Assembly: GCA_006386115.1 (NCBI GenBank)
Contig: VFIW01000025.1
Span: forward strand, 248,001-312,000
Length of the DNA: 64,000 bases
Direction: 5' to 3'
Source of the DNA: Globisporangium splendens
Lineage: Eukaryota; Oomycota; Peronosporomycetes; Pythiales; Pythiaceae
Below are positions 1 to 64,000 of this stretch, piece after piece. Position 1 is the first letter of the stretch; each line of letters starts with the position of its first letter. Under the pieces are notes generated by a model. It did no database searches. It was not told the DNA's origin and saw only the letters and a list, made by a program, of their open reading frames with translations. Position numbers and translations under genes: made by a program.

Positions 1-2525
1 GCGATGCCCACATGCGCAGCCTTGAGCGCGCCGCAATCGTTCGTGCCGTCACCAACCATCCCCACGCACTTGCCGCGCTGGATCAACGTCTCGACGATCC
101 ACGTCTTCTGGTGCGGCCGGATCCGAGAAAAGATCTTGGTGTGCAGCACGATCTGCTCGACAAACAGACTGCTCTGCGTTGCGATCAAGGCGTCCAACGC
201 AGTGCCTGTGATCGCAAACTCGTTGTTGTCGGCGAGTCCCAGGAACGTCTTGCTGTCCAGCGGCGTCCACTCGGGTCGTGACTGAGTGGCCAAGTCATCC
301 ACATCGGCAAACACGACATTGTTGATCCCCTTTGGGTCGTTGACGACATCCAACAGCAACACGGTCGATTGCAGCTTCATGTTGACTTGGCGCGCGACGT
401 GGATGGCCGTGAACGCGTTGTCACCCGTGATGATGCGCACATCTACGTTGGCGTCCTCCAATGTGCTGATCACGTACGGCGACTCGGTCTTGATCTTGTT
501 GAGAAACAGGATGAACCCGAGGAAGTTGAGGCGACACTCCATGGCTTCGCGTAAGGGCACGTCGGCTGTAACCGGGTACGTCTTGGACGCGAGCGCCACG
601 ACGTAGTAGCCTTGGTACGAGTACGTGCGCACTTTCTCGAGGTAGTTGGCCGGGATCGTCGTGGCGTTGCACACTGCGAGCATGGTCTCAGGCGAGCCTT
701 TCGTGTACACGACGCGCTGTCCAGTCTCGAAGTCCTCGATGAGCACGGACGAACGCTGCAGCGAGGCGTCGAACAAGTATCGCTTCACAATACCAAACGT
801 TTTTCCGATCGGCGACGAGATGAGCACCGAGAATGGCGCGTTCGGCGTGTTTTTCTTGTGAACGTTCGTCTCGATTGAGTACCCCGTGGCGCCAAACATA
901 TCGCGCTCGAGCGCGTACCCCGTGGTGTTGCCGTTGCGTTCGTTCAGCGCGTGGCATGTCGCTAGTCCCACGATCGACGTGATCGAGAGCACGTCCACTT
1001 CGCTCTGCAGTCCAACAAACGACGCGGTCGTTGTCGAGCATTCGTCGACGCCCTGGAAATCCAAGTGGTCGCACGACAACGTGCCTGTCTTGTCGAAGCA
1101 GAAACAGTCGACGTGGCCTGCTAGGTTGATGCGCTGCGAGTTGATGCAGAAGATGTCCATGGCTTCGAGCCGCGTCAGCGCGAATCCCACGCCGATCGTC
1201 AGAATCAGCGGTAGCGCAGGCGGCACGGCGATGGTCACGAGGTCCAAAGACGACACGACGGCATCCCCCATCGACACGCTGCTGCTCTTCGAAGCCTGCA
1301 CGAGGCGCTTGATAAACGCCAGCAGCGCCACAAACGACAGCGCGCCGAGAAACAGGTAGCTGTCGCGCTCGATCTTGAAATTGATCGGCTTGGGGTACAG
1401 GATCGAGCGAAAGAGTTCGCCCTTCGACGTGGAAAACCCGGTCGCGAGCACGACGCCGCGCGTGGAGTTGTCGGCTTTCACAGCCAGCACCGTCGAGCCT
1501 GCGAACAGCACGCACTCCTTGGCCTTAGTCTTGAGCGTAGCGTCGATCGTGCGCGTGCCTGGGGTGGACGCATCCAGCGCCTGCTTCGTGATCGGAATCG
1601 CTTCGCCAGTCAGCGTGGACTCGTCGGCCGTGCATTCGCCTGCGATCAGCGCGACGTCAGCAGGGACAATCCCCTCGTCCACGAGCACGATATCGCCAAC
1701 CACTAGTTTTGATACTGCGACAGACGACACGTGCTGGTCGCGCAGCACCTTGACGCTCGCGTCCACCTTGACGAGATCGTGGAGCTTGGTGTCGTTCGAT
1801 ACCTGGGACACGACCTCCCACGCGATCGAGAGCGCCGACATCGCGAGGATGATGAGTGAGTACGTCGTGTACTGCTCGCTGAGCCAGATGAGTGCGCTGG
1901 CGACCTGGAAGAGGTAGAACGGATGCAGCACCTTGCGCAGCAGCACGTAGCGCCACGGCATGGGTGCGATGTTGATCTCGTTGAGGCCGTAGAGCGCGCC
2001 GAGCTCCTCAGCCTCGCCGCCTGTGAACCCGATCTTGGCGCGCTTGTCAATGTCGCTGTATTTCTCCTGCAGCTCACATTTCAAGAGCGTGAACACCTGT
2101 TTCTTGGGGTCGTAGAAATGGCGGCGCTTGCGGTACTCGAACCATTTCACATTGCCGGAGGATGACTGCAGCAGCGCACACTCGTCCCACGCGGCACCGA
2201 GCTCCGTCGCGCCCGCGCGCACGAGCACAAAGTCGGCGTCGTCGATGCTCGCGACCTGCTGCTTGGTGAGGCGCGTGAACCACTGCGGCAGCCACATCGC
2301 GACGACGGGCAGCGCGCCGCACGTAGCCACGCACCCGAGCAGATACAAGCTCCGCTGCGTCCGGTTCGCCTTGTAGAAGTACACAGCGGCGTACTCGGGT
2401 GTCGTCGTCACGCAGTTGCTCAGCGCATTCGAGTTGGAAGATACTGGCACGAACCACTTGAGCTCTTGCGGCGGACCATTAGTGCCCGCGACCAGCGACG
2501 CCGTCTCCTCGCCCGTCGTGCGCAT
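1..2525 (-). CDS. P5B-type (ATP13A2-like) P-type ATPase, 5' part, runs off window
   Basis: The reverse frame is open without introns from the ATG at 2523-2525 to the window edge, about 841 residues. Motifs seen in order: a hydrophobic segment near residues 56-75, the actuator TGE in DESTLTGEAIP near 304, the membrane motif VPPALP near 431, the phosphorylation motif CFDKTGTLS with Asp about 478, and the hinge GDGTNDCGALK near 825. In the P5 family, PPALP marks P5B and PPELP marks P5A. P5B pumps such as human ATP13A2 sit in endolysosomal membranes and export polyamines; that substrate is inferred from the family. The C-terminal membrane segments lie beyond the window. The reading frame continues upstream of 2525 without an obvious stop, so the start is the first good ATG rather than a proven one. 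It is divergent from the CCDC61-like gene, 891 bp away. Confidence 0.9.
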   Translation of the reverse strand, partial: MRTTGEETASLVAGTNGPPQELKWFVPVSSNSNALSNCVTTTPEYAAVYFYKANRTQRSLYLLGCVATCGALPVVAMWLPQWFTRLTKQQVASIDDADFVLVRAGATELGAAWDECALLQSSSGNVKWFEYRKRRHFYDPKKQVFTLLKCELQEKYSDIDKRAKIGFTGGEAEELGALYGLNEINIAPMPWRYVLLRKVLHPFYLFQVASALIWLSEQYTTYSLIILAMSALSIAWEVVSQVSNDTKLHDLVKVDASVKVLRDQHVSSVAVSKLVVGDIVLVDEGIVPADVALIAGECTADESTLTGEAIPITKQALDASTPGTRTIDATLKTKAKECVLFAGSTVLAVKADNSTRGVVLATGFSTSKGELFRSILYPKPINFKIERDSYLFLGALSFVALLAFIKRLVQASKSSSVSMGDAVVSSLDLVTIAVPPALPLILTIGVGFALTRLEAMDIFCINSQRINLAGHVDCFCFDKTGTLSCDHLDFQGVDECSTTTASFVGLQSEVDVLSITSIVGLATCHALNERNGNTTGYALERDMFGATGYSIETNVHKKNTPNAPFSVLISSPIGKTFGIVKRYLFDASLQRSSVLIEDFETGQRVVYTKGSPETMLAVCNATTIPANYLEKVRTYSYQGYYVVALASKTYPVTADVPLREAMECRLNFLGFILFLNKIKTESPYVISTLEDANVDVRIITGDNAFTAIHVARQVNMKLQSTVLLLDVVNDPKGINNVVFADVDDLATQSRPEWTPLDSKTFLGLADNNEFAITGTALDALIATQSSLFVEQIVLHTKIFSRIRPHQKTWIVETLIQRGKCVGMVGDGTNDCGALKAAHVGI

Positions 2526-3416
2526 GCGGAAGCAGCTGGTGGAGCAATCGCTCAGCGTGGGTCTGTTACGGAGGCTCCGCTGTGGAATGGCGTGAGAGAG
2601 GCGAGCGCGCGGCCGCCGTCCGTTGTGTGCGTCTGGGCTAATTATTGCCGCCAATGCGCTTGTGTGCAAAAGACAGCCTGTTTATACTGGATCCTTCAAC
2701 CGGTTTACCTCTTTAATTACAATAAACCTGTGTATGACGTGTTCATAGGGAGATTGGCAAAGATCTAAAGCGCATTGAGACACCTCTTTATATGTGCTAG
2801 TGCAATGTGGTGGGGGGTTGGAGTCAAAACCACCAAGCAGGGAGCCGCTGCCATGCACTGTGCGACCATAAAGACGCCGTACGAGCAGCCTCAATGACCG
2901 CAGCGCAGAAAGAAATAAGGGACACGAAACAACGAACCCCGCTCTCTGCTCCTCCTTGGCGACCTCCGTTCGTTCCCACAGTCCAACGCTCATACTGTAA
3001 GTCGCGAGTCATCCTGAGCTGCTAGGGTGCAACTTGGTGAATGCAATGTGCGAATGTGAGTGCGTGAAAACAAACCAAGAGTGTGAAGCTCTCGTTGATG
3101 TGCCTTTTTGTGTCACACCACGCTTTGTGCGACTCTTAAAGATACTGTCTGACCGGTATCTACCAGTATATCAATTTAAAGAGAACGGTATCGTTCCGCA
3201 TCTACTGCCTCCAATGCGGGATTTGAATGCTGATCTAATTCACCTTCCATATTAGTAATCGGTACCTATAAAGGCAACATCACGATCATCAACATAATAA
3301 ATCTCATTCAATTTACAGCACACGACACACGCGCTGACAAGCAGGCATCTAAAACCACCATTTCCTTTCTACCAAATCCCCACACTCGCGCATTTTCGTG
3401 CGCAAACCCAAGCACG
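2526..3416. other. Intergenic, divergent promoter region
   Basis: This 891-bp spacer lies between the divergent ATPase and CCDC61-like genes. I found no coding frame with family-like content. CTCATT followed by CAATTT near 3302-3313 resembles a compressed oomycete initiator about 110 bp before the CCDC61-like ATG, but it lacks the usual spacing, so I do not call it as a promoter. Confidence 0.5.
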
Positions 3417-6119
3417 ATGGAGGACGCGGAGGTGGCGAGTCGCGTCGAGTTCCACGGCGTCGCGTACGTCGTGACCGTGAGCGTGTGCGGCCAGCAGCTG
3501 CACGTGCAGGTGGAGGTCGACGACCACGCGCCGCAGGCTGCAGGATCGAGCGCTGCGTCGCCGCGCAGCACGACGACATCGCAGTCAGCAGCTACAAACG
3601 GAAATGCCGAAATGACCTGCTGGACCGGCAGCTTCCCCTCCGCCTGTACGTCGCATTGAGAGTCTGCTGGTTACGTAAATGTCTGTGTCGTTGTGTGTAC
3701 GGTGGTTCTTATAAAGTGAATGCGCATTTCGTGTAGATATTGAAGAGCTGACGCGGAAAACGGGCAATTTCAAGCGCTTTTCGATTTTCGTCAGCATGCT
3801 GCTCTCGGCGCTCTCGCACCGCAGCGACGCCGTGTTTATCGATTTGCTCACGACGTCCGATCTGGTGCGTACATGTCACAATTGGGGCTTTTAGTTTCCA
3901 CACCGTTTGTTGCTTGTATGTGCTTGCGCTAACGTTGAGATTTGTCAATGGCGGCAACTCGCATGGAGCGTAGGAGCTCTATCGGAAGCGCAAGATGAGC
4001 AGCAAAGGGCTGTTTCCGCCAAAGCCACAGGACGCCTTTGAAAAGTGAGTTTGGGTGTCATTTTACATTAATGGGCGATGCACAGAAAGAGTCTCAAAGG
4101 TGTATTTGTTGTGTGCAGCAGCTTCCCAAGCGCTGCCGCTGGAGGCGCCGCCAGCAACAAGCGCTATTTGATTTTGACGTATGCTGTCGAGTTCGATCGC
4201 GTGCACTACCCACTGCCGCTCACTTTGGTGCAAACACCGTCTCCCGAGATCCTACAGCGAACCATTCGGCGGCTCCGTCAGGTATTGCATGATGAGAACC
4301 TCAAATTATGGTTGATTTTAGCTTGCTAATGCGTTGAATTATTGTATTACAGGAGCTGGCAGCGTCAAGTCGGGACAGCAAAGTGATGCAACTGCATGAC
4401 GAAGTGGAGGCGCTCAAGGAAGAGAACCGGCGCCTGAAGAACACGCTGAAACAGCACTTTGAACCATCTCCAGCTTCGGAGAATGTGGATTTTCTCAACC
4501 AGCCGACTCACCACGGCGGCGCGGAGTCCCCCATCGACCTCCAGAGAGAGCTGAAAGTGAGTCGTCTTTCGAGGAATGTTGCAGCCGCTAGCCATTAACA
4601 CACGTATTTCTGTACCTTACTTCTTTGCTTCGTCGTCATGGCATTGCATTCTAGGCTACGCTCACTGAAAACAAAGAGCTGATCACGATTTACCAGCAGC
4701 TGCGCGAAGAGTCCTCCGCGGATATTGGAAGATTGAAGGCAGAGATCAAGTAGGGCATTTGCTCATTGTGTGAAGTTGATGTGCGGAAATTCGGTGACGG
4801 TAGCTAACCTTGATTCATCTGTTTGTTGTCCATGCATGACGCATAGGCAGTTACGACTCGCTCAAGCGCAAGGTCATATACTTCCTCGAGCCACCGGAAA
4901 TGACGTTGAGCACTTGCGGTATTTGGAGAAACAAATGGAGCAGGAGCGAGTCGATGCGAAAAGGAAAATGGTACCAGACGTGTGGATTGATTCATCGCTG
5001 ATTGCTGTTGAAATCCCTTTTGACGACTGTATGCGTGTTTCGTAGAATGACAGCAATCGTCTGGTCGAAGAAACGTTGTCGCAACTCCAACTCATAAAAA
5101 TGCAAATGGAGGAAACGCAGTTGAAGAATCGAGAACTGATGCGACAACTTGCGATTGCCAGAGTCAAAGCAGGGACGGTGCATCAGCCCTCCAAGCAGCC
5201 AAATGCGGCGAGACTATCTGCACGAGAGAACGCACCGCTCGGTGTTTCATCAGGATCTGCTGCGACTGGACGAGCGGCACTACGCAAACGAAGCACGCTG
5301 CCCACTCGCTTTAGACAACAGCACCCTTACGGCGAGTCAGACAATGAATATGAACATACGACGAATGGCGACGGTGATAGAGTAGTCTCGCAGCGACAGC
5401 AGCCGCAACGTCCGTTCCGGCGCTTCGACCCAACAGCGTACCAGCTTGAGAAACAGCGAAAACTGCGCATGCGATCACAATCACCAAACGCAAATGGACG
5501 GCCACGGCGCAACTCCAATACGGGTGGATACACGTCGGACAGCTCTACTGGAGGATACTCGTCCGCAGATTCGAACGGCTCGAACCGATCGAGTCGACGT
5601 GGTCGAACAAGAGCGAGGGCTTCCGTTGAGCATCAGCGCGAAGTGGCTGCGCGTCTTTCATCGCCAAAGCGCGTTCCGAATTCAGATCCCCCGGTACCTG
5701 CTCCACGGTTCCAGACGCCGCCACTTCATCATCGCCCAGGCACACGCGCCGTGAACCGTGGGAGATCGCCATCTCCGCATACTGCAAATCGAAGAAATCT
5801 CACGGGGCAGCAGCAGGTGCCATCGTCGGCAGCGTCTCACGTACCTCCAAGGCATAATCGCTTTGGCCAGCAACAGCAACAACAGCGAGGCTCGACTTCA
5901 GGGCTTCCACCTCCAACCACAACGAAGCGCTCTGGGCCAGTGAAAAGAAGACCATCTCCAGCCAGGAAAGCAGCCGAGCCATCGAAACGGAACGCTCTTC
6001 TTGCAGACACGTCCATCGATTCGTTCAGTGATATCGACGACCGACTGAATGCGTTGCAGCAGTTTCTGAAAGAAGCAAAGCAAGGAAGTGGTGCAACCAC
6101 CACCACCAACCAGAAATAG
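3417..6119 (+). CDS. CCDC61: CCDC61/VFL3-like basal-body coiled-coil protein, eight exons
   Basis: Joined exons: 3417-3645, 3737-3864, 3974-4044, 4119-4281, 4353-4556, 4655-4749, 4847-4970, 5046-6119 (2088 nt, 695 residues). Every junction is GT...AG and keeps phase; introns are 71-109 nt except 91 for the first. The N-terminal half carries the CCDC61 XRCC4-like head: a beta-rich start (VEFHGVAYVVTVSV), then EELTRKTGNFKRF, LLTTSDLE and the family hallmark NKRYLILTYAVEFDRVHYPLPL. Long coiled coils follow (residues about 195-390), then a basic, Ser/Arg-rich disordered tail with QQQ runs. In animals and Chlamydomonas (VFL3) the protein positions basal bodies and their fibres, which fits an organism with flagellated zoospores. 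An 80-residue Ala/Ser/Thr-rich insertion lies near residues 35-75, between the first strands. It is convergent with the MYB gene 205 bp downstream. Confidence 0.9.
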
Positions 6120-6324
6120 ACCAACGCGCTGGGATAGACGACGAACAAAAGCACATATCGTCAAATAGGTATGAGCAATCCAACCCCCTGATTCTTCTAA
6201 ACCTGCTGATTTGTGACGCTTTGGGCACATTTGAGCATTGAAGAGGTTTGATAATACTTTAATAGTTACTTTATGAAAGGAGAAACAGGATGCAGCTGAG
6301 GCCAAGATATTTTTCGTGAACGTT

Positions 6325-7766
6325 TTACGGAAGTTGCCAGTTGTTGTAGATGCACTCGCTGTCGACAAACTGAGTTGTCGGATTGTACGAGTGGTGGTTC
6401 GGCTGGTGGTGGAAGTCCGCGGTGCCGAAGCAGCTAGTCCCGTGGTGCAGTGCCTCCAGACCAAACATGCCTACCTGCGCTTCAGAACTCGTCGCCACGG
6501 CTTCCATTGGATTGACCAGCTGACTCGAGGAAGAAGCTGGCATCAAATGCTCCAGTCGTCGACGCTTATTCGGGAATTGCTGCGAGTTGGACGACGACAG
6601 CGAAGCCGACGGCACCGAGGAGCACGAAGGCGCAACAATAGCAGAATGCGTATCATCTCTCGACCAGTGGCCAGCTCCGACGTACATCGGATGAAGAATC
6701 TCGTCGTCGCTTCCTATTGGGCTTTGGTAGTACCCTTCCATGACATTTCCGTGCGACTCGTCCTGAAGTAACTGGTCGAGTCTGCACACGTTATTGCTGA
6801 AATTGGACGACTCCTTCTTCGCGATCGTTGGCAGAGTGTATGGGGACGACGAGCGTGAATACGCGGACGATGAGGATGAAGGTGTGCATGTGGACGAGGA
6901 AGAGGATGGCGAGGATGACGCTAAGAGAATGTCGGGGAAGCTGATCGGAACAAGACCCCGCTGTCCTTTCCACGCGTCTGGGTGCTCGCCGTTATGTTTT
7001 TGAGCCCCACAGCGCTGACGTGCCTTGGACGAATTTGTGGATGCTGATGACGACGAGTTTGACGCTGCTGCTGCCGCCGCTGCTTTTTGAGCGTTCTTGC
7101 TCTGCTTCTGCAAGTACTTCTGCGCGTGTGTGCGAATTTGAACCAGCGTGCGCGTGATCACGAGACTCGATATCTTTTTCCAGGACTTGCCATAGAGTTT
7201 CAAGCCTTCAAGAAACAACTCGTGCTCCTTCTTCGTCCATCGTCCAATGTGCGTGGATGTTGCTGATGACGCGGGAAGAGTGCCTCCGCAACGTTTTGTG
7301 CCTTGTCTTTCGTGATCTTCTCTGTCGACTCAAAGTGGCTCGCTTGTGAAGAGAACGCGGCGTCACAAGTCCTCTTGAGTGGGTGGTGATGGAAGAAGTC
7401 GTGACCATTCATGCTCTTGCTTCGAATCGATTTGGTGCGATCTTGTTGTTGTTTGTTGTGCGCGGGAAACGACGGCGATGGCATGCTTAAGTGGAGATTC
7501 ATCGACGGAGAGAGCAGGGACGCCGACAGGGAAGGCAGAGTGTCGATCCCAGAGTCTGTGATAGTTGCCACGATCGACGGTGTCGACGACGAAGCGGATG
7601 AGGACACCGCTTGGCTTGCAGGCGCGACGTACTTGTCTTCAAATGCGGAGCCAAAGTAGTCGCATCCAAACTCGAACGGGATAGCATCAAGGTCGTTCCC
7701 TCCCATCAGCAGGTCGTCAAGCTCGCGGAGACTGCTGCTTCCATCGTGATGGTTGCTGATCTTCAT
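6325..7766 (-). CDS. SHAQKYF-class single-repeat MYB transcription factor
   Basis: Proposed exons on the reverse strand are 7766-7367 and 7262-6325 (445 residues), joined by a 104-nt GT...AG intron whose phases match. The MYB-like domain begins in exon 2: GRWTKKEHELF at residues 140-150, KSWKKISSL near 159, and the signature RTHAQKYLQK at 177-186, a variant of SHAQKYF. In exon 1 the stretch SLRELDDLLMGG near residue 11 looks like an acidic, leucine-rich region. The tail is rich in Ser, Asn and His and has no other domain. Proteins of this class bind GATA/I-box-like sites, and oomycetes have an expanded set active in sporulation; that role is family knowledge. The first-exon join is inferred: without it the MYB frame meets a TGA just upstream. 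An in-frame ATG at 7931 would add 55 residues of poor quality. Confidence 0.72.
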
Positions 7767-10700
7767 GGGATTTGGATTCGTGGTGTCGTTGGAAGGAGAT
7801 GCATTGTTCCTGCAAAGTCTCGATAAAGCACTTGCGGTTAAGAAGAGAATATGGTGCTGAGAGCTCCGTTGCTGATGGAGGCAGCACCGCGGTTTATTAA
7901 ATGAACTCCATGTCAGACGCCAGACATGCATGTCTCCTTCCTCCGCTCGCCCGCACCAGGTTCAAGCCATCAGCAACGCCAGAAATACCTCGATGCCCCT
8001 CCCAGAAAATAGCAAGACGCTCATTTTTGTCACAGGAAGCGGTGTATTTTCGTGCAGCTCGAGGTGTTTGAGTATTGATATCCATGGCACCGGCCAAGGT
8101 TTTTATGGCGATCGGCAAGGCGAGCTGAGCTATGTTTGACTCTGTTTCCAGTGGCCAACTATTCCTGACGTGGGTGGGGACACGCTCGCACGAAAGATAC
8201 TCAGAGCTCAACGTCCCCTGTCTATGAAGCATCTCAACGAAGCAGTCTATAGCAAATCGAGATTAATGACGTGGCGACCGCCATTGGAGATTCTTCAGTG
8301 CATGTTGACGAACTCGGCAGCAATAGAGTGCGAGAGGGGAAATGCAGCGTGAACTTTAGTGCGAAATTTTCCGCCGTTCTGACAAAGGTTTGCTTTGACC
8401 GAGTCCGTCGCACAATTTGCTTCAGAAACGTCAACTCGGAGTCAGATCACTACAAATTTTAGATCCAAGATGACGCTGGTGATACCCGGCGACGGCAGGT
8501 CGAAGCGCAAGCGCATTTGTGGCTCAAGGTGATCAAGGCTGATGTGGCCAGTATTTTCCAGATTTCTATGGGTTCAGAAAAAAAGACACCAGTCAAAAAT
8601 TGTGAGTGAACTGAAGACAGAGCTGCGTCGTAACCATGTGAAATTCGTTACAAGGGATTGCGACGACCCACCGTGACCTCATCGGCGGAAGCATCTCTAG
8701 ATTTTCGTGCCTGCTCCCTATGATCCAGCTGTGTTTGGATGTGCTTCATTCCCCTGACCTCAGTGCCAAGATGAACGTGCACTCATGCGTTTGGTCCTTG
8801 TTGCTCTATTAAACACCGCCGGAACGAAGAGTAATCACCACCAACTACATCACCGACTGAAGAACGAAGATGCATCCGAACAGAGGGTTACAAACGCGAG
8901 CCACTTGAAGAAAACTACCCATTCGCGCTGTGAAACGCAGGAATGCACTTGACACCACGTGGTTCTCCATTCCATTGTCGCAGCCCAGCTGCAACACGGT
9001 GTTTGCGTCTCTGGTGATCTCAGAACACGCCAATTCTCGTCGTCAAAAATCCATTTGATCGTTCAAAAGGAAGCAGAAGAATCCTAACCACCATGGGTCG
9101 AGTGCACATTCCGTTGGTGCTGTCACTGATATTGCGTGAGAACGGAGCAACCCATATGACTCTGACAAGGAGCCACAAAGATGGATGAGTTCCCTTCTGG
9201 CATTTCGCCTCTCCGTGAAAAAGCACCACGGCTCAGTCTGGAGCTACAGTACTTGCCACTCAGACAAAAGTATCTTGTCAAGACAATGCGTCCAGGCCGT
9301 TCAGGTAAAGTCGCGTCTGTAACAAGCCTGTGTCAAGTCTGTGTCGGAGCTGCTCCTTCTCAAAAAATCCACTCGCGTGGCGGACGGAAGCCAGCCTTTG
9401 GATCCATTTGCTTCTACTGCAACTCCAATGGGTACAGTGGGGTGCACGAGGAGATCCACTTGACAGTGGCGCTCGTTCCTCTTTACTTTCCTCACGTCGT
9501 GGTCGCCAGTGCCACTGTGCCCGATCAAAGCCAGAGAGAGAGAGAGAGCAGCTCCGACATAGAAAACGCGGCATTTCGTCACTGCTCCATGCAGAAAAGA
9601 CAACCGGACTGTGGTACCACACTGTCCATCGAGACAAAGAGGTTCGGTTCATGGGACCAAGAGATCGTGGACTGTCCCCTGCTCATGAGGCAAACACCAA
9701 AGTGGTCGTCACGCGGCGCGGAAACCATCCTGTTAAGCTAGCCACGCGTCGGGAGATGCCCCCTCTGCTCATTGTAGAGGTCGATGGTAGAATAGAGGGA
9801 AGGAAGGGCAGCGTCCACAGGTCCCACGTTTCAGCACGCGAGCCCAAGACGAGCAAAGCATGGAGAGCCAGAGAGACGCGTCCCGATAGTGCATTGGAGA
9901 CAAAAGGAAGACATGTCCTAAGACCATGCAGAAGAGCTCTTGGGGGCAAGCAGTATGCGAGAGAAACCCAGTGGCGGACTGTGGCAATGTGCTGTCCAGG
10001 TAAACCCATAAACCCTTTTATATATGCTAAGCATACTCTTTTGCAGCAAGACTGTCAACGTTTGTTTCGAAAAAAGCCTCTTTACTATCGATGTCAGTGT
10101 GACAACCTCGTCTGTTAGTTGGTGCTGCACATTTGGTGAGCGGCAGAGACTTGGTGCTCTCGAGAAGCTTCCTTTGGGGCGAAAGGGGGATCAGCACACG
10201 CGCGCGAAGTGATCAGAATCACGCGTGCGACAAAACCGACTTAAACCGACTTCCACTTGCTTGAAGGCTGGTCTCCGCTTCGCCGCGTTGAAGCTGGTTC
10301 GTTCGAAAAGCAGTTCCACACGACGCGCTTCTTCTGCCTTGCGTCATCGAAATAATAAGCTCTGTGTGCCCACAGCATGCAAATCCATTCTGCCGCGTTA
10401 CAAACGGAGCTATCTGTACGTTGCAGTCGCTGAAGTCGAGAGCATGCGCTTCATACGTGCGTTCGTGACTTCGCTAATGAAAATGCTCTATCTGGGATGC
10501 ATCAGAATGGAAAGCAACATGCACCTTCGACAATCATGCAGCAAGAATGCAACACGGCAACGTCAACACGCACGAAAGAGCTGTTGCCTCGAGTTCAATC
10601 GATTTGCTGGGAATCGTGATGTTTACTTGTGCAATGCACGAGCAAACTTTGCTCTCTACTGCTGCGTGTCTCTTAGGTTTCGTGGTTGGCTTTTCAGATG

Positions 10701-12081
10701 GCTTGGCGCTCCCAAGCGCGTCACCAGCAGCTTGGGCTCAGGAACCAGAGGTTGCAGATGCACTGGTGGTAGTTTCTCACGTAGGTAAGGAAGGGCATAT
10801 GCCTGGACTCACCTGGAAGGAACTGTTCAATGGTGGCGGCCACAACTTTTGGCCACGCCGTCAGGCTTCTGCTGGTGCGAATTAAAGCCGCCGCGCTCGA
10901 GCGGAAGTCTCCAGCTTCACTGACGGAATCCCAACGCGTTTTCTTCTATTTACTGCAGCGCAAAAGCGACGCTGTTGAGCGAGTCAGTCGCCAAGTCGAG
11001 CGTCAAGACAGTGGTTCGATCGTCGCTGTCGAAATTGTGGATCGTTTTTACCTCTATATATTAAGTGCATCAAACGTATAAAGGCATCGCAGTCAGCATT
11101 TTAATGTGCAGACACAGTGTAGAGCAAGCATAATAAGGATTATGCAATATATAGAGGTGTGAGAAACCCGAATTAAAACTGAACTTTTCCCTGCTCTGCA
11201 CTGAACGGATCCACTCCAGCGAGCTCTTGGCGCAGAAAGATCAGCTCCGCGCGGCTTTCGCCTGGCGCGCAGCGTGGGCTTCTCGCATCTCCCCGCATTG
11301 CGCTTCCGACCACTGCGCCACGTGACTTGTGCAGCAGAAAGAACGAGGCAACGAGGCGCTCCAGGACCCAGTGAGTCAGGACGATCTCCAAGTCCACTGT
11401 CATGGACCAGATATAAAGTATGCGATTCTACCATCATACGGAGATCTGTAGACTAAGAAAGACTACTATAAGAATATATGTAATGAAATCAGTATAGAGA
11501 GTATATCAAGTAAGACAGAGGAAAGCAATGCCAAATGTGCCCAGACCACTTGTGGCACGCATGTCGGTGGATCCCAATGCCTCTGTGCGTCAGCACTCAC
11601 TTGCGCTCTGAGTGCTTCTAATGCACCTCAATGGAGGGGAATGTTGGTACCTTCCTTAAAGGCGGAGGGAGGGCTGCGGGTCCTCAGTACTGAACCGAAG
11701 CGCTCCAGATGGATGAGGAAAAGAGCTCTTGAAGCCGAGAGAAAGGCCCGCCGACTGGTCTCATGTTGCCTGCTCTTTCTTTCTTCTTTCGGCTTCCTCC
11801 TCCTCCCCCCGCCCTTTTCAGCCGCTCGAGCGAGCGTCAGATGGTGCCGGCAACGACGCACACTGGAGCTCTTGGTTCGGACTGAGCCCATGAAACGCCT
11901 TGCCCCGAACCCCTTTCTCTTGGGCAGCAACGGGGATGGTCACCACGCTGCTGGTGCCGTCCAAGTCCTTTCGTCCGTCTTGCGATCTCGTCACTCAACG
12001 ATTTCCTTCGTACGACGAATACCCATACACTCAACACATTGCAACAGTCCACCCACACCACAGCAACACACACAATCCAAT
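7767..12081. other. 4.3-kb stretch with no supportable gene
   Basis: Several frames stay open for 100-260 codons (for example 9181-9741 and 9330-10118 on +), but they overlap one another in different frames, lack recognisable motifs and are rich in Arg, Ser and Cys as expected of non-coding GC-moderate DNA. A short GA microsatellite lies at 9535-9552. The segment 11641-12081 is open in frame with the downstream zinc-finger gene but reads as UTR-like pyrimidine-rich sequence. TCACTCAACGATTT near 11990 is a weak initiator candidate for that gene. I see nothing else to annotate. Confidence 0.5.
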
Positions 12082-12792
12082 ATGATGGCTGCAGCAGCTC
12101 GACGCAACACCAACCGCGCGCGGTGCCAGTTCCCAGACTGCGACAAATTCGCGCAGACGCGAGGGCTCTGCAAAGCCCACGGCGGCGGCTCGAGATGCCG
12201 AGACCCAACGTGCAACAAACTCGCGCAGAGCCGCGGCCTGTGCATTGCGCACGGCGGTGGCCGCCGCTGCCAGCATGACGACTGCACGAAACTCGCACAG
12301 AGCAAAGGCTACTGCATCTCGCACGGCGGCGGACGCCGTTGCACGGTGCCCGACTGCGAAAAGTTCTCCCAGGTCAAAGGCCGCTGCAAGTCGCACTCGA
12401 AGCTCCCGTTCTCGCCATTGACGGAGGAAATCTCGGAGGCGCTCAAGCACCAGCGCATGCGCACACTCGCGGGCTCGCCATCGGAAGCAGCCACGCCGCG
12501 TTCGGCCACGAAGCTCAGCATCGATTTCCTCGTCAACCCGCAGGGAAGTCACGCGCACTACACGGAGAGCGAGTTCGACTACAGCAACGACTCGGAGAGC
12601 AGCTCCATGGACGACGTCATCTCGGGCTTCCAGCGCATCTCGCGGATCTCGCCGCGCCGCGAGGGCGACTTCCGCGCTCAGCTGCCGCCGCACCACAGCT
12701 ACCAAGGCCGCGACCCACTCATCTCGTTCCTCGACACCAAGAGCCCGCCGTCCAGCGGACCGCTCCCGTCCATCGCGTCACTGACGTCGTGA
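12082..12792 (+). CDS. WRKY19-like zinc-finger repeat protein
   Basis: This single exon encodes 236 residues starting MMAAAARRN. Residues about 10-110 hold four tandem repeats of a C-x4-C-x3-(A/S)-x3-G-x-C-x2-H pattern, spelled for example CQFPDCDKFAQTRGLCKAH, with repeats linked by GGG-x-R-C. This is the repeat seen in many oomycete proteins annotated as WRKY19-like zinc-finger proteins, named after a small part of Arabidopsis WRKY19; it is not a WRKY domain. The Cys/His spacing suggests metal binding and perhaps DNA or protein binding, but function is unproven. The rest is a Ser/Pro-rich tail with an acidic patch (SEFDYSNDSESSSMDD) and the motif SIDFLV. The first ATG of the MM pair was chosen because the upstream open frame has no protein-like content. 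Confidence 0.85.
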   Translation: MMAAAARRNTNRARCQFPDCDKFAQTRGLCKAHGGGSRCRDPTCNKLAQSRGLCIAHGGGRRCQHDDCTKLAQSKGYCISHGGGRRCTVPDCEKFSQVKGRCKSHSKLPFSPLTEEISEALKHQRMRTLAGSPSEAATPRSATKLSIDFLVNPQGSHAHYTESEFDYSNDSESSSMDDVISGFQRISRISPRREGDFRAQLPPHHSYQGRDPLISFLDTKSPPSSGPLPSIASLTS

Positions 12793-13782
12793 GCCCGCCT
12801 GGGACATGTGACAGCGGGCGGATATCCGCACACACACATCATTGCGTGTGGTGCGCTTTTGATTTGTTTTTACTTCTTCTTTCTCTCTGACGATTTTGTC
12901 CGCATGGCTTGCATGCGGTAGTTGCATAGTGTAAACATATTTAACCTGGAAACTAATAGACACCGGAAAGTATTAGTATGATAATAAAGTACTTCACATC
13001 TTTCAACCACCACTTTGCTCTCAAGCATTAGCATTTGCATTTCGAGACACAGGGCATTGCGAGAACGCGGGGGTGTTCCTGTTATTACGACTGTTAATGG
13101 CTCGTCGTCCCATCGCACACGCGGTGGTCAGCACTGCGTCCAGGCGAGAAAAAGACGCAAGCGTACATACGACACCCATCAGATGTAGCCATTCGGCCTC
13201 TGGACTGCACCAACAGAATCCTCCCAACTGCACCAACGGTTGTTGGCGCACGGCAGGCAGCGCAGCATTGCCCTGAAAGAGAGGACAGGAACACCACATT
13301 GGAGGAGGAGGTCGCGAGACCTCCACGGGATACGTCTGGTCTGTTCTTGCTCTAAGCTCATGTCAGCCAGTAAACCAGGCGTTAATCAATGCGCTAGTAG
13401 GTGGCGAAGGATGCATGCGGCATCCATGCATGCACTCGCATTTGGCATTCACTCACTCGGGTTGAAGAACTGAGAAGCCAAATTTTAGGACAATGCTGCC
13501 TAATGTCACATCTTATAATAAGGTAAATGGATCAGAAATTGTCCTTGAATTGTGTCAATTGTTTATTTTGGTCACCATGTTTGCAGCTGAAAAAAGCATG
13601 TGTCCTGCCATAAACTTGGACCTAAAATTTCTCGTCGGTCCTAAAATAGGTCCTAACGTTTTCTTCCCTCACAGCCTCCAATTGCTCGCTGTTCCTGTTG
13701 ACAACGCGAACTGGGGCTGACTCTGCTGCTACTCAGAAGGAGAGAGTGTTTCCCACCAGATTGTACGAATTTCCGTTTTGCA
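12793..13782. other. Intergenic, convergent 3' ends
   Basis: This 990-bp spacer lies between the 3' ends of the zinc-finger gene and the first transglutaminase gene. It is AT-richer than the genes. I found no coding frame with recognisable content and no repeat of note; two short copies of GGTCCTAAAAT-like sequence occur near 13617-13660. Confidence 0.5.
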
Positions 13783-16233
13783 TTAGTTGAGCAGCCCCGA
13801 GACAGCGCCAGTCGATGCGATCTTACCACTTGAGCTGCTCTTGAGGTAGCACGCCGGATAGCCTGGATTGTCGTTTCGGAACGTGTACGCCTTGCACCCT
13901 GGCGTGTCAGCACACCTGGCGCAGCACTCCGAAGGCAAGAACACGTACACGACAGACAAGTCGTTGCCGTAAAAGTCAACGTCAGTGAATTGTCGCGAGC
14001 ACTGAGTCGGTTCAGGGATGCACTGGTACTCCATTGGGTTCCAGGGTTGACAGTAGAATCCAGAAGGGCAGCACTTTGCGCCGTTGCTGTCGCCACAGCG
14101 ACCCCATGCAGAGGTTGAGCACGTCGATGTCGACAGTCTTGGGTTCGTCACTTGTGCCGAGATTGCGCCCGCGACACTGCGCTTGCTCCCCACGCCAGAT
14201 TTGAGGTAGCACGCGTGATCGGCAGGAATGAACGTGTACGCTTTGCACCCAGCAGTGTCAGCGCATTGCGCGCAGCACTGATCCGCCGACGCAATGTAGA
14301 CAGACTCGATGTCGTCGCCGTAGAAATCGATTCCAGTTTGCTGGGAGCCACACTGGCCGGACGGACGGTCTGGCGAAATTGTCGCTGGCTCACTGACAAC
14401 AATCGCTGACACAGCACCGACCACCTCACGTTTGTCACCCGACCCAGTCTTCAAGTAGCACGCAGTCCGGCCATCGCTGTTGTAGTTGACAAAAGTGTAC
14501 GCCTTGCAACCCGCCGTCGACGTGCACTTGTCGCAGCATTCTTCTGGCAACGAAAGGCCGTAAATCGCGGTGAGGTCATCACCGTAAAAGTCGGTTCCAG
14601 TCTGTTGCTTGCCGCACTTGGTAGGCACCGAGCGGCACTGGTAGAACCATGGGTCCCACGGCTGTCAGTAATCATCAGGCGAAGTGCAACACTGGACTCC
14701 CAAATCATTGCTGCCGCACTGGGCTCCGGTCGCAGCGCAGGACGACGTCGTAGTAGGCGCTGGAGCTGGCGCAGTGGTCGTTGGAGATGGCGCAGTCGTC
14801 GTTGGAGATGGCGAAGGAACTGGAGCGGCATCCAAATCCACACATTTCACTGACGCATCAAGGAGCTCCGGGACGTGCTTGTACCTCAAGCCCACGCTCG
14901 TGATAGTAGATGGGTCCGGACGGCTACCTGGGAACCACAGGAAGTCTGGATGGTTTGTTTTCGACTCGCCGACCCATTCGCCGCCGATGATCTGATTCTT
15001 CGCGTCGAGTTCGAGGACGTACTCGTATGTTCGGTAAGCCGTGTACCAGTTGGCGTGGCCATTCTCAACGAGCGAGCCGTCTTCTCCCGCCTCGTTAATC
15101 CAACTGAGCGTAGTGGACACGTACGCGAGCTTCTTTGCATCAGCGTTGAAAGGGTACACGTCTTTTCCAAAGAATTCGCGAGCACCATCGGCAGTCGAGA
15201 GCACAGTGATCGACTCCACTTCGTAACCGCGCACTGGTTGGTTCCACACTTCGGCACCAGCAGTGACGTCGACGACAAACGATTTCTTGAACTTGCCCAA
15301 GATGTTAGCGATCGTGATATGGAAAAAGCCCGGACCAAGGTCACGGCGCGCAAGGTCAACGAAGCGACCATACTCGTCCATCTCGGTTGGCTCATCGGGA
15401 CCATTGAAACGAGCGCCAGTAAACACGGTTTCGGTGTTGGCGCCATCGTAGATCTGGGTCAAAAGTCCTTTGATATCGAACGCTTGGAATATGACGTTCC
15501 CTTTCTTGACAGCACATCTTGGCTCTTTCTCTAGGATCGCCGCTGGTGCCCACGCATGGCAGATGCCAAACCATCCAGGGATGCAGTAACCACTGCTCTC
15601 TCTGAAGCGGATACCACAGATACTGCCGTCGTTTTGATCGTGGCAGTCTTCGCTCGTCGTGCACACCTTACGATAGCTTTGCGACAGGATGCCTGTACTG
15701 TACGAGATCGCGTCCGTGAATTGCTTCACGTCGAGTCCAAACGCGGCCGCGTACTTCTCGGCCGCGCTCGGTTCTTGGTCTCCTTGCCAGCGATAGTTGA
15801 TGCCGTCCGCGTAAATCGGCCAGTAGCTACCTGGCCACGGCGCTGGGTCAAAACTCGCGCTGGAAAACTCTGGTTTCATGAGCGTCTCCAGGTTACGCTC
15901 CATTTTCATGCCGAAGTAGTCCTCCAAGCGATCTAGATCCGTGTACGCGTCTGCCAAGTTTCGCGTTCGCATGTGTGAAGCAGCAACAGTGGCAAGCGGA
16001 ACCGATGCATTCCCGTCATTCGAACCATTGGGTGTTGTCAAGGACACGTTGCCGTCACGCACAGAGTACGCTGCGACATTGCTGCTCACGGGGAATCCAG
16101 CACCGGCAAAGTTGCCATGGCTAAGCCGCGCATGCTCACCGTTCGTGGTGGGATTGTGGTCGATCGGACCGCCAAGCACAGTCGTGCTACTCAATGCGAG
16201 CAAGTAGCCTATGATGAGCTTGAAGCTGACCAT
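13783..16233 (-). CDS. Pep-13-type transglutaminase elicitor with CBM1-PAN-PAN-CBM1-PAN tail, interrupted by one TGA
   Basis: The start is MVSFKLIIGYLLALSS at 16233, a clean signal peptide; an upstream in-frame ATG at 16380 would spoil it. The oomycete elicitor transglutaminase domain (GP42/M81 family) covers about residues 100-465. It has the [15 protein letters not shown] block near 218-232, probably containing the catalytic Cys, and the Pep-13-like surface motif VWNQPVRGYEVES near 329-341. A short Pro/Thr linker follows, then CBM1-like, PAN-like, PAN-like, CBM1-like and PAN-like modules. The frame runs to 13783 but has one in-frame TGA at 14665-14667, where both sister proteins and the second CBM1 of this gene have the conserved Cys of G-x-Y-C. 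As written, the product ends inside the first CBM1 after a complete transglutaminase domain. The enzyme would cross-link proteins in the apoplast or wall; the CBM1/PAN tail resembles CBEL wall-binding proteins. Confidence 0.85.
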
Positions 16234-16345
16234 ATCGTCCGCTTCTTGCCGTTGCTTCTCAAACGAATCGACTTTGGCGGCACTAAGTGACGGCAGTGTA
16301 GTGCGAGGTGTGTATGTAATGAGTACTCCGAGCCCACCCCAAAGC

Positions 16346-16361
16346 AAACTGTAGAATGAGC
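16346..16361 (-). promoter_or_regulatory. Oomycete initiator-type core promoter
   Basis: On the reverse strand GCTCATTCTACAGTTT matches the oomycete start-site consensus GCTCATTYYNCAWTTT at 15 of 16 positions. It lies about 113 bp upstream of the chosen transglutaminase start at 16233 and downstream of the alternative ATG at 16380, which supports the shorter start. Confidence 0.8.
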
Positions 16362-17045
16362 GAACGCAGCGTTTGTTCACGAGCGCCGCGGAGTCCGAAT
16401 CAGGAGCGTGTAGGTGGAGATCACGTACTGAGTGCTCCTCCGAACGTAGTGCCAGATAAGCTTTTCAGCACGTCTCTGTGAACCGGGGAGCTACAGCTGA
16501 ACTCTGCGCTGTGGTGGACAAGGTGGTTGTCCCAGATGCAGCGTATTGGCGACGTGCCATACGTCGTCTCTCTTTCATACACTGAGTGTCGTGCCTACCC
16601 GACAACTCGGCTCGGGAGTCCAAATCGCCAGAGCGAGCTCAAATGAGGTGCTGGACTGAGCCACGCACTGCTCCGTCTCTTGTTGCACTCAGGCCAATGG
16701 TCACTTCACCGCAACACCAGATCTCAGAAAGTGTTCTCAAGTGCATCGCTGATCGTGTGTCATCGCTCCAGCTCATGGTTCAGTGCACGACTGAATGCTG
16801 AGTTCAGTATGTACGACATCGACTTGCATGCTGATGTTTATTGCACGCGGATTTAGTCGTTGAATTGGTGGCATTGGGAACGATGCACTGTGCTTGCGCA
16901 ACGCTGACATCTCTCAACAAGAAAATCTATTGGGGAAAGTTGCCAGTGACTTTCAATTACACTCATTCAAAACATGTAAACTATACGCATGAAGAACGTG
17001 GAATTCTTACTTGTGGACGACCTCACTGGACTTGGACCGTGGTGC
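16362..17045. other. Intergenic
   Basis: The spacer between the first and second transglutaminase genes. No coding frame, repeat or RNA gene is apparent. Confidence 0.5.
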
Positions 17046-19675
17046 TCAGTACGCCCATTGCTTGTAGTCTTGCTGTTGTTGTTGCTGTTGTTGCTGTCGA
17101 GGCGTGACGGCCGCTGAAACGGCGTCTTCTTTCTTGTGCGTCTTCGAGATATCGTTCTTCAAATGGCACTCGGATTGCCCTTTGCCATTCGAGTTGTAGA
17201 AAGTGTAACCCTTGCAGCCGTGCGTCTTGGAGCATCGCTCACAACAATCTGAGGCGCGAATGTTGTAAATGCGGGCAAACTCCTTGCCACCAAACGAGAC
17301 CCCGACCTGCTGCTGCGAGCACTTGCTTGGGACGGGAGTGCATTGGTGGTACCACTTGTTGAGTGGTAGGCAGTACTCTCCAGAACGGCAGCAACGCGAC
17401 TTTTGACCGTGGCCACCACAGGAGCCACCACGAGGAGTGGAACACACTTGCTGCGCAGCAGGGGATGGCGTTGACGTTGGACGTGGGGTAGAAGTTGGGG
17501 TTGACGAAGGCTTTGGAGTTGGAGCAGCAGTTGGCGCTGAAGTTGTTGTTGGAGCTAGGGTTGTTGTTGGCGTACTCGTTGGTGTAGGTGATGGCGTTGG
17601 TGCCAGGGTCGACGTAGGTGTTGGCGCAGGAGTCTCAGTCGTTGGCGCAGGTGCAACAGTCGCCGATGACGGTGCAGCAGTCGTTGGGGCTGGAGTCTCA
17701 GTCGTTGGTGCAAGAGTATCTGGCGTTGGTGAAGGTGCAACAGTCGTTGGTGCAGGAGTATCTGGAGTAGGTGTAGAAGTCTCAGTTGTTGGCGCAGGAG
17801 TCTCAGTCGTTGGCGCAGGAGTCTCAATCGTTGGTACTGGAGTCTCAGTTGTTGGTGCTGGAGACTCAGTCGTTGGTACAGGGGTATCTGGAGTAGGTGT
17901 AGAAGTCTCAGTTGTTGGCGCAGGAGTCTCGATCGTTGGGGCTGGAGCCACAGTCGTTGGGGCTGAAGTCGAGTCTGGGGACGACGTAGGCGTTGGAGAT
18001 GGAGTCGGTTCTGGCGTCGGAGTTGGCGTTGGCGTTGGAATCGGTTCTGGCGTCGGAGTTCGGCGTTGGCGTTGGGTTGGCGTTGGCGTGGCGTGCGTTG
18101 GCGTTGGCGTTGGCGTTGGCGTTGGCGTTGGCGTTTGGCGTTGGCGTTGGAGTTGGCGTTGGGCGTTGGAGTTGGAGTTGGCGTTGGCGTTGGCGTTGGC
18201 GTTGGCGTTGGCGTTGGAGTTGGTGTTGGCGTTGGAGTTGGTGTTGGCGTTGGCGTTGGAGTTGGCGTTGGTGCAGGGTTTAGATCAACACATTTCACTG
18301 AAGCGTCGAGCAATTCCAGAACGTTTTTGTAGCTCAAGCCAACGTTCGTGACCGTGGATGTAGCTGGTCGATCGGTTGGGAACCACAAGAAGTCCGGGTG
18401 CTCTTGTCGAGACCCACCTACCCACTCTCCACCGATGATGTTCTGTTTAGCATCCAATTCAAGAAGATACTCGTAGTCTCCAGTTTGTGTGTATCTGTCA
18501 ACCTTGCCGGTTTCGACCAGAGGACCATCTTCTCCCGACTCGACGATCCAGCGAAACTTGGTGTGCACGTACATGAGGGATTTCGCATCACTGTTGAAAG
18601 GGTACTTGCTGGTCTGAAAATACTCCTTGGCTCCTTGTGACAGCGTTAACGCCTTCGTTTCAGCAATTTCATAATTGCGTACAGGTTGGTTCCACACTTC
18701 GGAGCCTGCAGTGACATCCACAACGAACGCCTTCTTGAATCTCCCCATGATGTTGGTGATCGCGATATGGAAGAAGCCTGGACCAAGATCACGGCGGGCA
18801 GCATCCTTGTAGCGACCATACTCGTCGAAAACAGCCGGGGTGTCTGGTCCGTTGAAGCGAGCACCGGTGAACACCGTATCCACACTGGCACCATCGTAGA
18901 TCTGGGTCAGCAGCCCCTTGATATCGAATGGCTGGAAAGTAACACTGCCTTTCTTCACGGCACACTTGGGTTCCTTCTCAAGGATCGCGGCTGGAGCCCA
19001 CGCGTGACAGATACCAAACCACCCGGGGATACAGTAGCCTTTCGACTCTCCTTGGCGAATCCCACACACGCTGCCATCCTTTAAGCTGTCACACTCGGAT
19101 GTTACTTTGCACGATCTGCGCCTAGATTGCGACAAAATGCCGTTGCTTTGTGAGACCTTGGCCGTGAAATCCTTGACACTGAGGCCATACGCCGTCGCGT
19201 ACTTTTCGGATGGACTCAGTACGTCGCTGCCTTGCCAGCGGTAGTTGATGCCGTCCGCGTAGACCGGCCAGTAGCTGCTTGGCCACGGTGCTGGATCAAC
19301 CTTCGCTGACTTGTACTGCTTGTTGAGCGTCGCGAAGTTGAGCTCCATCGGCGTCCCAAAATACTTCTCCAAGCGCTCGATATCGGCGTTCGAAGCTTCG
19401 AGGCGTCGGAAGTTGCCCGCACCGACCGTGGCTTCCGGTTGAGGCGTCGAGGCATTCGTGACTCTCGGGAGCGGTTCGACGACCTCGGCGATGCGGTACT
19501 CGATCACTTCTGGGGCCACGTCGGCGCCGAAGGCCGGGTGACGGTGGTTGAGCGGCGCCTTGTCCTCGAACGAGGTCGTCACGGGGTTGTCTTCAAACTT
19601 GGAGGCGCGCGCCGAAGTGGCGCCGAGCAGCGCGATCGCAACGCAGCGCGTGAACAGCAGCGTCGTCGACACCAT
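17046..19675 (-). CDS. Pep-13-type transglutaminase elicitor with long PT-rich linker, CBM1-PAN tail; frame broken in the repeat
   Basis: The start [24 protein letters not shown] at 19675 gives a good signal peptide. The transglutaminase domain is intact: [12 protein letters not shown] near residue 220 and the Pep-13-like [13 protein letters not shown] near 327-339. After [12 protein letters not shown] the protein enters a Pro/Thr repeat encoded by a GGCGTT-type hexanucleotide run. Between about 18061 and 18175 several one- or two-base indels shift the frame. The correct frame resumes by about 18060 and continues through TP/TET repeats, a CBM1-like module ([17 protein letters not shown]) and a PAN-like module, ending in a nine-Gln run at 17046. 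The reading as deposited would lose the tail. The linker, about 270 residues, is far longer than in the sister genes. The indels may be sequence errors in a difficult repeat or real decay. Confidence 0.78.
17460..18285. repeat. Pro/Thr-coding minisatellite with hexanucleotide core
   Basis: The 18061-18285 part consists of imperfect GTTGGC/GTTGGA hexamers read on the other strand as (PT)n. The 17560-18000 part has longer units coding [25 protein letters not shown] blocks. Irregular units (TTTGG, GGGCG, GTGCG, GTTCG) mark the frame breaks. Confidence 0.85.
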
Positions 19676-19734
19676 GGATGCTGTAGGGAAGAACACGGAC
19701 GAATGACAAATGGACCGAGTGCGCGCGATGCCGT

Positions 19735-19750
19735 AAATTGGAGAATGCGG
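19735..19750 (-). promoter_or_regulatory. Oomycete initiator-type core promoter
   Basis: The reverse strand reads CATTCTCCAATTT, the 13 inner bases of the GCTCATTYYNCAWTTT consensus, while the first three bases (CCG) do not match. It lies about 60 bp upstream of the ATG at 19675 and downstream of the alternative ATG at 19762. Confidence 0.6.
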
Positions 19751-20485
19751 AAGGGGAAGCAACTGCGGCAGGCGAACGGCGGGTTACTTCAAATGGTGAC
19801 GCACGAAACGCTTTTGCGCCGTATAGAAACGAGGAGGTTTCTACATCGTGACTGGATGGGAGCCACGCCTCTGTGTGTCGTATTGGAGTGTGTTTACCAG
19901 AGTAGAGGCGGACTGGAGACGAAGAGAGAGAGGGTGGCAGGTATCCATGCGCGCTGACCCAGCTGGTCGAGGCTGCTGGGTGCCTGTGTGGCTCGACGGA
20001 GAGGCATTTCGTGAGAAGAGGGTGAGTATTATACTATGGTCGTGCTGTAAGAAGACATACTTGCGCGTAGAAACGAGAGGCGGTGTAGAAAATGGGCGAG
20101 CAAGCTGAGTGGCAAGTTCAGACACGTTTCCTCCCTATATTGAACACTGTGTTGGTGCTAAGTGATTTAAACAGGTCCGAGTGTTGGTAAGTGGGATGCA
20201 TAGGGGGAAGCGCTTGTGCTGTGTGTTTGTTTCCTCCGCCACTGAGTACCTCTGACAAAATCGTGTCTGTGGAATCTAACAGCCTGAAGAAAATGAAAGT
20301 GCACATACTCTACATATTACACTATGGTCAACTGACTATTGCAGCATCTCCACAACGTCAGTCGTTGCTTATACAAGGCGGAAGTTGCGGATACACAGGG
20401 TACAGTCAGAAAAAGGTTCAAGACTGTCCCTGCAGAGAGAGAGAGAGAGAAGGTAATTCTATTTAACTTATGATCTACATACAGT
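19751..20485. other. Intergenic
   Basis: No gene is supported here. A GA microsatellite lies at about 20433-20450. Confidence 0.5.
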
Positions 20486-20941
20486 TTAAGAATTCCTGAG
20501 TCTCATTAACACTGCTGACAGTGAGGTGTTTCTAAGTTTTGACGGTGTGGCACCGATATCATTGTCGAGTAGAGCTGCGACTTGGGACATAAGAATTTGA
20601 TCGTTCCCCCGCGATTCGTCGGTGAGTATCTTCGCACTCTTGGAGTTCATTGCCACGTTGGCGAGAAGATCGGCCATTTTGGTTTGTTCTCGTTTTGTGT
20701 GATTCCAGGAGATCCACGCAAAGTTGGCGATGATTTGGTTTACCCGAACTGATAGTGGCTGCAACTCGGTCTGGCGTATTGAGGCGAACCCGTTCTGGGA
20801 TGCGATAATCATTTGGCTGTCTCCGAAGACTTCCAACTTGACTTCATAGTGCCAAGACTGTCCCTGCAAAAGAGCCGGATTTGCTGAATGGATACAGTAA
20901 CGGTGCAGAAACCAGGCGAGCCACTTCAACCTCCCGTTCAA
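20486..20941 (-). pseudogene. RNase H-like remnant of a retroelement
   Basis: This open stretch of 151 codons reads VFGDSQMIIASQ near residue 38 and HTKREQTKMADLLANVAMNSK near 80. These match the GDS and the late Asp (K-x-AD-x-LAN-x-A) motifs of retroelement and cellular RNase H type 1 domains. The first catalytic Asp and Glu are not seen upstream, so it is a fragment. Its sequence differs from the RNase H of the LINE copies elsewhere in the window, so it belongs to another family. It lies between the second and third transglutaminase genes. Confidence 0.6.
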
Positions 20942-21668
20942 GTATATAAGTGTGATATGTGAAAAGTGACGATCGATCGTGCAGCGAGAGGGAAACTGTG
21001 GATCGCTTTTGTGGGTAGATCTGATCCACCTCTACATCATGCAACGACGTACGCACTTGCACCGATATAGTTCAGAATTATTACACCACGAACATGCATC
21101 GTGTATCGTACGCGTATGCTGGAGCGCAACTGGCACTGGGCAATAATAGTACAGACGACGATGGCGGAACAATGTTTTCGATTGTGTACAATTACGGCAT
21201 CCAGCATTTACATAAAACGCCACGGTGCATTGTGCGAGCATATGCTTCTAGCCGATAGTCTGCGGATTGCTGTCGTGCACCATATCCTACCCTACGAGCA
21301 GCTGCGATACGAACGGAATGAAAGCACATGTGGCTTTTTTTGCAGCTTTCTGCGAAAAACTGAGCTTATCAGGGGGAGCTGAAGTCGATGCATGTCTGAT
21401 TTGTTGATCGAGCCTGATTTAGAGGGTGTCACAAGATCTTTCGATGCAAGATCTGCTGTGAGCACAACGCACAGCACAGCTTACCATTTGAGATTGCACA
21501 CTATCGAACAGGCAACAAAAATGCATGTTATTTATCGGTTTACCAATACACACCCGAGCTCTCGGGCAAACCGATATCTGCTGCAACAGTGCTGCGACTC
21601 CTGCTTGAAGAGGAGGACACTAGGTGGAGCACTCAAATGACAAACAAAGCTCTTCTGCGAGAGATACA
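20942..21668. other. Intergenic
   Basis: No supported gene. The last part is the 3' flank of the third transglutaminase gene. Confidence 0.45.
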
Positions 21669-24200
21669 TCAGTTGACGAGACCCGAGACCGCCCCAGTTG
21701 ACTTGACTTTGCCGGCGGCGCTGCTCTTGAGGTAGCACGCGGTTCGTCCATCGGGATTCGCGTTCACGAATGTGTAGGCTTTGCAGCCTGTCGTCTGGGT
21801 GCACTTGGTGCAGCACGCGTGGGGGGAAAGGCCGTACACCGTTCCACGAGGGAGATCGTTTCCGTAAAAGTCGATGTCGGTGAATTGCCTCGAGCACTTG
21901 GATGGAGTCTGGATGCACCAGTAGTTCCACGCATCCCATGCCTGGCAGTACTGACCTGAAGGACAACACTTTGCACCAAATTGGTCGCCACAGTTCCCCC
22001 ACGCTGGAGTCGAGCACGCAGGAGTGGAGGTGGTGACAGTGGCCGAGACGACGCCAGCAGTACGACGCTTTTCACCAACTGCTGATTTGAGGTAGCAGGC
22101 TGGGACTCCGCTCCAACCGACCTTGACATACGTGTACGCTTTGCATCCCGGCATCGCCACACATTTAGCATAACAGTCAGCGAGTGATACGTCATAAAGC
22201 GTGGACATATCGTTCCCCCAGTAGTCGATGTTAACTTCTTGTGTGCCGTACGGACTTGGATTAGGAGCTGAAGTCGGCACGGGTGACGTGGGTGTAGGTG
22301 CAGGATTCAGGCCGACGCTGGCCGAGACGACGCCAGCAGTACGACGCTTTTCACCAACTGCTGATTTGAGGTAGCAGGCTGGGACTCCGCTCCAACCGAC
22401 CTTGACATACGTGTACGCTTTGCATCCCGGCATCGCCACACATTTAGCATAACAGTCAGCGAGTGATACGTCATAAAGCGTGGACATATCGTTCCCCCAG
22501 TAGTCGATGTCAACTTCTTGTGTGCCGTACGGACTTGGATTAGGAGCTGGAATCGGCGTGGGTGACGTGGGTGTAGGTGGTGTTGTTGTTGTTGGTAGTG
22601 TTGGTGCAGGTGATGTTATTGTTGTTGGTGTTGGTGGTTGTGTTGTTGGTGTTGGTGGTTGTGTTGTTGGTGGTGTTGGTGGTGGTGGTGGTTGAGTTAG
22701 TGTTGGTGGTTGTGTTGTTGGCGTTGTTGTTGGTGCAGGATCCAAGTCGACGCATCCCACGGACGCATTAAGTAGTTCCAGAACATTCTTGTAGCTCAAG
22801 CCAACGTCCGTGACCGTGGATGCAGCTGGTCGACCGGTTGGGAACCACAAGAAGTCTGGATGATCAGTTTGAGATGCGCCTACCCACTCGCCACCAATGA
22901 TGTTTTTCTGGGCATCCAATTCAAGAAGGTACTTGTAGTCTCCAGTTTGCGTACATCTGTCGACCCTGCCGGTCTCGACCAGAGGACCATTCTCTCCGGA
23001 CTCGACAATCCAGCGAAACTTGGTGTTCACATACGCAAGCGACACCGCAGCTGAGTTGAATGGGTATGTGTCGACACCAAAGTACGTCCTCGCGCCTTGT
23101 TCGAGAGTAAGCGGCGTAATCGTGGCGATATCGTAGCTGCGCACGGGTTGGTTCCACACTTCGGAGCCTGCAGTGACATCGACGATAAACGACTTCTTGA
23201 ATCTCCCCATGATGTTGGTGATCGCGATATGGAAGAAGCCTGGACCAAGATCACGGCGGGCAGCATCAGTGTAGCGACCATACGAATCCGTGCTCGCAGG
23301 CAAATCTGGTCCGTTGAAGCGAGCACCGGTGAACACCGTTTCCACACTGGCACCATCGTAGATCTGGGTCAGCAGTCCCTTGATATCGAATGGCTGGAAA
23401 GTAACACTGCCTTTCTTCACGGCACACTTGGGTTCCTTCTCAAGGATCGCGGCTGGAGCCCACGCGTGACAGATACCAAACCACCCGGGGATACAGTAGC
23501 CTTTCGACTCTCCTTGGCGAATGCCGCAGACACTGCCATCATTCAGATCATTACAATCTGAGTCTCGCGAGCACGATCGTCGTCCACTTTGCGACAGGAC
23601 GCCGTTGCTACTTGAAACCGCGTCGGTGAATGTCTTGACGTTGAGACCGTATGCGGTCGCATACTTCTCAGCTGGGCTGAGATCGGGGCTGTTCCAGCGG
23701 AAGTTGATACCATCAGCATAGATCGGCCAGTAGCTGCCCGGCCACGGCGCTGGCTCAAACTTGGCCGACTTGTAGGGCGCCGTGCTGAGCGTTGCAAGGT
23801 TGCGCTCCATGGTCGTTCCGAAATGGTCTTCGAGCCTGGCAATGTTGTCGTCCTCAATTGCGGTCTCGAGGCGGCGTTGACGACCCACCGACGCAGCAGC
23901 AGTTGTACGCATTAAATCTTTTTTGGCGCTCCTCGAAGGATTGGTGACCGTCGCCTCCCTCGCCTCCGTCAACCTCGGTGACGTTGACGCATTTACCGCA
24001 ACTGGTACCTCGACCTTCGCGATCGTGTACTCGATGGACTTGGCGGGGACATTGCGCGCGCACGCCGGGTGTTCGTGATTGAGTTGGACGGTGGGCTCTC
24101 CGCCCGTCACGGGGTTGCTCTCGAGGCACGCGGCGCGAACCATAGAAGCCGACAGCGCGCACGCGGCGGCGACGACGGTCGCTGCGAGTTGCTTTCCCAT
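21669..24200 (-). CDS. Pep-13-type transglutaminase elicitor with PAN-PAN-CBM1-PAN tail, intact
   Basis: This is the only uninterrupted copy of the three (843 residues). The start MGKQLAATVVAAACALSASMVRA at 24200 gives a signal peptide ending near residue 23. A propeptide-like region follows, then the transglutaminase domain with [12 protein letters not shown] near 240 and VWNQPVRSYDIAT near 348-360. The Trp and Pro reported as essential for Pep-13 recognition in parsley and potato are kept. A TQP/PT linker (about 482-545) leads to two almost identical PAN-like modules (about 553-627 and 646-720), one CBM1-like module (CGDQFGAKCCPSGQYCQAW) and a third PAN-like module. The product is expected to be secreted, to cross-link Gln and Lys side chains, and to hold on to cellulose or glycans through its tail. 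That localisation is inferred from CBEL-type proteins. Confidence 0.9.
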   Translation of the reverse strand: MGKQLAATVVAAACALSASMVRAACLESNPVTGGEPTVQLNHEHPACARNVPAKSIEYTIAKVEVPVAVNASTSPRLTEAREATVTNPSRSAKKDLMRTTAAASVGRQRRLETAIEDDNIARLEDHFGTTMERNLATLSTAPYKSAKFEPAPWPGSYWPIYADGINFRWNSPDLSPAEKYATAYGLNVKTFTDAVSSSNGVLSQSGRRSCSRDSDCNDLNDGSVCGIRQGESKGYCIPGWFGICHAWAPAAILEKEPKCAVKKGSVTFQPFDIKGLLTQIYDGASVETVFTGARFNGPDLPASTDSYGRYTDAARRDLGPGFFHIAITNIMGRFKKSFIVDVTAGSEVWNQPVRSYDIATITPLTLEQGARTYFGVDTYPFNSAAVSLAYVNTKFRWIVESGENGPLVETGRVDRCTQTGDYKYLLELDAQKNIIGGEWVGASQTDHPDFLWFPTGRPAASTVTDVGLSYKNVLELLNASVGCVDLDPAPTTTPTTQPPTLTQPPPPPTPPTTQPPTPTTQPPTPTTITSPAPTLPTTTTPPTPTSPTPIPAPNPSPYGTQEVDIDYWGNDMSTLYDVSLADCYAKCVAMPGCKAYTYVKVGWSGVPACYLKSAVGEKRRTAGVVSASVGLNPAPTPTSPVPTSAPNPSPYGTQEVNIDYWGNDMSTLYDVSLADCYAKCVAMPGCKAYTYVKVGWSGVPACYLKSAVGEKRRTAGVVSATVTTSTPACSTPAWGNCGDQFGAKCCPSGQYCQAWDAWNYWCIQTPSKCSRQFTDIDFYGNDLPRGTVYGLSPHACCTKCTQTTGCKAYTFVNANPDGRTACYLKSSAAGKVKSTGAVSGLVN
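22041..22580. repeat. 279-bp tandem duplication encoding two PAN-like modules
   Basis: The segment starting at 22041 is repeated at 22320 with only a handful of substitutions over about 260 bp. The period is 279 bp (93 codons), so the frame is kept. It encodes PAN-1 and PAN-2 of the intact transglutaminase. Confidence 0.9.
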
Positions 24201-24250
24201 GGCGAGTTTCTGTCTGTCCGCGCAGTAGGTCGACTTGCTTCTGACGCGAC

Positions 24251-24266
24251 AAATTGTAGAATGAGC
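24251..24266 (-). promoter_or_regulatory. Oomycete initiator-type core promoter, perfect match
   Basis: The reverse strand reads GCTCATTCTACAATTT, matching GCTCATTYYNCAWTTT at all 16 positions, 50 bp upstream of the ATG at 24200. It excludes the in-frame ATG at 24413 as the usual start. Confidence 0.9.
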
Positions 24267-25945
24267 GCATCGTTGTTGCAGTCGCGGCGGCGGCATGTTG
24301 GTGGGTGGCTTGCTGCAGCTGTGCAAAATTTTGGCTGGCGTTGGCATGAAACGTCTGTTGGAAACCCCAGATCGCCGTAGAAGACACCACCTGCAACACA
24401 CAAGCGAAAGCAAGTGGAGCTATGGATACAATAAGGAAAAATCACATAGATACATTTTCAAGACCCCGAGAGCCAGCGCATGCAACTGTAAATGGTCGCA
24501 CGAATGAAGCATTGAAGTCACTGCACTTCCCCCTGCACTACATCGTTCCTGATATAAAAGTATACAATCATATGTGTACAATGCAAATGGTTTTGATTGC
24601 TAGCATTCTATAAAGGATACACGATTCGGGCAGTTGACTAGTGCAGGGACATCGACTCGGCAAATCCACGCAGAAAATATCGATTGCGGATGGATGGATT
24701 GCACCCCATGCGGTCGTCATATGGGGTGACCCAGGACGCGAGCGATATTCATACAGTCGCAAGCTTCCTCCCTCTGTGTCAGAACAGCCGCCTCCTTGTG
24801 ATTGCGCACATGGACGCGCCTGTGCACATGCATCGCGTCCAGGACAATTGGTTTTCTTCCATCTTTGCATAGCTCATTGTGGAAGAGAGGGGGTTTAAGC
24901 ATGAGAGTTCAGCTCAAGAGTTCAGACCACGAGGTGGTCCACACACTTTGCATGAACAGCTACTCACCGGCTTGGCGAAACTTTTGCGCTCTGTTCGTAT
25001 TCGTGCGCGACTCCAAGTGTTCAGCTTTTCAGCATACAAAAAATGCACGGCAATGTTGCATATTTGGCCACCTCCTTTTCATCGGAGCTGCTTTTGCGCG
25101 GCTTCGCTCCCGGCTCGACGACAATCTTTCGCTCGCGCCAACCATCAATGTTCTCTGTCCGAGCGATGAGAGCCACCGTTCTCTTGCGCTGAGCAAAGGT
25201 TTGCGATGCTCCAACAGTGTTGTGTGGCATGAAATCATCGGCGTATTTTGAATACTTTCTGTAATTGCGATTTGGTTTTGCGATTATAGAAATACTGCTG
25301 TCTGTGGAAAGATGAACAGCACCTTCTCGTATAAGTACGCGCAACTTCAACTTCAAGGCGAAAATGCGCGTCTGGTTCCTCGGCACAAATTGGTGCTTCT
25401 GTCGGCTTCTTGGCTGGAAAGCCCAGGTTCTTGGCACCCGGGCGTACTTTTCCTCATTTGCTGCGAGTTGGTTCATCCGGTAACATCTGGGAATCGTCAA
25501 AAAGTAAGCCCTCGGCACCAACCATCTTCTGCACGACCCCTGCTTGTCAGCAACTTTGGCCAACTCGTCGATATTCTTCGACAAAGATTTTCATGCGCGA
25601 TCGTAACATTTACAATGAATCTGCTGCAGATTGGGAAGGACGACTGCAACTCCATGTCAGCTCCTGGACTCTGCGTCTTGGTTTTCGGTACTTGGGTTTT
25701 TACTATCCACTGCAATTCAGCTGCCCTGATTCACACATGCGGTGCTACATGCTTCAAAGAGCGAAGATCCAAACAAAACGGAAGCTGCTCGACTGTGAGC
25801 TCCATGATAGAGCTACTGTTTCATGAATCTACACGATGAGATCATGCGTAGCATTGCTCAGCAGCAAGCTTTTATCAAAACTGTTCACCTACAGATGCGA
25901 AGAATACATAACACACAAATTTACAAATAACATTATACGAGCAGC
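24267..25945. other. Intergenic with an unrecognised open frame
   Basis: A reverse frame at 25021-25584 is open for 187 codons and is Lys/Arg-rich (RKRTVALIARTENIDGW, EPGAKPRKSSSDEKEVAKY). I recognise no domain and its neighbours in other frames are also open, so I do not call it a gene. It may be a decayed transposon gene. The rest has no apparent features. Confidence 0.35.
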
Positions 25946-27394
25946 TCAGTATGGTGTAGCCGCTGCTCTGTAGACAAGCTGTGGAGCCATGTCATCGTTG
26001 GCCTTCATAACTGCTGACACAAACGAGTCGCCCCGAGCACGCTCGCGGTCCTCCTGCAGGAGCTTTTCGAAGAACTCGTCGTCCATCTCGGCCACGCGAA
26101 GTTCCGAGTCGAACATGCAGAACCATGTGAGCGGGATCGAGATAAGCGCGATGCCAGCGAAGATGTAGAACGCGCCGGCGTACCCGAAATGCTTGTTGTC
26201 GACCCAGAAGCCAAACCCGAACGAGCCGAGCGCGGCGCCGGCTTTGCCCATGGCCGCAGAGAATCCGTGGCACGTACTGCGGATCGGCGTCGGGAACATC
26301 TCGGTCGGCATGATGAACGTCGACATGTTGGGTCCAAAGTTGGAGAAAAACAGCGCCAGACCGTACAGCAAGATGAACGCGACGGCGTTATTGTGCTTGA
26401 GGTCGTCCCAGAGCGTCGCTAAGCAGAGAAACAGGACCGACATGAACGCAAACCCTTGCAGCTGGATGTGCTTTCGACCGACGCTGTTGATGAAGAAGAC
26501 CGCGGCGTAGTATCCCGGCAGCGCCATCAAAGCCACGAACGCGTTCTGGGTCGACACGACTTGGAGCGACGCATCAGCGACGCCAATGACCGATAAAATA
26601 CTCGCGGAAAACATATTCTGTGCATAAAAGACGATATCGAAGAGGAACCACGTGCCTGCCGTGCCGAGCAGACCCTTGCCGTAATGCTTGAGGATGAAGC
26701 GGATATGCGTCCAGCGTCGAGGACGCTCTTTCCTTTCCGCCGCGATCGCGCGACGACGGACTTGGACTGCTTTGTACGCCTCAGTTTCTGGGGCGTTGGT
26801 TCGGTAGTAGCACACGACACACGCTGGGGTGATGCCGATACCGAAGAGCAAGCGCCAGACAAGCTCCAGTCGGTGCGGATCGTTTTCCCCTTTTGGACCA
26901 TTTGCCAGTGCCTGAATGAGCAAGTTGCCGAGAATGGACGCCGAGAGGGACGCCACTCCCTGAAGCGAAAACGTCAACGCGACCCGATAGTTGCGGTGCG
27001 CCACTGACTTGGCATCCTCGGCCATTGTCGACGCAGCCAGCGGGTACTCACCGCCGATGCCGATACCCAGCAACCCCCGCGCTCCGACGAGAAACCACAG
27101 CGTCCGACTCGGTGTTCCACCGTACGCACACGTGCACAGAATCCCGCCGACAATCACGATGACGCAGGTCACGATCATGTTCTTCTTGCGGCCGTACACG
27201 TCGCCGAGAATGCCAAAGAGGAGCTGTCCGATGGCAGCGCCGATCAGCGCAGCGGCCGACACTGCCGACTTCATGTGCGTCGAGTAGACCTGTTTGCCGT
27301 ACTGTTCCGTGAGCAGCACGTTGACGACGTTCATCACGAAGAGGTCGTACGAACCATTGAAAAACCCGAAGCCGCGGATCACGAACTTGTTCAT
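25946..27394 (-). CDS. PHT1/PHO84-type phosphate:H+ symporter (MFS), divergent paralogue
   Basis: It encodes 482 residues from the MNKF start shared by all five paralogues; an ATG nine codons earlier is possible. Family hallmarks are GGEYPLAAS after TM4, WFLFDIVFYAQNMFSASIL in TM7 (plant PHT1: WFLLDIAFYSQNLF) and the block GPNMSTFIMPTEMFPTPIRSTCHGFSAAMGKAGA in TM10-11, with twelve hydrophobic segments split by a basic central loop. PHS-family carriers (TC 2.A.1.9) import inorganic phosphate with protons across the plasma membrane. This copy is the most diverged: near the N-terminus FFNDAYDLF is FFNGSYDLF, replacing an Asp conserved in the sisters, and the C-tail ends QLVYRAAATPY. Substrate is inferred from family. 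Confidence 0.88.
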   Translation of the reverse strand: MNKFVIRGFGFFNGSYDLFVMNVVNVLLTEQYGKQVYSTHMKSAVSAAALIGAAIGQLLFGILGDVYGRKKNMIVTCVIVIVGGILCTCAYGGTPSRTLWFLVGARGLLGIGIGGEYPLAASTMAEDAKSVAHRNYRVALTFSLQGVASLSASILGNLLIQALANGPKGENDPHRLELVWRLLFGIGITPACVVCYYRTNAPETEAYKAVQVRRRAIAAERKERPRRWTHIRFILKHYGKGLLGTAGTWFLFDIVFYAQNMFSASILSVIGVADASLQVVSTQNAFVALMALPGYYAAVFFINSVGRKHIQLQGFAFMSVLFLCLATLWDDLKHNNAVAFILLYGLALFFSNFGPNMSTFIMPTEMFPTPIRSTCHGFSAAMGKAGAALGSFGFGFWVDNKHFGYAGAFYIFAGIALISIPLTWFCMFDSELRVAEMDDEFFEKLLQEDRERARGDSFVSAVMKANDDMAPQLVYRAAATPY

Positions 27395-30300
27395 CTTGCA
27401 ATGTGGGTCCTCTGCGCTCACGTGGTCTCACTTACGGTCTCTCGTTAACAGAGCTGATACCTTTCGAGTCTCCGCCAAAGCATCGATCGTTGAGTTTGTA
27501 CACTCAGGTATTTACAGCAGCAGCGCAGAACGATGGCAGTCACCGACCGCTCTTGAGATTCAGTCTCCGCTGCAGTATTCGCGCAGCAGCGGCCATCGGA
27601 GACCTTCGAATCGCGCGTCGCACGTGAGCCACTTGAGATTCGCTGTGAAGAGCTCCCTTCGCTGTGTGGAACCCAAATTAGCTGTTTCTGTTTCACCTCA
27701 AATACTGTATCAGGACACGGAACCTATTTGTGCCTGAAATACTAGAACAACCTCTTTTTTAGGGCCAGGTTGTTCTGTTGGGGTCTGGTTGCGACCAGTG
27801 CTGTCAACGTTGGGGTTATCTCTCGACAAGCTGAACGTTGTCCTGGCTGGTAACTCAACTCCAACTCCTGGATAACCCCGGTGTAACCCTTATTTGAAAT
27901 TTGTGTGCTTCGTGCAAGCGCCAATCGCTCCTCACTTGGAATGTCTCCTATTACAGTATATTTGCAGCCAACTAGAGTTTGTATGGTCATACAATTATCA
28001 CGTTAGGGCTATTCCGGGTTCACTGACCCAATATCACCAACTCCAGCTGCTGGGTTGGCGTTCTGGATGACTGCTTTTGACCCCCAACATTGACACCACA
28101 GTTATATTTACGACATTTTCACGGTATTGTCACGTTAGATTGGCTAATATTTTTCGATTTTAGCCAATTGAAGTGAAGATAGGTTTATTATGGAACTCAA
28201 CTTGGAGTCGAGTTCACATGTTCGTTTGAAAGGTGAAGCGTGTTGTGCATGCAGGAAACACCTCGCCCGACCTTCACATTGTCTTCACCCTCTTGAAACC
28301 CGTGTTCGACACAAGACGCAATGACCCAGCCCATAGGTTCAAGATTTACATAGAACCCAAATTTGACGATTCCAGTTTCTCCTAAATTAGCAAATTTGGT
28401 TACTTTGGGGGTTGCTTTTGAATCTCAAGGAATCTCTTTATCTTTATAAGGTGAGGTATATTTAGGTTCATCTTCGTGACCTACAATATCCATTCTCCTA
28501 CCTAATCTCAAGGAATCTCGCTCTTTGGCCACTGACTCCTCCGCGCGGCGCAAGAACGACCAGCAAAGCTGCTACCAACCGCTCGTCTCAATCTGTATTT
28601 CTCCTCTTCCTTCTTGAATCACTTAGAAGGAGTCATTCGCAAATGCCCCTTACCCCATTGAGACGACGCATTCGTTCGCCGTTCTCATCGAACAAAGGAG
28701 CAAAAATGAATGACTCATCGAGTTTGAATCTCGCTTTCGTGGGCGATAGGATGCCATTAATAGTGCATCTGCCGAGGGGAGGGTCCGCAGTCGACTCGGT
28801 GCCGATCGCACCGCGGACGTCGTACTGTTACTGACAACGACTTAGCACCTACTTTGAAACACCACAATAGTTGGAGGCGAGCGTACACGCGGTACTGGGA
28901 TATCAATTGACTTTCTCTCTGTACTTTCTCGCGAAAAAAAACCGATGTGAAGCAGTGTGCGGTTGTGCTGATTGTGCGTGCGAGAGAGCTCATGTCACCG
29001 CAAACTGCGTGCACGTACAGACTTCTGATCTGTGGCGGACATCAATCCCTTTCACTTGGCACAGGGTGCTTTGATGGGCTAAGTTCATGCAACGATGCAG
29101 CTCTCAAATTCATCGAACAATCGAAGTCTGCACATGTGCGACCGAAATTATGCAGACAACACGATTCGAATCTACGAAGATGCCTGCCATACAAAAAACA
29201 GTATTTTCGAATCTGATCACATAAAAGGACTGAAATGACACTGCCAGTAGACAGCACTTGCATTACCGCCAAGTTCACCCCAGTCTCGTAAAAAATAGCT
29301 TCGTGGCTGGCTTTGGACCATTCGATTGCTGCACGAGGGTCGATTTGCTGCAGCACACGAGTTTGTGCGGGAAACGGCAGGTGGCTATTTTCGCTCACCA
29401 TTCTGTTACAACGCGAGTTCGGTCCTGCTCTTTCGCGACTCAATGAAGAAAGTCTCGTTCAGCACTGTGTGCGGGAAGGGAACAGTTATTAAAGTATTAA
29501 AACAAGCTTCATCGCCATAAAACAGCCAGACATCCCAAACTTGCAGTTCAGAGGCACCCCAAAATAGGAGCTTCTCCTCTCTTGAGCATTCCTCCTTGCG
29601 TTTTTCCACACCATTTTAGCAGCACATGAGTTGCATATTCCGCAACACTGCCAACCTCATGGACAGCTAGCTTTTTGGCTTCAGTAATATATTGTGCGAG
29701 CAGTGCAGGAAATGTAACTCGTCTCACATATCTGACTGTCGAGCCTGCCTCATATTCGATCAGCCAAGGTGAGACGGCGCTTCATCCCTAAGAAGATTCC
29801 CATGCTGAGCATCGTCTCAGTGATAAATGCGAGCGAAACAATGATGAATCCCATGAGCACGTCCAACTTTTCGAGTCTGAGCAGGTGCAGCTCAAGAAGT
29901 CGTATTGAGAGCAGGCGCTGCGTTGCTCAGAGGTTCTCTTGTCCAGACAAAACGCGGGGCTTCGCTCGAAAATGGTTATAACAACCACCCACTTTTCTGT
30001 GTGTGAGAGGTCAATCTCGGAAAGGAGCAAGAATTACAGCGCCACAACAGCAGAGAGAGCGAGATGAACGTAGGTACGATCTTCTTGGTGATGCTGCTGC
30101 AGTGCTCGTTTCATGTTTTGATCTTTTGGCTGCGTGCACAACCCAAAATAACAAACAACAACATGCAAAATGGCCCGGCTCGTAACGCTCTTGCGCGTCT
30201 CCCGAAAATGAATCTGTCAAGATTCACCAAGATTCCATTGCATACAAAGATCAAGGGACACAAATCTGATGAGGAGCTCGAAGTCAACCAGACTCGCCCA

Positions 30301-30596
30301 ATAGCGCCTTGAGACTCGGGACGGTGGTACGTGAACTTTGAAAAAGAACCCGCAAGGAAAAAGAACCCGTGGGATTAATGCAGTATTAAGCTTAGTCTGT
30401 TGCCCCATCCCTTTGCCCAGCAGATCCAATCACCTTGGATGCTCTCGTTGTCGAGAACCAATGAAGCGCCAACACAGCTGTTCCTTTTAGTCTCACACGA
30501 CGGATGCTGCTGCACCCAACGTCAACACATTCGCACTTTTGCTCTCTCGTCGACAAGCGTCCATCCGGCAAGAACCTCCAGCAAAGCAAGCCCACG
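27395..30596. other. 3.2-kb intergenic stretch with hairpins, a LINE tail and a membrane-protein-like fragment
   Basis: Contents seen: a perfect 10-bp inverted repeat AGAACAACCT (27744-27753 / 27767-27776), a 9-bp one ATTGGCTAA (28139-28147 / 28160-28168), two copies of TCACGTTAG (27998 and 28130), and a 67-bp LINE 3' tail at 28437-28503. On the reverse strand near 29755-29925 a stop-bounded frame of about 55 codons reads KLDVLMGFIIVSLAFITETM, a leucine-rich helix plus a membrane span, possibly a gene fragment. No complete gene is supported. Confidence 0.45.
28437..28503 (-). mobile_element. 67-bp 5'-truncated LINE 3' tail (family 1)
   Basis: On the reverse strand this is the last 67 bp of the family-1 LINE: GGTAGGAGAATGGATATTG, then the CCTAAATATACCTCACC block and an AT-rich AAAGATAAA end. 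It is flanked by a perfect 16-bp direct repeat AATCTCAAGGAATCTC at 28421-28436 and 28504-28519, the expected target-site duplication of target-primed reverse transcription. Confidence 0.9.
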
Positions 30597-32024
30597 ATGA
30601 ACAAGTTCCTCATCCGCGGTCTCGGATTCTTCAACGATGCCTACGACCTCTTCGTCATGAACGTCGTCAACATCGTGCTCACGGAGCAGTACGGCAAGCA
30701 CGTGTACACGTCGCACATGAAGTCGGCTGTGTCGGCTGCTGCGCTGATTGGTGCCGTCATCGGTCAGCTCATTTTCGGTTACCTCGGCGATGTGTTTGGC
30801 CGCAAGGTCAACATGATCATCACGTGCTGCCTGCTGATCTTCGGTGGCATCCTGTGTACAGTTGCGTACGCTGGTGACGCGACCAACACGTTGTGGTTCT
30901 TGGTCATCGCTCGTGGCATCCTCGGCGTGGGTATTGGCGGTGAGTACCCTCTTGCTGCATCGTCGACGGCAGAAGACTCAACCTCCGTGCAAGACCGAAA
31001 CAAGCGTGTGGCGCTGACGTTCTCGCTCCAAGGTGTGGGTTCGCTCACGGCGTCCCTCTTGGGCAACTTGTTGATCCAAGCTCTTGCGGACGGACCTAAG
31101 GACACTAATGATAAGGAGCGCCTCGAAATCGTGTGGCGTCTGCTCTTCGGTCTCGGCGTGATCCCAGCGTGCATTGTGTGTTACTACCGTGTGATCACTG
31201 AAGAAACGGAAGCGTACAAGGCTGCTGAAGAGCGCCGTGCTGCTGCTGAAGCCAACAACGTCAACGCCAAGCGTGCTCGCTTCACATTCATTCTTAAGAA
31301 CTATGGCTGGGGTCTCCTCGGTACGGCCGGCACGTGGTTCTTGTTCGACATTGTGTTCTACGCGCAGAACTTGTTCTCGGCCAGTATCTTGTCGGTTGTC
31401 GGTGTCCATGATGCTTCGCTCCAGCAAGTGACGACGCAGAACGCGTTCGTGGCGTTGATGGCGTTGCCAGGCTACTACGTGGCCGTGTACTATATCAACC
31501 GTCTCGGTCGCAAGGTGATCCAGCTGCAAGGTTTCGTAGTCATGACGGTGCTGTTCTTGGTTTTGGCGATCTTCTGGGATGACCTCAAGGAGAAGGCTGT
31601 GCTGTTCATCATCTTGTACGGTCTGGCGCTGTTCTTCTCGAACTTTGGCCCGAACACGTCGACCTTTGTGATGCCGACGGAGATGTTCCCGACGCCGATC
31701 CGCAGTACGTGCCACGGTTTCTCTGCGGCGTGCGGCAAGGCTGGTGCCGCCATCGGTTCGTTCGGGTTCTCGATCTGGGTTGAGAACGAGAGCTTCGGTT
31801 ACGACGGCGCTTTCTACACGTTCGCTGCGATCTGTTTGATCTCGATCCCGTTGACGTGGTTCTGCATGTTCGACAACGAACGCGGTTTCGACGAGATGGA
31901 TGCTGAGTTCTACGCGAAGCTTCATGGCGCGGATGACTTCACTCGCGAGTCGTTCGCGTCGGTGTCCAAGCCACACGACCTGGAGACCGCAGGCGTGTAC
32001 AAGCAAGTGACCACTCCAAACTAA
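30597..32024 (+). CDS. PHT1/PHO84-type phosphate:H+ symporter (MFS)
   Basis: It encodes 475 residues, starting at the MNKFLIRGLGFFNDAYDLF common to the cluster. It carries GGEYPLAASS, WFLFDIVFYAQNLFSASIL and GPNTSTFVMPTEMFPTPIR, followed by RSTCHGFSAACGKAGA, which are the MFS phosphate symporter signatures, with twelve hydrophobic segments. The acidic tail contains ADDFTRESFASVSKPHDLET and ends QVTTPN. It is clearly closer to the three near-identical copies to its right than to the copy at 25946, differing mainly in the central loop and in scattered positions. It lies divergent from the 25946 copy with 3.2 kb between them. The role is phosphate uptake at the plasma membrane, inferred from family. 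Confidence 0.9.
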   Translation: MNKFLIRGLGFFNDAYDLFVMNVVNIVLTEQYGKHVYTSHMKSAVSAAALIGAVIGQLIFGYLGDVFGRKVNMIITCCLLIFGGILCTVAYAGDATNTLWFLVIARGILGVGIGGEYPLAASSTAEDSTSVQDRNKRVALTFSLQGVGSLTASLLGNLLIQALADGPKDTNDKERLEIVWRLLFGLGVIPACIVCYYRVITEETEAYKAAEERRAAAEANNVNAKRARFTFILKNYGWGLLGTAGTWFLFDIVFYAQNLFSASILSVVGVHDASLQQVTTQNAFVALMALPGYYVAVYYINRLGRKVIQLQGFVVMTVLFLVLAIFWDDLKEKAVLFIILYGLALFFSNFGPNTSTFVMPTEMFPTPIRSTCHGFSAACGKAGAAIGSFGFSIWVENESFGYDGAFYTFAAICLISIPLTWFCMFDNERGFDEMDAEFYAKLHGADDFTRESFASVSKPHDLETAGVYKQVTTPN

Positions 32025-32341
32025 GGAGCTATAGTGCATAGCAGAGCCTAGGAGAGTGATAGGTAGCACAACAACACGTGCATGTAATCTTTCTTGACAA
32101 AGTAAAGTATGTTTTGGAATAAAACTTCTCGTGAACTAATGCTTGGCTGACTACGCTAGTGATTGTCTGTGCAAACTGAGAAAACGCAGAGCTATGAAGC
32201 ATGTTTAATCACTTTCTATCCTAGCTGCAAACCAGAAGAATGCGCAGTGTATGCCAATGGACATTGAGAATGTAATTACAGCCGTTTGATATCCTTGCAC
32301 AAAGACCGGTGTGTTGGACGTCAGGTAGAAGCAACCGATGA
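32025..32341. other. Intergenic, 3' flank
   Basis: AT-rich 3' flank of the phosphate transporter up to the point where the LINE copy begins. No gene seen. Confidence 0.5.
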
Positions 32342-34150
32342 CGGTTATGTGCTACGTTGGTATCCAACTTCCCAGAGCTCCTGTATCGACCACAGCAAAC
32401 AAATGTGCTTCGGCTGTACAACGGGCAACGTCATTATAACCACTAATGGCATCTGCACACCAGTGAAGCAACTCTGACCCACGTCGACACGACCCTAGTC
32501 AAAGCTACGCATACAGTTCACTCTGCAACGGACTGTGACGTCATGGCAACAAGAGACTTGAACGGGCAGAAGGTGTCGTTCCATGCACATCCGCGTTTCA
32601 CAAGAATCGTGCAACTATGGGGTGGCAACGGACGATACAATACCACCAGATCTTTCTATCGGCAACAAGTTGCAGTAACGAGGACACAAATTGGCAAAGA
32701 TACTCGAGATGCAGCAGTCAACAAAGCTGTCCAAACAGCAGGATCTCTGTGGCCAGGACTGCAATTAATCCAGTGGAGCGAATCACACAACATCCCAGGG
32801 ATTACTGCTTACACGGTCCAGACTCATCTCCGACTGAAAGCCAACCGACTCTCCATGTGGAACTAGGAGAAAGCTGATCTATCCTGCTCGAATCCCGAAT
32901 GTTCCCAAGTTGTCCAATCTTCTGTTCAACATCTACTCTGGGAGTGTCCGAAAGCCAAACTCGTGTGGAACTACTTTTATGGGCGAAGATCGGAATCACT
33001 CCTGGTCACGACCCCGCAATCTGGATCTTCAGTCTGGATCTACCACATACTCCAAGGCATGCATGGACCACGATCGAGAGACACATTATCGGACACAAGT
33101 TCTCCAATGAACATCTCCAAGATCACCTCTATCCCGTCGCACACATGCTGTGGCGATATATGAGCGCGTCGCTCATACAAGCCATTTGGTGTGCGCATCT
33201 GCGACGCATGGACTCGGATCCAATCGAATCGACTGCTGAGATGGCGATCATGATGACCAGATTAGAGGCAGGAATGCGAAACCCCACACGACTCGCTGAA
33301 GCGCAAGCTGGAGACTCTGACGGTCACACGGTTGCAGCAGTTCTCAAGGCATATATCGACTGCTTTCTCAGCCAAACCGACGCCATCCCCTTGACTCCAA
33401 ATGATACTCGCGGCGTTTACCTGTTGTTTTTCGATGGTGGACCACGCGGCAATCCAGGACCAGGAGGGACTGGATCCATTATCGCGCGTGTCCATAAGGA
33501 CTCGCACACAGCCAGTTTAATTTGGGCCGCCAGCATGGCGTATAGCAGGAAGGACACGACCAACAACTTTGCCGAGTACTGGGGTCTCATACAAGGACTC
33601 CGAGAAGCCCAACGCAGTCACTTCGAACCGTTGTACGTGATTGGAGACAGTGCACTCATTACCTCCCAACAGAGAATGCATCGGTCCCCTCGACAGCACC
33701 GATTGGCACGTTTATACCAGACAAGTCGACGACTCGCGGATTGCATCGACATCCGATGATGGTACCATCACTACCGTGCCTTCAACAAGATGGCGGACTC
33801 AGCCGCCAACCTAGCCATGGACACCAGAACCTCAACGCAGGTCCACTTCCCAACTCATCGAGCTGCTTTCAACAATCTCGCCCAGGATCTTGACAACGAC
33901 GTCATGCATTGGCTTGTGCGAAGTCCGGAAGACCCAAGGTCATTGGACAACACAAGGCAGCCTCACATAGGACCAAGAGAACATGCCATCCTGGCCAAAG
34001 ATTATTTAGCATTCAGAAGTGATCTATTGCAATCCTCGCTATAGACACATTTACACTCCTAGATGAAATTCGCAATGAAGATTAGGTAGGAGAATGGATA
34101 TTGTAGGTCACGAAGATGAACCTAAATATACCTCACCTTATAAAGATAAA
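32342..34150 (+). mobile_element. 5'-truncated family-1 LINE copy (RNase H end), decayed
   Basis: From 32342 the sequence follows the ORF2 3' part of the fuller copy at 51472-53290: zinc-knuckle-like C-x4-C region, RNase H motif FDGGPRGNPGPGGTGS near 33433, then the AEYWGL and GDSALI motifs, and the terminal tail ending CCTCACCTTATAAAGATAAA. It is broken by a TAG near 32864, a 7-bp deletion near 32978 and a TGA near 33758. No target-site duplication is clear. Confidence 0.88.
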
Positions 34151-35636
34151 ATGAAACAAAATAAAGCAGGATACGTTTTGGCGCGGTCAAATTTGGGTCT
34201 GGTCGCCGAAGTTGCATTTATTTATGGACTCTTTCGTAAGTTAATTGAGCTGTGTGGTCTTTTCATCGGAACGGCGAGTGTTTGCCAAATTGGATAATTT
34301 TCACAATGAGGTTGTGTTTTTTTCGCCTCCAGATCGCTCGTTGTCCACACGATCTTACTTGGGGCAACTCGGCTGTGACGCAAACAATACACGACACACT
34401 CATACTCTTTTCGCCAGCAGGTCGCACAAATGGCGTATGCATCCTTGTATTATTTGGACCAGCAACGAATATCCGTACTGGGATACACCGGAACACAGCG
34501 AGACGGAGTTTGCGTACATTCTTTTGCATCTCAGAGGCACCTTAGTTAAATACTCGCGCTCGATGCTCATCTTGAACGGGTGTTCACGACCTTCGACAGT
34601 TTGCGTGATCACCTTGCTTTGCTGTTCTGGTCGCATCGGCAGTTGAGATCGTCCTTGCACTGGACTCGTTTTGAAATGAGAGAAACCTGAGACATAAATC
34701 CTGCCTGATCACGGCACAGATAGGACTCCCATCCACCTATCGCCTGTGAGGAATCGATAAGCTCGAAGCGCAACGTTTGTATTTCAGTACACTCGCTGGC
34801 AGTTAAAAATGTCAGCGAATCTCCGCTGGACAGAGACTCTGTGGCACAAAAGAGCGATTAAGCTTCAGCTATTACAGTGCGAGTGTCTGGTCTCTGTAGA
34901 AGCATCGTAGCGTCGCCACCGCTAATTAAAACTCTCAGATGTATGTCGTTGTGATCGTCTAATACTCGAGGTCACCCACCTCAGCGTTGCAAATTGCGGC
35001 GAAAAGGCCATTGACAGCGCTTTCGATTTTCGTAGATCAGAGGCACGACAGTACCGTTTCCCTCAGGCATTTGCCACACGCAATAGTGCCACTCGTTCAT
35101 GGCGGGTAGAAGAAGATTTGTTCGAGGCATGATCGAATCTTAGTCGAGATTCATTAGATTCAATTTTGGGGGATGCGCTCTGTTCAAAGACGGGCCATCG
35201 ATGTTATTTTGGGCTCTCACATCTGTACCTGGGCAAAGCGCCAAACGCACTCACAGCAGGAAGCGCTATGTGGATTGCGACAACCAGAGCTGATGGCAGC
35301 GATGACCTCCTCGGATCGGAAAACGATTCGAAGCAAGTCCCCAAACGAAGCAGGAGTAAATAGCCAGTGTGGCTTGCTTGCACGTTTATAATTGGCGTTA
35401 TCTTTTTAAAAGCACGCATTGAGATAACAGTATGAACGAACAGTGAAAGGCGTGTGTCTCCCTTGTCCTCTGAGCAGAGCCACACATGTGAACGCGCTCA
35501 GGAAATCAGGTAGACTTCATGCAGATGCAGATTCAGCGACTCATCAAAATGGCTCGTACATTTTCAAACCAAACAACATTCGAAGAGACTGACACAGTCG
35601 TACAGTCAAGCGACAATCCAAAGACCACACATCACA
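34151..35636. other. Intergenic; diverged upstream block of the phosphate transporter repeats
   Basis: No gene is supported. From about 35140 to 35636 the sequence is recognisably but loosely similar, in inverted orientation, to 39985-40620, and also to 43020-43660: a GATTCAAT-TTTGGGG block, GGGATGCGC, ATTTTGGGCT, and CTGAGCAGAGCCACACATG. These are older remains of the upstream parts of the three amplified transporter units. Confidence 0.6.
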
Positions 35637-35818
35637 TTCTTTTATTTTGGGCAACTTCTATGGTGCAGCTCAACACCTAACCGCACCGTCACCAAACTCA
35701 GACTGTTGTCCGCCTGCCTCACGGGATCCCTTCTGCCCTCGCTCAGCAGCTGGTGTCGCCTCCCTCTCACTTCTGGGTCTGCGTGTCCAGGGGACCTCCG
35801 TCGACACTCACACAAGTC

Positions 35819-35834
35819 GCTCATTCTCCAATTC
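35819..35834 (+). promoter_or_regulatory. Oomycete initiator-type core promoter
   Basis: GCTCATTCTCCAATTC matches GCTCATTYYNCAWTTT at 15 of 16 positions, about 100 bp before the transporter ATG at 35933. Confidence 0.85.
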
Positions 35835-35932
35835 TCCGAGTCTCGCTCACTACCAGCACCTCAAGCTCCAACCTGCCAACAGCAAGCAGCACACTCGGTC
35901 GGTAGCTCCCAAGCCTCGCTCGCTCACTCGCC

Positions 35933-37354
35933 ATGAACAAGTTTCTCGTCCGAGGTCTCGGATTCTTCAACGATGCCTACGACCTCTTCGTCATGAACGT
36001 CGTCAACGTCGTGCTCACGGAGCAGTACGGCAAGCACGTGTACACGTCGCACATGAAGTCGGCTGTGTCGGCGGCTGCGATCATCGGTGCCGTCATCGGT
36101 CAGCTGCTCTTCGGCTTCCTGGGCGACGTCTTCGGCCGCAAGGTCAACATGATCATCACGTGCTGCCTGCTGATCTTCGGTGGCATCCTGTGTACCGTTG
36201 CGTACGCTGGTGACGCGACCAACACGTTGTGGTTCTTGGTCATCGCTCGTGGTGTCCTCGGCGTGGGTATCGGTGGTGAGTACCCACTGGCGGCGACGAC
36301 GACGGCGGAAGACTCGGCGACGCCAGCGGAGCGTAACAAGCGTGTGGCGCTGACGTTCTCGCTCCAAGGTGTGGGTTCGCTCACGGCGTCGATCCTCGGC
36401 AACCTGCTCGTACAGGCGCTCGCGGACGGTCCAAAGGGCACGAACAGCAAGGAGCGTCTCGAGATCGTGTGGCGTCTGCTCTTCGGTCTCGGCGTGGTCC
36501 CAGCGTGCGTCGTGTGCTACTACCGCTTCACGGCGGAGGAGACCGAGGCGTACAAGGCCGTGCAGGAGCGTGGTCAGGCGACGGTCGTCAAGCCAGCTCA
36601 GAAGCGCGCTCAGTTCCTGTTCATCCTCAAGAACTACGGTCTCGGTCTCCTCGGTACGGCCGGCACGTGGTTCTTGTTCGACATTGTGTTCTACGCGCAG
36701 AACTTGTTCTCGGCCAGTATCTTGTCGGTGGTGGGGGTGAAGAACGCGTCGTTGCAGCAGGTGACGACGCAGAACGCGTTCGTGGCGTTGATGGCGTTGC
36801 CAGGCTACTACGTGGCGATCTACTTCATCAACCGTCTCGGCCGCAAGGTGATCCAGCTGCAGGGTTTCACGGTCATGACCATCATCTTCCTCATGTTGGC
36901 GATCTTCTGGGACGACCTCAAGAAGCACTCGGTGCCGTTCATCATCTTGTACGGTCTGGCGCTGTTCTTCTCGAACTTTGGCCCGAACACGTCGACCTTT
37001 GTGATGCCGACGGAGATGTTCCCGACGCCGATCCGCAGTACGTGCCACGGTTTCTCTGCGGCGTGCGGCAAGGCCGGTGCCGCCATCGGTTCGTTCGGGT
37101 TCTCGATCTGGGTGGACACGAGCTTCGGTTACGACGGCGCTTTCTACACGTTCGCTATCATCTCGTTCATCTCGATCCCGTTGACGTGGTTCTGCACGTG
37201 GAACGACGACCGCGCGTCCGAAGAGATCGACGCCGAGTTCTACGAGAAGCTCAACGGCGCCGACGAGTTCACTCGCGAGTCGTTCGCGTCGGTGTCGAAG
37301 CCAGCCGACCTCGAGACTGCTGGTGTGTACAAGCAAACGACCACTCCAAAGTAA
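35933..37354 (+). CDS. PHT1/PHO84-type phosphate:H+ symporter (MFS), left arm of inverted repeat
   Basis: It encodes 473 residues from MNKFLVRGLGFFNDAYDLF. Twelve hydrophobic segments carry the PHS-family signatures GGEYPLAA, WFLFDIVFYAQNLFSASIL and GPNTSTFVMPTEMFPTPIR, with a basic cytoplasmic loop (QERGQATVVKPAQKR) between the two six-helix halves. Expected to co-transport phosphate with protons at the plasma membrane. The protein is almost identical to those at 38267 and 41302. Compared with 38267 it reads GVVPAC for GVIPAC and GLGLLGTAG for GVGLIGTAG. The body is GC-rich with strongly biased third positions, as expected of a highly expressed gene. Its promoter motif lies within the repeated unit, so all three copies should be expressed alike. 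Confidence 0.93.
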   Translation: MNKFLVRGLGFFNDAYDLFVMNVVNVVLTEQYGKHVYTSHMKSAVSAAAIIGAVIGQLLFGFLGDVFGRKVNMIITCCLLIFGGILCTVAYAGDATNTLWFLVIARGVLGVGIGGEYPLAATTTAEDSATPAERNKRVALTFSLQGVGSLTASILGNLLVQALADGPKGTNSKERLEIVWRLLFGLGVVPACVVCYYRFTAEETEAYKAVQERGQATVVKPAQKRAQFLFILKNYGLGLLGTAGTWFLFDIVFYAQNLFSASILSVVGVKNASLQQVTTQNAFVALMALPGYYVAIYFINRLGRKVIQLQGFTVMTIIFLMLAIFWDDLKKHSVPFIILYGLALFFSNFGPNTSTFVMPTEMFPTPIRSTCHGFSAACGKAGAAIGSFGFSIWVDTSFGYDGAFYTFAIISFISIPLTWFCTWNDDRASEEIDAEFYEKLNGADEFTRESFASVSKPADLETAGVYKQTTTPK

Positions 37355-37439
37355 GGGAGAGTGATACTAGAACAACATTGTATGTGAGATGCTTATCTTT
37401 TTTTTATTGTTGGACAAATAAATCGTTATTTGTCGAGAA

Positions 37440-38181
37440 ATTTCTGGTGTCAGTGCATGTCCAAGAGGACTCATTGTGTAAACTAGAATTAGCACGCGCT
37501 TTGCCAGACGTCAAGACGCTGAGCTGTTTCATGTGTCGATACGGCGGCTTGGACATTAACTTAACCAAGCTGTCAGAGACCCTGTAAGCACTATCCCATC
37601 GAAAACAAACTGCCTGCTGCTTTACCGAGCAGGGGGAAAGTATCCTAAATTCAAAGTTTGCTGGCACTGCGCTAAACTTAACCAACAATGTCTGCTCATT
37701 CAAACTCCCAGCAGAAGTACAAAGCAGCGTACGTCGGTGTTTGTCGATGTTTGAGGTGACACTAATAAACACAAGGTCGGGTCGTATTCGATGGAATGCA
37801 TGAATCCGGGGTTGTGCAAACACTTTGAAGGGTATCGCCGTAATTGGCGATACCAGATTCTGGTATCACACTACTGTATAGTGAACTCTGCACAAAGGAG
37901 ATTTCACAGTTGCGAATATTCTGCCTGTCAGCTGTCATGTCTCCTCCTCCACTACAAACGAACAGCGCCACTGACCAGAACGAGATTGGGACCAATTCGG
38001 ACAGGACACTAGTTACAAAGCAATACAGCAGCAGCCAAGATTACCAGAAATTGGCACAGCATCTGATACCTCCAGTTCGCTACTCTCACTAGAGACATGT
38101 TGGCAAAGCCTCAGGGCTATGCCACTCACTGTCTATAGAGCCTTACAAGATATGTGAGCCTGTCATTGAGTTCACAGATAC
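37440..38181. other. Spacer of the inverted repeat
   Basis: 742 bp between the two arms, with the 3' ends of both transporter genes facing it. No coding frame or RNA gene is apparent. Confidence 0.55.
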
Positions 38182-38266
38182 TTCTCGACAAATAACGATT
38201 TATTTGTCCAACAATAAAAAAAAGATAAGCATCTCACATACAATGTTGTTCTAGTATCACTCTCCC

Positions 38267-39688
38267 TTACTTTGGAGTGGTCGTTTGCTTGTACACACCA
38301 GCAGTCTCGAGGTCGGCTGGCTTCGACACCGACGCGAACGACTCGCGAGTGAACTCGTCGGCGCCGTTGAGCTTCTCGTAGAACTCGGCGTCGATCTCTT
38401 CGGACGCGCGGTCGTCGTTCCACGTGCAGAACCACGTCAACGGGATCGAGATGAACGAGATGATAGCGAACGTGTAGAAAGCGCCGTCGTAACCGAAGCT
38501 CGTGTCCACCCAGATCGAGAACCCGAACGAACCGATGGCGGCACCGGCCTTGCCGCACGCCGCAGAGAAACCGTGGCACGTACTGCGGATCGGCGTCGGG
38601 AACATCTCCGTCGGCATCACAAAGGTCGACGTGTTCGGGCCAAAGTTCGAGAAGAACAGCGCCAGACCGTACAAGATGATGAACGGCACCGAGTGCTTCT
38701 TGAGGTCGTCCCAGAAGATCGCCAACATGAGGAAGATGATGGTCATGACCGTGAAACCCTGCAGCTGGATCACCTTGCGGCCGAGACGGTTGATGAAGTA
38801 GATCGCCACGTAGTAGCCTGGCAACGCCATCAACGCCACGAACGCGTTCTGCGTCGTCACCTGCTGCAACGACGCGTTCTTCACGCCCACCACCGACAAG
38901 ATACTGGCCGAGAACAAGTTCTGTGCGTAGAACACAATGTCGAACAAGAACCACGTGCCGGCCGTACCGATGAGACCCACGCCGTAGTTCTTGAGGATGA
39001 ACAGGAACTGAGCGCGCTTCTGAGCTGGCTTGACGACCGTCGCCTGACCACGCTCCTGCACGGCCTTGTACGCCTCGGTCTCCTCTGCCGTGAAGCGGTA
39101 GTAGCACACGACGCACGCTGGGATCACGCCGAGACCGAAGAGCAGACGCCACACGATCTCGAGACGCTCCTTGCTGTTCGTGCCCTTTGGACCGTCCGCG
39201 AGCGCCTGCACGAGCAGGTTGCCGAGGATCGACGCCGTGAGCGAACCCACACCTTGGAGCGAGAACGTCAGCGCCACACGCTTGTTACGCTCCGCTGGCG
39301 TCGCCGAGTCTTCCGCCGTCGTCGTCGCCGCCAGTGGGTACTCACCACCGATACCCACGCCGAGGACACCACGAGCGATGACCAAGAACCACAACGTGTT
39401 GGTCGCGTCACCAGCGTACGCAACGGTACACAGGATGCCACCGAAGATCAGCAGGCAGCACGTGATGATCATGTTGACCTTGCGGCCGAAGACGTCGCCC
39501 AGGAAGCCGAAGAGCAGCTGACCGATGACGGCACCGATGATCGCAGCCGCCGACACAGCCGACTTCATGTGCGACGTGTACACGTGCTTGCCGTACTGCT
39601 CCGTGAGCACGACGTTGACGACGTTCATGACGAAGAGGTCGTAGGCATCGTTGAAGAATCCGAGACCTCGGACGAGAAACTTGTTCAT
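38267..39688 (-). CDS. PHT1/PHO84-type phosphate:H+ symporter (MFS), right arm of inverted repeat
   Basis: It encodes 473 residues and is the mirror copy of the 35933 gene. It carries the same PHS signatures and the same tail ending ETAGVYKQTTTPK. It differs in protein at GVIPAC and GVGLIGTAG, plus silent changes, all within about 325 bp. The copy at 41302 agrees with the left arm, not with this one, at every one of these sites. This points to a patch brought in by gene conversion, or to conversion of the other two copies. Same expected role in phosphate uptake. Confidence 0.93.
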   Translation of the reverse strand: MNKFLVRGLGFFNDAYDLFVMNVVNVVLTEQYGKHVYTSHMKSAVSAAAIIGAVIGQLLFGFLGDVFGRKVNMIITCCLLIFGGILCTVAYAGDATNTLWFLVIARGVLGVGIGGEYPLAATTTAEDSATPAERNKRVALTFSLQGVGSLTASILGNLLVQALADGPKGTNSKERLEIVWRLLFGLGVIPACVVCYYRFTAEETEAYKAVQERGQATVVKPAQKRAQFLFILKNYGVGLIGTAGTWFLFDIVFYAQNLFSASILSVVGVKNASLQQVTTQNAFVALMALPGYYVAIYFINRLGRKVIQLQGFTVMTIIFLMLAIFWDDLKKHSVPFIILYGLALFFSNFGPNTSTFVMPTEMFPTPIRSTCHGFSAACGKAGAAIGSFGFSIWVDTSFGYDGAFYTFAIISFISIPLTWFCTWNDDRASEEIDAEFYEKLNGADEFTRESFASVSKPADLETAGVYKQTTTPK

Positions 39689-39786
39689 GGCGAGTGAGCG
39701 AGCGAGGCTTGGGAGCTACCGACCGAGTGTGCTGCTTGCTGTTGGCAGGTTGGAGCTTGAGGTGCTGGTAGTGAGCGAGACTCGGA

Positions 39787-39802
39787 GAATTGGAGAATGA
39801 GC
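39787..39802 (-). promoter_or_regulatory. Oomycete initiator-type core promoter
   Basis: Mirror copy of the 35819 motif, GCTCATTCTCCAATTC on the reverse strand, 98 bp upstream of the ATG at 39688. Confidence 0.85.
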
Positions 39803-39984
39803 GACTTGTGTGAGTGTCGACGGAGGTCCCCTGGACACGCAGACCCAGAAGTGAGAGGGAGGCGACACCAGCTGCTGAGCGAGGGCAGAAGGGATCCCGT
39901 GAGGCAGGCGGACAACAGTCTGAGTTTGGTGACGGTGCGGTTAGGTGTTGAGCTGCACCATAGAAGTTGCCCAAAATAAAAGAA

Positions 39985-41301
39985 CTGAAGTGTGGCATTG
40001 CCCTATATGGTGGTTGCGACAAATGTTGCGAAGGTGCTTGAGCCTTTTTCATGAGCCTTTGAATCTCATTGGAGACTGAAGTTAGCCTGATATGCTGAGC
40101 ACGTTCACGTTTTATCGTTCAGCATGTGGCCCTGCTCAGAGAGATAGATGCGTGCCTGCTGTGTCATTATTTTAACGCACCCATGCAGCAGGGACGCAGC
40201 ACGAGGAAGCCCAAGTCTCGGAACCCTCTCTTTCTTCGTTCATGCTGTCATCTACAGTACATTGCATGACTTGTGCCAAGAATTGACACTAGATAGTGCG
40301 GTACTTCGTTGTGGGAAGCAGCAGAGGTGAGTTTGGACAGCTGCTCCGTTTACGAGTTTTAATTTGTGGTTTTAGTTTCAAGGTTTCGGAATCTGCAAAT
40401 CCAAAGACATGCATGCCATCTGCCGTCTCGAGCCGGATCTATTGTAATAGAAGTGAAGTGTGAACGCCAAAGTCGCTTCCTGCGTGGACTGACTAGTGCA
40501 TTTTGTCATGTTCGCCAAATCCTGCAGCAAAAAAGCCCAAAACAACACTCGTGGCCAGTCTCTGTGTGCAGCGCATCCCCCAAATTGAATCTTGATTAAG
40601 ATTCAAATACCGCACGAATCAAATCTACTTCAAGACCGCAAGGACTCCCCTTACGAGGGAATACTCGGATGCCTGACCCGCACGACGGTCTCCAGAGAAG
40701 TATCCATACAGTTCAGAATGTCACCTGGCTGTCGCCAACCCATGCGTCCTTGTTGAAGGCGGTAGGTGGCATTTTTTTCGTCTCGGAAAGCATCCTCTAA
40801 CCTTGTGGAGGATTGCTGGACCATTCAGAGTGGACACGTCGAGTTTATCAACGGGGAGAGGCGAGCCACAGAGCTGGCTGCAGTCTCACCCTTCTCACAA
40901 CGGAAGTGACGGTACAACGATTGCTGGAGCCACAAACAATGTGCCAAAAGAATGCCATTTTTCTCCATAGATATAAAGCTTAAAGAAGACGATCGTTGTG
41001 CAACCTGCCGGACAAGCATTGAAAAAGAGCCAGGAACTTATCTAGCAGGCAATGGACTCTTATTGTAAGCAAACTATGAGCCAGAGAGTGAGTGGTATTA
41101 AAAGTAAAAAAAGTTGTACAGCGATTTACTTCATTTCACCTGCACTCACCGTCGTAATAGTTGTGAAAACAGCAGCAGCCTTGCAAACCATTGGATTTTA
41201 CACGTGCGTTCAATTCAGATCACGGCAGTATGTCGTCACTGGAAGCAGTTCTACTTCGCAAAAATTAACATAGTTCCGTACGCTTTGATAAACACCACGA
41301 C
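39985..41301. other. Intergenic; upstream block of the right-arm gene
   Basis: No gene is supported. 39985-40620 is a diverged relative of the blocks at 35140-35636 (inverted) and 43020-43660 (direct), with the shared palindromic TTGAATCTTGATTAAGATTCAA near 40585 and near 43618. Confidence 0.6.
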
Positions 41302-42732
41302 TTACAACTGAGGGGACTCAGCACTCTTGTAAACGCCCTGGGTGTTCTTCTCAAGATCGGTTGGCTTCGACACCGACGCGAACGACTCGCGAGTGAACTC
41401 GTCGGCGCCGTTGAGCTTCTCGTAGAACTCGGCGTCGATCTCTTCGGACGCGCGGTCGTCGTTCCACGTGCAGAACCACGTCAACGGGATCGAGATGAAC
41501 GAGATGATAGCGAACGTGTAGAAAGCGCCGTCGTAACCGAAGCTCGTGTCCACCCAGATCGAGAACCCGAACGAACCGATGGCGGCACCGGCCTTGCCGC
41601 ACGCCGCAGAGAAACCGTGGCACGTACTGCGGATCGGCGTCGGGAACATCTCCGTCGGCATCACAAAGGTCGACGTGTTCGGGCCAAAGTTCGAGAAGAA
41701 CAGCGCCAGACCGTACAAGATGATGAACGGCACCGAGTGCTTCTTGAGGTCGTCCCAGAAGATCGCCAACATGAGGAAGATGATGGTCATGACCGTGAAA
41801 CCCTGCAGCTGGATCACCTTGCGGCCGAGACGGTTGATGAAGTAGATCGCCACGTAGTAGCCTGGCAACGCCATCAACGCCACGAACGCGTTCTGCGTCG
41901 TCACCTGCTGCAACGACGCGTTCTTCACCCCCACCACCGACAAGATACTGGCCGAGAACAAGTTCTGCGCGTAGAACACAATGTCGAACAAGAACCACGT
42001 GCCGGCCGTACCGAGGAGACCGAGACCGTAGTTCTTGAGGATGAACAGGAACTGAGCGCGCTTCTGAGCTGGCTTGACGACCGTCGCCTGACCACGCTCC
42101 TGCACGGCCTTGTACGCCTCGGTCTCCTCCGCCGTGAAGCGGTAGTAGCACACGACGCACGCTGGGACCACGCCGAGACCGAAGAGCAGACGCCACACGA
42201 TCTCGAGACGCTCCTTGCTGTTCGTGCCCTTTGGACCGTCCGCGAGCGCCTGTACGAGCAGGTTGCCGAGGATCGACGCCGTGAGCGAACCCACACCTTG
42301 GAGCGAGAACGTCAGCGCCACACGCTTGTTACGCTCCGCTGGCGTCGCCGAGTCTTCCGCCGTCGTCGTCGCCGCCAGTGGGTACTCACCACCGATACCC
42401 ACGCCGAGGACACCACGAGCGATGACCAAGAACCACAACGTGTTGGTCGCGTCACCAGCGTACGCAACGGTACACAGGATGCCACCGAAGATCAGCAGGC
42501 AGCACGTGATGATCATGTTGACCTTGCGGCCGAAGACGTCGCCCAGGAAGCCGAAGAGCAGCTGACCGATGACGGCACCGATGATCGCAGCCGCCGACAC
42601 AGCCGACTTCATGTGCGACGTGTACACGTGCTTGCCGTACTGCTCCGTGAGCACGACGTTGACGACGTTCATGACGAAGAGGTCGTAGGCATCGTTGAAG
42701 AATCCGAGACCTCGGACGAGAAACTTGTTCAT
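41302..42732 (-). CDS. PHT1/PHO84-type phosphate:H+ symporter (MFS), third near-identical copy
   Basis: It encodes 476 residues and is identical to the 35933 protein up to ESFASVSKP; then the tail changes to TDLEKNTQGVYKSAESPQL. The DNA identity with the other copies runs from about 41362 to 42852 with a single difference noted near 42819, and breaks off sharply at both ends. The tract therefore begins just upstream of the initiator motif and ends some 20 codons before the stop. The flanks are much more diverged, so the copy is an older tandem duplicate whose transcribed part has been homogenised. PHS signatures as in the sisters. Confidence 0.92.
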   Translation of the reverse strand: MNKFLVRGLGFFNDAYDLFVMNVVNVVLTEQYGKHVYTSHMKSAVSAAAIIGAVIGQLLFGFLGDVFGRKVNMIITCCLLIFGGILCTVAYAGDATNTLWFLVIARGVLGVGIGGEYPLAATTTAEDSATPAERNKRVALTFSLQGVGSLTASILGNLLVQALADGPKGTNSKERLEIVWRLLFGLGVVPACVVCYYRFTAEETEAYKAVQERGQATVVKPAQKRAQFLFILKNYGLGLLGTAGTWFLFDIVFYAQNLFSASILSVVGVKNASLQQVTTQNAFVALMALPGYYVAIYFINRLGRKVIQLQGFTVMTIIFLMLAIFWDDLKKHSVPFIILYGLALFFSNFGPNTSTFVMPTEMFPTPIRSTCHGFSAACGKAGAAIGSFGFSIWVDTSFGYDGAFYTFAIISFISIPLTWFCTWNDDRASEEIDAEFYEKLNGADEFTRESFASVSKPTDLEKNTQGVYKSAESPQL

Positions 42733-42830
42733 GGCGAGTGAGCGAGCGAGGCTTGGGAGCTACCGACCGAGTGTGCTGCTTGCTGTTGGCAGGTTGGAGC
42801 TTGAGGTGCTGGTAGTGAACGAGACTCGGA

Positions 42831-42846
42831 GAATTGGAGAATGAGC
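42831..42846 (-). promoter_or_regulatory. Oomycete initiator-type core promoter
   Basis: GCTCATTCTCCAATTC on the reverse strand, 98 bp upstream of the ATG at 42732. It is the last element kept before identity with the other two copies stops at 42852. Confidence 0.85.
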
Positions 42847-42852
42847 GACTTG

Positions 42853-44480
42853 ATCGACTGCCATATGGACGTGAATAGATCGGTATCCAGGGATGAGAGG
42901 AGGCATCGGTTAGCGAGCTGCTGAGCGAGGGCAATGGGGGATGTGTGAGGCTGACAGCTGGCGATTGCCCACTGCGATGACCTTTTGTGATCGCGAGGTT
43001 AGGTGTTGAACCACCTCATCAAAAGTTGCCCAAAATAAAAAGAACATTTGTCGTCTCCGTGTGGCTGTACAGTATCTGTCTTTGCAAAGTACGGGATCTG
43101 ATGCAATACGTTTGGCTGGACTTTGAATCTCATTTGAGACTGAGGCTCCACCTGGTTTCCTGAGCAGGTTCACATTTATATCATTTTGCGTGTGGCTCTG
43201 CTCAGCGAGAGAGAAACACACACATACCGTCTCATCAACGCATTTTTGCTGCTTGAGGATTTCGTATCCCGTGCTTTGTGTTACGCTTGTGCTGTTATCT
43301 GCAATACTTAGAGCACCTTGTGTCAATTCTTGATGCCAAATCCACGTGACAGTAGCTAGTAGTAAGCAAGGTAGGCTCTGTTTACTTTATCGTTTTCGTT
43401 TCAACTCGGAGAATCTTCAAATCCGAAAGGATGCCACCTCTGGATCTATTGTGATAGATGCCTGGCCAATTTCATGAACATGTAGCTGCAGTCCAGTCCA
43501 CACGGCGCTTCCTGTGTGGCTGGGAAAAGCATTTTCGTCGCGTTGACCAAGTCACGAAGTGGAAAAGCCCAAAATAACACTTGTGACCCGTCTCTGCGTG
43601 ATGCGCATCCCTGCAAAGTGAATCTTGATTAAGATTCAACACCGCAAGAATGAAGTCTTCTTCGAGACCGTCATCAGCAAGTTTCCCCATGTGAGGGAAT
43701 GCTCGGATGTCTGATGCACCCTGAAGGTCTCTGCCATTTCTTGTATTTGTACGGTCCAGGAAATGTTGCCTGACGCCCATCGTCAACGAGTGCTCGGTGC
43801 TCGCTTGTTGAAGGCGGCAGATTAAATCGCTTTTGGTGCACCAAGTTTGTAGTTTGTAGTGAAAGCGAATGAAGCGTTGGTGAACAGAACGCACTTCATG
43901 CCCGCGATAACAAAGCAAGGCGTATCTCGATTTGTTGCCTGCGATAATGTTTGTTGAGCAGACTTACGTCGTTGGCCGAAATAACTGAAAGAGGAGGTGG
44001 CCACTGGTATACATGTATCAATGACGCCGGAAAGTAGACGAATGCTGTTGTGTGGAGTCTGCCAAACACTGCGATCGTTGCGACTGCCGCCAAGGATTTC
44101 GTTCCCAGTTTCGCTTGTCTGCACTTGAGGGTGGATATTTTCGGAAGTAAATAAACAATTAGCATGGTAATTTACGAAAAATTGACCTACACTCGCCATC
44201 CTTTTCTGTGCATGAAAATGACGTGACCCGATATGGGAGTGACCTAAATTCGACCTGTAACAGATTCTCATCTTCGTTCAAGTCTAGACAGATATTTGTT
44301 TTAGGTCGGCTTTTGGCCAAGTTTTATCTCAGATTCACAAGTTTTTGGTGTTTTATCTCGCAAAGACGAAGCTGCAGAGAAAACGTGGCGCAAGTACAGA
44401 CTGAAAGCATCACGCATATCGCAAGTCTTTGCAATAGTATTGGACTGCTAGATAGTTTTTTCGAAATTAAGCTCATTTGT
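42853..44480. other. Intergenic; diverged upstream block
   Basis: 43020-43660 resembles the upstream blocks of the other two units (see 39985-41301). The rest, to 44480, is AT-rich with no supported gene. Confidence 0.55.
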
Positions 44481-46304
44481 CTTTATCATTATAAGGTGAG
44501 GTATATTTAGGTTCATCGTCGTGACCTACAATATCCATTCTCCTAACTAATCTTCATTACGAATGTCATACAGGAGTGTAAATGTGTCTATAGCGCGGAT
44601 TGCACTAGATCACTTCTATCTGCTAAATAATCTTTGACCAGGATGGCATGTTCTCTTGGTCCTATGTGAGGCTGCCTTGTGTTGTCCAATGACCTTGGGT
44701 CTTCCGAACTTCGCATAAAGCCAATGCATGACGTCGTTGTCAAGATCCTGGGTGAGATTGTTGAAAGCAGCTCTTTGAGTTGGGAAGTGAACCTGCGTTG
44801 AGGTTCTGGTGTCCATGGCTAGGTTGGCGGCTGAGTCCGCCATCTTGTTGAAGGCACGGTAGTGATGGTACCATCCTCGGATGTCGATGCAATCCGCGAG
44901 TCGTCGACTTGTCTGGTATAAACGTGCCAATCGGTGCTGTCGAGGGGACCGATGCATTCTCTGTTGGGAGATAATGAGTGCACTGTCTCCAATCACGTAC
45001 AACGGTTCGAAGTGACTGCGTTGGGCTTCTCGGAGTCCATGTATGAGACCCCAGTACTCGGCAAAGTTGTTGGTCGTGTCCTTCCTGCTATATGCCATGC
45101 TGGCGGCCCAAATTAAACTGGCTGTGTGTGAGTCCTTATGGACACGCACGATAATGGATCCAGTCCCTCCTGGTCCTGGATTGCCGCGTGATCCACCATC
45201 GAAAAACAACAGGTAAACGCCGCGAGTATCACTTGGAGTCAAGGGGATGGCGTCGGTTTGGCTGAGAAAGCAGTCGACATATGCCTTGAGAACTGCTGCA
45301 ACCGTGTGACCGTCCGAGTCTCCAGCTTGCGCTTCAGCGAGTCGTGTGAGGTTTCGCATTCCTGCCTCTAATCTGGTCATCATGATCGCCATCTCAGCAG
45401 TCGATTCGATTGGATCCGAATCCATGCGTCGCAGATGCGCACACCAAATGGCATGTATGAGCGACGCGCTCATATATCGCCACAGCATGTGTGCGACGGG
45501 ATAGAGATGATCTTGGAGATATTCATTGGAGAACTTGTGTCCGATAATGTGTCTCTCGATCGTGGTCCATGCATGCCTTGGAGTATCTGGTAGATCCAGA
45601 CTGAAGATCCAGATTGCGGGGTCGTGACCAGGAGTGATTCCGATCTTCGCCCACAGCGCATAAAAGTAGTTCCACACCAGTTTGGCTTTCGGACACTCCC
45701 AGAATAGATGTTGAACAGAAGATTGGACAACTTGGGAACATTCGGGATTCGAGCAGGATAGATCAGCTTTCTCATAGTTCCACATGGAGAGTCGGTTGGC
45801 TTTCAGTCGGAGAAGAGTCTGGACCGTGTAAGCAGTAATCCCTGGGATGTTGTGTAATTCGCTCCATTGGATTAATTGCAGTCCTGGCCACAGAGATCCT
45901 GCTGTATGGACAGCTTTGTTGACTGCTGCATCTCGAGTATCTTTGCCAATTTGTGTCCTCGTTGCTGCAACTTGTTGCCGATAGAAAGATCTGGTCGTAT
46001 TGTATCGTCCGTTGCCACCCCATAGTTGCACGATTCTTGTGAAGCGTGGATGTGCATGGAACGACACCTTCTGCCCGTTCAAGTCTCTTGTTGCCATGAT
46101 GTCACAGTCCATTGCGGAGTGAACTGTATGCGTAGCTTTGACTAGGGTCGTGTCGATGTGGGTCAGAGTTGCTTCACTGGTGTGCAGATGCCATTCGTGG
46201 TTATAATGACGTTGTCCGTTGTACAGCCGAAGCACATTTGTTTGCTGTGGTCGATACAGGAGCTGTGGGAAGTTGGATACCAACGGAGCACATAACCGCT
46301 CGAG
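44481..46304 (-). mobile_element. 5'-truncated family-1 LINE copy (RNase H end)
   Basis: Read on the reverse strand, this starts at 46304 with CTCGAGCGGTTATGTG and follows the end of ORF2, including the knuckle-like CSNPECSQVVQSSVQHLFWEC, RNase H with FDGGSRGNPGPGGTGS, AEYWGL, GDSALI and NKMADSAANLA, and ends with the common tail at 44481. The frame is open for 567 codons (46319-44616), but one extra base near 44715 replaces the normal C-terminus. It lies head-to-head (5' to 5') with the copy starting at 46305. Confidence 0.9.
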
Positions 46305-46305
46305 T

Positions 46306-47838
46306 AGGGAGTTTGTCAAAGCTCATGTCGTCCACGAGCACAGTCCCACTGTACAGCCTCAAGACGAGGAGCAATCAAGAACGAGCCTGCCCGGCTCGAA
46401 GTCATTTCCCTCAGCGTCTAGAGATAATGGATCGGCAAACCAGCAACCATCATCGGAGCCATCAGCTGATACCACCTCTGGGTACTCTGAAGATCCCTCG
46501 CACTTCGATGTCACGATGTCCTTGGCGGATTCCACGTCGATGGACTCCACAATGCACTTGCAAGATCTGACGGGAGGTGCTGTGACCCCGCCAAATGGTC
46601 AAGCCACTCTCCCTCTGCCAGCAGAGGTGACTAAAGCCTTTCACCAGGAAATGCGCAGTCAAAATGGTACCGAGGATGCAGGCAATGGTCCTCCCTCGAT
46701 GAACCAGCCAACTCCAAGTAGCGCTGACCAAGATCTTGGACACATTGACTCTGCTGAATCTCGAGATGCAGACCCAACGAGTGTCTTTGGTCCCGGGCCA
46801 GAAATCAATGCGGTGATGGGTAGTGGGCTAGGTACAGGGTCGACGGATGATGAACATCGATTCCAGGAACCGGAGCGAGAACCAGATTCCCACTCTCATA
46901 CGTTAAATCGGCCACGGGCACGAAAGATCCCAGAACTTGCGTCCTCAGTTTTAAAAGCAGCGGCTTCAACGACACCAGGTCAATACGAGGCCAGTCAAGA
47001 GTCAACCTTTTCCAATGACAGTGAAAGCGGCGAATTTGAGACGCCTCCTTCCTCACCGTCTCACTCTGTCTAGGGCGATGGGCAAGTACGCAAGTCTCTG
47101 GTTGAACGATTGGTTGGATCGAAAGAGGAGCTCGAACAATTGATGGCTGCTGAACAAGCCCTTCGAAGACAGCATTTTCGTGCAAACAACAAAGCCATGC
47201 ACGACTGGACCACGGCGACTCGACAAAATCGAAGATTCAGCTTGCCTTCAGTTGATCCAAGCGACGTCTCCAAATTGACTGGATGGATTCCCAGTCACGT
47301 GGATGCTCTAAGTGCGCTCATTTGTGCACTGCCTTTTCCACTGGAGGTCTTGCGCATGTTCCCAGTGAAAAAGCTTCTTGATTTTGGGCACAGCATAAAC
47401 AGTCAAGCTCAACGCGCATTAATCCGGCATCACTCAACTGACGATGCAGTTAGCGCGCAAGTGCGAGCCTTTTGTAAGAAATGGGCATCGGCTGTTGACG
47501 CCTGTCCGCAAGGCTCCGCTCGTTGGTCCATGACTGACAACATCAAGCAGTGGAACAGACTTGAAAAGCTAGATGATAGCCTATTGACCGCGACCGTCTC
47601 GCGACCCATTGACCCAGACAAATGGGCAATTCTCAATGTGATAAGTCTTCTACTGCCCAGCATGTTCCCAAAGCACGAAGCCGTTGGTCACGTTATGCCT
47701 GAAACCCGAGCTGAAGAATATTGGCGTTCGTCTTCTCTTCAATCAGCAATTGATGCGATTGTAGGCACGACGACGTCATGGTCGCTATTGGCGCACCAGC
47801 ATGAGCTGGAGGTCCAACAGCGGCACAATCTGAACTAA
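46306..47838 (+). pseudogene. LINE family-1 ORF1, one internal TAG
   Basis: The frame is open from the breakpoint at 46305 to 47838 except for a TAG at 47071-47073; the text on both sides is in the same frame. The first half is Ser/Pro/Thr/Asp-rich and disordered. The second half is helical (WIPSHVDALSALICALPF, CKKWASAVDAC) and may be the RNA-binding part. I see no zinc knuckle or RRM. The first in-frame ATG within the element is at 46516, so the true start may be lost or lie at an unknown 5' end. Confidence 0.7.
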
Positions 47839-47878
47839 AGGCACCCATGGTGCCTCAACTCGCACTGTACTTGGTGGT

Positions 47879-50800
47879 AGTTCAGTGCGAGCAGGGGGAG
47901 ATGGCTCAACTGTCTCTCCGACGGAAATACAGCGTGGAATACAAGGCATATCAACGTATTCCGGCGATGGACTACCGTTGCGACCATATCAACCCACAAC
48001 CCAAGCTCGTCGTGACAACCACCGACCCAGAAGGCGCAGTGCGACAGTCAGTGCTCGCCATGAGCTAACTGTTGGATTCCACACACAGAATGTGATGGGG
48101 TTCTCCAAATCCGATGCCAATCTGAACGCGTGGTTTTCACATTTTCGACAGACTGATGATTCGGGATCATTGGACATTGTCTTTCTCCAAGAAACGCACG
48201 TCCTGGAGACCGAAGTGGCATCAATGCAATCCAGATTTTGTCGAAGTTGGGGTTTTCAGGAACCATCAGAAGAGTCGGATCCCAGACTCTCTCTCTGGTC
48301 AGCTTCCACCGAGCGCAAAGGAGGAGTGGCGATCTTGTTGAATCCCTATTCGTGCATACCTACACTGGCTCCATATAAGCAGGATCAGTGGAATGCGCAC
48401 TGGATGGCAGCTACGGTGACGTTGCGTGGCGAAACGGTGTTACTTCTCAACATCTACGCTCCTTCTGCCGTATTTGCAAGGGAAGCTTTCTACAGAGCAC
48501 TATCAGGTCTCCTCTCGTCACATGATGGACCCATTCTGTGTGGTGGAGACTTTAATTGCACTCTCAACCAGACGGCAGACAGGTCTCACAACAACCACAA
48601 CAAAGTGCACGATTCCAGGGAATTGAAGAAACTGCTCCAGAAATTGGATCTTGTTGATACCCTCGAGGATGATGCTCTTCGCGCCACGGACACACGAGAC
48701 GTCAAAGCATTCCATCGGCAGCATCACACCTACTACTATACACTGCCTTCAGGTGACAGTGCCAGCAGTAGGCTCGACCGATGGCACTGCAGCAATGACC
48801 ATCTCGACTGGGTTCGCAGCGTCTACCAAAGCGTAGCTGGTCCGTTCTCCGATCACAATGGAGTCACGATCCGAGTAGCTGCTCCTGACAAGGTGATCCA
48901 AAGCAAGAAACCTCGAGTTGTCTATCCACTTCCGAAGAATGCAGCGGCGAGTATTGGAAAAGATTTCTTCGAAAAAGCTCATGATCAACTTGATGAATTA
49001 CGTGGACGTTACTATTCGCCTCGTGATTATGCTCTGGCCACAGCAAATTGGTGGGATGAAGCCAAGATCGCGCTCAGGATCGGGTACCTTGAAGCTAAAA
49101 AATCGTACTTTGCCAGATTGAATCAAGGATACAAGAAGAAAATCCAGAGGTTGCAACGACGCCTCTCAGAATCAGAAGTGCAGATGCTCGATCACTCTGG
49201 TGGAGCGGTGGGTGACCACAACGTGGAGTTGTCGCAAGAGTTTCTTACTACCGCCACGAGTATCCGTCGTGCCATTGCAGAATGCAAATCGAAGTGGCAG
49301 GCTTCAAAACGGGACCGCATTTTTCGGGAGCACATGCATCATGAACGAGAAACGAGCAAATCCTTCTACAAGCGTATCTCGACCAAGTTCCTTGACAACA
49401 CTATCTTCACACTCGGTGGCACAGCGACTTACGGACCCATGCGTTCACGAGAACTTGCTGACGATATGGGAGAAGGATGGAAATCAATCATGCAACAGGC
49501 GCCCACTCTGCAAACTGACATCGATCAAATCCTTGATCCAGGAACAGCTATTCCTCCGTCGGACAGATTAGGCTTCCTGCTCAAACCGGTCAATTCGAGT
49601 GAAATTAAACAGGCTGTGAAGAAATGCAAGAGAGGCAAAGCTCACGGTCCTGACGAACTCGGCAACGACTGGTACAGAGACCACTGTGACGAGATTACCG
49701 ACCTATTCGAGCGACTTTTCAACTTGCGGATACCCGAATGCGTTCTACCAAGTTCGTTCAGTGAAGCTCATATTCACTGCATAAAAAAGTCCGTCTCTGC
49801 TGCATCGCCGCTGGACTACAGGCCAATCGCACTCCTCAACTCGGATTACAAAATATTCACACGGATATTTGCAACCAGATTACGAACTGTGCTCCCTTGG
49901 CTTATCCATCACATGCAAGCTGGTTTCGTTCCAGGGCGAGCAATCCCGACGACGATCGATATGTTATTGGCTGCGCAACAGCGGGCCACGAGCGACCCCG
50001 CCATGTCCAGAGCGATCGCGTTGCTCCTTGATTTTGCTAAAGCCTATGATTCAATCGATCGCAGCTTTCTGGCACAAGCGCTCCAGCATCTTGGATTCCC
50101 ATTGAAGTTCGTACACTTAGTGAAGGTGTTACACTCTCAAACCACTTACAAGTTCATTGTAAACGGTTTCCTGTCGAGAAAGTACAACGTAACATCCGGA
50201 ATTCGTCAAGGATGTCCGCTGGCCCCTCTTCTCTTCATCTTGGCGTTCGAGGTTCTTTATCGGAAAATCGAAGCGAGTGACGAAATACACGGCGTTGAAC
50301 TCCAGGCAGCAGGATGCGCAACTGAAGTCAGAATTGGAGGATACGCAGACGACACGACCATTTATCTTAGCGATCCCAAGGATATTAGTGCCGTGTTTGC
50401 AATCCTGGACAAATATGGAGCAGCTTCTGGGCTTCGAGTCAATCGGTACAAATCTGCAGTATTACCGCTGAACAAGGAATATAGCTCCACCGAAGAGTCA
50501 GTCAGTGACATTCATGTGCTACAACGTGAGGAACATTGCCGCTACCTCGGCATCCAAGTCGGACAAACGCCTTCGAATGCAAGTAACTGGTCCAAGTGCA
50601 TCCAAACCTTACGTGTCAGACTTCGACTTGCGCGTCTCAAAACTCACTCTGTCGCCCAACGTGCAGCAATTGCCAGTGCCGTCATCATACCCAAAGTGCT
50701 TTACGTGGCCAGGCACTCCTGGCCATCTACGGCTATTGTCAATCAGCTACACGACCTAGTGAAACAATTTGTCTGGGGCTCAAGGAATGGTAAGCCTGCG

Positions 50801-53183
50801 AAACCGTGGATGAAGGAAGAGCAAGCTGAACTCAAAAAAATGAATGGAGGCTTGTCAGTACCCAACATCAGAACTGAGCTGATGACGATGAGTGCCACAG
50901 CAGTCTCCAAATGGGCACTCGCAACCTCTCACATCGATCAGGTCATCGGGGAAATCTTGCTGCACAACACAAGGGCTTCTTCGACGTACATCACGCCGCT
51001 CGATGCAATCCCAAGGCGGCCACTCCAGCTTCGTGATAACATGTGGACAACTGGCGCGGCATTATGTGCGTCGCTCCATTCTTGACCCTATGAGCCCAGA
51101 GAACGTGACAATGTACGTTGGTGTTACGAGCACTTCAAGTCGACAATTGTGCAGACTCAATGGGACGGCGATGTGTTCCAGATCGACCTCAGCTCTAAAA
51201 TATCTGACAGGCTTCCAGGTATCATCGCTGAAGGACGAAAGCTACGCGGGACATTCTGTGCAGAATGGCTGCCATACATGACCTCGACTGCAGATGGGTG
51301 GCTTCTTGGTTCCAACGGCTCCCCATACAAGCTTGCTCACACATCATTATCAGTTGGAACAGCACAACTGGGTGACATACTTCGATGGGAGTGGATAAGA
51401 CCAGGAGTGCTTAACTTCATCCCAACATGTGGAATATCCGGATTCTCCTGGCCGTCTATTCGAGCGCTCGAGCGGTTATGTGCTACGTTGGTATCCAACT
51501 TCCCACAGCTCCTGTATCGACCACAGCAAACAAATGTGCTTCGGCTGTACAACGGGCAACGTCATTACAACCACGAATGGCATCTGTACACCAGTGAAGC
51601 AACTCTGACCCACGTCGACACGACCCTAGTCAAAGCTACGCACACAGTTCACTCCGCAATGGACTGTGACATCATGGCAACAAGAGACTTGAACGGGCAG
51701 AAGGTGTCGTTCCATGCACATCCACGTTTAACAAGAATCGTGCAACTATGGGGTGGCAACGGACGATACAATACGACCAGATCTTTCTATCGGCAACAAG
51801 TTGCAGCAACGAGGACACATATTGGCAAAGATACTCGAGATGCAGCAGTCAACAAAGCTGTCCAAACAGCAGGATCTCTGTGGCCAGGACTGCAATTAAT
51901 CCAGTGGAGCGAATTACACAACATCCCAGGGATTGCGGTTTATACGGCTCAGACTCTTCTCCGGCTGAAAGCCAACCGACTCTCCATGTGGAACTATGAG
52001 AAAGCTGATCTGTCCTGCTCGAATCCTGAATGCTCCCAAGTTGTCCAATCTTCTGTTCAACATCTATTCCGGGAGTGTCCGAAAGCCAAACTGGTGTGGA
52101 ACTACTTTTATGCGCTATGGGCGAAGATCGGAATCACTCATGGTCACGACCCCGCAATCTGGATCTTCAGTCTGGATCTACCAGATACTCCAAGGCATGC
52201 ATGGACCTCGATCAAGAGACACATTATCGGACACAAGTTCTCCAATGAACATCTCCAAGATCATCTCTATTCCGTCGCACACACGCTGTGGCGATATGTG
52301 AGCGCGTCGCTCATACAATCCATTTGGTGTGCGCATCTGCGACGCATGGATTCGGATCCAATCGAATCGACTGCTGAGATGGCGATCATGATGACCAGAT
52401 TAGAGGCAGGAATGGGAAACCTCACACGACTCGCTGAAGCGCAAGCTGGAGACTCGGACGGTCACACGGTTGCAGCAGTTCTCAAGGCATATGTCGACTG
52501 CTTTCTCAGCCAAACCGACGCCATCCCCTTGACTCAAAGTGATACTCGCGGCGTTTACCTGTTGTTTTTCGATGGTGGATCACGCGGCAATCCAGGACCA
52601 GGAGGGACTGGATCCATCATCGTGCGTGTCCACAAGAACTCGCACACAGCCAGTTTTAATTTGGACCGCCAGCATGGCGTATAGCAGGAAGGACACGACC
52701 AACAACTTTGCTGAGTACTGGGGTCTCATACACGGACTCCGAGAAGCCCAACGCAGTCACTTCGAGCCGTTGTACGTGATTGGAGACAGTGCACTCATTA
52801 TCTCCCAACAGCGAATGCATCGGTCCCCTCGACAGCACCGATTTGCACGTTTATACCAGACAAGTCGACGACTCGCGGATTGCATCGACATCCGAGGATG
52901 GTACCATCACTACCGTGCCTTCAACAAGATGGCGGACTCAGCCGCCAACCTAGCCATGGACACCAGAACCTCAATGCAGGTCCACTTCCCAACTCAAAGA
53001 GCTGCTTTCAACAATCTCACCCAGGATCTTGACAACGACGTCATGCATTGGCTTGTGCGAAGTTCGGAAGACCCAAGGTCATTAGACAACACAAGGCAGC
53101 CTCACATAGGACCAAAAGAACATGCCATCCTGGTCAAAGATTATTTAGCATTCAGAAGTGATCTAGTGCAATCCGCGCTGTAG
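47879..53183 (+). pseudogene. LINE family-1 ORF2: APE endonuclease, reverse transcriptase, RNase H
   Basis: The endonuclease begins at FHTQNVMGFSKSD (about 48075) with FLQETHV, GGDFNC near 48541 and the terminal SDHNGV near 48852. Reverse transcriptase motifs follow: RPIALLNSDYKIF (about 49820), LLDFAKAYDSIDRSF (about 50027), SGIRQGCPLAPLLF (about 50200) and GGYADDTTIYL (about 50337). A knuckle-like Cys region and RNase H (FDGGSRGNPGPGG, AEYWGL, GDSALI, NKMADSAANLA) close the protein. Breaks: TGA at 51083-51085, after which the same frame resumes, and one extra T near 52653 that shifts the frame within RNase H (the intact text continues to 53183). No ATG precedes the endonuclease in this frame; the first is at 48095, inside it. 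Confidence 0.88.
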
Positions 53184-53290
53184 ACACATTTACGCTCCTA
53201 GATGAAATTCGCAATGAAGATTAGGTAGGAGAATGGATATTGTAGGTCACGACGATGAACCTAAATATACCTCACCTTTTAAAGATTTAA

Positions 53291-53820
53291 ATCTGTTGCG
53301 TGACCCGCAGTGCCAGCTGCTGCCCCACAACATTTACATCTTCCCTATGTTGCTGTAATTAACAACATCACACCCTGATCCGGAAAAGTTCTGTTTTGTC
53401 GTCAACTTGCAAAATTAACCAGGAACTGAACCCATTGCAGATGCTAGCGTGTTCAAATCCTGACGCACACTCCGTTCGTCATCGACAACGACCGACTGAG
53501 GCTCCTGATAAGCACGGAGCTGGCATTCCGCCTGCGTAACGCATTCATGGCTTCTGAATGCACGTCGACGTTTTGATGGCGAACGTATGAACCCGCGAGA
53601 TATTGTCCCGACGTCTATCGGCTGATGCCGGCAGCATAAGTGCTGGTATCAGTGTGAAGAAATATACCTACCTGAGTGAGCCGGAACACCAGCGAAGTAC
53701 TATAGGAAGCGTTTGGTTTGAGTCACGAACTCGACATTTTCCATTTTCAGAGGTAGAGAGCAACACAACCAACGCGTAAGACACACTCGACCGCCATTGC
53801 CTCCACATTCGCTTGGGGAC
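53291..53820. other. Intergenic
   Basis: 530 bp between the LINE end and the 3' end of the START/FYVE-like gene. Nothing recognised. Confidence 0.5.
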
Positions 53821-55209
53821 TCACATGTCGGCCTTCCACACACTACTCACAATACTACTCGCCATGCTAGTTCGACCGCTAAATGCGCGCCTACCATCGC
53901 CGCTCTCGCTCTCGTCTTGGTTCGCGTCGTTGTTCTGCTTGCTCTCGAGTTCGAGCGCGTCGTCCTCGGCAAAGCTCCGCGAACTTGCATGCGCGGCCAT
54001 GGCAGCGCACTGGGTACAGAACGCCATACTCACCTGATTGCACACCTTCTCGCGGTCCGTGCGCAGAAACACCACTTTGTACACACGACACCGAGAGCAT
54101 ACGCGGAGATGGCAAATGCGGCAATGCTTCTCTTTCCTCGATGTTGACGTCGACGGCGTTGATGCCGCCACGAATGATGCCATGTGACCACCGACGCGTT
54201 TGTGACAACGTGCACACGTGCTGGCGTCCGACGCTGTCGATGACGACGATGTTGACGACGATGTTGATGACGAGGACATCGACCAACTCTCCAAAGACGA
54301 CGAGGCAGATGAAGAGCTACTACTGGATGCGTAAGATATGGTACTCGCGCTTGCCATACTCGGCAACCGCGCAGCGAGGCTGTTTTGCACGATCCGCGTC
54401 AGTTTCTTCATCTCGGCGCAATACACATTCTTCCACACGGAGATGGACACCTCGGCTGCTGTGGCCGCCATCAAAGCGATTGGAGTATCCTCAGCGTACA
54501 CGAGACAGCCACGAATATACACCTCCACCGTGCTCGCGTCATGTTGCCGGAACAAATGACAAAACGAGACTTTAGCCCGAGGAATGTTGTACTCTGTGAG
54601 CTCGTGGAATCCTGAAATCTCCACCGAGTGGTGGAAATGATACCCAATACGCTCGCCATTGGGCGACATAGCAAACCCGATAGACTCGATGTAGACGGCG
54701 TCTCTTGGGTTCAAAACTGTCCTGATAAGAAACGGGTGGCCTTTTATGACCCACTTGATGCTGAGCTCTCGGAATGGAGACTCGGGTGTCGGTTGGATGA
54801 TCGATGCGAGCACAGCCCAATCGACGAAGCCATCGTCGACGTATGCCGACTTGAGCATCATGTCCTCGGTCGTAGGGTTCAAGGCGCCGTACATGACGTC
54901 GTCGAGGATGCCAGGCATCGTGCCAAACGTGAGCATGGGCAGCGTGCCATCCGTCGCGTCGTCATAGTCGGTTTGGTTGTTCGCATCGCGTCTGTATGAC
55001 CGGCGCTCCCGATACGCGCGCAGGTCGTCCCGGTGTTTGACTTGTTTCCAGCGGCTCTCGTCGACGACTCCGTGATGCGTCGTGAGGTGTTCGAGGTACT
55101 GTACCACGGTTTTCTTGATAAAGACCTCTGCGATAGCCTCGAGCGCTTCTTCGTCGTCTTCCGAGAGCGTCACGGGAGGTAGCGCGTTCGGTGGCAGTGG
55201 AAATTTCAT
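53821..55209 (-). CDS. START-like domain protein with FYVE-type zinc finger
   Basis: This single exon encodes 462 residues, starting MKFPLPPNALPPVTLSEDDE. The N-terminal 260 residues resemble the lipid-binding START-like domains common in oomycetes (ILDDVMYGALNPTTEDMM, HPFLIRTVLNPRDAVYIESIG, GYHFHHSVEISGF). A Ser-rich stretch (about 290-330) leads to a degenerate FYVE-like zinc finger: CARCHKRVGGHMASF near 332, the ligand cluster KEKHCRICHLRVCSRCRVYK near 358, then FCTQC near 398. The canonical R(R/K)HHCR is reduced to KEKHCR. Such proteins are thought to sense lipids at endosomal membranes; the specific role is unknown. It is a host gene sitting between two LINE elements. Confidence 0.8.
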   Translation of the reverse strand: MKFPLPPNALPPVTLSEDDEEALEAIAEVFIKKTVVQYLEHLTTHHGVVDESRWKQVKHRDDLRAYRERRSYRRDANNQTDYDDATDGTLPMLTFGTMPGILDDVMYGALNPTTEDMMLKSAYVDDGFVDWAVLASIIQPTPESPFRELSIKWVIKGHPFLIRTVLNPRDAVYIESIGFAMSPNGERIGYHFHHSVEISGFHELTEYNIPRAKVSFCHLFRQHDASTVEVYIRGCLVYAEDTPIALMAATAAEVSISVWKNVYCAEMKKLTRIVQNSLAARLPSMASASTISYASSSSSSSASSSLESWSMSSSSTSSSTSSSSTASDASTCARCHKRVGGHMASFVAASTPSTSTSRKEKHCRICHLRVCSRCRVYKVVFLRTDREKVCNQVSMAFCTQCAAMAAHASSRSFAEDDALELESKQNNDANQDESESGDGRRAFSGRTSMASSIVSSVWKADM

Positions 55210-55247
55210 GGCTCAATCGAATCGGTTTGATGCGCCTCACGCAGCAT

Positions 55248-55263
55248 AAATTCAGGAATGCGT
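55248..55263 (-). promoter_or_regulatory. Probable oomycete initiator-type core promoter
   Basis: The reverse strand reads GCATTCCTGAATTT, matching the CATTYYNCAWTTT core with one mismatch, about 40 bp upstream of the ATG at 55209. Confidence 0.45.
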
Positions 55264-55616
55264 GCACCTGGTCCGGCGAGGGCTTCCGACAACTTGAGAG
55301 AAAGTGCGAGAAGTTCTTCAATTTTCTACGGGTCGATTTCCGTTATCCTCTCTTTCTTGATTTGAAATCGTCGGTTACTATTAGCGCCCTTCTCTTTTCG
55401 TTGTAAACAGGCACGATTGTGGGCAGAGCGAAGCGACAGCAAGTAAACAGACCATGCCAACCCACAGCTTTCTTCGACGGTCGATACTCCATGTTTGCGC
55501 GTGGAAGTTGGTATGCATGGGTATCCTGCATAAATCGTTTGAAGGGAATGGGCACCGAAATAACGGGAGTCAATGAAATGGTCACAAGCGGCTGCATGAT
55601 GCGGATGTTTTGTTTG
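55264..55616. other. Intergenic, no gene
   Basis: Upstream region of the START/FYVE-like gene, with no coding frame of note. Its last bases are the left target-site copy of the LINE tail. Confidence 0.5.
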
Positions 55617-55718
55617 AGTTCGTAATGAAGATTGGGTAGGAGAATGGATATTGTAGGTCACGACGATGAACCTAAATACATCTCACCTTAAAGATAAAAA
55701 TAAAGGTAAAGATAAAGA
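55617..55718 (+). mobile_element. 102-bp 5'-truncated LINE 3' tail (family 1)
   Basis: It starts inside the 3' UTR (TTCGTAATGAAGATTGGGTA), runs through the common tail and ends in a short AAAGATAA-type repeat. It is flanked by a 12-bp direct repeat ATGTTTTGTTTG at 55605-55616 and 55719-55730. Confidence 0.87.
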
Positions 55719-57035
55719 ATGTTTTGTTTGTCTAGCTTCAAGCTCAGCTAGACATCTGCATGAGTGTAGTTGCTAAAGCGGACAACGAACGAACGAGTAT
55801 GTGTAGAACTGTTAACTAGGCGCTTTCTAAAAGTCAGTCTGAACGAGCACTGAAACGGGGTGCATGCGAGTCGGTGACTCAGACAAGCGCAAGCTGCTGC
55901 TGCAGTTCTGGTGTTGTTTCGAAAGAACGAGCACGACCAGGCAAGCAAGAGAGTGTGTGCCTTTGGATTTCATAAACGCCCTTTTACTGCCATAAATTTC
56001 GAAATTGTTGCAGAACAACTCAGATTCACAAATTGCATATCTTCGACCGCAAATCGCGCAGACACTGAACCCACAACTTCTTCTGTCGTTTCATCGTCAC
56101 AGTGGACGAGTCGAATCTTCCCATGGCTTCAGGGAAGGTTCAAGACAGCAGATATGAGCCATGGCACCAATCTGCTCTCTCTGTGGTGAACCATCCCAGC
56201 ACAGGGACATAGTATGCTGGAGAAGTGTCAACTTTTTCACTTGGTGTGTCCTGAAATGGGTCCTGAAGCATGTCTTATTTCATGTTGTCGGGATTAAATG
56301 TGAAATTTGCGGTCTACCCCTCAGATTACGCAATACTAAGCCTCAAGACTCAAGCATGATGATAAGGAATCTATTGAACTTAAAGTTTAAGATTTCCCGG
56401 GGAATACAATTGGTAGGTTCTCAGCTATCATATCCTGCCGTAACACAAGCGTTCTCACACTTGCGCCCGGTGTTTTCGTAATTTTCTAGTTTTTCTGTCA
56501 TTTGTAGTTCTTCGTGTGCCGTTTTGTTGGTGGCTTTGTTTGGTGTTTTATGTATGTTGGCTATGCATCGTCAGGCGCACTTGCACTGGTGATTGTCGCG
56601 CTTCGATGCTTCGATCTCGGCTCGAGTCACACGCGCGCACGTGCGTTTGATTGTGACACCGCCTTGGTGAGGCATAGCCGGTTGGCTCTGTCACGGGGTC
56701 TTGTGCTGCTCGGTATGGTGGTCGCAGACAGCAGGGGTCTTGTGCTGCGTCTCTTGTTGGCGACGTTGCCGGTTCGTTGTTCTGCGTGACGGGTGGTCAC
56801 ATACAGCGGGTAATGGTGCGGCGTCCTGGTGGGCGTCGCAGTTGTGCTTCGTGATGGAGTGACCACGACAGCGGGTCCATATTCGTGCTCATATTGGTCG
56901 TGTATTTCATTTCTCACCACCCCAGGGCCTCCAAGAAGGGGGGATTCTCTCCCTGGGATGGGCCGGCCCAAACTGGACCGCTGAGGCTGGAACTGGACCG
57001 CACTTTCGATCTAGCCTTCTACAGGAGAGGCAGCC
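55719..57035. other. Intergenic and possible 5' region of the family-2 LINE
   Basis: No host gene is supported. From about 56500 the sequence becomes G/T-rich and may be the 5' UTR of the downstream element, but I see no boundary. Confidence 0.4.
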
Positions 57036-59258
57036 TTGGTACCAGCTGTTTGTATCGGGAGTACAAGTACCACGACGACAATCGACAGTCCACTGCCAAG
57101 ATCATTGGAAAGGGGCGAATACACTGAACTGAGTATACGAGCCTTTATAAAGAGCGATAAGCGAATGCTTTCTCCTGAGGTCTCCATGACGAATATGGAG
57201 CAACCAAAGGAGGGGGCCGCGCGGAAGGATGCTCCAGAAGGTGTTTCCACGAAGACAGCCACCGCGCTGCGGAGTGGACGTGCGCAAGTCGACGCAGATT
57301 TGGCTGTACGAGCGTCGCAGCACGAAGAAGGGGGAGCCCGAGATTCTGTGCATACGAACGATACGGCCCAATTAAAAGCAGGAGGACAAGACAAGATAGG
57401 GACCATTGAGGAGGGCACGACTCCATCGCGTGCGGAAGGCTCTCGAAAAGAAGCGTCGACGGAGACCACGCAAGTGGAGAGATACGAAGCCCTCGCCGCG
57501 AAATTGCGTGTGTCATCAAACGCGGTGAACAAAGTGGAGATTGAATACGAAGTGCGGTTAATGTTCACGGCTCTTTACAACGGGATGCGGATCCTTGAGC
57601 AACCAAAAAAGGCGAACGACAATTACCCAACACTCAATGGAGAAGAAGCGGACGCACTGGTAGACCTTTTCCGTCTACTGGCAATTGAAAAGGGAAAATC
57701 CTTTCCGGAGTGGAAGCGGACGATCCAAGATTTATGCAAGGATATGCACCGGTCATCGTGGACAGTGGTAGCGCTTATCCAAAAGAGAATTGACCAGAAC
57801 AAGCTGGCAGAAGAAACCAAGGCTTCACCATGGGGTTCGCAAACCAGCACCAACAGTCAAACAAAAGCCAAAGAGCAAGGCACCCAGCCCTTCACCTTCA
57901 AATCGGACAAATACTCGGAGGAGGAACAAAGCAACATGATCCGACACTGCAAACAAAAGTTCGAGTACTCAGTAACCCTGCGTCAGCCGACAACGATGGA
58001 ATGGGAAATCATGCTAGCGATCGTGGAAGGCGAACTCCTGATTCGACACCTGCCTCAATTCCTACGGCGAGTGTGTGATGGGGACACCCTTTTCCGCTTC
58101 CAGAACACCATCGCAGCTCAGGTGGAAGAAGAGCTGGTCGGCAAATTATCGGATGCAACGCAGGTTTACAAAGATCACCAATCGACCGGACGAATCGTGG
58201 AAGCCATCTTGCAAGCAGCGAGATACCGAAATGACGGCAAAATGGAAGAGACAATGGCGATGCTGAAAGACCTCAAAGCTGCGGAATATAATGACAGTAC
58301 TCATTCTCTTCACTTCTATTTCTTTGACAGGAGCACAGCGGCGAAATGGAACAAAATGACGATCCCCTTCCGACGCCAATTGGTGCAGCTCATATCCGCG
58401 CACCAGACGGAGACAACCGGAGAGCGACAGGAGGCAAACAACGTTTGGAACAGGCAATTGGGAGCGGACGGGCTACAGAATGCAGAATCGAGATCGAGGT
58501 ACAAAATTCAGCTTTTGAACACTGCTCGCTCAATGAATATGGCCTTGTTTTTAGAATACTTGAAGCAGACGACAGGCAAGCGATTCTACGCCTACCCACT
58601 TGATCAGTACGGTCCAAGATCCAACTAATCGCAGTGGTGGGAGGTGCTCTTTGAAGACGAATTGTGTCCAAAAGCGCTTATCGATGTCAGACGAATTATT
58701 TGGCGAGGGCGAACGCTCATCCTTCACCACGCATCCAAGTATCGAATTGCTCCTTGTTTAATCTGCGGGGCAGCGGGACATTTCGCGCGAGCATGTAAGG
58801 CAACGGAAGAGGAACTAACAACTAACAACTGTATTTACGCAGGTGATGTGATCGTGAGTAAACTTCCGAGAAAGCCAGCCACTTTCACAAGTGCAGCGGA
58901 AATAAAAGAGTCGGTCTCAGACAGTATCGACAAAGAGAAACAGCCACTTCAACCCGCAGCAGAGAGTCCTCACGCCAGTGAGGAAAACAAGCCGAGCGAG
59001 AACGCGAATCTCGTGACGCCTGACGAGACCAACACGTCCAGCCCACAACCGAACTCCAACCCAAAAATCCAACAAAAAATGCATCGTTTACAGTGGGAAC
59101 AGGAATTTCAGGACAACAAATCGGCAATCTCAAAGAACAGGCGAAGGCGAAACCAAACGGCGCAGCAGCGAATACAAAAGGACCCGCGTCAAAGGCAAGC
59201 CAGAAAAATGGACCAAACCAGATTTCCAAGGAGGACATCCGATGGGCAAAAGAACTGA
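57036..59258 (+). pseudogene. Family-2 LINE ORF1, gag-like with CCHC zinc knuckle, one internal TAA
   Basis: The frame is open at 57036-58625 (530 codons) and, past one TAA, at 58629-59258 in the same frame. The N-terminal 150 residues are charged and disordered, and the middle is helical and gag-like (FYFFDRSTAAKWNKMTIPF near residue 430). After the TAA comes the zinc knuckle CLICGAAGHFARAC near 58765-58806 (C-x2-C-x4-H-x4-C), which binds RNA in LINE and retroviral gag proteins. The last 60 codons are likely out of frame: the true sequence shifts to the OTU frame around 59062-59080. The initiating ATG is uncertain; several in-frame ATGs follow 57036. Confidence 0.78.
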
Positions 59259-61161
59259 TGCGCTTTCGACGAGATATGGACGAGCTGATGAAGGTGCACG
59301 TGGAAAGACAAGCCGAGCTCAACCCGAACCGTAACGACATCATGGACTGGGATGGGGAGTACACGCTTCAAGACGTGATGGAAGCCAACGGACTTGCAGA
59401 AGCAACGACACCACCTACCGGAAATTGCCAATTTTATGCAGTGGCGGAAGCGATGCTCCAAATCACGCATGACAACATGGCCAATGAGAAGCTGCTCGAG
59501 GCAACGGCGAGCAGAATCAAGCAAAGTATGAACGCGGCCGCACGTCTCAACTTCGATCTTGAATTCCCTGAAGGAACGCATCTGGGAATACTCGAAGCAT
59601 TGGGGAGAGGGGATCGAAAAATGAGCCCAAAAGAAAGGAAAGCAGATGTTCTCGACTATTTCAATGATATCGCAAGCAGCTCCTCCAGCCGATCGTCGAC
59701 GCTGCCAGGGTCCATGTGGGGTGGACCGGAGTCCTTGCGGATGGCTGCCAAGGCTTTGCAGAGAAAAGTCTTCGTGCTCATCGAGACAACGTACAGAAAC
59801 CGAAAAGGGTTTGCAATTTACAAGCCACAATCCAGAGTCCACGCAGGAGGCCAGTTTCTGTCAGCCAAAGAGCATGCGTGCACGGGGAAGCAATGGGAAG
59901 ACGAGCTTCGTCAGGACAGAATCGAAGCAGAGACTACGAGCAGTCCACTTCCAATTGTGATGAAATTCGCAAAAGAACACTACAACAGTCTGCATTTCAG
60001 AACCCTAAACGAACCATCGTCACCGGCGAATATGACGAGCTCCTCGTTAGCGAAGCATCTCCAAGGATCCGAAAGGAGCAAGACGGAGTTCAAGACTGAC
60101 CGATCCGGCCAATTCGACTTCGAACCAGTTGCGGAGGATTCAATGGAGGAAAGCGACGATTCCAGTTTGGAAGATTTAGAGGTGGCTCCATCGCTGGACG
60201 AACGAGAAAAGTTCGAGCCAAACCAGCTCAGCGGACATCACGGCTGGTTGTTCGCATCTCAGGAGAATCAGCTTGTGGTGTATCACTCGCCCACAACCGA
60301 GTTACCTCCACAACCCAGGAAGCGAGATAGAGACGAAACCCTGATGCTCACAGCGGGAGATGGTGACAACGCGATGAACCTGAACAGCCTCAATGTCCCC
60401 CTCAAGAAAACCAGAACGCTCTCGAGACGTTTGGCGATCGAAGGAGACTCCATGCAGAAACGCAGAGACCTCGAGCGCACGCTGCAGGAGCATTGGGAAG
60501 GGTTCCAGGAGCAATGGAAACAAGAAACCAAATGCCCCTTTCCTCTGCTCTCGTCCAATCATAATGTATGGACGCAGGCAGCTCTCAATGAATGGGAGCG
60601 AATTCTAGCGATGTTGAAGACGTCGCCAGGGCCGCATCATGTGCTGAACCACCTCAGAGGGCCAACCCTAGTGGACTTGACACAAGTACTGCGTGAACAG
60701 GTGATTGAGGAAGGACTCAAACGTCTTTTATACCGCACCGATGAAGCAGAAACCAAGGTATGGATTACAGGTTGGTTTGACAGGATTGCAACGGCAACCA
60801 CGAAGGAACAACGGGCGGCACTACTCAACTCCAAGGAAGACTGGTCGATGCTAGGAAGAATGAAGTACGGTGGTCTCGAAGTTTTGCGACTTTGTCACCC
60901 GACCCAGCAAGAGAAGCTCGCCGCTACATCATCTGCACAGTGGTGTATGAGGAGGAGCTGCAGACGTTCAGGTCTAGCGACGCCGAAGACCCAGACAACC
61001 TGTACGAGGCGATTGAAGACTTCTGTGCGATATTGAAGCAAACCAGAGAACTCAAAGCAGCCTTCAAGAGTGGAGAGGAGCTCAGCGAATGGTCAGCTCT
61101 ATCGGTGATCATGGCTCAAGTCACCATGGAAGTGGACTCGGTCGAGCCCTCAAGGTACTAA
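59093..61161 (+). pseudogene. OTU-like cysteine protease region of family-2 LINE
   Basis: In this frame TPPTGNCQFYAVAEAML places the OTU nucleophile Cys at codon 59426-59428, in a motif that is GNC-x-F-x-A-x-A in OTU deubiquitinases. IVMKFAKEHYNSLHF ends the domain with the catalytic His at 59978-59980 in the typical HYNSL context. Between them GSMWGGPESLRMAAKALQRKVFVLI matches the OTU W-G-x-x-x-E-L-x-A-L-A block. The usual Asp before GNC is Thr here. After the OTU domain come an acidic stretch and basic clusters (PRKRDRDE, LKKTRTLSRR) that may be nuclear signals. The frame shifts near 60890; its continuation ends at 61161 (VEPSRY). Role inferred: polyprotein cleavage or deubiquitination. Confidence 0.8.
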
Positions 61162-61210
61162 AGGCACGACACCAACAGGTAACCAAGATGGCAGTAGCCC
61201 AGGTACAGAA

Positions 61211-64000
61211 ATGTACGCCGCGCTACATGCCCTCAAGAATGCATTTTACAAAAACCAAAAAAAGGAAAAAAGATCATGTCCTAACACGCTACGGGTATTA
61301 ACTCAGAACGTGTGCGGATTCAAAAAGAAAGAACGAACAAAATGGTTAGAGGATCTCAAGGGGGCACTAACCGCAGAAAAGTATGATATCATTTATTTAC
61401 AGGAAACGAGGATCACCACAGCCAAAGAAGAACGCAGACTCCGACAATACTGGAACCGAATATGGGGGATTACAAACCTGGACGAAGCAACGTCCTTTTG
61501 GTCCATCCATCCAGACGCGACCGGCGGAGTTGCAATACTCACAAATCCGAAGACAATTAGCGAAACAAAACTGATCGAGGAATCCAAGTGGACAAATCGC
61601 ACAGTCGCTATCAAGTCCAAGGGAGTGGTGTGGATTAACGTGTACGCACCCAACAAGAAATCAGAGCGAGAACACTTCTTCCGACGCCTAAACGAGGAGT
61701 TCGGGACTCATCGTGCAGCAGCAGTGCTCGGAGGTGACTTCAATTGTGTGCTCGACAAGCAACGAGACCGGTACCAAAGAGGAGTTCTGCTACCGATGCA
61801 ATGCGAAAGTGCAGAACTGAGAAGATTAGTGACGGAGTGGAACATACACGACGCACGGGAGCTAGTGGAGGATCCGGAGTGGCCAGTGTAGCGAGAACCG
61901 ACGGAGCATTTCACATACTGGAGAAAAAACTCAGCCAGTCGACTTGACCAATTCTATATCGCAGGAAATCTGGGAAGCGCCGTGCAATGGGAGCCCATAG
62001 AGCTACCCAAGCGCTACTCGGATCACCAAGCAGTGGTGCTGCATATGAAATGGACGAGCCAACCGCAGAGACCAAGGAAGGTGAACAAGTGCAGGTACCC
62101 GATACGTACTTCGCGTCCTGATTTGGTGCGGACTGGAGTGCAACAGGCAATCAGTCGCGAGCTGGAGCTGATGCAGAGTGAAGGACCAATCGAGTGGAGC
62201 CATCTGGAGAAGCGTATCATCCAAGCAATACTGAGAGTAAGTCGAGCAGAGAAGCGGCAAGTGCGAAGATACCAGCAAAAGTTGGAGGATCAGCAGCACC
62301 AACCTGTGAAACGCTCAAGGCGCCAGCTGATCGAAGAACAAGCAAACGCGGCAAGAGAGGCAGCAGAGTTTAAATTCGGTAAGTATATGCAAGCAACGCA
62401 GGGGGATGTTCGTCACTTCTTTCGGAGGATCGCCAACTGGCAGCGGGATCAAACAATTTCGCGATTGGAACCGACCCCCGGAAGGTACCACCCACCAAAC
62501 GCGAGTCTAGCGGACATCATGGGGGCTGAGTGGCACCAAATCACCGGCCAGAGCCATGCTGCGGTCCCTCCGCACAAGGCTGGACAGCGATTCGATGCAC
62601 TGGTGTACATTCCGGAAACTCGGAAAGTCACGGAAGCGCAAAACCAAGACTTGATGGCACCCATTACTGAGAAAGAAGTACGAGAGGCAATCGCGGCTTT
62701 ACATCGGCATAAGGCAGGTGGCGTGGACAGTCTGAACAATGACTTCTACAAGGATTGCGAGGACGTGATGGTCGACGTTTTGGTGCGGGAATTCAACAAC
62801 ATCCAACGCGGGGCACCCATGCCAAGATCATTCGGTCAAGGAATCGTTATTCCGTTGCGCAAGAAAGGAGATTCACCAAATCCCCTCGATTACAGACCAA
62901 TCACTCTGCTTACGACCACATACAAGTTGTTTGCAAAAGTCCTAGCAACAAGGTTGCAAGACATCCTTCTGTGGATCATCGGAGAAGAACAACAAGGCTT
63001 CGTACGCGACCGACTGATGGAGAACGCGATCCTCATCATGCAAGCCGCATTGGATAAAGCGTACCACAGCAGCACTGAAGGGTTCGATGACGCTCCGGGA
63101 ATTGTGATGCTTGACTTCATGAAGGCTTACGACACATTGGACAGAGACTTTCTGTACCTTGTGCTGAGCAAGTTCGGCTTTGGGCGACAATTTGCGGATT
63201 TAGTACGTCGAATGCACACGGACACTACGGCGCAGTACCTGGTGAACGGTGAACTGTCGAGAGAATGGGAGGTCAAGTCGGGTATTCGTCGAGGTTGCCC
63301 CCTGGCCCCTCTGCTGTTTATCGTTGCCGCGGAGATTCTCGCACTGGCAGTACAACAAGACCCCTATCTGGATGGAATTCGTGTGACCAGATCAGGAGCA
63401 GAACCCCATCTTATTTCGACCTTCGTCGACGACTCTGCTGTCTTTTTGAAACAAGGGAGACAGCTGCTTCGGTTGATGCAGCTGCTGTCCGAGTTTGGCC
63501 AGCAATCAGGTCTGCACGTGCAACCAACGAAAAGCAGCTACATCTGTCTCAACACAGCAGTAGTCCAAGAACAAAGATGCGGCATTCCAATCCTGAAGCA
63601 TGGAGAGACGGTGAGGTACCTTGGCATCCAAATAGGAACCGGGAACATCACGCAGGCTAATTGGGAGGACCGCCTGCAAAAGCTCCGAACAAGACTGATT
63701 ATCGCGACCAAAGTCTCCAACAGTGTGGTGGGGAGAGTGCTTATGCTGAATTCCGTCATGCTGCCGTCGATTCTGTTCACTGCCGGCTACATCAAGCCCC
63801 CAGCGAAGGTCGTGGATCAGCTAGTGAATCTACAAAAGCAATTTTTGTGGCAATCGACACTCGGCACAGACGGCACGAGGCACAAGGTGAGTCCTTCCCT
63901 GCTCTACCTGCCGGTCAAGGAAGGAGGGATTGGTCTCTATTCAATACCTCTGGCAATAAAGCGACAAGCGATGCGGCGGACAACTCGGTGGCTACAGCGA
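61211..64000 (+). pseudogene. Family-2 LINE ORF2: APE endonuclease and reverse transcriptase, partial, one internal TAG
   Basis: The endonuclease starts LRVLTQNVCGFKKKERTKW near 61289, with YLQETRI and GGDFNCVLDKQRDR, and after a TAG at 61889-61891 resumes in the same frame (YWRKNSASRLDQFYI, SDHQAV). Reverse transcriptase motifs are NPLDYRPITLLTTTYKLFAK near 62878, MLDFMKAYDTLDRDFLY near 63109, SGIRRGCPLAPLLF near 63277 and FVDDSAVFL near 63421, where FVDD replaces YADD. The thumb follows (RYLGIQIG near 63616). The frame is open to the window end; any RNase H would lie beyond. The first ATG may be at 61190 or 61211. Confidence 0.85.

Follow-up and report, generated by a model that had tools for sequence, protein, structure and literature searches.

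The best-known functions of LINE proteins are RNA binding, nicking and reverse transcription. Dualen/RandI LINEs of Chlamydomonas, on which Kojima and Fujiwara wrote in 2005, are also said to carry a cysteine protease. Dualen is described as having both RLE and APE, and NeSL and Utopia-1_TSP, from nematode hosts, as combining an Ulp1-like protease with an RLE endonuclease (PMC4640811). OTU domains are known in other mobile elements, Ginger1 (PMC2836005) and Helentrons (PMC4067079), and the PRO protein of TYMV is described as a processing protease and ubiquitin hydrolase (PMC3744425) that lacks a third catalytic residue (PMC3968130). Oomycete L1 elements with an archaeal-type RNase H have been reported, and they were undetected in the Saprolegniales genomes examined (Ustyantsev et al. 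2017, PMC5348765).

Here we analyze a LINE at the end of a 64,000-nucleotide stretch of the genome of Globisporangium splendens, an oomycete that infects plants (assembly GCA_006386115.1, contig VFIW01000025.1, positions 248,001 to 312,000, forward strand), hereafter the window. Like Dualen/RandI, it is a non-LTR element with an APE and a cysteine protease. Its RT is L1-like and it gave no RLE match in Pfam scans, in which it differs from Dualen as the latter has been described. NeSL and Utopia-1_TSP resemble it as non-LTR elements with a protease of the ubiquitin/SUMO type and differ, by their description, in the Ulp1-like type of that protease, the RLE and the hosts. Ginger1 and Helentrons are mobile and OTU-carrying but are DNA transposons, in which the OTU is described at the transposase end or in a separate ORF. 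With the elements of PMC5348765 it has in common an L1-type RT, APE, CCHC motifs, a C-terminal RNase H with Arg, and hosts in the Pythiales/Peronosporales. It differs from them in the OTU of ORF1, a term with no occurrence in the main text of that paper, and in that an OTU-like stretch is also present in an element of the Saprolegniales, the order for which no such L1 is recorded there. The part of the open-access literature surveyed yielded no description of an L1-type LINE with an OTU, which is weak evidence of absence; OTU domains in mobile elements are already known, and the new feature is an L1-type LINE with an OTU in ORF1.

Results

Structure and copies of the element

The G. splendens genome comprises 53.3 Mb in 195 contigs. 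Based on a comparison of eight copies, the full-length OTU-bearing LINE is about 9.28 kb long, starts with (C)ACTTTCGATCT and terminates in a simple CT-rich tail instead of poly(A). Both ends are present in six of the eight copies. The other two, including the window copy (Table 1), stop early on the 3' side; homology of the window copy to full-length copies ends at contig position 313327, 1,327 bases past the window. Target-site duplications vary in length: flanks of 15-18 bases are shared in four of the six two-ended copies (C119b, C173b, C184 and C135), that of C186 is 13 bases with one mismatch, and C173a runs into the CT tail. Because flanking DNA is common to C173a and C173b, these two may not be independent.

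In six of the eight copies ORF1 forms a single uninterrupted frame, 1,379-1,399 aa from stop to stop, and ORF2 is open over 1,709 aa in three (C119b, C186 and C173a), all of which also have an open ORF1. In the window copy neither frame is intact: ORF1 carries two frame changes as well as an in-frame stop near 58626, and ORF2 is interrupted by a stop at 61889-61891. A sequence-only reading of the window had placed the OTU between the gag knuckle and the APE. The order gag-CCHC-OTU-APE-RT was borne out, with the refinement that wherever ORF1 is open the domain belongs to ORF1 and not to the APE-RT protein, which rules out an OTU in the ORF2 protein. Downstream of the OTU, an APE (Pfam Exo_endo_phos, E 9.9e-8) is followed by the RT (RVT_1), with the FVDD site noted in that reading, and by a C-terminal RNase H of the Arg (archaeal) type (RVT_3 E 4.2e-13, RNase_H E 7.6e-6). 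In the KREQNKMAD motif of the RNase H, Arg occupies what we take to be the H/R position. Pfam scans of the element, in which RLE may not be represented, gave no match to an RLE.

Table 1. Positions of the LINE features within the window
Feature	Position	Strand	Basis
OTU-less sister LINE, 5'-truncated (ORF1 end and APE-RT)	46306..50839	+	tblastn, 96% identity to family
OTU-bearing LINE, window copy	57001..64000, runs past window end	+	5' end common to other copies
ORF1 region (gag, CCHC, OTU, C-terminal region)	57165..61161	+	single open frame in other copies
CCHC zinc knuckle (CLICGAAGHFARAC)	58755..58796	+	Pfam zf-CCHC E 0.011, below cut-off
OTU-like cysteine protease domain	59321..60034	+	Pfam OTU match, predicted fold
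Predicted catalytic Cys (TGNCQFYA)	59426..59428	+	column C36 invariant in A3, n=7 sequences
WGG motif, OTU core	59717..59725	+	W133 invariant in A3
Predicted catalytic His (EHYNSL)	59978..59980	+	near-invariant column H220 in A5
ORF2 (APE, RT, long spacer, RNase H)	61211..64000	+	Pfam, open frame in three other copies
FVDD polymerase site	63422..63433	+	sequence; RVT_1 E 2.7e-25

The OTU piece of the window has at least 111 matches in the genome, of which 59 span the whole query and 54 of those have no internal stop. Identity is at least 97% for 16 of the 59 and 83-91% for the other 43, so that two main subfamilies can be told apart. Four more ORF1 types with an OTU are found in the same genome (L021, L022, L035-L037 and L046-L047). 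For the region after the OTU, hhalign of the main type against the other types gave P 0.02, at which homology is suggestive at most; the value for A. astaci was 9e-4, or 3e-5 with a pooled profile.

The window also holds a 3'-end fragment of the OTU LINE family at 20489-20851 (minus strand; 97% identity to the ORF2 C-terminus). Other repeats in it are an inverted repeat of 1,810 bases (35637-37446 and 38175-39984, 99%) in which each strand has long open frames, related copies of this repeat at 26-27, 30-32 and 41-43 kb, and dense GTTGGC-type short repeats inside long open frames on both strands at 17469-18304.

Sequence evidence for the OTU domain

A window frame at 59024-61036, open for 670 aa, contains GNCQFYA (start 59420) and EHYNSL (start 59975), 184 residues apart as the sequence-only reading had it. 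The OTU-like protease proposed there is matched by Pfam OTU (PF02338) at E 0.00086, though at 20.3 bits the match lies under the cut-off of 23.3, so the sequence of the window copy is by itself suggestive. The relative L022 is just over the cut-off with 23.4 bits, and six of the seven members of OTU alignment A3 are matched at E <= 10, the best at 1.1e-5. Held-out profiles, run for the main, L022, L036 and L046 types and P0071 but without L021, recovered those four G. splendens types at E 2.6e-7 to 3.6e-31, compared with E 0.14 to 5.2 for the best shuffled decoys of these runs. A phmmer search of the PDB with a single OTU sequence found no OTU, and hhalign with three host OTUs gave P 2.2e-6 over just 28 columns. 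Judged by the Pfam matches within A3 and the held-out profiles, the OTU match in the window is more than chance, and a real OTU domain in this oomycete LINE is supported.

Predicted fold and catalytic residues

A first AF2 run, given 19 database relatives with at least 68% identity across the domain, reached pLDDT 40 and was discarded; the second gave five models with mean pLDDT 47 to 75. The predicted fold is that of an OTU, based on the AF2 model and its Foldseek matches. Among the matches listed, TM-scores by query were modest (0.30-0.47), and identity of the predicted domain to viral OTUs (nairoviruses, tymoviruses) and cellular OTUD3 was 9-20%. In the model, the Cys is residue 36, with a helix at 36-46, the His is residue 220, with a strand at 220-226, and both the GxCxxxA and the H-aromatic patterns are found.

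The Cys and His motifs are kept in all 10 ORF1s compared, and across families at about 16-20% identity the Cys is invariant and the His-aromatic pair retained. WGG is matched in host OTUs (hhalign) and in the viral OTU chain 6dx5_B. Alignment A5 pairs EHYNSL with NHFDP of the Aphanomyces element, whereas in A1 and A3 the aligner placed a later His, that of SLHF, instead (H225 in A3 versus H220 in A5). Because the alignments disagree, we chose the catalytic His by the strand-HYN pattern and by the model. The Asp of DGNC is replaced by Thr, Asn, Leu or Ser in these elements. The residue two past the His varies (N in the main family, as HYN, and S, T, V, Q or D in the others), and a third catalytic residue is thus not conserved.

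Selection on the domain

The dN/dS ratio was estimated by the Nei-Gojobori method from five ORF1s per subfamily, picked for open frames. Between subfamilies it was 0.13 for the OTU, 0.24 for gag and 0.19 for the C-terminal region, and the linkers flanking the OTU gave 0.25 and 0.62. The corresponding ORF2 values, based on two ORF2s of the main group and one of the sub group, were 0.13 for APE, 0.17 for RT and 0.19 for RNase H. For the OTU, comparison inside the main group gave 0.05 and inside the sub group 0.34, a weaker constraint. The OTU is under strong purifying selection, and its constraint is as strong as that of the endonuclease.

Lineage and relatives in other oomycetes

The RT is L1-like: in the PDB the LINE-1 ORF2 protein was matched at E 6.7e-42 and named R2 chains at E 1.7e-14 or worse. 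An RT tree was built from 34 rows of LINE RTs from oomycetes, plants, fish, algae, fungi and unnamed metagenome sources, Raphanus, one of the 35 chosen, having been dropped. The RT falls in a 21-row clade (support 99/99) made up of nine named rows, all oomycete, and 12 unnamed metagenome proteins; it contains all the named oomycete rows of the tree. OTU-bearing rows are present in both branches of this clade (88/68 and 96/87), ORF1 having been seen for a minority of the other rows of the tree. This distribution indicates that the domain is probably ancestral there and not a fresh capture. One ancient OTU gain is the simplest reading; the pattern could also have arisen by horizontal transfer among oomycetes or by repeated gain.

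The evidence outside G. splendens is thinner. The A. astaci protein P0071 scored 10.0-11.0 bits in profile HMM searches (E 0.25 and 0.12), its own best shuffled decoy reaching 5.6 bits and decoys under other profiles up to 11.1. Its profile-profile score was 41.2 (P 1.8e-5), with a best of 25.1 in 100 shuffles and of 18.5 in 55 other LINE segments. The link to P0071 rests on these profile-profile scores, the alignment and the help that it gave the AF2 model, the last of which is partly circular. The P. fragariae CCHC protein P0149 covers, at its end, just the first third of the OTU domain (P 8.5e-7), and a third protein search added few new proteins outside G. splendens, none carrying a whole OTU. 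The weak profile HMM scores of P0071 and the partial P. fragariae match count against the ancestral reading. A recent capture in G. splendens was rejected, since its genome holds several divergent types and two other genera have apparent relatives. The sequence-only reading had left the choice between a separate lineage and an independent capture; a separate lineage of oomycete L1-type (APE) LINEs fits best.

A sister family without the OTU

A search with the OTU region of L022 returned 106 rows, 48 of which match just the part after the OTU. Eight such loci were cut out (L038-L045), and no OTU was found in their open frames of at least 60 aa. An ORF1 of this family, one 1,198-aa frame, lacks the domain and aligns with L036 before and after it. 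That the family pairs with the OTU-bearing L022 in the RT tree (100/97) makes loss likelier than never having had the OTU, and its clean absence is best read as secondary loss. Relatives without the motifs, which the sequence-only reading had regarded as evidence against an OTU, do exist, in the form of this sister family. The window copy of the family has weaker matches to 52973 and is oriented like the OTU LINE, some 6-11 kb upstream of it. On contig C184 (L024, L029), an OTU LINE with a 17-18-base shared flank is nested inside an OTU-less LINE, which places movement of the OTU family later than that of the OTU-less copy. A match to the OTU-less family at G000:C140:1115690-1115944 (minus strand) lies in an open frame of 2,949 aa that may be a fusion of ORF1 and ORF2. 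As the family persists, the OTU must be either unnecessary in some settings or provided in trans.

Discussion

The predicted fold, the conserved Cys and His, the purifying selection, the presence of the domain in several families of the clade and one sister loss were all established by computation. We consider it reasonably probable that this oomycete L1-type LINE encodes in ORF1 an OTU-fold cysteine protease that is a putative deubiquitinase acting in cis for the RNP. The ORF1 protein, with its CCHC gag, would coat the element RNA, and its OTU may act in cis, by analogy with the RNA-virus OTUs that act in replication and on which the proposal is modeled. It could strip ubiquitin off ORF1p, ORF2p or nearby host factors, and the RNP would thereby outlast host ubiquitin-proteasome control until target-primed reverse transcription. 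That ubiquitin is the substrate is inferred from the predicted fold. The abundant sister family that persists without an OTU counts against this role, as do the variable third catalytic residue and DGNC Asp, the low to moderate pLDDT, the modest TM-scores and the weak profile HMM scores of P0071. More tentatively, and with somewhat less than even confidence, oomycete L1-type LINEs may have possessed their own deubiquitinase in ORF1, shielding the RNP, before the Saprolegniales split from the Peronosporales/Pythiales, one sister family having since shed the OTU and now living otherwise or in trans.

Since some RNA-virus OTUs also cut polyproteins, activity as a deubiquitinase only is not assured, and self-cleavage of ORF1 is the main rival. 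The OTU would then be a processing protease that cuts an ORF1 polyprotein into gag, OTU and C-terminal parts or, where relatives have a single ORF, separates the APE-RT from what lies upstream, much as TYMV PRO does. The length of ORF1 (a 1,382-aa open frame), the faster evolution of the linkers around the OTU (dN/dS 0.25 and 0.62), the dual activity described for the OTU-fold PRO (PMC3744425) and the union of an OTU-like stretch with APE-RT in one A. astaci protein, P0071, would all suit such a role. Yet the OTU-less sister keeps the remaining ORF1 as a single 1,198-aa frame. To our knowledge, moreover, LINEs generally have no need for Gag processing, and we regard this account as unlikely, if worth keeping in view. 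It is improbable that the OTU instead targets host chromatin or repair factors, such as histone ubiquitin, at the target site and so eases integration: a role of this kind has been proposed for the OTU/Ulp1 domains of Ginger (PMC2836005) and the OTU of Helentrons (PMC4067079), but in the main family the OTU is in ORF1 and not in the endonuclease protein.

The variability of the third catalytic residue and of the DGNC Asp across families would be expected of a catalytically dead OTU retained as a binding module. We think this very improbable, as the invariant Cys and the His-aromatic pair are kept across families and TYMV PRO is reported to be active without a third catalytic residue (PMC3968130). 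A coincidence of motifs with no OTU domain at all would agree with the window's Pfam score under the curated cut-off and the single-sequence phmmer search of the PDB; the predicted fold and its matches, the 23.4 bits of L022, the held-out tests and the selection rule out a chance motif, leaving this explanation with a negligible probability.

The ORFs of this LINE (P0003, P0005, P0009, P0052 and others) bear NCBI names such as Rxlr effector protein, D-3-phosphoglycerate dehydrogenase and Short chain dehydrogenase. As an annotation concern, LINE ORFs with the first of these names, which many of them bear, may push up the RxLR effector count of G. splendens.

In summary, the putative deubiquitinase of ORF1 would add to the activities for which LINE proteins are best known. 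A strongly constrained protease domain in several oomycete L1-type families points to a step in which the ubiquitin system is fought or used, and because a sister family lost the OTU cleanly, such a step is testable by comparison. If this is true, OTU-plus and OTU-minus families within one genome would amount to a natural experiment on whether ubiquitin defends a protist against LINEs.
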